From: Planctomycetota bacterium
GTDB taxonomy: Bacteria; Planctomycetota; Phycisphaerae; UBA1845; Fen-1342
Length of the DNA: 32,224 nucleotides
Reading direction: 5' to 3'
Assembly: GCA_016235145.1 (NCBI GenBank)
Contig: JACRLV010000155.1
Span: 1-32,224, forward strand
In this document: positions 1 through 32,224 of the stretch, piece after piece
Numbering within the stretch: position 1 is the first letter of the stretch
Layout: the number at the start of each line of letters is the position of its first letter
Translations under genes and position numbers: made by a program
The notes under the pieces: generated by a model
The model's input: only the letters and a program-made list of their open reading frames with translations
The model's database searches: none
Told to the model about the DNA's origin: nothing

Positions 1-233
1 GAGACCATGCCGCGAACGCCGGCGGGGACGCCGACGCCACATCGCAGTAACCGGCTGGAAGCCGGTGCTACCCAATTGCGCGAGACCATGCCGCGAACGC
101 CGGCGGGGACGCCGACGCCACATCGCAGTAACCGGCTGGAAGCCGGTGCTACCCAATTGCGCGAGACCATGCCGCGAACGCCGGCGGGGACGCCGACGCC
201 GCATCGCAGTAACCGGCTGGAAGCCGGTGCTAC
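1..233. repeat. 81-bp tandem repeat, three copies, each with a REP-like palindrome
   Basis: Copies begin at 1, 82 and 163. The first two are identical over 81 bp; the third has one early substitution and diverges after about 233. Each copy contains the perfect inverted repeat ACCGGCT-GGA-AGCCGGT (50-66, 131-147, 212-228) followed at once by GCTAC. On the minus strand this reads GTAGC followed by a 7-3-7 palindrome, the architecture of REP elements mobilised by REP-associated tyrosine transposases. Two frames stay open through the repeat, but their products are simple repeats of the unit, so I do not call a gene. Confidence 0.93.
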
Positions 234-364
234 CCCGGATTGGCGCGACACGCCGCCGCAATAACCGGCTGGAAGCCGGTGCTGCGTGCGTGGCGATGCC
301 GGTACTGCGTGCGTGGCGAGGGTGGCGCCGCGCGGCGGCGGACGGCATCACGTAACATGTCGGA
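234..364. repeat. Degenerate repeat remnants upstream of the first gene
   Basis: A fourth copy of the ACCGGCT-GGA-AGCCGGT palindrome lies at 264-280, but its flank is GCTGC instead of GCTAC. A 15-base direct repeat beginning CTGCGTGCG occurs at 282-296 and again at 305-319, 23 bp apart. I see no convincing promoter for the gene starting near 365. Confidence 0.6.
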
Positions 365-2254
365 GTGAGCACCCTTGCAGGCGATGGTGCGGACGCTCAA
401 CTCGCCACGATGAAAGGCGGCGGCGCGGGGGGCTGGCGCAATGTCCTCCTGATTATCGCAGTCCTGATCCTGGCGATCGGAATCCGCGTCTGGCTGATCG
501 CGCAGCCCGGGATCGGCCACCAGCCTGACATTGAAATTTTCGTGCGTTGGATGCGCGGTCTGACCGAGCGGAGTTTGGGCGGGTTCTACGCGGGCGAGCC
601 GTTCTGCGATTATCCGCCGCTGATGTTGCTGCTGTTTCGCGGCGCCGGCGGGGCGGTTCGGTGGATCGCGGGTGCGGGATACACGGATGCACAACTCGTC
701 ATCGGTTTGAAGTCGCTGGCGACCCTGGCGGAATTCCTGCTCGGCGGGCTTTTGTTTGTCGAAGGCCGGCGATTGGGAGGAACTCGTGCGGGGTTGCTCG
801 CCGGCGGACTGTTCCTGCTGAATCCGGTCGCGCTGTACGACTCCGTGTATTGGGGGCAAGTCGATTCGATTCAAACGCTCTTTTCAGTAGCGGCGGTGTC
901 GCTCGCTTGCCGACGGCGCTGGATGTTGTCGGGCGCGATGGCCGCGTTGGGGTTGGGTGCGAAGTTCCAGGCGATCGTGTTTGTGCCGCTGGTCGTGCTG
1001 GAGTGCTACCGCGTCGCCCGCTGGCGCGGCTTGGTCAAGGCCGGCGTCGGCGCTCTTCTAGCGGCGTCGGCGGTCGCCGGCCCGCTCCTGGCCGCGAACG
1101 CCTTTCGGGAGTCCTTTTCGCGGGCCTATGTTCGCGTGATCGGCCAATACAACGAGCGTTCGAAGAACGCATACAACCTGTGGGTTCTGTTGGGAGACGC
1201 CGAGGCGAACGACTCCGCCGTCCCGGACGCGATCCTGCGAACGGTCGCGGATGGCCGCGAGTCGATGCCCGCAAACGAGTCGTGGCTGTTGACGCTCACG
1301 GTTCGGCGGATTTCGCTGGCGCTGTTCGCCGCCGCAGTGGCGATCGTGCTTTCGCTCTACTCCCGCCGGCCGGGGAGGTTTCAGATCTTCGCAGCGGGAG
1401 GATTGCTGGCGTTGGCGTTTTTCCTTTTTCCGACGGAGATGCACGAGCGGTACGGCTATCCGGCGATTGCGTTTCTCGCGGTCTGGGCGGTGCAGGGCGT
1501 CCGTGCGGAGCGCGTGTACTGGCTTGTCACGATACTCATGCTCCTGAATCTCGCCGCTGTGCTGCCTCCCGCCGCGCTGGAGCAACCGATCGCCGTGGCG
1601 TTTCTGCTGGGGTTTGGGTTGTTATTGCTCATGACGGCGCGGCGGCCGCCGCTGGACGCGCCGGGGGTCTGTGCGACGGAAGTTGGCCCGGAGCAATCTC
1701 CGCCCGAGCCGTGCTTGATTGCCGTGTTTCGCCGGACGACGGCGATCGGCGTTGCTTTGTTGGTCATCGCCGGCGCGGCGATTGGGATCCTGGTTTCGCG
1801 AGCGCCGGCGGCGCCGAATCGTCCCGACGCGATCTGGCTCAGCACGATTTCGCCGCGCTCGGCATCGCAGGGTTGGCGGAAACTGGCGATCGACCGCTCG
1901 GTGGATGGCGCCGAGCTGCGTTTGGGGGATTCGATCTACCTTCGCGGCATCGGGACGCACGCGCCCGCCCGGCTGGTTTACGACATCCCCGCCGGCGTGG
2001 CGTCGTTTGACGCCCTGGTCGGGGTGAATGCGGACGCGTCGCCGATGGGTTCGGCGGTTGTTCGCGTGGTTGTCGACGATCGCCGGGTAGTCGAGACAGC
2101 GAGGCTGTCGCCGCAATCATCTCCGGTTTCGCTGCATGTTCCGTTGGGCGCGGCGAAGCTCCTGACTCTGGTCATCGATCCGACGGAAGACGGAAAGCGA
2201 TCGGATCAGGTCGATTTCGCGTTGGCGCGGTTGATGTTGACGGATCAGGAATAG
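365..2254 (+). CDS. GT-C-type membrane glycosyltransferase with C-terminal NPCBM domain
   Basis: This is a 629-residue multi-pass membrane protein resembling GT-C (GT39/GT87-like) sugar transferases that use polyprenyl-phosphate sugars. After the first helix (about residues 27-47) lies an acidic loop with D55 and E57, then DYPP (82-85) and WGQVDS (163-168), motifs common in this fold. Many hydrophobic helices run to about residue 480. The last ~140 residues (from about 490) match the NPCBM pattern, with GIGTHA at 529-534, a VGV core and an acidic end, so they are probably a periplasmic sugar-binding domain. The GTG start at 365 gives the longest frame; ATG 410 (residue 16) is a good alternative. 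The sugar and acceptor cannot be told from sequence. Confidence 0.85.
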   Translation: MSTLAGDGADAQLATMKGGGAGGWRNVLLIIAVLILAIGIRVWLIAQPGIGHQPDIEIFVRWMRGLTERSLGGFYAGEPFCDYPPLMLLLFRGAGGAVRWIAGAGYTDAQLVIGLKSLATLAEFLLGGLLFVEGRRLGGTRAGLLAGGLFLLNPVALYDSVYWGQVDSIQTLFSVAAVSLACRRRWMLSGAMAALGLGAKFQAIVFVPLVVLECYRVARWRGLVKAGVGALLAASAVAGPLLAANAFRESFSRAYVRVIGQYNERSKNAYNLWVLLGDAEANDSAVPDAILRTVADGRESMPANESWLLTLTVRRISLALFAAAVAIVLSLYSRRPGRFQIFAAGGLLALAFFLFPTEMHERYGYPAIAFLAVWAVQGVRAERVYWLVTILMLLNLAAVLPPAALEQPIAVAFLLGFGLLLLMTARRPPLDAPGVCATEVGPEQSPPEPCLIAVFRRTTAIGVALLVIAGAAIGILVSRAPAAPNRPDAIWLSTISPRSASQGWRKLAIDRSVDGAELRLGDSIYLRGIGTHAPARLVYDIPAGVASFDALVGVNADASPMGSAVVRVVVDDRRVVETARLSPQSSPVSLHVPLGAAKLLTLVIDPTEDGKRSDQVDFALARLMLTDQE

Positions 2255-2428
2255 CCGTGCGTGCTCTTCCTGGTTCGAACCGCCGGGCGCCGGTATCATC
2301 CGCCCAGGCGAGCTGGGCGGCCCTACGATTCGCCAACGACGGCCAGCCAATTCGGCCTCAGTCCGTGTGCGAGTCCGCTTCCGGTATTTCGATTCTCGAG
2401 AGGCGACCAGCGCCCGGAGGGAGAATCC

Positions 2429-2815
2429 ATGCCGATCAGACGCACGACGCGGCAACACGGGACGAGTTCGCCCGCGTGTCGGCCTTTTTCCTGGCCGGGG
2501 GGAGCCGCCATGCTTCCAGAATGCGCGTGGCGGAAGATCGCGCAAAGTCTTCGCCTGTCTGGCCGCGAAAGCGCGATCGCCCGGGCCGTCTTTGACGACC
2601 GGAAGGAGGCCGCGATTGCGGCCGTGCTCAACATCTCGCCTCACACGGTCCACACCCATTTCGAGCGGCTGTATCGCAAGTTGGCGGTGTCGGATCGCCT
2701 GCAACTGGTGCTGCGCATCTTGAGGGAATTCCTGACGCTCACCGTCGCGCCCCGAACCGCGCTCCAACCCATCTGCCAGATCCGGTCCGCGGGCCGCTGC
2801 CCGTTGCAACGCTGA
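2429..2815 (+). CDS. Small LuxR/GerE-type helix-turn-helix protein
   Basis: A 128-residue product with a LuxR C-terminal (GerE-like) DNA-binding domain at about residues 42-100: LSGRESAIARAVFDD, then the recognition helix ISPHTVHTHFERLYRKL, then SDRLQLVLRI. No receiver or ligand-binding domain precedes it; the first ~40 residues look unstructured. ATG 2429 has a strong GGAGGG ribosome-binding site seven bases upstream. The frame is open back to 2261, and ATG 2510 also has a G-rich ribosome-binding site, so the start is uncertain. It lies about 240 bp upstream of the PEP-CTERM-like gene on the same strand, but a regulatory link to it is speculation. Confidence 0.72.
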   Translation: MPIRRTTRQHGTSSPACRPFSWPGGAAMLPECAWRKIAQSLRLSGRESAIARAVFDDRKEAAIAAVLNISPHTVHTHFERLYRKLAVSDRLQLVLRILREFLTLTVAPRTALQPICQIRSAGRCPLQR

Positions 2816-3053
2816 TCGGGGGTGATTCCAGCCGACCGGCCGCCAACCAACCGCTGTTTGAATCGGGGCTCGTTCGGATCCTGTTTGTCAGCTTGACAGC
2901 CGACGTGTCGCGGCGTCCCGCCGGCATTATGGTGTGGATGGGGCTCGCCGAGCGAGCGGCGCCCAAGGGTCATTCGCGGGCGTCGTGAGCGCGGCTCATG
3001 TATTCGTCGCCTGAGCGTTCGACCGAAATCGAGTTCTGAAGGGAGAGATTTCC

Positions 3054-3809
3054 ATGCGGAGTGCCCATTCACCGGTCAGGTCGTTTGCTTGCGCAGTTAC
3101 GGCCGTCGTTATTGGATCGGGCGGCGCCGCTGCGCGGGCCGATTTCGTCCCCACACATGGACCGCTCGGACCGCACCTCGATCCTTTCGCATTCGGCTGG
3201 CCCACGCCAGCGCCTCCCGGGCCGGGCGTGCCCGCGAACATGTTCGGAATGCACATTCCGACGCCGTTCTATGACGTAACGCTGCCGAACTCCGGGCATG
3301 TCTATTTGGGCAACGACGCGGTCACGTCCGCGGGCGGCTATCACATGGAGGAAAACATCGACTTGGATCCGTATCTTGATCTGGGTCCGACGATGGACGT
3401 GGTCTTCGACATGACGGCCGGCGGCGGCGGCGTTTTCGGACCGTTCACCATTAATTTGGCCGCCGGCCCGGACATATACATGGAATGGCACCGAATGGAC
3501 GATCCAGAAACGGGTCAAACACCTCCGATGGGCCTGATCAACCTTGCGACGTTTCCGGTTGCGTTCGGCGTGTCGATCACGGAAGACCCGGCTGTGATTC
3601 TGGCGGGCAGCCAAAAGCACGTTGAATTTCCCCACGGCGGGGCGGCTGGATTCGACGTCTTTGAGCCCGGCTTCAGCAGCCCTGTTGAACCTTACAGGGT
3701 CGAGTTTGTGAATGGACAGCTTGTCGTGTGGCAGACGCCGGAGCCAACACCGTTGGCGGTGCTTCTCGGTGCGATGTTCGTTTGGATTGCCCATCGAAAC
3801 CGGAAGTAG
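3054..3809 (+). CDS. Exported protein with PEP-CTERM-like C-terminal sorting signal
   Basis: A 251-residue protein with an N-terminal signal peptide (basic MRSAHSPVR, hydrophobic stretch, then AARA before DFVP, cleavage near residue 29). The C-terminus has the three parts of a PEP-CTERM signal: PEP at 229-231, a short hydrophobic helix, and a basic RNRK tail ending the protein. Such proteins are usually processed by an exosortase and sent to the cell surface; no exosortase gene is in the window. The middle is rich in Gly, Pro and Asp and I do not recognise its fold. ATG 3054 has a GAAGGGAGAG ribosome-binding site. It converges on the ABC permease gene. Confidence 0.8.
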   Translation: MRSAHSPVRSFACAVTAVVIGSGGAAARADFVPTHGPLGPHLDPFAFGWPTPAPPGPGVPANMFGMHIPTPFYDVTLPNSGHVYLGNDAVTSAGGYHMEENIDLDPYLDLGPTMDVVFDMTAGGGGVFGPFTINLAAGPDIYMEWHRMDDPETGQTPPMGLINLATFPVAFGVSITEDPAVILAGSQKHVEFPHGGAAGFDVFEPGFSSPVEPYRVEFVNGQLVVWQTPEPTPLAVLLGAMFVWIAHRNRK

Positions 3810-3817
3810 AGTTGCCC

Positions 3818-3833
3818 GCCCCCCCGCGGGGGC
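3818..3833. other. GC-rich hairpin after the PEP-CTERM-like gene
   Basis: GCCCCC-CCGC-GGGGGC forms a perfect 6-bp stem eight bases after the stop at 3809. No T-run follows, so it is at best a weak or Rho-assisted terminator between the two convergent transcription units. Confidence 0.35.
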
Positions 3834-3920
3834 TGCGAGCAGGCGACGAAACGCCGGCGCACGTTCCGGTCGGCGTTCCGACGTTGCGGTCGTACGGGGG
3901 CATTGGGTGCGCGTCGCGGG

Positions 3921-5624
3921 TCACACTTCCAAACGCGCCAGGTGGCGGGCGCCGATGGTCATCGCTCCGCCCGCGGCGACGAGCGCCAAGGCGAGCAGGC
4001 CGAAATAGACGCGGTCCATCGCGGGCGTGAATTCGAAGAACACGCCGCCGGGATCCTGCTCAAAGATCCGCGTGCCGAGATAGGCGACGCCGCCCATCTC
4101 GATACTGACAAAGAGCATGCTCGCGATGAGATTGAAGGTGCCGCCGACGCCCGCTGCGATGCGGGCCGGATTGCGTTCTCCCAGCACGGGGAATCGCCCT
4201 CCCAGCCCGATCGCCAGTCCCGAAAGCCCGATGCACACCGCCAGGCAAACCGCCATGTTCAGCCTTGCCCAGACCGGCGGCAGGTCCAGTACGTGTGCCG
4301 CCAGAAGGCTGACGCCGCCGGCCGAGAGTACGGAGATCGTGAGCGCGAAAAGGAATTTCACCAGCAGCAGGGTCGTCCTGCGGATGGGCAGCATCTCGAG
4401 CAGCCAGAGTTGCTGACTTTCGAGCGACAAGAGCGGGTAGACGAATCGGCTGGTGAACGTGCCGAGGATGAGGCTGACGGTGGTGAGGTTCAGGAAGGCG
4501 ATGAGTCCCTTGGTGGTCGGGTTGTTTGTATCGACGGGCAGGCGTTTCAGGTTCAGCACGTAAATCACGAGCAGCCCGAACATGATCAGCATCTGGCTCC
4601 ATTGCCGGGCGTCGCGGGCGAAAGCCTTGATGTCCTTGAGCATGAGCTGCCACAACGTCGCCGGCAGATAGAAAAACAGCAGCCAGCAGATGCTCGTCGT
4701 AAACCACGGGCGGCGGATGACCGGGTGATAGCGGCCCTGCTGCGCCCGGCTGTACGCCTCGGGCCAGCAGCGGGCCACCAGGTTGACGGTCGCCCAGCAC
4801 AGAAACGTCGCATTGCCGATCGCCACCAGAAGGTAGAACAGGCTTTCGTCGACACGCCGCCCGATCGCCGCCCCGATTCCTTTCGCCGTCCAGGTGCTGG
4901 GCAGGAGCGGCTGCTTCACGACGCCGATCTGGCGAAAGACCTGGCGGATCCACTCTTCGGATTCGAGCGCGTTCTGCGAAATCCCGGTCACCCAATAGAC
5001 CGCGCCGATCAGCAGGAGGGTGCAAAGGGCGATCGCCACCGCCAGCGGCCGGCGCGGCGCCCACATCGCGACGGCCCACGCGGCGAGCACGCCGACGCAG
5101 GCGGGGATCGCGATGAAGCTCAGGAAATGCGCCAGGAACAGCGGATAGTAGTACCACTCGACGGTCGTATTGGCGGCGACCGCGAGCATCAGCGGCACCC
5201 CCAGCAGCAGGAACGACCAGCTCGACAGGAGCATGCCTTCGGTGCATTTCACGGCCACGACGGCCCGGGCATGGACGGGCATGCTCAGCAGATACTGGGC
5301 TTCGTCGCGGCCGAAGAGGCTGCTGAAGGTCAGGATCGCGTTGGAAAACAGCAGCATGATCGCGAGCACGAGGAACAGGTGCACGAAAACATGCTGGTCG
5401 GCGACGACGCCGACCAGCCCCCAGGTGCGCACGTGTCCGAGCACGTGGTTGAGCAGGAAATAGAGCGCGACCCAGATCAGGATCAGCAGCCCGATGACGG
5501 AGAGCGTCCGCAGCGGGGCGTCGCGGAGCTGCTGGTCGATCAGGTTGCGGAGCTGAACGCCGCGGCAGCGCACCAGCAAGGCGAGGTCGGATTGTGCGGG
5601 TTCGATCGCCCTTGAGGCATTCAC
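3921..5624 (-). CDS. ABC transporter permease (ABC-2-like)
   Basis: A 567-residue hydrophobic protein with about a dozen membrane helices, arranged as two helix-rich halves around a soluble part near the middle. It resembles the large permeases paired with single ATPases in ABC-2-type exporters. The GTG start at 5624 overlaps the ATPase stop by 4 bases (GTGA), so the two are translationally coupled and very likely form one transporter. The substrate is unknown. It is the last gene of a three-gene minus-strand operon reading 7281 to 3921. Confidence 0.85.
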   Translation of the reverse strand: MNASRAIEPAQSDLALLVRCRGVQLRNLIDQQLRDAPLRTLSVIGLLILIWVALYFLLNHVLGHVRTWGLVGVVADQHVFVHLFLVLAIMLLFSNAILTFSSLFGRDEAQYLLSMPVHARAVVAVKCTEGMLLSSWSFLLLGVPLMLAVAANTTVEWYYYPLFLAHFLSFIAIPACVGVLAAWAVAMWAPRRPLAVAIALCTLLLIGAVYWVTGISQNALESEEWIRQVFRQIGVVKQPLLPSTWTAKGIGAAIGRRVDESLFYLLVAIGNATFLCWATVNLVARCWPEAYSRAQQGRYHPVIRRPWFTTSICWLLFFYLPATLWQLMLKDIKAFARDARQWSQMLIMFGLLVIYVLNLKRLPVDTNNPTTKGLIAFLNLTTVSLILGTFTSRFVYPLLSLESQQLWLLEMLPIRRTTLLLVKFLFALTISVLSAGGVSLLAAHVLDLPPVWARLNMAVCLAVCIGLSGLAIGLGGRFPVLGERNPARIAAGVGGTFNLIASMLFVSIEMGGVAYLGTRIFEQDPGGVFFEFTPAMDRVYFGLLALALVAAGGAMTIGARHLARLEV

Positions 5625-6436
5625 GGGGTACCGTCCCGAACGGATTTCTCAGCCGAGTTCAACACGGAGCCGCCCGAAGTCACTGACAGGAAAATGTCCT
5701 CCAAACGGCCGCTATTCGTCGCCTGGTTCTTCAGCTCATCCAGCGTCCCCAGCGCGACCAGGCGACCGTCGTTGAGGATTCCGATGCGGTCGGCGACGGC
5801 TTCGGCGATGTCGAGCGTGTGCGTGCTCATGAAGACTGTGCCGCCGTCGGCGGCGATTTCGCGGAAGATGTCTTTGATGACGCGGATCGTGCGCGGGTCC
5901 AGGCCGACGATGGGTTCGTCAACGACCACGAGGCGCGGGTTGTGAATCATCGCGGCGGCGAGCGCGACCTTCTGCTTCATGCCGTGGCTGTACGACTCGG
6001 TGAGCTGATCGAGAAACGACCCCATGTCGAGCCGTTCGGCGAGCGTATCGAGCCGCTGCCGGCCGGTTTCCGGCGGTACACCGTACATGTCGCGGGCGAA
6101 GTTGATGAACTCGCGGCCCGTGAGCTTGTCATAGAGGAAGGGCTGGTCGGGGACGTAGGCGATGTACTGCTTGGCGTCGCGGCCGTGGACGTGCATGGAG
6201 TGGCCGCAGGCCCAGACGGAGCCGGTGTCGGAGCGCAGCAAACCGGTGCTCATCTTCATTGTGGTTGTTTTGCCCGCGCCGTTGGGGCCGAGAAAGGCGA
6301 ACACCTCGCCGGCGTAGAGCGTGAGCGAGAGGCGCTCCACGGCCTGCTTCTGGCCGAAGCGCTTGGAAACGTCCTGGAGCACGAGCATGGGGTCGTGTCG
6401 TTCGGCGGCGGCCAGTGGGGCGGAGGCGGTCGTCAT
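5621..6436 (-). CDS. ABC transporter ATP-binding protein
   Basis: A 271-residue ATPase energising the adjacent permease. Visible motifs are Walker A GPNGAGKT (50-57), a degenerate signature YSHGMKQK (about 149-156, in place of LSGGQ), Walker B LVVVDEP (169-175) and an H-loop in STHTLD. The divergent signature with GMKQ is common in exporters of the CcmA/NatA-like class. The frame is open upstream to 6613, but ATG 6436 overlaps the previous gene's stop as ATGA and gives the standard length, so I chose it. Coupling at both ends (ATGA upstream, GTGA downstream) indicates one operon. Confidence 0.93.
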   Translation of the reverse strand: MTTASAPLAAAERHDPMLVLQDVSKRFGQKQAVERLSLTLYAGEVFAFLGPNGAGKTTTMKMSTGLLRSDTGSVWACGHSMHVHGRDAKQYIAYVPDQPFLYDKLTGREFINFARDMYGVPPETGRQRLDTLAERLDMGSFLDQLTESYSHGMKQKVALAAAMIHNPRLVVVDEPIVGLDPRTIRVIKDIFREIAADGGTVFMSTHTLDIAEAVADRIGILNDGRLVALGTLDELKNQATNSGRLEDIFLSVTSGGSVLNSAEKSVRDGTP

Positions 6437-7281
6437 TTTCGAGTTTCGGACTCGCTGTGCAGGTTCACTTGCGCCTCGCGATGCAGCTCGGCGATGAACG
6501 GCTCGTCGACCAGGGTCAGCTCGCCGACCAGCGGCATTTCGATCGTCTGGCGGATCGCCCGGCCTTCGGAGTCGATCCAGGCCTTGATGCGCTCGCCTTC
6601 CACCAGGTTGCACTCCACCTTTCGGCCGCGGTGATCGAGCGACTCTTTCCTGGTCACCTTGAAGTACAGCGCCTCCGTCCGCAGCGCTTCGTCCTGCATC
6701 CCCGGCAGCAGGTTGCCCAGGGGATTGAACACTTCCACGCGCCAGGACTGACCGACCTGAAGGCCCTCCAGCTCGTCAAACGGGCGGGTGAAGTCGATCA
6801 GGCTGCGCGTGGCGGCGCCTTCGAGGATGAATTCGCCGCGGTGCTCGTCAAGCTGCCACTGGCACGGGAACGTGTCGGGCTCGACGAACGCGCCGCGCAA
6901 CGACAGCGGCACGCCCAGACCGAAAACATTGATCACGATGTCGGTCAGCCGAAGGTTGTTGTCGTAGAAGAATTCGGATCCGACCGCGATGCTCTTCGGT
7001 CCGCCGCGAATGGGGATCGGCAACGAATCGAGGCGCGTCAGCGTGCGCACGGTCAGCAGTTCGGCCGACCGGCTGGCGATGGTCCAGGAGCGGCCGACCA
7101 GATTTCCGTCGCTGTTGTAGATCGCCAGTTGCGTGCGGCGGTCCTGGTTGGGGCGAAGCGTTGAGGCGGGGGGCGGGGGAGCGTGGCCGGCGGTCCAGCG
7201 CGGCAGGACATCCCGCAGAAAGAGAGCCGTGTTCACGCTGAGCATGAACGCCAAGCAGGCGATCCCAATCCAGCGGTTCAT
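6433..7281 (-). CDS. Membrane-anchored protein of unknown function, first gene of the ABC operon
   Basis: A 282-residue protein with one N-terminal membrane helix or uncleaved signal anchor (about residues 4-22, IGIACLAFMLSVNTALFL) and a beta-rich extracytoplasmic part. I do not recognise a named family. It shares its stop with the ATPase start (ATGA), so it may be an accessory of the exporter, for example a lipid- or polymer-handling partner; that is inference. The start is uncertain: ATG 7281 puts the helix at the N-terminus, but ATG 7299 and GTG 7311 are in frame and closer to the promoter at 7347-7376. None has a clear ribosome-binding site. Confidence 0.75.
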   Translation of the reverse strand: MNRWIGIACLAFMLSVNTALFLRDVLPRWTAGHAPPPPASTLRPNQDRRTQLAIYNSDGNLVGRSWTIASRSAELLTVRTLTRLDSLPIPIRGGPKSIAVGSEFFYDNNLRLTDIVINVFGLGVPLSLRGAFVEPDTFPCQWQLDEHRGEFILEGAATRSLIDFTRPFDELEGLQVGQSWRVEVFNPLGNLLPGMQDEALRTEALYFKVTRKESLDHRGRKVECNLVEGERIKAWIDSEGRAIRQTIEMPLVGELTLVDEPFIAELHREAQVNLHSESETRK

Positions 7282-7346
7282 TTCAGCCCGCAATCCCATG
7301 CGGCACGGCACCGATGGAGCCCGGTGCTCGCATCATTGGTTGACCG

Positions 7347-7376
7347 ATTCTAGGAAGCACGGCTTGTCCCGGTCAA
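7347..7376 (-). promoter_or_regulatory. Predicted sigma70-type promoter for the ABC operon
   Basis: On the minus strand the -35 box TTGACC (7371-7376) and -10 box TAGAAT (7347-7352) are 18 bp apart; each matches consensus at five of six bases. The start site would be near 7340, giving a leader of about 60 nt to ATG 7281. Confidence 0.55.
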
Positions 7377-7430
7377 ACTCCCTTGGCGGCCTGATTCTTT
7401 TCGAAACTGATGAAAGAGCGTCCCGCGCCC

Positions 7431-7458
7431 TTGCATCGCGGCCAGCGTTCCCTATCAT
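7431..7458 (+). promoter_or_regulatory. Predicted promoter for the act-cox cluster
   Basis: TTGCAT (7431-7436), a 16-bp spacer and TATCAT (7453-7458, five of six to consensus) lie about 30 bp upstream of actA. The -35 box is weak (three of six). The arrangement is divergent from the ABC promoter. Confidence 0.42.
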
Positions 7459-7486
7459 CGCCGTCTCGCGGTTTGGAAAAGGAACT

Positions 7487-8161
7487 ATGGCGACGCCTGG
7501 CGGAAACATTTTTCCAAAGTGGACCAACTCCCTGCGCGTCGTTGCGGCGATCGGCGGCGTGGGCGTCGCGGTATACGCCGGGGCGGTCATCACGTTCGGC
7601 TTTTCGCCTCAGGCGACCGACATCGGCTACGCGCCGGTCCAGCCCGTGCCGTACAGCCACGCCCTGCACGCCGGGAAGCTCGGCATCGACTGCCGCTATT
7701 GCCACACCAGCGTGGAAACGGCGGCCAACGCGAACGTCCCCTCGGCCCAAATCTGCATGGGCTGCCATTCGAATGTGACGCTTCCGGAGGATCGAAGGTC
7801 GCGGATCGCGCTGGTCGAGCAGAGTTTCAAGGAAGGCAAGCCCGCGATCGAATGGGTGCGGGTTCACGACCTGCCCGATTACGCTTATTTCAACCATAGC
7901 GCCCACGTGCGGCGCGGGGTGGGTTGCGTGTCCTGCCACGGGCGCGTCGACGCGATGGACGTGGTTTACCAATCGCAGCCTCTCAGCATGCAGTGGTGCC
8001 TGGATTGCCACCGCCATCCGGAGAAGCACCTCCGCCCGCTGGACCAAATTACGAATATGAGTTGGGCGCCGCCCGGCGGCGACCAAGTCGCGTACGGTCT
8101 TGAACTCAAGAAGCAATACGGCATTCACCCTTCGCAGGATTGTTCGACATGCCATCGTTAG
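7487..8161 (+). CDS. actA: ActA, pentahaem cytochrome c subunit of alternative complex III
   Basis: A 224-residue protein with one N-terminal membrane helix (about residues 16-36) and five c-type haem motifs: CRYCH (69), CMGCH (90), CVSCH (147), CLDCH (171) and CSTCH (219), the last at the extreme C-terminus. Five haems and a single anchor are the pattern of ActA, the periplasmic electron-transfer subunit of ACIII that takes electrons from the Fe-S clusters of ActB. The frame is open back to 7133, but ATG 7487 is preceded by AAAAGGA and places the anchor at the N-terminus. It overlaps actB by 13 bases and is the first gene of the respiratory cluster. Confidence 0.95.
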   Translation: MATPGGNIFPKWTNSLRVVAAIGGVGVAVYAGAVITFGFSPQATDIGYAPVQPVPYSHALHAGKLGIDCRYCHTSVETAANANVPSAQICMGCHSNVTLPEDRRSRIALVEQSFKEGKPAIEWVRVHDLPDYAYFNHSAHVRRGVGCVSCHGRVDAMDVVYQSQPLSMQWCLDCHRHPEKHLRPLDQITNMSWAPPGGDQVAYGLELKKQYGIHPSQDCSTCHR

Positions 8162-11100
8162 ACGGGCACGGGTCTGGCAAGCTGTATTGGCGCAGCCTGG
8201 ACGAGCTCGCCGACGCGCCCGAATTTCGGGCGAAGATCGAGCACGAGTTCCCTTATCTGGCCGACGAGCTGCGCAGCCCGTCCAGTCGGCGGACGTTTCT
8301 GAAGCTCATGGGCGCTTCGCTCGCGCTCGGCGGCCTGACGGGCTGCCGCTGGCCCAAAGAGAGCATCGTCGAATACTCGCGCCGCCCCGCCGGCCGAACG
8401 CCCGGCGTGCCGGTGAGCTACGCCTCGACTTACACCTGCAACGGCGTTTCGACCGGCGTGCTGGTGACCAGCTACGATGGGCGGCCGATCAAGATCGAAG
8501 GCAACCCGCTCCACCCGCTCAGCCTCGGTGCGAGCGATTCGCAGATGCAGGCCGCCATCCTCGAGCTCTACGATCCCGATCGCAGCGTCGCGCCGAGGAT
8601 CGGCAAGCCCGAACCGTCGGCCGCACCGGTCGACGTCGCGAAGCTCTGGTCCGAAGTCGGCAAGCGCCTCGCGGACGCAGCGGGGGCGATCAAGTCGTCC
8701 AAAGGCGCCGGGTTGGCGATTCTCTCGCCGCCGGTTGGGTCGCCGACGCTGGAAGCGCTCCGCGCCAAGCTCATGGCCGCGGCCCCGAGTGCGTCCTGGG
8801 TCGAATATTCGCCCGTCCCGCTCGAAAACGAGCCGATCGGAACGGCCCTGGCACTGGGCAGCCCGTGCCGGGCCCAGCTCGACTTCTCCAAGGCTGAGGT
8901 CGTCGCGTCGTTCGACTGCGATTTCCAACTTTCGCACCCCGCCGCGCTCCGCTACACGCGCGACTACGCGCGGCATCGCACGGCCGAAGGCGGGAAGATG
9001 AGCCGGCTGTACGTGGTCGAGTGCAATCTCTCGCTGACGGGCAGCAACGCCGACCATCGCTATGCTGAACGGTTCTCGTCCGTTGGGCAGCGCTTAGCGC
9101 AGCTCGCCGCGGCGCTCGCGAAAGAAGGCGTCGAATTTCCAGCTGGCGCCAAGGCCAAGCTGGCGTCGTTCGCCGAAACGCCCGCATACCTGGCGTCGAT
9201 GGCGAAGGATCTCGCGGCTCACAAGGGCGAGGGCCTCGTTTGCGTCGGTGCTCGCCAGCCGGCCGCCGCGCACGCTGTGGCGACGATGATCAACGCGGCC
9301 CTGGGGAACGCGGGCAAGACCGTTTCGTACGCCAAGCTGGCCGCGGCACCGATCGACGGCGTCAAAGCGATGGCCGATCTCGTGCAGAAGATGGCTGCCG
9401 GTTCGATCGATACGCTGGTGATCCTCGGCGGAAACCCGGTGTATGACGCTCCCGCCGACCTGGCGTTTGCGCAGGCGTTATCGAAGGTCCGCAACAGCAT
9501 TCGCCTGGGCCTCTACGAAGACGAGACGTCGCGAGAGTGCGCAGTGCACATTCCCGCCGCCCATTGGCTGGAAGCCTGGGGCGACGGACGCGCGTGGGAC
9601 GGCACCGCCTCGATTCAACAGCCTTTGATCGCGCCGCTTTACGACGGAAAGTCGGAGATCGAGATCGTCGGTTCGCTGCTTGGGGAGGCGGATGGCGGCT
9701 ACGAACTCGTCCGTACGACGTGGAAGAGCCGTCTGGGCGGCGATTTCGAAGCGGCCTGGCGCGGCGTGCTGCATGACGGCGTTATCGCCAAGTCCGCTCC
9801 GCCAGCCGAGGCACCCGCGATCACGGCGACCGACTGGGCGGGCCCGATCGATTCGCTCACTGCTGTTTCGGTCCAGGCCGGCGCGTTCGAGGTGATCTTC
9901 GAGGCCGACCGCAAGATGTTCGACGGCCGCTTCGTGAACAGCGGCTGGCTTCAGGAGTTGCCGGACCCGATCACGAAAATGACGTGGGACAACGCCGCGT
10001 ATATCGCACCGGCGGACGCCGCGAAGCTGGGCCTGCGGCGCGACGACCGGATCGAGATTTCGATCAGCGGCGGTTCGCTAAAGATCCCGGTCTGCCCGGT
10101 GCCAGGCCATGCGCGGGGGGCGATCACGCTCCCGCTCGGCTGGGGCCGCCGCCATGCCGGGGTTGTGGCGAAGGGTTGCGGATTCGACGTCGGAATCCTG
10201 CGAACGCAGGCTGGTTTCCACAGTGCGATCGGCGCGGCGAAAACGGTCGGCGACCGTTACGCTCTGGCGACCACGCAGGATCATCACGCGATGGAAAGCG
10301 ACGTCGGCTCGAAAGAGATGGCGCACCGCATTCCCGTGCTGGCCCGCGAAGGCACGCTCGCCGCGTTCGTTCACGATCGCAAATTTGTCAACAAGATCGA
10401 GGGCGTGCACACGATTCCACTCGTGCAGCTCTTCGGCTACCACGACTTTCCGGATCAGCCGCGCTGGGCGATGGCGATCGACCTGAGCAAGTGCACGGGG
10501 TGCAGCGCCTGCGTCGTCGCCTGCCAATCGGAGAACAACATCCCGGTGGTCGGCAAGGAAGAAGTGCAGCTCGGCCGCGAGATGCACTGGCTGCGGATCG
10601 ACCGCTACTTCCAGGGCGACCCGCAGTCCGACGACATCGCGGTCCTGCATCAACCCGTGCCGTGCCAGCATTGCGAAAACGCCCCTTGCGAGCAGGTCTG
10701 CCCCGTCGCCGCGACGACGCACGACGAGCAGGGCCTCAACGTCATGATCTACAACCGCTGCATCGGCACGCGCTATTGCTCGAACAACTGCCCGTACAAG
10801 GTGCGGCGGTTCAACTGGTTCAACAACCAGCATGGCCCGCGCCATCCGCGCAGCAAGGCCGGCGGCGTGACCGTCTTTCAGACGTTCGACATCAAGAACA
10901 GCCCCTCGATGCTTCCGCAGAAGAAGCTCACGGACATCGAGAAGATGGGCAAGAACCCGAGCGTCACCGTCCGCAGCCGCGGCGTGATGGAGAAGTGCAC
11001 GTTCTGCGTGCAGCGCCTGACGCAGGCCAAGATCGACGCCCGGACGAATCAGGTGAACCCGATTCTTGCGAACGCCGGCGACGGTCGGCCCGCGGATAAC

Positions 11101-11316
11101 GTCGTGACCGCGTGCGCCCAGGCCTGCCCGGCAGAAGCGATCACGTTCGGCGACCTGCAATTGAAAGGGGCGCGGATCGCGGGGGCGTTCGATCACGATC
11201 GGTCGTATGCGCTGCTGGAAGAGGTCAACGCGCGGCCGCGCGTTCGCTATCTGGCCAAGCTGCGGAACCCGGCGGGCGAGAAGGCCGCGGCGGAGCCCAA
11301 GGCGGAGCACGCGTAA
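8149..11316 (+). CDS. actB: ActB, molybdopterin-oxidoreductase-like iron-sulfur subunit of ACIII
   Basis: A 1055-residue fusion of a molybdopterin-oxidoreductase-like part and a C-terminal ferredoxin-like part, as in ActB. A twin-arginine signal sits at 46-52 (SRRTFLK), and its hydrophobic segment ends in LTGC, a possible lipobox, so the protein is probably exported folded and may be lipid-anchored. Iron-sulfur ligands begin at CTGCSAC (782) and continue as CQHCENAPCEQVCP, CIGTRYCSNNCP, CTFC and CAQACP, enough for four clusters. In known ACIII the large domain lacks the molybdenum cofactor; that is family knowledge. ATG 8149 was preferred over the upstream TTG 8140. Electrons are expected to pass from quinol through these clusters to ActA. 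Confidence 0.95.
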   Translation: MPSLDGHGSGKLYWRSLDELADAPEFRAKIEHEFPYLADELRSPSSRRTFLKLMGASLALGGLTGCRWPKESIVEYSRRPAGRTPGVPVSYASTYTCNGVSTGVLVTSYDGRPIKIEGNPLHPLSLGASDSQMQAAILELYDPDRSVAPRIGKPEPSAAPVDVAKLWSEVGKRLADAAGAIKSSKGAGLAILSPPVGSPTLEALRAKLMAAAPSASWVEYSPVPLENEPIGTALALGSPCRAQLDFSKAEVVASFDCDFQLSHPAALRYTRDYARHRTAEGGKMSRLYVVECNLSLTGSNADHRYAERFSSVGQRLAQLAAALAKEGVEFPAGAKAKLASFAETPAYLASMAKDLAAHKGEGLVCVGARQPAAAHAVATMINAALGNAGKTVSYAKLAAAPIDGVKAMADLVQKMAAGSIDTLVILGGNPVYDAPADLAFAQALSKVRNSIRLGLYEDETSRECAVHIPAAHWLEAWGDGRAWDGTASIQQPLIAPLYDGKSEIEIVGSLLGEADGGYELVRTTWKSRLGGDFEAAWRGVLHDGVIAKSAPPAEAPAITATDWAGPIDSLTAVSVQAGAFEVIFEADRKMFDGRFVNSGWLQELPDPITKMTWDNAAYIAPADAAKLGLRRDDRIEISISGGSLKIPVCPVPGHARGAITLPLGWGRRHAGVVAKGCGFDVGILRTQAGFHSAIGAAKTVGDRYALATTQDHHAMESDVGSKEMAHRIPVLAREGTLAAFVHDRKFVNKIEGVHTIPLVQLFGYHDFPDQPRWAMAIDLSKCTGCSACVVACQSENNIPVVGKEEVQLGREMHWLRIDRYFQGDPQSDDIAVLHQPVPCQHCENAPCEQVCPVAATTHDEQGLNVMIYNRCIGTRYCSNNCPYKVRRFNWFNNQHGPRHPRSKAGGVTVFQTFDIKNSPSMLPQKKLTDIEKMGKNPSVTVRSRGVMEKCTFCVQRLTQAKIDARTNQVNPILANAGDGRPADNVVTACAQACPAEAITFGDLQLKGARIAGAFDHDRSYALLEEVNARPRVRYLAKLRNPAGEKAAAEPKAEHA

Positions 11317-11325
11317 CGGCTATGG

Positions 11326-11407
11326 CCCGCGGTTTCGCGGGGGTCGGCGCGATGGGTGACGCTTCGTGGGAAGTGTGAATGGCTGCAACGGCGCCGTTGG
11401 CCGTTGC
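11326..11407 (+). other. Paired hairpins between actB and actC
   Basis: This 104-bp gap is the largest within the act genes. It holds a perfect stem CCCGCG-GTTT-CGCGGG (11326-11341) and then GCAACGGC (11385-11392) pairing with GCCGTTGC (11400-11407), which competes with the palindrome AACGGCGCCGTT (11387-11398). No T-run follows. They may be a processing or stability element that changes the ratio of subunits; function is inferred only from position. Confidence 0.35.
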
Positions 11408-11420
11408 CAAGGTGCAGTGA

Positions 11421-12884
11421 ATGGATATCTCAGGCCGAGTCAACGGCGAATTCGACAACACGTGGGACGATCCGCAAAAGCGGTCGCCGCTCGTGCCGGA
11501 GCACTACAAGTTCGGCGACGTGACCGAGCAGGTCTGCGGCGTCACGGAAGCGTGGCGTCCTCCCAAGGCCTGGTACGTCGCGTTCGCGATCTCGGTGAGC
11601 CTGCTGGGTTTGCTCGGCGCGATGATTGTGTATCTATTCTTCACGGGCGTCGGCGTCTGGAACCTGAACAATCCGGTCGGCTGGGGCTTTGACATCACGA
11701 ACTTCGTCGTGTGGGTCGGTATCGGCCACGCCGGCACGCTGATCTCCGCGATTCTCTTCCTGTTCCGCCAGAAGTGGCGCACCGCGATCAACCGCTTCGC
11801 CGAGGCGATGACGATTTTCGCCGTCATTTGCGCGCTGCTGTTCCCGGGCATTCACGTCGGCCGCGTCTGGCTGGCGTACTGGATGGGGCCGCTGCCGAAC
11901 CAGATGGCGATGTGGCCGAACTTCCGCAGCCCGCTGCTGTGGGACGTGTTCGCAGTCGGCACCTATTTCACGGTCTCGGCGCTCTTCTGGTACTGCGGCA
12001 TGATCCCGGACATCGCCACGCTGCGCGACCGGGCGAAGGGGCCGATCCGGCGGTTCGCCTACGGCGTACTCTCGCTGGGTTGGACAGGGGCCGCGCGGCA
12101 CTGGCATCGTTTCGAGCGGGCGTATCTCGTGCTTGCCGCGCTGTCCACGCCGCTGGTTCTGTCGGTCCACTCGGTCGTTAGTTTCGACTTTGCCACGTCC
12201 GTGTTGCCCGGCTGGCACACGACGATTTTCCCGCCGTACTTCGTCGCGGGCGCCATCTTCGGCGGTTTCGCGATGGTGTTGACGCTCGCGATTCCGGCCC
12301 GCCAGCTTTGGGGTCTGAAAGAGATCATCACCGCCCGGCACCTTGAGAACATGTGCAAGATCATCTTGGCGACCGGCTCGATGGTCGGCTACGCGTACGG
12401 GATGGAGTTCTTCATCGCCTGGTACAGCGGCAATCCGTACGAAAGCTTCACGTTCCTGGCGCGGGCCAAGGGGCCGTTCGCCTGGGCGTACTGGACGATG
12501 ATCTCGTGCAATGTTCTGGCTCCGCAGCTCTTCTGGTTCCGGGCCTGCCGGCGCAGCATTCCGATCATGTTCTTCGTCGCGATGTGCGTGAACGTCGGCA
12601 TGTGGTTCGAGCGTTTCGTCATCATCGTGACTTCGCTGAGCAGCGACTACCTGCCGGCCAACTGGGGCGGCTATCGGCCGAGCTGGGTTGAGATTTGCAC
12701 GCTGCTCGGCTCCATCGGCCTGTTCATGACCCTGTTCCTGCTCTTCATCCGCTTCCTGCCCGTGATCGCGATGGCGGAAATCAAGACCGTGATGCCGGCG
12801 GCGCATGGCACCGGGGCGCACGCGTTCGACTACAACCCGGATGAACCGAAGGAACATCCGCAGGTTTCGGAGGGACGCCAGTGA
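11421..12884 (+). CDS. actC: ActC, NrfD-like membrane subunit of ACIII
   Basis: A 487-residue integral membrane protein of the NrfD/PsrC family with about ten helices; the first follows a soluble N-terminus with [15 protein letters not shown]. In ACIII this subunit holds the quinol site next to ActB, and ActF is its paralogue. The sequence [15 protein letters not shown] and the later HSVVSFDFA stretch with a conserved-looking His match the family. The length is normal. The stop overlaps the next start by 4 bases (GTGA), and a GGAGG ribosome-binding site for actDE lies inside its last codons. Confidence 0.94.
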
Positions 12885-14209
12885 GCGCTGCCGCGACATC
12901 GCCGAAAGAGCCGTCTGTCCCGCGGTCGGGCGCGGGTGTGCGGCTTTGCGGGTTGCTGGCCGAGTTTCGCGACCCCGACGCGCTGCGCGAGGCGGCCCGT
13001 CGAGTGCGCGCCGCGGGCTTCTCGCGCTGGGATTGCCATTCTCCGTTTCCGATTCACGGCATCGACGATGCGATCGGAATTCGCCTCACCAAGCTCCCGA
13101 TCGTGGTCTTCTTCTTCGGATTGATGGGCTGCCTGACCGCTCTTCTGCTGCAATGGTGGACCAACGCCGCCAAGCCGGCCGACTATCCGATGGTCCCGAC
13201 CTTCCTCCAGGGCTACGGGTTTCTCATCAGCGGCAAGCCGTTCTGGAGCTTCCAGGCGAACATCCCGGTCATATTCGAGTTGACGGTGCTGTTCAGCGCC
13301 CTGTGCGCCGGCATCGGCATGCTCGTCGCGAACAACCTGCCCTGGTTCAGCAACCCGCTCTTCAACAGCGAGCGTTTCCGCCGCGTGACGAACGACGCGT
13401 TCTTCATCCGCGTCGATTCCACGGATTCGAAGTTCCACCTTCAGCAGACCCAGGGATTCCTCGCTTCGCTCGGGGCGATCGCCGTCGAGCGCATCGAAGA
13501 CACGATCCCGACGCCGGCCGAGACGCGCCTGCCCGGCGGGCTGGTCAAGACGGGCATTGTGCTCGCGTGTTTGGGGCTGATTCCGCTGGCGTTCATCGCC
13601 GTCGCCCGCAGCAACAAGAGCAGTTCGCCGCGAATCCACCTCATTCAGGACATGGACAACCAGGAGAAATTCAAGGCCCAGGCGGCGCACCCGCTTTTCA
13701 AGGATAAGCGGGCGATGCGCGAGCCGATCGCCGGCGCGATTGCGCGCGGCGACCTGCGCGAGGATGACCGCTTCTACCGCGGCTACAAGATGGGAGTGGA
13801 TCCGAAGACAAATCAGCCGGCGCCGGTTTACTTCGAGACGTTTCCGGCCCAGGTCCCGGTGAATGAGGCGTTCGTGCAGCGCGGGCAGCAGCGTTTCAAC
13901 ATTTATTGTTCGCCCTGCCACGGCGTGGACGGCTCGGGCCGGGGCATGGTGAACCAGCGGGCGTTGGAGCTGGGCGGCGGTTGGGTCCAGGCCGCCGACC
14001 TGCGCGACGCCGACCGGCGCAGCCGGCCTGTCGGGCAGTTGTTCAACACGATTACCAGCGGCGTGCGCACCATGCCGCCCTACGGCGACCAGATCGGCGA
14101 GACCGATCGCTGGGCGATCGTGGCGTATGTGCGCGCCCTTCAGAAGGCCGAAGGCGCGGCGATCGAGGAATTGCCCGAGAAGGAACGCAGCGCGCTGCGG
14201 AAGCGATAG
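12881..14209 (+). CDS. actDE: ActD-ActE fusion: DUF3341 membrane protein joined to a monohaem cytochrome c
   Basis: A 442-residue protein joining two ACIII subunits usually encoded separately. The N-terminal part is ActD (DUF3341): a cytoplasmic domain (about 20-65), then two helices (about 72-93 and 128-153). A third helix (about 221-243) leads to an ActE-like cytochrome c with CSPCH at 343-347 and MPPY downstream as the probable axial Met. The topology is consistent: N-terminus inside, and three crossings place the haem domain in the periplasm. In other ACIII complexes ActE is usually tethered by its own signal or lipid; here helix 3 would replace that. It starts at GTG 12881 with GGAGG upstream, overlapping actC. 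I see no frameshift or internal start with a good ribosome-binding site. Confidence 0.93.
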
Positions 14210-14219
14210 CGAGGAATCC

Positions 14220-15521
14220 GTGGAACAAGTGGTCGACATCTCGAAAGATCGCCTGCGGATCGACGATCTCGCGCCGGGCATCGCGAACCTCTCGTTCGCG
14301 ATCGGCGTTCTCGGCCTGCTTGGCAGCTGAGCGCTGGCGCTGCTTAACGGCGAGTCGTTCTTCCGGGCGTATCTGGTGAGCTTCTGCTTCTGCCTGAGCC
14401 TTTCGCTGGGCGGGCTGTTTTTCACGATCCTTCAGCACCTGACCCGCGCGGGTTGGAGCGTGGTCGTCCGCCGCGTTGCGGAAAATGTCGCCGGCGTGCT
14501 GCCTGTGCTGGCGGTGCTCTCGCTGCCGATCGTGGTCGCCGTCGCCGCCGGCTGGCCGGATTCGATCAAGGACGTGTATGAGTGGCGCGGTTTTGATCCC
14601 GCCGCCCACGTCGCCGAGGCGACTCCCGCAGCGACAGCCCACCATTTGCTGCTCAAAAAGCAGGCTTTTCTGAATCCGACCTTCTTTACGATTCGCATCG
14701 CCGGCTACTTCATTATCTGGTGGTGGCTGGTTGGCTTTTTCCGCGGGAATTCGATCCGCCAGGATGAGACCGGCGATCCGGGGCTGACCAGCGCGATGCA
14801 ATCGCGATCGGCCCTGAGCATGGTGCTGTTCGCGCTGACGACGACGTTCGCCGCGGTCGACTTCCTCATGACGCTCGACCCGCTTTGGTTCAGCACGATT
14901 TTCGGCGTGTATTTCTTCTCCGGCGGAAACGTCGGTTTCTTCTCGCTGTTGGCCCTGACGATGTGCCTGCTTCATCGGGCCGGGCGGGCGCAAAAGGCTC
15001 TCTCGATCGAGCATTTTCACGACGTCGGGAAGCTGATGTTCGCGTTCATCGTTTTCTGGGCGTACATCGGCTTTTCGCAGTACATGCTGATCTGGTACGC
15101 CAACCTGCCGGAAGAGACCGGGTGGTACCTGATTCGGCAGGAGGGCTCCTGGAAGCTGATGAGCCTGTTCCTGCTGCTGGGCCACTTTGTGGCGCCGTTC
15201 CTGGCGCTGGTCTCGCGCTGGCCGAAACGCGATCCGAGCACGCTGATCGCGGCGGCGGCGTGGATGCTGCTGATGCACTGGTTCGACATGTTCTGGCTGG
15301 TGTTTCCGCACGCCGAGCAGTCGGTCGTCTCCGCCGATCCGCGGCTCGATACGATTCACGCGGCGGCGCTCGTCTGGACCGATGGGTTGCAGTGCGTGAC
15401 GTGCCTGCTGGGCGTCGGCGGCATCTTTGTGTGGAAAATGGCCCGCAACATGGCGAGCGCCTCCCTGATTCCGACCCGCGATCCGCGGCTGCATGAATCG
15501 TTGGCGTTCGAGAACATTTGA
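14220..15521 (+). CDS. actF: ActF, second NrfD-like subunit of ACIII, interrupted by in-frame TGA
   Basis: A 433-residue frame from GTG 14220 (AGGAA ribosome-binding site five bases upstream, ten bases after actDE) to 15521 reads as a complete NrfD-like ActF, but codon 37 (14328-14330) is TGA. Translation on both sides fits one protein: the upstream part ends in a hydrophobic helix (LSFAIGVLGLLGS) and the downstream part continues ALALLNGESFFRAYL in the same frame. TGA ends other genes here (actC, the ABC genes), so the code is not reassigned. No hairpin suitable for selenocysteine insertion is obvious after the TGA, and the site is in a membrane helix. A point mutation or base-call error (for example from TGG) is most likely. 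A restart at GTG 14376 would lose 52 residues and has no ribosome-binding site. Confidence 0.85.
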
Positions 15522-15571
15522 GCGCCAGCGGCGGCGGGGGATTGGGCGCGGCAGCGTACGAGGGAGATCAG

Positions 15572-15922
15572 GTGTCGCACGGAGCAACTGAACATCCGAA
15601 TCCTAACCTTCACGACGACCCGCGCTCGTCGCCCCTGGTGCTTGGGGCCGTGCTGGGCGTGATTCTGACGGTGGTGACGATTCTTTGTACGGTCGCGCTG
15701 TACTATGCGGAGGACTCCGTCCTGCGCGAGCGAGTCGCGGCGCAGGCCAACGCGTCGGTGGTGGAGCAATTGAAGGCCGAACAGAACCTCGGCCTCCAGA
15801 AGTTGGAATGGGTCGATCCGAAAGAACGCAAGGCGGTCCGCGTTCCGATCGATCTGGCGATGAAGATCGTGGCCGCCGAGGCAGCAAAGAAGCCGACGGC
15901 GTCGGCCCCGGCTTCAAACTGA
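15572..15922 (+). CDS. Small single-helix membrane protein of the ACIII-caa3 cluster
   Basis: A 116-residue protein with a soluble N-terminus, one membrane helix (about residues 24-46) and a soluble C-terminus. The motif LEWVDPKERKAVRVPIDLAM resembles short membrane proteins that I recall next to SCO genes in ACIII clusters of other phyla. Its function is unknown; an accessory or assembly role is inferred from position. GTG 15572 has AGGGAG about five bases upstream. The frame extends back to a TTG at 15518 that overlaps the actF stop, but that start has no better ribosome-binding site. Confidence 0.75.
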   Translation: MSHGATEHPNPNLHDDPRSSPLVLGAVLGVILTVVTILCTVALYYAEDSVLRERVAAQANASVVEQLKAEQNLGLQKLEWVDPKERKAVRVPIDLAMKIVAAEAAKKPTASAPASN

Positions 15923-15933
15923 CCAGAGAGAGT

Positions 15934-16845
15934 ATGACGCTGCACGCTCGACATCGCGGTTTCTTCCGCCTGATCGCCCCTGTGCTGGGTGTGTGGCTGT
16001 TTGTTTGCGCGAGCGTCCCGGCCCAGATCAACCGGGGCCTACCGGAGGAGATGCGCGGCCTTGAGGTTGAGCAGAAGCTCGGCGATCAGATTCCGCTCGA
16101 CGCGAACTTTGTCGACGAGCGCGGCCGTAACGTGACGCTGGCCGATTACTTCAAGGGCGAGCGGCCGGTCGTCCTGGTGCTGAACTACTTCCGCTGCCCG
16201 TCGCTGTGCGGTCTGCTGTTGAATCACCTGACCGACCGCATGAAGGAAATGAACGCCATTTCGAACTGGCTGCCGGGCACGCAGTTCGACGTGCTCGCGG
16301 TGAGCTTCGAGCCGCTCGAAGGCCCCCAATTCGCGGCCGCCAAAAAACGGTCCTACGTACTGGAATTGGGCAAGTCCGAGGCGGAACAGGGGCTGCACTT
16401 TCTGACCGGCGAAAAGGCTGACATCGACAGGCTGCGCCACGCGGTGGGCTATCCGATCCGCTGGAATTCAGAGCGGCAGGAGTGGATTCACCCGTCGGCG
16501 ATCATGGTGTGCACGCCGAACGGCGTCATCTCGCGCTACCTGAGCGGGCTGGATTATGACGCCCAGACGTTGCGTCTGTCGCTGGTCGAAGCGTCCCAGG
16601 GAAAGACCGGCTCGGTCTGGGACAAGGTGTTTCTCACGTGCTACGTGTATTACTCGCACGAGGGCCGTTATGTGCCCTATGCGATGGGTATCATGCGGGT
16701 CGGCGGCGCGGTGACCGTCCTGTTGCTGGGAGGGTTTGTGCTGATCCTCCGGCGCATGGAAGCGGCGCGGCGACGGGCCGCTGGAATTTCGGGCGGATTG
16801 ACGGGCGGCGACGCGCCCCATGCGCCGCACCCAGAGGGAAAGTGA
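15934..16845 (+). CDS. sco: SCO family copper chaperone (CuA assembly)
   Basis: A 303-residue thioredoxin-fold protein of the SCO1/SenC family, which delivers copper to, or reduces, the CuA site of cytochrome oxidase. It has a signal peptide (first ~35 residues), the copper motif CPSLC (C88, C92) and the distal ligand H186 in WIHPSAIMV. A second membrane helix near the C-terminus (about 250-275) is an extra anchor beyond the minimal SCO fold. It is placed directly upstream of coxB, its expected client. ATG 15934 was chosen because it gives a signal peptide at the N-terminus; the open frame upstream overlaps the preceding gene. It ends eight bases before coxB. Confidence 0.92.
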   Translation: MTLHARHRGFFRLIAPVLGVWLFVCASVPAQINRGLPEEMRGLEVEQKLGDQIPLDANFVDERGRNVTLADYFKGERPVVLVLNYFRCPSLCGLLLNHLTDRMKEMNAISNWLPGTQFDVLAVSFEPLEGPQFAAAKKRSYVLELGKSEAEQGLHFLTGEKADIDRLRHAVGYPIRWNSERQEWIHPSAIMVCTPNGVISRYLSGLDYDAQTLRLSLVEASQGKTGSVWDKVFLTCYVYYSHEGRYVPYAMGIMRVGGAVTVLLLGGFVLILRRMEAARRRAAGISGGLTGGDAPHAPHPEGK

Positions 16846-16852
16846 CGACGCA

Positions 16853-17947
16853 ATGCTGAGTCTTCTTCTGGCAAAAGGCGACGGAACGATCTGGATGCCG
16901 CCGCAGGCGTCGACGGTGGCCGGCGCCACGGATTACGTTTTCTACTACATCCTCTATATTTCCGCGGCCTTTTTCATCCTCATCAACGGGGCGATGTTCT
17001 ACTTCATCTGGAAGTACCGCCGCCGCGGCCCGCACGACAAGGTCGGCCGCATCACGCACTCGACGCCGCTGGAAATCGGCTGGAGCGTGATCCCCGGCCT
17101 GCTGCTGATCCCCATGTTCTGGTGGGGTTTTAAAGGCTACATGGAGCAGCGCACCTTTCCGCCGAACTGCCTGGAAATTAACGTCGTCGCGGCGAAGTGG
17201 AATTGGACCTTCATCTATTCGAACAGCTTCACATCGAATGAGCTGCACGTTCCGGTCGATACGCCGGTCCGGCTGATCATGCGCTCCAACGACGTGATTC
17301 ACTCGTGCTTCATCCCCGCGTTTCGAGTGAAGCGCGACGTGGTCCCCGGCCGCTATGCGGATTTGTGGTTCCGCGCGACGCGCACGGGCCGCTTTCCGCT
17401 CGTCTGCGCCGAGTATTGCGGCACCAGCCATTCCGACATGAAAGCCGACGTCTACGTGCATCCCAAGGTCGCCGACGGCCAGGCCAAAGACCCGCTCGAC
17501 AAGTCGTATGACGAGTGGCTGAAGAACGCCGACCCGTACGGCAAGCTCACGCCCGAGCAGTACGCCGAGTACACGAAGGACTACGAGGCCTTCAAGACTA
17601 AGTACGGGGGCGATGAGGTTATGAAACCGATCGTCGAGAAGCTGGCGGCGCCGCCGGAGCGCGGACAGCAGCTCTGGGACAAGAAGGGCTGCAAGTCCTG
17701 CCACACGCTGGACGGCACGCCGAGCCAGGGGCCGTCTTGGAAGGGCGTCTTCGGGAAAGAGGAAGCGCTGGCCGACGGCACGAAGGCCAAAGTGGACGAG
17801 AACTACCTGCGCGAATCGATTCTCGAGCCGAACGCCAAAATCGTGGCGGGCTTCGCACGCGGCGTCATGCCGAAGACGCCGCTCAAGGATTACGAAATCG
17901 ATGCGTTGATCGCGTTTTTCAAGTCGCTCTCGGGCGACCAGAAATAG
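16853..17947 (+). CDS. coxB: Cytochrome c oxidase subunit II with fused cytochrome c (caa3 type)
   Basis: A 364-residue subunit with two membrane helices (about 25-48 and 76-96), a cupredoxin CuA domain and a C-terminal cytochrome c. CuA ligands are visible: H150, C185, E187, C189, H193 and M196 (in CAEYCGTSHSDM), with the expected spacing of 35 between H150 and C185. The haem motif is CKSCH (280-284), with M339 in GVMPKTP as the likely axial ligand. The fusion marks a caa3 oxidase, so electrons from ActA or ActDE can enter directly through the bound haem. ATG 16853 is preferred; ATG 16820 overlaps the SCO gene and is a weaker alternative. No classical signal peptide precedes the first helix. 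Confidence 0.96.
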   Translation: MLSLLLAKGDGTIWMPPQASTVAGATDYVFYYILYISAAFFILINGAMFYFIWKYRRRGPHDKVGRITHSTPLEIGWSVIPGLLLIPMFWWGFKGYMEQRTFPPNCLEINVVAAKWNWTFIYSNSFTSNELHVPVDTPVRLIMRSNDVIHSCFIPAFRVKRDVVPGRYADLWFRATRTGRFPLVCAEYCGTSHSDMKADVYVHPKVADGQAKDPLDKSYDEWLKNADPYGKLTPEQYAEYTKDYEAFKTKYGGDEVMKPIVEKLAAPPERGQQLWDKKGCKSCHTLDGTPSQGPSWKGVFGKEEALADGTKAKVDENYLRESILEPNAKIVAGFARGVMPKTPLKDYEIDALIAFFKSLSGDQK

Positions 17948-17968
17948 CCGGACCGGTAGGGTTCGGAT

Positions 17969-17992
17969 CGCCGCGAGGCTGGTTCCGCGGCG
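17969..17992 (+). other. Hairpin directly before the coxA ribosome-binding site
   Basis: CGCCGCG (17969-17975) and CGCGGCG (17986-17992) form a perfect 7-bp stem with a 10-nt loop, ending just before the AGGGAG ribosome-binding site of coxA. It could be an mRNA processing or stability element; no T-run follows. Confidence 0.35.
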
Positions 17993-18009
17993 GATAGGGA
18001 GTGTGTTCG

Positions 18010-19731
18010 ATGTCGTCGCTTCATCCGTCCGTCGCCGTCGCCGCGCCGGCCATCCCGGACGACCCGGGCACGGCCAACTACCTGACGCACGAGAAGGGCA
18101 TCCTCTCGTGGCTGGGGACGCTGGATCACAAGCGCATCTGCGTGATGTACCTGTACGGGATCATTGCGTTCTTCCTGATCGCCGGCGCGTTCGCGCTGCT
18201 GTTCCGGACGGCGCTGCTGTTTCCGCAGAAGGGAGCAGTCCCCGGCGGGATTCAGTTCCTGATCTCGCACGACATGTACAACCAGCTCTTCACGCTGCAC
18301 GGCGCGATCATGATCTTCGTGGTCATCATCCCGGGCATCCCCGCCGCGCTGGGCAATTTCATCGTGCCGCTCATGCTCGGCGCCAAGGACGTGGCCTTCC
18401 CACGGCTGAACCTGGCGAGCTGGTACATGTGGGCCTTCGGCTGCGTCTGGCTGCTGATCGCGCTGCTCACCGGCGGGCTCGACACCGGCTGGACGTTCTA
18501 CACGCCCTACAGCACCAGCACCTCGACCCGCGTGATCCCCGCCCTGACCGGCGCGTTTCTGCTCGGGTTCAGCTCGATTTTCACCGGCCTGAATTTCATC
18601 GTCACGATTCACAAGCTCCGCCCGCCGCAGATGGGCTGGTTCCAGATGCCGCTGGTGCTGTGGAGCCTGTATTCGACGGCGATCATGCAGGTTCTGGCGA
18701 CGCCGGTCCTGGGAATCACGCTGCTGATGCTGATCGTCGAGAAGGCGGTCGGGATCGGCATCTTCACGCCGGAGCTGGGCGGCGACCCCGTGCTGTTCCA
18801 GCATTTCTTCTGGTTCTACAGCCATCCGGCGGTGTACATCATGATCCTGCCGGCGATGGGCGTGATGAGCGAGTTGCTGGCCACGTTCAGCCGCAAGCAC
18901 ATTTTCGGATACACCTTCATTGCGTTCTCTTCGGTCGCGATCGCGCTGCTGAGCTTCCTGGTCTGGGGGCACCACATGTTCGTTTCCGGGCAGAGCAGCC
19001 TGCTCGGCACGATCTTCAGCGCGATCACGTTCAGCATCGCGGTTCCGTCGGCGGTCAAGGTGTTCAACTGGGTCGCGACGCTCTATCAGGGTTCGATCGA
19101 GTTCAAGGCGCCGATGGTCTACGCCCTGTCGTTTATCTGGATTTTCGGCATCGGCGGCCTGACCGGACTGTTTCTGTCCACGATGAGCACGAACGTGCAC
19201 CTGACCGACACGTACTTCGTCGTCGCGCACTTCCACATGGTCATGGCCGCGACGATCTTCGTGTTCCTTGGCGGGTTGCACTACTGGTGGCCGAAAATCA
19301 CGGGCCGGATGTACAACGAAACGCTCGCGCTGGCGGGCTGCCTGATCTCCGTGATCGGCTTCAACATCACCTTCCTGTCGCAGTTCCCGATGGGCTCGAA
19401 CGGGATGATGCGGCGCTATTACAACTACGCGCCGGAGTTTCAGAGCCTCCACGTGATTTCGACCATCGGCTCCTATCTCGCCGGCGTGGGCTTCTTCGTC
19501 AGCGTCGTCTGCCTGGTGCAGTCGCTGTTCCGCGGCCGCAAGGCCCCGGCGAATCCGTGGGGCGCCGCCACGATGGAATGGCGTACGCCTTCGCCGCCGC
19601 CGTGGTATAACTTCGAGACGACGCCGAAGGTCGAGGATCCGTACGATTACGACCTGCTGAAGTACAACGAGCGAACGGACAGCTACGACTACGTCGGGCG
19701 ACCGGCGGGGGCGCCGCGTCCGGCGCACTAG
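18010..19731 (+). CDS. coxA: Cytochrome c oxidase subunit I, A2-type haem-copper oxidase
   Basis: A 573-residue catalytic subunit with 12 or more helices that reduces O2 and pumps protons. Ligands are visible: H97 (low-spin haem a), the CuB and cross-link pair H272-Y276 in YSHPAVY, H321-H322 (CuB), H407 (haem a3) and H409 (haem a). The YS before H272 (Y270-S271), in place of the Glu of the D-channel, is the signature of the A2 subclass, as in the Rhodothermus marinus caa3 enzyme. ATG 18010 is preceded by AGGGAG at eight bases; GTG 18001 is an alternative. It lies between coxB and coxC. Confidence 0.97.
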
Positions 19732-19780
19732 GGCGGTTTGTTTCGGGCGGCCCGGGTCGTCCGGATTGAGGGTGATTTCG

Positions 19781-20701
19781 ATGGCGGACGCCATTCACGC
19801 AGAAGCGACTTCCGGGCATGCCGAAGGCGGGCATGGGCACGCCCATGGCGATCTGCCGTTTCTGGCCCACCACTTCGAGACGCCGGCCCAGCAGTTCGAC
19901 GCCGGCAAGCTCGGCATGTGGATCTTTCTGGTCACGGAAGTGCTCTTCTTCGCCGGCCTGTTCTGCGCCTACGCGGTGTATCGCCGCACGCACCCGCAGA
20001 TCTTCATCGTCGGCCAGCACTTCCTGGACGTGAAGATGGGCGCGCTCAACACGATCGTGCTGATTCTCTCGAGCTTCACGATGGCGATGGGCGTCTGGTG
20101 CGCCCAGACCTCGCGGCGCAAAGGGCTGCTCGTCTGCCTGATTCTGACCTGGATCGGGGCGGCGGGTTTCATGGGCGTCAAGTTCGTCGAGTACAGCCAC
20201 AAGTTCCACGACCAGATCATCTGGGGCAAGGATTTCAACCCGACGCGGCACGTCGAGCACGAAGGCGGGGCGGAATCCGCTCACGTCGAGAACGCAGCGG
20301 CCCCTGCGGCGGCTTCAGCGACCCCAGCGCCGGCAGCGGCCGGCGTTTCGACGGTCGAGCATTCTACGGTTCCGTCCGCCGCGGCCGGTCCCCAGGGGCT
20401 CGGCCGTACGCAGGAAGAGTACTCCGTGGAGAAGGCCGAGCATCACGCACTGGACGCCTACGCGCTGGCGTCGCAGATGCGCGACCTGCACATCTTCATG
20501 GGGATTTACTTCTGCCTCACCGGTTTGCACGGTTTCCACGTGCTGGCCGGCATGATCGTGATCGCGTGGCTGATCTACGGCGCGTTCAAGGGACGTTACG
20601 ACGGCAAATACTACACGCCGGTCGACCTCGTCGGGTTGTACTGGCACGTAGTCGATCTGGTGTGGATTTTCCTTTTCCCGCTGCTGTACCTGATTCACTA
20701 A
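19781..20701 (+). CDS. coxC: Cytochrome c oxidase subunit III with Ala-rich inserted linker
   Basis: A 306-residue subunit III with His-rich N-terminal residues (about 6-31), helices at about 44-66, 88-108 and 118-138, then a low-complexity linker at about 155-225 rich in Ala, Pro and acidic residues, and two further helices ending the protein. The core helices match subunit III (GLHGFHVLAGM near the end), but the long hydrophilic insert in the middle is unusual and probably lies in one soluble compartment. The His-rich start may bind metal, which is inference. ATG 19781 has GAGGGTG upstream. Confidence 0.92.
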   Translation: MADAIHAEATSGHAEGGHGHAHGDLPFLAHHFETPAQQFDAGKLGMWIFLVTEVLFFAGLFCAYAVYRRTHPQIFIVGQHFLDVKMGALNTIVLILSSFTMAMGVWCAQTSRRKGLLVCLILTWIGAAGFMGVKFVEYSHKFHDQIIWGKDFNPTRHVEHEGGAESAHVENAAAPAAASATPAPAAAGVSTVEHSTVPSAAAGPQGLGRTQEEYSVEKAEHHALDAYALASQMRDLHIFMGIYFCLTGLHGFHVLAGMIVIAWLIYGAFKGRYDGKYYTPVDLVGLYWHVVDLVWIFLFPLLYLIH

Positions 20702-20732
20702 GCGGGTGTTTTCGATCGGAAGCGAGTCGGAC

Positions 20733-21116
20733 ATGAACCATCAAACCCAAGAATCACGGGCCGTCGCGGGCGCCCAGCCGCTGGTCGGCCATCTTGTTCC
20801 CTGGCAGATCCTGCTGGCGACCTGCCTGGCCCTGCTCGTGCTGACCGTGATCACCGTGCTGGCGATCCGGGTCGATCTGGGGCCGCTGAACCTCTGGATC
20901 GCGATGACGATCGCCGCGGTGAAGGCGTCGCTGGTCGTGATGTACTTCATGCACCTGCGCTGGGACCGGCCGTTCAACGTCGTCGCGTTTCTCGCGTCGA
21001 TCGTCTTCCTGACGCTGTTCATCTCGCTGGCGATGCTCGATTCGGTTGCGTACAAGGGTGAGATGATTCCGCCGACCGCGAAGGAATACGCGCCCATCAT
21101 CACACGCACCAAGTAA
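20733..21116 (+). CDS. Prokaryotic cytochrome c oxidase subunit IV-like protein
   Basis: A 127-residue protein with three hydrophobic helices (about 25-50, 54-74 and 83-105). MYFMHLRWDRPFNVVAFLASIVFL is close to the family of small prokaryotic subunit IV proteins (COX4_pro), which lie beside subunit III. ATG 20733 is preferred over GTG 20706. It is one of several closely spaced plus-strand genes. Confidence 0.87.
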   Translation: MNHQTQESRAVAGAQPLVGHLVPWQILLATCLALLVLTVITVLAIRVDLGPLNLWIAMTIAAVKASLVVMYFMHLRWDRPFNVVAFLASIVFLTLFISLAMLDSVAYKGEMIPPTAKEYAPIITRTK

Positions 21117-21140
21117 CCCGCGCGCGACGAGGACCAGGCC

Positions 21141-21770
21141 GTGCCGGTTTTTCCGCGAAGCACTCCCGCGCCGCAGTGGGGCGACGGCCTCGCCGATCGT
21201 CCGCCGAGCGATCGCTGGCTCTTCGGGGCCGACTACGGCAAGCTGGGGATGCTCCTATTCTTCGCGTCGCTGACGGCCCTCTTCGCTCCCTTGCTGGTCG
21301 TCTACTTCCTGATGCGGCTGCGTTTCGCGCAGTGGCCGCCGCCGGGCCTGCATCCGCCGCTGGCGGGTTTTCTGCTCGCGACGGGCTTTCTGATTTCGCT
21401 CAGCGTCGTGCTGCACCGGGCCGTCGCCGCGCTTCGTGCGGATCGGACCGCTCCGTTCCGCCGGCGGGTAGCGGTTGCGGCGCTGCTGGCCGCGGCGTTT
21501 CTCGGCTGCCAGCTCGGCAACTGGATGGCGATGTTTCAGGGCACGGTTCCCGAGAAGAGCTGGCCGGCGGCGGGATTCCTGTATGTCTTCACCGCGGTTC
21601 ATGCCTTGCACGTGGTCGGCGGAATCGCGCCGCTGGCGCTGGTGCTGCTCAGGAGCCGGGCGGGCCGATATTCCAGCGCGAACTGCACGGGCGCTCGCTA
21701 TGTTGCGATGTACTGGCACTTCCTCGACGGCGTGTGGCTGGTGATGCTCGCGGCGTTCTTGATTCCGTAG
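21141..21770 (+). CDS. Second subunit III-like (CoxC-family) membrane protein
   Basis: A 209-residue five-helix protein in the subunit III fold: FGADYGKLGMLLFFASL at the start, FTAVHALHVVGGIAPLAL in helix 4 and YWHFLDGVWLVMLAAF at the end, the last being a hallmark of subunit III. It is shorter than the upstream coxC and lacks its linker. Two subunit III genes around subunit IV occur in other large cox clusters, so this is probably a second subunit or a replacement, not a duplicate in decay. It starts with GTG 21141 with GAGGA upstream. Confidence 0.88.
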   Translation: MPVFPRSTPAPQWGDGLADRPPSDRWLFGADYGKLGMLLFFASLTALFAPLLVVYFLMRLRFAQWPPPGLHPPLAGFLLATGFLISLSVVLHRAVAALRADRTAPFRRRVAVAALLAAAFLGCQLGNWMAMFQGTVPEKSWPAAGFLYVFTAVHALHVVGGIAPLALVLLRSRAGRYSSANCTGARYVAMYWHFLDGVWLVMLAAFLIP

Positions 21771-21803
21771 GTCGTCCAAAGACACTACGAACTCAAAAAG
21801 ACC

Positions 21804-21828
21804 GTCGGACTCGGAGGTCCGACGCTAC
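21804..21828. repeat. REP-like palindrome between convergent genes
   Basis: GTCGGAC-TCGGAG-GTCCGAC (21804-21823) is a perfect 7-bp inverted repeat followed by GCTAC, so on the minus strand it reads GTAGC then palindrome, like the elements at 1-233. It sits in the 70-bp gap between the convergent subunit III-like gene and the DUF3179 gene and may also act as a two-way terminator. Confidence 0.75.
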
Positions 21829-21840
21829 TTATTCGCGCGG

Positions 21841-22815
21841 CTACTGGTCCGCGGGCCGCAACGACGACCAGGCGAACCAGAGCGAAAAGATCGCCGGCCG
21901 ATCTCGCCCATCACGCAATGGATCGACTTCGCTCGCAGCGGTTACTACCCAGCGGTCCGATTCCCGATAGGCGACCACGGGCGTTTTGAGCGAATAGCGC
22001 TCGGACGGGCGCGGATTCACCGCGTAGCGCAGCCTTGGGTCGGCGAAGTAGGTCGCGAATGCGTTCGGGCGATAGAACTTTCGGCGGCCTGGTTCGGGCA
22101 GAATCGCGCTCGTTTCGGGGTGAGCGAAGCGCCACTGCTCCCACGTGACCAGGGCCGACGGCAGAATGGCGAGCGTCTCGCCGCGGGCCGCCGCCGGGCC
22201 GGCCACGGCACGCGCCTGTAGCTGAGACCACAGGCTCTCGCCTCCGCTCTCGCGGCGATCGTAGAGCAGCGTGTTCGAGTTGTAGAGCACGCCGCTGGCG
22301 GCAAACGTCAGCGTTTCGTCGCCGACCCGTCGGTCAAACACCACCGCGCTGTCGCAGAGCGGGCTGTACGTGACGGCGATCGGAACGTCTCCAAGCTGGT
22401 CGTTGCAGGCTTCGTGCGCGGTGAGAACCCAGATCGGGTATGCGCGGGCCGCACCCGCGATGGCAACGCCGATGACGCGGTCGCCGGGCAGCAGAGGGTA
22501 CGTTCCCATCAGCTTCCCGGCGCGAATCACTTCGGCGGCGGCCATGGTTTTCGGCTCGCTCAGCGGCGGAATGTCGCCTTTTCGCGCGTCGGTGCCGATC
22601 AGCTCGCCCGCGGGAATCAGGCACGTCGAGAGATCAAACCCGTACGACGCGACGGAGCGGGAGCCGTGCAACGCATCGGGAGGATCATTGGAAGTGATCT
22701 GGTACTGCCAGAATCCCAGCAGCATGAGCAACAGGCCGAGCCCGACGAACAGCGGCAGCGCCTGTCGCGCCGTGATGGTCTTGCGAATCGGGCGCGTCAA
22801 AGGCTCGCGCGACAC
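21841..22815 (-). CDS. DUF3179 family membrane-anchored protein
   Basis: A 324-residue protein with an N-terminal anchor (about residues 20-42) and the DUF3179 pattern: ARAYPIWVLTAHEACND, VTYSPLCDSAVVFDR, SGVLYNSNTLLYDR, ESLWSQ and TWEQWRFAHPET. The usual TYCPLC core is TYSPLC here, so one Cys is missing. Function is unknown for the family. It is 13 bases downstream of ctaB with a GTG start at 22815 and AGGGAG upstream, so the two are cotranscribed. Membership in a haem A operon suggests a role in oxidase assembly, but this is inference. Confidence 0.88.
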   Translation of the reverse strand: MSREPLTRPIRKTITARQALPLFVGLGLLLMLLGFWQYQITSNDPPDALHGSRSVASYGFDLSTCLIPAGELIGTDARKGDIPPLSEPKTMAAAEVIRAGKLMGTYPLLPGDRVIGVAIAGAARAYPIWVLTAHEACNDQLGDVPIAVTYSPLCDSAVVFDRRVGDETLTFAASGVLYNSNTLLYDRRESGGESLWSQLQARAVAGPAAARGETLAILPSALVTWEQWRFAHPETSAILPEPGRRKFYRPNAFATYFADPRLRYAVNPRPSERYSLKTPVVAYRESDRWVVTAASEVDPLRDGRDRPAIFSLWFAWSSLRPADQ

Positions 22816-22828
22816 GCACTCGCTCCCT

Positions 22829-23785
22829 TCAGCGGTTCTGGGCGGACGCGACGATCGCCGCCGCCATCGGGCCTCCGGACGGCGCCCGGTCCGCCATCAT
22901 CAGCCCCAGCAGCAGCGGAAGGTAGATCACGCTTCCCAGAAACACACGGCGGGCTTCCGTCGTCGTGCGATCGCGATACAGCCGAAGTCCGAGCCACACC
23001 GCGGCCAGGCCCAGCCCCAGCGACCCGACCGCGAACAGCACGCCGGTCTCGCCGGCGACGGTGAGCATCAGCCCTGCGGGAACCAGCGCAAGGCTGAACA
23101 GCAGTACGGCGCGGAACGTCAACAGCCCGCTCGGATCGACCTGCGGAAGCATGCGAAAGCCGCCGCGCTCATAATCTTCACGGTACAGCCACGCCAGGGC
23201 CAGAAAATGCGGCATCTGCCAGACCAGCAGAATCGCCGCGAGAAGCCACGCACCCGCACCAAGTTCGCCGCTGGCGGCGGCCCAGCCGATCATGGGCGGG
23301 ATGGCTCCCGAGACGCCTCCCACGAGCGTGTTCATCGTGGAGTGAACCTTCATCGGCGTGTAGATGAGCACGTAGATCAGCAGACATCCAGCCGCCAGGC
23401 CGCCTGCCAGCGGGTTCGCAAGGAGTGCGAGGATGCCGGGGCCGGCGACGCTGCACGCCACCGCAAAGACGCTCGCCTGGCGGCGCGAAAGCCGTCCGGC
23501 GGGCAGCGGCCGGTTGCGCGTGCGATGCATCAGGCGGTCGCGCGGCGTCTCGATAATCTGGTTGAACGCGTTTGCGCCGAGTGCGGCGAGCCCCGTACCG
23601 ACCAGCGTCACCAGCAGTCGAAACAGATCGACGGGCGCGTTGGACGCGAGCATGAACCCGCCGATCGTGCTCAACAGCACCAGCGAACTCAGCCGCGCCT
23701 TGCCGAGCTCCAGAAAATCGCGGAGCGCGGGCGCGCGGTCGCCGTCGACGGGCGAGGATTCGGCTGCACAATTCGTCCGCGACAA
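22829..23785 (-). CDS. ctaB: Protohaem IX farnesyltransferase (haem O synthase)
   Basis: A 318-residue membrane prenyltransferase of the UbiA superfamily that adds farnesyl to protohaem to make haem O, the precursor of haem A needed by the caa3 oxidase. The motif NAFNQIIETPRDRLMHRT (about 72-89), followed by RNRPLPAGRLS, is the conserved first substrate-binding loop. About nine helices are present. The TTG start at 23785 has GGAG eight bases upstream and lies about 24 nt after the predicted start site; I see no better ATG. It is divergent from ctaA. Confidence 0.95.
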   Translation of the reverse strand: MSRTNCAAESSPVDGDRAPALRDFLELGKARLSSLVLLSTIGGFMLASNAPVDLFRLLVTLVGTGLAALGANAFNQIIETPRDRLMHRTRNRPLPAGRLSRRQASVFAVACSVAGPGILALLANPLAGGLAAGCLLIYVLIYTPMKVHSTMNTLVGGVSGAIPPMIGWAAASGELGAGAWLLAAILLVWQMPHFLALAWLYREDYERGGFRMLPQVDPSGLLTFRAVLLFSLALVPAGLMLTVAGETGVLFAVGSLGLGLAAVWLGLRLYRDRTTTEARRVFLGSVIYLPLLLGLMMADRAPSGGPMAAAIVASAQNR

Positions 23786-23815
23786 TCTCGGCTCCGTTCC
23801 AAGTGGACAGGCCGG

Positions 23816-23844
23816 ATTCTAGCGTGCATGACGGCGTCGGCCAA
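23816..23844 (-). promoter_or_regulatory. Predicted sigma70-type promoter for ctaB
   Basis: On the minus strand TTGGCC (23839-23844) and TAGAAT (23816-23821) are 17 bp apart. The -10 box matches five of six and the -35 box four of six. The start site near 23809 gives a 24-nt leader to the TTG start, which supports that start. Confidence 0.5.
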
Positions 23845-23892
23845 CGCGGCAGCCGCTACAATCCTCCGTTTCGGCGGTTGCGGAGGCTCGCG

Positions 23893-25311
23893 ATGGACAG
23901 GGTGCGTGAGAACGTTTCGGCGGCAGATCGGATCGGACCTGTGCTGACGAGCGGCTTCTCGATCACGGTGCTCATGTGGCTGGTCGGATACGCCGCGCAC
24001 CAGCCCGGCTTGAGCATGCCGCCCGTGCTGACGTTTGGATTGCTGATTGCGTGCATGTTGGCGGGCGGGTTCGTCGCGGTGCGGATCGGCGGGCTGAGCC
24101 GGGCGGCGGCCGTCGGGGCGGGAGCGGTATCCGGCCTGGTTAATCTGCTGATTCTTGGCAGCCTGCTCGGCGGCAGGCAACGCGACGCCATGTTGCCGGC
24201 GGAGCTTGCGCGGGTCGCGCTAGTCTGGGCGGCCGCAACGGTTCTGCTCGGGGCGATCGTGGTGGGTATCGGCGGGCTCCTCGCTCCGCGCGATCATGAT
24301 AGAGCGGGAACCAGGTGCGCCGGCGGAAACTGGCCGATGCGGTTCGCGTGCGTGGCCGTCCTGGCGACGCTATTGCTCTTGTCGGTGGGCGGCGTCGTGA
24401 CTGGTTTTCAGGCCGGGCTCGCCGTTCCTGACTGGCCGAACACGTACGGCTACAACATGTTCCTGTTTCCGCTCTCCAAGATGACGGGTGGAATTTACTA
24501 CGAGCACTCGCACCGGCTGTTCGGCGTGCTGGTCGGGCTGACAACCCTGACGTTGGCCGTATATCTCACGCGGGTCGAGCGGCGGGGCTGGGTGCGGGCG
24601 ATGATCTGGCTGATCCTGCTGGTCGTGTGCGTGCAGGGACTGCTCGGAGCGCTTCGCGTCACCGGGAAATTCACGCTGAGCACGGCGCGAGAGGAACTGG
24701 CGCCGAACCTCACGCTGGCGGTCGTTCACGGCGTGTTGGCGCAGGCCATCTTGTCCGGACTGGCGTGCCTGGCGGTCGTGCTCTCGCGGCGCTGGGCGAC
24801 GGCGCCGTCCCGCGTCGAGCATGAGCGGGCGGGTACGGATGCGCAGCTCGGCGGCGTCTGCGTGCTGCTTGCGCTGATGCAGATCCTCGCCGGTGCGATG
24901 CTGCGGCATTTTTCATGGGGGCTGTATCTGCATCTGTCTCTGGCCGGTCTGGTCGTGGGGCTCGTCGGGCTGTACGCGATTCGCATCTGGTCCCTATACG
25001 ACGATCACGCGCCGCTACAGCGAATGGGAGCGGTGTTGGTTTCGGTGCTGGGGCTGCAATTGCTGCTCGGATTCACGGCGCTGGGCGGATTGATGCTCCA
25101 GAATCCGGGCGGAGCGATCCCGGCGGCGCGCGTGCTGATCACGACCGCACACCAGACGACCGGCGCCATCCTGCTCGCGCTGACGTCGACGACATTGCTC
25201 TGGCATTTGCGGCTCGTGCGGCCGAGGCGGGCGTTCGTTTCGAATCACGACGCCAGCGCGGCCGCCGAGGTTTCTCAGAAGGAAAGCGCACCAGCCGCCG
25301 ATGCGGGCTAG
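23893..25311 (+). CDS. ctaA: Haem A synthase (COX15/CtaA) with an extra N-terminal membrane domain
   Basis: A 472-residue protein. The C-terminal ~320 residues are a COX15/CtaA protein that converts haem O to haem A: VTGFQAGLAVPDWPNTYG, EHSHRLFG (H205, H207), VHGVLAQ, HLSLAGL and AHQTTGA contain the haem-binding His residues. The first ~150 residues add four hydrophobic helices with no His motif, which I do not recognise. ATG 23893 has GGAGG six bases upstream; the frame is open to 23803. It is divergent from ctaB and convergent with nnrD, and its TAG stop lies in a CTAG shared with the nnrD stop. Confidence 0.92.
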   Translation: MDRVRENVSAADRIGPVLTSGFSITVLMWLVGYAAHQPGLSMPPVLTFGLLIACMLAGGFVAVRIGGLSRAAAVGAGAVSGLVNLLILGSLLGGRQRDAMLPAELARVALVWAAATVLLGAIVVGIGGLLAPRDHDRAGTRCAGGNWPMRFACVAVLATLLLLSVGGVVTGFQAGLAVPDWPNTYGYNMFLFPLSKMTGGIYYEHSHRLFGVLVGLTTLTLAVYLTRVERRGWVRAMIWLILLVVCVQGLLGALRVTGKFTLSTAREELAPNLTLAVVHGVLAQAILSGLACLAVVLSRRWATAPSRVEHERAGTDAQLGGVCVLLALMQILAGAMLRHFSWGLYLHLSLAGLVVGLVGLYAIRIWSLYDDHAPLQRMGAVLVSVLGLQLLLGFTALGGLMLQNPGGAIPAARVLITTAHQTTGAILLALTSTTLLWHLRLVRPRRAFVSNHDASAAAEVSQKESAPAADAG

Positions 25312-26237
25312 CGAAATCCGATCCGCGGAATGGAAGCTTCGGCGAGTGCGGCGGGCAGTTCGTCGGCCACTTCACGGGCGAGGTAGCCGACCGGGCCGAT
25401 TCGACGAGCGAGGCGATCCGCGGCCGCTCCGTGTGCGTGCACCGCCAGACGGCAGGCGTCGAAGGGCGTCATGCCTTGCCCGATCAGAGCTGCGATGAGG
25501 CCCGTAAGCACGTCGCCGGTGCCCGCTGTCGCCAGCCCCGGGTTGCCGGTCGAGTTGATGAAGGCGCGCGGCCGGCCTTGCGCTTCCGCCGGGGCGCACA
25601 CGACGGTGCGATGGCCTTTCAGTACGACGACGGCGCCCGTCAAAGCCGCGAATTTGTTCGCCGTTCGAAGTCGTTCGTCGTCCTCGTCGAGGCCGCCGGC
25701 GGAAAATCCCAGGGCAGCGCACAAGCGACGCATTTCGCCGGCGTGCGGCGTGACAACGGTCGTGCCGCATGCCCGTTGTTGCAGCAACTCGCGCATCTCA
25801 CCGCAGCCCGCCAGCCAGCTCAATGCGCCCGCATCCCAAACCTGCGGCCCGTCGCGGGCCGGCAGCGCCTTCATGAACGTCGGCGATTGTCCGCTCTCCA
25901 GCCCTGGGCCGATCGCCAGCACATCCGCCCAATTCAGGTCGAGTTCCAAGTTGACGTCGCGGGCGGCGAATCGGAATCGCTCGTCCTCGGCGATCGCGCG
26001 CGTCATCAGGCAGGGCTCGGCGGCCGCGACGATCGGCAGCACGGACGTGCCGCAGCAAATCCGCACCAGTCCCGCGCCGCCTCGTAGAGCGCCAAGGCCG
26101 CACAGAATCGCCGCGCCGCTCATTCCGCGGCTGCCTCCGACGACCGCGATCCGACCTTGCTCGTGCTTGTGCGTGCGCGGGGCGCGCGCGGGCAACGCGG
26201 GGACGTCTGAAATCACGAACGGCGGCGAAGGGCTCAT
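25308..26237 (-). CDS. nnrD: ADP/ATP-dependent NAD(P)H-hydrate dehydratase
   Basis: A 309-residue ribokinase-like protein of the NnrD/CARKD family that dehydrates damaged NADHX and NADPHX back to NAD(P)H using ADP or ATP. GGSRGMSGAA (about 34-43), TPHAGEMRRL and GTGDVLTG (239-246, with the catalytic-loop D242) are visible. The epimerase domain (NnrE) often fused to it is absent. The start ATG 26237 overlaps the larB stop (ATGA); a longer frame to 26501 lies over larB and is rejected. Its stop overlaps the ctaA stop in a shared CTAG. Confidence 0.92.
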   Translation of the reverse strand: MSPSPPFVISDVPALPARAPRTHKHEQGRIAVVGGSRGMSGAAILCGLGALRGGAGLVRICCGTSVLPIVAAAEPCLMTRAIAEDERFRFAARDVNLELDLNWADVLAIGPGLESGQSPTFMKALPARDGPQVWDAGALSWLAGCGEMRELLQQRACGTTVVTPHAGEMRRLCAALGFSAGGLDEDDERLRTANKFAALTGAVVVLKGHRTVVCAPAEAQGRPRAFINSTGNPGLATAGTGDVLTGLIAALIGQGMTPFDACRLAVHAHGAAADRLARRIGPVGYLAREVADELPAALAEASIPRIGFR

Positions 26238-27019
26238 CCGCGCGGCTCCTCGGGCCGGCCGGCCCTGCGGATCTGGCGGACGACGCGCGCCGCGTGAACC
26301 GCCGCTCCGAATCCGTTGTCGATGTTCACAACCGTCACGCCCGACGCGCAGGAGTTGAGCATCGCCAGCAGTGCCGCGACGCCGCCGAAACTCGCGCCAT
26401 AGCCCACGCTCGTGGGAACCGCGACGATCGGCCCGTCCACCAGTCCGCCGACGACGCTCGGCAGCGCGCCCTCCATTCCGGCGACGACGATCAACGCGCA
26501 CGCCTCGCGCAGCCGCGTCGAGACCGCCAGAAGCCTGTGCAGCCCCGCCACGCCGACGTCGTAAAAAGTCTCGCAGGCCAGATCGACCGCATCGAGCGTG
26601 ACGCGGGCCTCTTCGGCGACGGGCAGGTCGGCGGTCCCGGCGCAGACGATTCCGACGAATTCGCCGCCCCGGCTTGGCGCCGCCGCCGACTTTCGCAGGA
26701 GCGTTCTGGAAAGCGGGTCGTATCGCGTGTCAGGAAAGCGCCGCAAGACGCGTTCGGCCGCGTCCCGCGCGACGCGCGTAGCCAGCACCGTCGGGCTTCG
26801 CTCGGTGAGGGCGGCGAAGATCGACTCGATCTGCTCGCAGGTCTTTCCCTGGCCGAAGATCACTTCCGGAAAGCCGCAGCGCAAGGCGCGATGGTGGTCG
26901 ACCCGCGCGAACGCCAGGTCTTCAAACGGAAGGTCGGCGAGCCGCCGGGCGGCCTCAGCGGGCGGCGTTCGTCCGGCCGCCACGTCGTCGAGCAGTTTGC
27001 GAAGCGCGTCGGGCGACAA
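26234..27019 (-). CDS. larB: LarB, pyridinium-3,5-biscarboxylic acid mononucleotide synthase
   Basis: A 261-residue protein of the LarB family, which carboxylates and hydrolyses nicotinate adenine dinucleotide in the first step of nickel-pincer cofactor synthesis. DHHRALRCGFPEVIFGQGKT (41-60) is the LarB signature, and the C-terminal half is the PurE-like core, with GTADLPVAEEA and later VGYGASFGG. The TTG start at 27019 has GGAG six bases upstream; no in-frame ATG fits. It is coupled to nnrD by an ATGA overlap. larC, larE and larA are not in the window. Confidence 0.93.
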   Translation of the reverse strand: MSPDALRKLLDDVAAGRTPPAEAARRLADLPFEDLAFARVDHHRALRCGFPEVIFGQGKTCEQIESIFAALTERSPTVLATRVARDAAERVLRRFPDTRYDPLSRTLLRKSAAAPSRGGEFVGIVCAGTADLPVAEEARVTLDAVDLACETFYDVGVAGLHRLLAVSTRLREACALIVVAGMEGALPSVVGGLVDGPIVAVPTSVGYGASFGGVAALLAMLNSCASGVTVVNIDNGFGAAVHAARVVRQIRRAGRPEEPRG

Positions 27020-27025
27020 TACATT
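26997..27025 (+). promoter_or_regulatory. Possible promoter for groES
   Basis: TTGCGA (26997-27002), a 17-bp spacer and TACATT (27020-27025) match consensus at four of six bases in each box, within and just before the start of larB on the other strand. The leader would be about 85 nt. No CIRCE inverted repeat is visible. Confidence 0.25.
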
Positions 27026-27117
27026 CTCCGGCGAAGGCCATATGCTACTTTTGGCGGAAGCCGTGGCGAAAAAAGCGGGCCGCAGCCGCCGCCCAGCCAG
27101 TGTACCCGAGGCGTTGA

Positions 27118-27438
27118 ATGAGCCAAGTCAGTCAAAACAAGACGATCGAGACCATCGAGCCGGTCGGCAAGCGCGTGTTGATTCGCAAAGACGAGGACAA
27201 AAAGACCACGAAGGGCGGGATTCAGCTTCCGGGCAATATCGAGATTCCGACCATCACGGGGCGCGTGGTCGCCGTGTCGGCCCAGATTTCACGCGACGAC
27301 GACTATCCGATCCGGCAGTACGACCGCGTGCTTTTCAATCCGAAAAATACGGTCCCGGTCGATTTCGAGGGCGACAATCGGCTTTTCGTTGTTCCGATCG
27401 AAGACGTTGTGGCCGTTTTCCGGCGCGAGAAAGACTGA
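27118..27438 (+). CDS. groES: GroES co-chaperonin
   Basis: A 106-residue protein of the GroES/Cpn10 family that caps the GroEL ring. The sequence has the usual IEPVGKRVLIRKDE N-terminal strand, the mobile loop region KKTTKGGIQLPGN, and VVAVS, RVLF and IPIEDVVAVF-like strands at the C-terminus. ATG 27118 has GAGG eight bases upstream. groEL is not adjacent: a hairpin and an unrelated lipoprotein follow. It may be a second copy of groES in the genome, which cannot be tested here. Confidence 0.95.
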   Translation: MSQVSQNKTIETIEPVGKRVLIRKDEDKKTTKGGIQLPGNIEIPTITGRVVAVSAQISRDDDYPIRQYDRVLFNPKNTVPVDFEGDNRLFVVPIEDVVAVFRREKD

Positions 27439-27440
27439 CG

Positions 27441-27503
27441 CACGATCCCACGACCGTTTGCGGCGTCGGCATCGAGCCTGCGGCCGGCGGTCGTGGGATT
27501 GTG
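27441..27503 (+). terminator. Long inverted repeat after groES
   Basis: ATCCCACGACCG (27445-27456) pairs perfectly with CGGTCGTGGGAT (27488-27499); four more pairs, one a G-T wobble, extend it to 16 bp (27441-27456 with 27488-27503) around a 31-nt GC-rich loop. It begins three bases after the groES stop. There is no T-run, so it is more likely a stability element or Rho-linked terminator than a classic intrinsic one. Confidence 0.5.
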
Positions 27504-27581
27504 TTGCGTTGAACCGTCCGACGTAGTCGTCGCTCAGAGCTGATTTCGCCGAAGACCGGACGCGTGCGTCGTCAATCTCTG

Positions 27582-27648
27582 GTTTTCGGGTGGTACGGCC
27601 GTCTCGGCCGTCCAACGGGCGGGACGCCCGTACCACCCACCCGAAAAC
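27582..27648. repeat. Composite inverted REP-like element
   Basis: Two 7-3-7 palindromes, ACGGCCG-TCT-CGGCCGT (27595-27611) and ACGGGCG-GGA-CGCCCGT (27615-27631), sit back to back. They are enclosed by outer arms GGGTGGTACGG (27588-27598) and CCGTACCACCC (27628-27638), and then GTTTTC (27582-27587) with GAAAAC (27643-27648), with a small ACCC bulge. The whole can fold as one long hairpin. It resembles a paired REP (BIME-like) unit and lies between groES and the lipoprotein gene. The rest of 27439-27665 shows no gene. Confidence 0.7.
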
Positions 27649-27665
27649 TCATGCGCGATGGAACA

Positions 27666-28106
27666 CTAGTCGTTGCTGTTTCCGTTGCCTCCCTGACCGC
27701 TGCCGTTTTCGTTCAGGTTTTCGTTCTCGTTCTCGTTCTCGTTGCCGGCGCTGCCGTTGTCGTTCGCGTTCGACGCGTTTTCGTTCGTGTTCGCAGCGCC
27801 GTTGTCGTTTCCGTTCCCGTCGTCGCCGCCGTCATCGGCATTGTCATTGTCATTGCCGTTGTCGTCGTCGCCGTTCTCGTTCTCGTTCTCGTTTTCGCCG
27901 GAGTCGTTCGAGTTGGCGTTGTCGTCGTCGCCGCTCTGGTTCCCATTGTCGTTGAGCGCGCCGTTCGAGCCGCCGCCGACCGAGTCGATCAGGCCCGAGA
28001 GATCAAGATCTCCGAGCACCTGATTCAAGGTGGCGCTGTCGCAGGCGATCAGTCCCGAAATGGCCAAACCTCCGATTCCCAGTCCGATCCATTCACGCAT
28101 TCTCAT
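27666..28106 (-). CDS. Lipoprotein with long Asn/Asp/Glu/Gly low-complexity tail
   Basis: A 146-residue protein with a lipoprotein signal (MRMREWIGLGIGGLAISG, then LIAC lipobox, Cys about 22). About 30 residues follow (QVLGDLDLSGLIDSVGG), then a tail of about 90 residues made almost only of Asn, Asp, Glu, Gly and Ser, with runs of ENEN and NDN. The tail is acidic and disordered, and could bind Ca2+ or act as a spacer; this is inference. The ENEN run comes from imperfect hexanucleotide repeats, so its length may vary. ATG 28106 has AAGGAGAG upstream; the longer frame to 28319 is rejected because it overlaps the STAS gene's 5' end and hides the signal. Confidence 0.82.
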   Translation of the reverse strand: MRMREWIGLGIGGLAISGLIACDSATLNQVLGDLDLSGLIDSVGGGSNGALNDNGNQSGDDDNANSNDSGENENENENGDDDNGNDNDNADDGGDDGNGNDNGAANTNENASNANDNGSAGNENENENENLNENGSGQGGNGNSND

Positions 28107-28221
28107 TCGTTCTCTCCTTCGGCCCACGTTCCCATGCGGGTGCTCCCACCCCGAGCAGAGCCGGTGGGCAGCGGTTTCGGACAAGAAAAGTGCGAATTCT
28201 TTGGGGCCTGTTCCACGCCGG

Positions 28222-28250
28222 TCCACAATCTCAGGTCCGACAGTTATCAT
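28222..28250 (+). promoter_or_regulatory. Predicted promoter for the STAS-TPR gene pair
   Basis: TCCACA (28222-28227, four of six) and TATCAT (28245-28250, five of six) are 17 bp apart, giving a leader of about 50 nt to the STAS ATG. Confidence 0.4.
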
Positions 28251-28306
28251 GACCGTCGCGTGTCGTACGATTTCGCGGCGGTCAATCCCGTGCGGAGAGC
28301 GATCGG

Positions 28307-28660
28307 ATGCCGGAGACAAGTCTGCTCGTCGAGGTTCTTGGCGGGGTTACCACAGTCCGATTTCGCGACAATTCGATCCTCGATGCGCTGGCGATCCAGC
28401 GTGTCGGGCGCGAACTGGGAGATATCATCGAAACGCAACCCACCAGGAAAGTGCTGATCGATTTCCGCGACGTGCGTTTCCTGTCGTCAGAAGCCCTGCG
28501 CATGGTCCTGGGGCGCCGCTCGCGGGCGGATCGGGCCGGCGCGTCGGTCGCGTTGTGCTCCATCTGGGCCGAGTTGCTCAAGATCTTCAAACTGACGAAT
28601 CTGGACCAGCTTTTCAGCATTCACGAGAATGCCGAGGCCGCCCGCGCCGCACTTGGTTGA
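28307..28660 (+). CDS. STAS domain protein (anti-sigma factor antagonist-like)
   Basis: A 117-residue single STAS domain. Such proteins (SpoIIAA/RsbV type) bind an anti-sigma kinase and are switched by phosphorylation of a Ser. The usual phosphorylation loop is visible as FLSSEALRMVLG (about 65-76), with two adjacent Ser; the strand VLIDFRDV precedes it. No kinase or phosphatase partner is nearby. ATG 28307 has GGAGAG about six bases upstream. The TPR protein begins nine bases after its stop, so they are probably cotranscribed. Confidence 0.9.
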   Translation: MPETSLLVEVLGGVTTVRFRDNSILDALAIQRVGRELGDIIETQPTRKVLIDFRDVRFLSSEALRMVLGRRSRADRAGASVALCSIWAELLKIFKLTNLDQLFSIHENAEAARAALG

Positions 28661-28669
28661 CGCTGCCGC

Positions 28670-31237
28670 ATGAACATCGAACCAAACCAGGGAACTCACG
28701 CCGCGCCGGCCTCGAAAGCAGTGAGCCGGCGCTTGTTGTGGCTTGCGCTCAGTGCGATTTCAGTCATCGTCGTCCTATGGGTCGGTTCAGGGAATCTGTC
28801 CGCACCTTGGATTCAGGGCGATGAACGCATCTTCATCGCCAACAACCCGGACGTGACGGGGGCGGGCCGACAGGATTCGCTGGCGGCGCGGGTCGCGGGC
28901 ATCTTCGGCCACTGGCACGAGGATCTCTATCAGCCGATTCCCATCGCGACGTACGCTTTGGAGTGGGCGCTGTGGGGGCCGCAGCGCGTCGCGTCCATGC
29001 GGCTTACCGATGTCGTGCTTCACGCCGTCAACGCTCTGCTTCTGGCCGCCGTGCTGGCGGCTGCGTTGCGGCGGGGCGGCGTGGCTGATCGGCCTGCGGT
29101 CATCGCGGCATGGGCGTTTTCGCTGCTGTGGGCGCTGCACCCCGCACTGGCGACCACGTTTGCCGCCGACATGGGCCGCACGCACCTGCTCGCTGCGACG
29201 TTCTGCCTGCTCTCGTTGCAGCTTCACATTCGCGGCTGGAACACTTCGCGCGGCGGCTGGCACGTCGCCGGGCTGGTCGTGCTGCTTTGTGCGATGCTGA
29301 GCAAGGTGGTGGCGGGCTGGTTTCTCGCGCTGGTGGCGGCGGGGGCTCTGTGGATCGGCTGGCGGGCCGCATGGCGGGCCTGGTACGTCTGGACGGCTGC
29401 GGCGATGTGCGTCGGCTTCGCCGCGCTGGCGCTCGTGACGACGCGCGAATCCGGCATTCTGGATGACGCCCAACTTTCGATCTTCGGCGATCCGATCACG
29501 CGCAGCCTCGTCGGTCTCGGGTATTACGTCCGCAACACGCTTTGGCCGGTCGGGCTTGCCACGTGGTATCCGCCCGATCCGAATACCTCCTGGTCGAACC
29601 CGATCGTTCCGGTAATGGCTCTAGCCACGCTCGGGTCGCTGATCTGTGCGTGGCGGGCTGCTCGTCAACAGGAATCCGCGCCGATCGCCGTCGGTGTGGT
29701 CTGGTTCTGGGCCTCAATTCTGCCTGTTCTGGGTCTGATCGGAGCCCGAACGGCTGCCGCGCAGGATCGCTATCTCTATCTTCCATTGATGGGTCTGGTC
29801 ATCGGCGCGGTTGCGCTGCTCACCTTTCTGCGCCAGCGAACGCAAATCGTCGTGCCCATCGTATTGCTGCTCGTAGCCGCGATGGCGTCCGAAGCTCGTC
29901 GAACCGCGACCGACGCGCGCGACATGCTCGTCCGCGCGGAGCGTGTCGTTTCGCGCGACGCGAACGACCCGCGCGCCCGCGAGTTCGCCGCGATGGCCGT
30001 CGGATTTGTGCGCGATTATCCCGAGCTGCGCCCGCCCGGCTGGACCGACCAGATTGCGCAGGAGCGATTTCTTGCCGCGCTGCATGCGGCGGCGGAAGCC
30101 GCGGAGGCCGGCGGCGCGAAGGACCGCTATTTCCGCGACAAACGCGACCGCGCCGCTTTTCATCGCCGGCTCGCATGGAAGATGCTGGAGAATCGGGATG
30201 TCGCGCGTGCGTCCGAGCAAGCCGCGCGTGCCGCCGAGTGCGACCCCGAAGCACCCATGACCCTGTTGACGCTTGCCCGCACGGCCCAGGCGCGCGGCGA
30301 CTGGCGGGCGGAACTCGCCGCGTATCAGATGCTCGAGCCGCTGATTCCGGACGACGCGCGATTCAAGTCCGTTGCGCTCACTGAGTACGGCGACCTCCTG
30401 CTGACCGTCTTCGAGCGGCCCGATCTGGCGATGCCGCGGCTGCGGGCCGCAAAGGCAACCGGGAAAGCGTCAACGGTTGCGGAGCTGAAGCTCGCACGGT
30501 GCGAAGTGATGGTCGGGCAGGGGGCGACAGGGTATCAACTCGCGCGCAGCGTTTTCCAACGCGAGCCGAACAACCTCGAAGCGGCCCTGGTGGTCGCCTT
30601 GTATCACGCCCGCAGCGAGCATTGGGAAGACGCGGCCCGCGCGTACCGCGTCATTCTCGAGATCGAGCCTACCAATTACGAAGCGTTGCGCGGTTTTCAC
30701 GAAGTTTGTTTTCAACTCGGCCGCATGCGCGAAGCGATGATCGCCTGGCAGGACGCGGCTCGCCGCGACCCGAGCGTCGACGGCTACGAGTCGTTCTTCG
30801 TGTGGGCCGCGGCTTGCGCCGGCGATGAGCACGCGACCGAGTGGATCGACGGTTGGATGAAGAAGCGGCCCGCGGATCGGTTCGGATTGCTCGCCAGGAG
30901 CCTGATGGCGTGTCGTGCCGGACAGTTCGCCGACGCCGTCGAGTGGGCGGAAAAGGCCCGGCATGCGACGCCCATTCCGCGCGCAAACGAGTTCGCCCGA
31001 GCCGACGCCGCCCTGCGGTTCTACCTGGCCCGTGGCGAATTCGGATCGAGCGCGCTGCTGGTTCGCGCTGCGGTCTCGCTGTCAGCCGGCGATATGGCGA
31101 CCGCCCGCCAAATCGCCTCCGATTTTCTCCACGACCACCCCGAAGCCCCCGAGCGATCATTGGCAAACCACCTGCTCGAACTCGCCTCAAGCCAGCCCGC
31201 GACCGCCCCGAACCCTGAAAATGGCGAAAAGAGATAA
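28670..31237 (+). CDS. Multi-pass membrane protein with C-terminal TPR-like repeats (TMTC/GT-C-like)
   Basis: An 855-residue protein. The N-terminal ~420 residues are multi-helix, with an acidic first loop (GDERIFIANNPDV) and YQPIPIATYALEWALWG-type sequence, the layout of TMTC-like GT-C sugar transferases. The C-terminal half is soluble and helical with repeats resembling TPRs (for example around ALVVALYHARSEHWEDAARAY and later LARSLMACRAGQFADAVEWA). It could be an O-mannosyl-type transferase with a TPR protein-binding arm, but the catalytic role is inference. ATG 28670 follows the STAS stop by nine bases, with only a weak ribosome-binding site, suggesting coupling. Confidence 0.85.
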   Translation: MNIEPNQGTHAAPASKAVSRRLLWLALSAISVIVVLWVGSGNLSAPWIQGDERIFIANNPDVTGAGRQDSLAARVAGIFGHWHEDLYQPIPIATYALEWALWGPQRVASMRLTDVVLHAVNALLLAAVLAAALRRGGVADRPAVIAAWAFSLLWALHPALATTFAADMGRTHLLAATFCLLSLQLHIRGWNTSRGGWHVAGLVVLLCAMLSKVVAGWFLALVAAGALWIGWRAAWRAWYVWTAAAMCVGFAALALVTTRESGILDDAQLSIFGDPITRSLVGLGYYVRNTLWPVGLATWYPPDPNTSWSNPIVPVMALATLGSLICAWRAARQQESAPIAVGVVWFWASILPVLGLIGARTAAAQDRYLYLPLMGLVIGAVALLTFLRQRTQIVVPIVLLLVAAMASEARRTATDARDMLVRAERVVSRDANDPRAREFAAMAVGFVRDYPELRPPGWTDQIAQERFLAALHAAAEAAEAGGAKDRYFRDKRDRAAFHRRLAWKMLENRDVARASEQAARAAECDPEAPMTLLTLARTAQARGDWRAELAAYQMLEPLIPDDARFKSVALTEYGDLLLTVFERPDLAMPRLRAAKATGKASTVAELKLARCEVMVGQGATGYQLARSVFQREPNNLEAALVVALYHARSEHWEDAARAYRVILEIEPTNYEALRGFHEVCFQLGRMREAMIAWQDAARRDPSVDGYESFFVWAAACAGDEHATEWIDGWMKKRPADRFGLLARSLMACRAGQFADAVEWAEKARHATPIPRANEFARADAALRFYLARGEFGSSALLVRAAVSLSAGDMATARQIASDFLHDHPEAPERSLANHLLELASSQPATAPNPENGEKR

Positions 31238-31254
31238 AATGTCGATTGAAGCTG

Positions 31255-31282
31255 TTGACGGATCGTCGCCAGTCGATATACT
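31255..31282 (+). promoter_or_regulatory. Strong predicted sigma70-type promoter with no CDS directly downstream
   Basis: TTGACG (31255-31260) and TATACT (31277-31282) are 16 bp apart, each five of six to consensus, the best match in the window. It begins 18 bases after the TPR-protein gene ends, and no plausible CDS lies before 31567. Confidence 0.6.
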
Positions 31283-31289
31283 GTATAGT

Positions 31290-31422
31290 GGGTGAGTTGG
31301 CGATCTAATCTTGGCGGGTTGATCGCCGAACTCTAACCAGTTGTCCGCAAAAAACTTGCTTCCACTCGCTGCGGCACCCTCAGACCGCGCCAATACCCAA
31401 AGGGTGCCGCACGCCTTTTTTT
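31290..31422 (+). ncRNA. Candidate small RNA or leader attenuator
   Basis: From the predicted start site near 31290 to the T-run at 31422 there is about 130 nt with no gene. It holds a 5' hairpin, TTGGCGATC (31297-31305) with GATCGCCGA (31321-31329), then an unpaired stretch containing CCAGTTGTCCGCAAAAAAC, then a strong terminator hairpin. This is the layout of a bacterial small RNA. It could instead be a 5' leader that ends early before the kinase-like gene. I recognise no known RNA family. Confidence 0.45.
31370..31422 (+). terminator. Intrinsic terminator
   Basis: TGCGGCACCCT (31370-31380) and AGGGTGCCGCA (31401-31411) form a perfect 11-bp stem with a 20-nt loop, followed after four bases by seven T (31416-31422). 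It is the clearest Rho-independent terminator in the window, about 130 nt after the TPR-protein stop, so it could end that mRNA and/or the candidate RNA. Confidence 0.88.
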
Positions 31423-31450
31423 AAGCACCCTCCAGCCGTTTGCATCGATC

Positions 31451-31474
31451 ATAACATCATTGATATCATGTTGT
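31451..31474. promoter_or_regulatory. AT-rich palindrome, possible operator
   Basis: TGATATCA (31461-31468) is an 8-bp palindrome flanked by AACAT (31453-31457) and ATGTT (31468-31472). It is a sharply AT-rich island in GC-rich DNA, upstream of the kinase-like gene. A regulator-binding site is possible; nothing identifies the protein. Confidence 0.3.
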
Positions 31475-31527
31475 TACGGAATCTAGCTGAGGGCGATCGT
31501 TGACTTTTCTTCGCCCTGGAATCGCCG

Positions 31528-31556
31528 TTTTCGAATCGCCGGCCGCTCGGTATACT
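31528..31556 (+). promoter_or_regulatory. Possible promoter for the kinase-like gene
   Basis: TATACT (31551-31556) matches a -10 box at five of six; TTTTCG 17 bp upstream is a poor -35 box (three of six). The start site near 31563 would leave a 22-nt leader to ATG 31585. Confidence 0.35.
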
Positions 31557-31584
31557 CCCCAACGCGATGCATGGCGCGGAGAAG

Positions 31585-32224
31585 ATGACGTTGCGGCGCT
31601 CTGAAACAACCTCGGGTCAACGCACGAGCAAGAGTCGGTATCCCTGGCTCTATGCGTTGCCCCACGCCGTCCTGCCGAAGACCGTTCGATGTGAGGGCAG
31701 GGTCTACACGCACGTCGAGACGTTCAAGCACGATTTTTTTGCCGCTACCGGGCTCTATCGCGGGCCGGACGGGCGGCTTCACGTGCTGAAGTTGGGGCGT
31801 CGAATGCCGTTTCTGACGTTCCCCATGCGTTGGCTCGGCGAGTGGCTGACGCGGCGCGAAGTCCGCCTGTATTCCAAGCTCCACGGCATGGCGGGCATCC
31901 CGGCGTTGACCGGCCTGCTCGCGGACGGCTCCGGCTTCTTGCACGCATTTGTTCCCGGGCATCCGCTCGGGCGCGACGAGCGTGTCGGCGACGCTTTCTT
32001 CACCGAGCTGCTGGCAATGGTCAAGGAACTGCATCGTCGCGACATCGCGTACGTCGATCTCAACAAGCGCCAGAACGTGCTGGTCGGCGACGACGGGCGG
32101 CCGTATTTGATCGATTTTCAGATCTCGCTCGATCTGCCGCCGGTCGGCTGGCGGCGTCTGCCGCCGGTGCGCTGGCTGCTGGCTCGCTTCCAGCACGGGG
32201 ACTGGTATCATTGCCTGAAACACA
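31585..32224 (+). CDS. Protein-kinase-fold protein (RIO1/LPS-kinase-like), 5' part only
   Basis: The frame is open to the window end, so only 213 residues are seen. The kinase fold is marked by a possible ATP-binding Lys in VLKLG (about 70), the catalytic loop YVDLNKRQN (D158, N160, N164) and the metal-binding IDF (D177), 19 residues later, as in RIO and Kdo/heptose kinases. Only the C-lobe end is missing. Bacterial relatives phosphorylate sugars of lipopolysaccharide core or similar glycans, which fits the GT-C-like neighbour, but the substrate is not known. ATG 31585 has GGAG just upstream and a leader from the predicted promoter; ATG 31567 is in frame and has no ribosome-binding site. Confidence 0.82.
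   Translation, partial: MTLRRSETTSGQRTSKSRYPWLYALPHAVLPKTVRCEGRVYTHVETFKHDFFAATGLYRGPDGRLHVLKLGRRMPFLTFPMRWLGEWLTRREVRLYSKLHGMAGIPALTGLLADGSGFLHAFVPGHPLGRDERVGDAFFTELLAMVKELHRRDIAYVDLNKRQNVLVGDDGRPYLIDFQISLDLPPVGWRRLPPVRWLLARFQHGDWYHCLKH

Follow-up and report, generated by a model that had tools for sequence, protein, structure and literature searches.

Yfr1, a small RNA of cyanobacteria, consists of two stem-loops around an unpaired stretch that carries an ultraconserved 11-mer (Voss et al. 2007, PMC2190773). Conservation of a non-coding RNA throughout a clade is likewise a feature of 6S RNA (RF00013), and among planctomycetes a candidate structured RNA, the Rhodopirellula-1 motif, has been described from Planctomycetes and Proteobacteria (Weinberg et al. 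2010, PMC2864571). For the PVC group as a whole, Rfam-based counts give only 8 small-RNA families (PMC9029176). Here we describe a locus near the end of a 32,224-nucleotide stretch of planctomycete DNA, the whole of which we refer to as the window, that appears to encode a small RNA with a layout reminiscent of Yfr1.

The likeness to Yfr1 extends to the order of the parts (a 5' stem-loop, an unpaired stretch with an ultraconserved, pyrimidine-rich 11-nucleotide motif, and a GC-rich hairpin with a U-tail) and to a near-universal presence within one large clade, with variable flanks. The motif itself is different, being ACUCCUCACAC in Yfr1 and CUUCCACUCGC here, and the planctomycete RNA does not qualify as a Yfr1 member. 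It is also longer (about 135 nt as compared with 54-69 nt), and its terminator stem and loop are near-invariant as well; the two phyla are unrelated, and we claim no homology. The RNA shares with 6S RNA its conservation throughout a clade as a non-coding RNA, but it has no long bulged duplex, and there was no Rfam 6S match in the window. As to the Rhodopirellula-1 motif, for which the table of the paper gives no Rfam accession and which we therefore set apart by description, the reported distribution differs, because a covariance model built on the core of the present RNA had the window's own genome as its sole match in a 294-genome sample of the phylum.

No match to Rfam 15 was obtained in the window at the gathering threshold. 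A permissive Rfam search of the interval returned only SR1 on the other strand, a match that we rejected as chance. Nor did we find a description of the RNA in the open-access literature on Phycisphaerae small RNAs, most subscription journals having been outside the search. We conclude that, as judged from its sequence, the RNA represents a new small-RNA family, of a kind already known (bacterial small RNA) and with unusual conservation.

Promoter, fold and predicted transcript

The features of the locus, all on the forward strand, are as follows.

31255..31282, + strand: sigma-70-type promoter TTGACG-16-TATACT, 10/12 matches (-35 box TTGACG at 31255-31260, -10 box TATACT at 31277-31282, spacer of 16 nt)
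31288..31422, + strand: gene for the small RNA, with a transcript predicted at about 135 nt (from fold z, DNA search and covariance model)
31294..31333, + strand: 5' hairpin, GAGTTGGCGATC (31294-31305) pairing with GATCGCCGAACTC (31321-31333)
31359..31369, + strand: near-invariant 11-nt motif CUUCCACUCGC, 5' of the terminator stem
31370..31411, + strand: terminator hairpin of 11 bp, TGCGGCACCCT (31370-31380) with AGGGTGCCGCA (31401-31411)
31383..31393, + strand: near-invariant loop motif GACCGCGCCAA, predicted unpaired probability 0.86
31416..31422, + strand: U-tract of the intrinsic terminator, T7, with CGCC between stem and T7
31551..31556, + strand: -10 box TATACT of the kinase-like gene, separate from the RNA (from family conservation)

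An earlier note on this DNA had pointed to the TTGACG-16-TATACT promoter, followed by a 5' hairpin, an unpaired region and an 11-bp stem with seven T, and to about 130 nt with no coding sequence, as a candidate small RNA. All of these elements were found. The promoter was the top promoter-like site in a scan of positions 28000-32224, which yielded three sites where shuffled sequences would be expected to yield 0.5. Placing the start 6-8 nt past the -10 box puts the predicted beginning of the transcript at 31288. An unpaired stretch separates the 5' hairpin from the terminator hairpin, and the latter was missed by an automatic terminator scan because the scan was limited to loops of 8 nt, whereas the loop here measures about 20-22 nt. 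The predicted RNA (31288-31422) folds with an energy of -50.7 kcal/mol and a z score of -3.5, and none of the shuffled sequences was that low.

The upstream coding sequence (28670-31237) stops before the interval, the kinase-like open reading frame does not start until 31567, and the list of open reading frames contains no long one confined to the interval; an overlapping frame of 126 amino acids (30915-31295) reaches only the first bases of the RNA. The locus has a promoter and an intrinsic terminator of its own and lacks a coding sequence between them, which is the arrangement of bacterial intergenic small RNAs of the trans-encoded type. Because promoter and terminator are both conserved (see below), it is highly probable from the sequence that the gene yields a discrete transcript, and the RNA polymerase that makes it would be the one carrying the housekeeping sigma factor.

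Elsewhere in the window, the stretch from 7133 to 25311 contains genes for Alternative complex III (NrfD, ActD and cytochromes c) and then for cytochrome c oxidase subunits I and II, together with SCO1-like and COX15-like genes, the whole forming a respiratory cluster.

Conservation within one order

A DNA search detected the RNA in 59 of 61 related genomes, each with one copy except for a single genome with two. The matches span the 3' half; identity is 96-100% for most of the loci in the window's family and 79-94% in the rest of the order. A covariance search for the fold in relatives, the check suggested in the earlier note, bore out the small-RNA reading: of the 65 genomes sampled from the window's order (in Phycisphaerae, Planctomycetota), 61 matched the model of the core. 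Across 298 genomes of the class, matches outside this order were absent, and with permissive filters the best E-value in 39 genomes of other or sister orders was 0.13, as expected by chance. A search of 84,980 species genomes for the exact stem-loop-stem pattern gave dozens of contigs (91 were reported). Their titles nearly all read Planctomycetota or Phycisphaerae; the few exceptions, bins with the label Alphaproteobacteria, Chloroflexi or simply "bacterium", look mislabelled. Viral contigs gave no match to the pattern. As far as sampled, the family appears to be limited to one order, probably GTDB UBA1845, in which it is carried by nearly all genomes, across eight families. In the genome with two copies (G031, copies L055 and L058), the loop (GTCAACCGCGCC) and the downstream sequence of the second copy have diverged, and the scan revealed no clear promoter for it.

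Conservation is concentrated in the last 60 or so nucleotides, which are almost invariant and comprise CUUCCACUCGC, the stem UGCGGCACCC/GGGUGCCGCA and a loop that contains GACCGCGCCAA. Every position of CUUCCACUCGC is identical in at least 99 of 101 distinct loci, as compared with only 55 of 101 for the adjacent upstream base, so that the motif has a sharp edge. It includes CUUCC, the complement of the Shine-Dalgarno-type sequence GGAAG, and is mostly predicted to be unpaired (probability 0.66), with a predicted accessibility that is only moderate. The 60 loci that came from sequence similarity, and not from the pattern, include 58 with exact CTTCCACTCGC and 58 with the loop ACCGCGCCAA; their stem reads TGCGGCACCC/GGGTGCCGCA in 57 and, through a compensatory A-U to G-C change, TGCGGCGCCC/GGGCGCCGCA in 3. 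In four alignment rows the stem UGCGGCACCC/GGGUGCCGCA exhibits compensatory changes from A-U to G-C on both sides, and 99.8% of its cells are paired. The core varies in length from 40 to 45 nt without steps of three and is therefore not coding.

The 5' half could not be aligned among relatives, but its folding is kept (mean z of -2.19 for the 5' domain, with 19 of 26 loci below -1). Potential kissing interactions between the 5' domain and either loop or flank showed no excess over shuffles. Upstream, 82 of the 101 distinct loci have a sigma-70-type promoter that matches at 9 or more of 12 positions, far beyond the roughly 8 loci expected by shuffling. The window's family has 26 distinct loci, nearly all of which keep the position of the promoter and the 16-nt spacing to TATACT, with the promoter at a nearly fixed distance from the RNA; in other families it lies nearer or further off. 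The U-tract is shorter or interrupted in some relatives (CGCCTTATATAG), and termination strength therefore differs among members. The replacement of the full U-tract by CGCCTTATATAG or CGCCTTTTATAG, as at the 3' ends of L021, L024, L027 and others, is a recurring variant and may be a sign of a different 3'-end mechanism.

Candidate functions and target searches

Since nearly every genome of the order keeps the 3' end almost unchanged, the RNA probably does something important there. We propose that a non-coding small RNA, the first of its family to be described, is encoded here by a gene that stands alone, and that this RNA is most likely a trans-acting base-pairing regulator, a proposal to which we would give an even chance. 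Base pairing is placed first because the 11-mer carries CUUCC, complementary to GGAAG, and because the layout is that of Yfr1. According to this model, the housekeeping sigma factor would direct RNA polymerase to the promoter, the resulting RNA of about 135 nt would be shielded by its 5' hairpin, and transcription would stop at the terminator hairpin. The exposed 11-nt CUUCCACUCGC would pair with mRNAs, perhaps aided by the GACCGCGCCAA loop, and the pairing would probably cover ribosome binding sites of the GGAAG type, thereby controlling translation without Hfq. No match to Hfq was found in the 11 genomes tested, whereas control genomes did match, and the RNA falls outside the class of Hfq-dependent small RNAs.

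Several considerations weigh against base pairing: the invariant stem exceeds what simple seed pairing needs, the 11-mer is only moderately accessible, and target searches did not support it. Exact complements of the 11-mer numbered 78 in 11 genomes, as compared with 45 for the reversed word (1.7-fold), with no start-codon pattern or shared gene start; most of them lay in what looked like coding sequence (Glu-Trp-Lys codons, ribonucleotide reductase-like) or in a repeat. A 10-nt complement located 3-10 nt before an ATG occurred roughly 120 times in 61 genomes versus 54 times for the reversed-pattern control (about 2.2-fold), and the recurrent cases that were inspected read as coding sequence. 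Complements of the loop were not enriched (128 versus 116 in 11 genomes).

One relative, G012, has a REP-like repeat, GGTGCCCCACCCTTGAACGAGCGCAGCGAGTGGAAGGGTGGGG, that contains the exact complement of CUUCCACUCGCUGCG, which is the 11-mer plus the adjoining stem. Its sites are on contigs C5, C18, C20 and C33 (loci L168, L244, L245, L248 and L250, the last a shorter variant). The complementarity may be due to chance, or it may reflect a link, for example action of the RNA on transcripts that bear the repeat.

The silence of the target searches is one of three observations that favor a different, less probable function, the main competitor of base pairing, in which the small RNA binds a protein or core machine (RNA polymerase, the ribosome or an RNA-binding protein) and titrates or guides its partner, with stem, loop and flank forming a single protein-recognition site. 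The other two are that stem, loop and flank are all near-invariant, well beyond an unpaired seed, and that the RNA is near-universal and mostly single-copy, in the manner of housekeeping RNAs. Arguing against binding of this kind, the RNA does not resemble Rfam protein-binding RNAs, and because separate 6S RNA candidates lie at other places in 9 of 11 genomes (two of them above the curated score), it is not a 6S replacement in those genomes. Most of the 6S candidates of the order (L308-L311 and others) score below the Rfam gathering cut-off (36-51 versus 46.4 bits), and 6S RNA is for that reason probably under-annotated in Phycisphaerae.

More speculatively still, the RNA could be a clade-specific housekeeping RNA of Hfq-less planctomycetes that forms an RNA-protein particle with the ribosome or RNA polymerase, or acts on one of them, the 3' module of about 60 nt serving as the recognition element. 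If true, it would constitute a new functional class rather than another antisense-type regulator.

Neighbouring genes and the remaining alternatives

The genes that flank the RNA differ from family to family. In the window's family a gene for a TPR protein lies upstream and a kinase-like gene downstream, the latter usually in the same direction as the RNA. In a second family the RNA follows genes for KpsF-like and SprT-like proteins and precedes an M3-peptidase-like gene, and a third has a flavin-reductase-like gene on the opposite strand. In families other than the window's, the gene that follows the RNA is frequently encoded on the other strand, and a group of 12 loci has an upstream neighbour that is divergent, running away from the RNA on the opposite strand. 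Except for the TPR and kinase-like genes, the names of neighbours were read from translations and are not database matches.

The usual presence of the same-direction kinase-like gene in the window's family accords with a suggestion in the earlier note, namely that the RNA is a transcription attenuator or 5' leader of that gene. This we consider improbable, because the neighbours vary by family and because each of the 15 loci of the window's family that were examined has a separate -10 box, TATAAT or TATACT, for the kinase-like gene just 5' of its start codon. The gene adjoins the RNA only in that family; elsewhere an M3-peptidase-like gene follows, or flavin-reductase-like and kinase genes on the opposite strand. 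Thus, the RNA does not occupy the fixed place before one same-strand gene or gene type that marks a cis-regulatory leader or attenuator, and the folds contain no alternative antiterminator pairing. Because the -10 box of the kinase-like gene is only about 6-10 nt from the start codon (31551-31570 in the window, and 14 related loci), the sequence suggests that its mRNA is leaderless or has a very short leader.

Slighter yet is the chance that the hairpin is simply the terminator of the upstream TPR gene, the outcome that the earlier note had named as telling against a small RNA, and that the promoter arose by chance. The TPR gene ends 132 nt upstream of the stem in the same direction, and the hairpin could stop its transcripts too, but a conserved promoter lies between them, and the 12 loci mentioned above have an upstream neighbour of opposite orientation. 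Moreover, loop and flank are near-invariant in sequence, and terminator function requires neither to be fixed. Finally, a short protein-coding gene, leader peptide or mobile repeat, for which chance open frames in a few members and the possession of GCGAGTGGAAG in common by the RNA and the repeat of G012 might speak, is largely refuted by a core length (40-45 nt) outside multiples of three, a 5' half without a conserved reading frame, and a single copy in nearly all genomes with none in viral contigs.

What is retained across the order, in changing neighbourhoods, is the promoter, the folded 5' part, the near-invariant 3' module and the terminator; conservation is at the level of RNA, non-coding and independent of neighbouring genes, as for a small RNA. 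Its 11-nt motif and loop are kept almost as strictly as the motif of Yfr1. The RNA provides a marker to look for in existing metatranscriptomes, and it makes post-transcriptional control testable in planctomycetes that lack Hfq.
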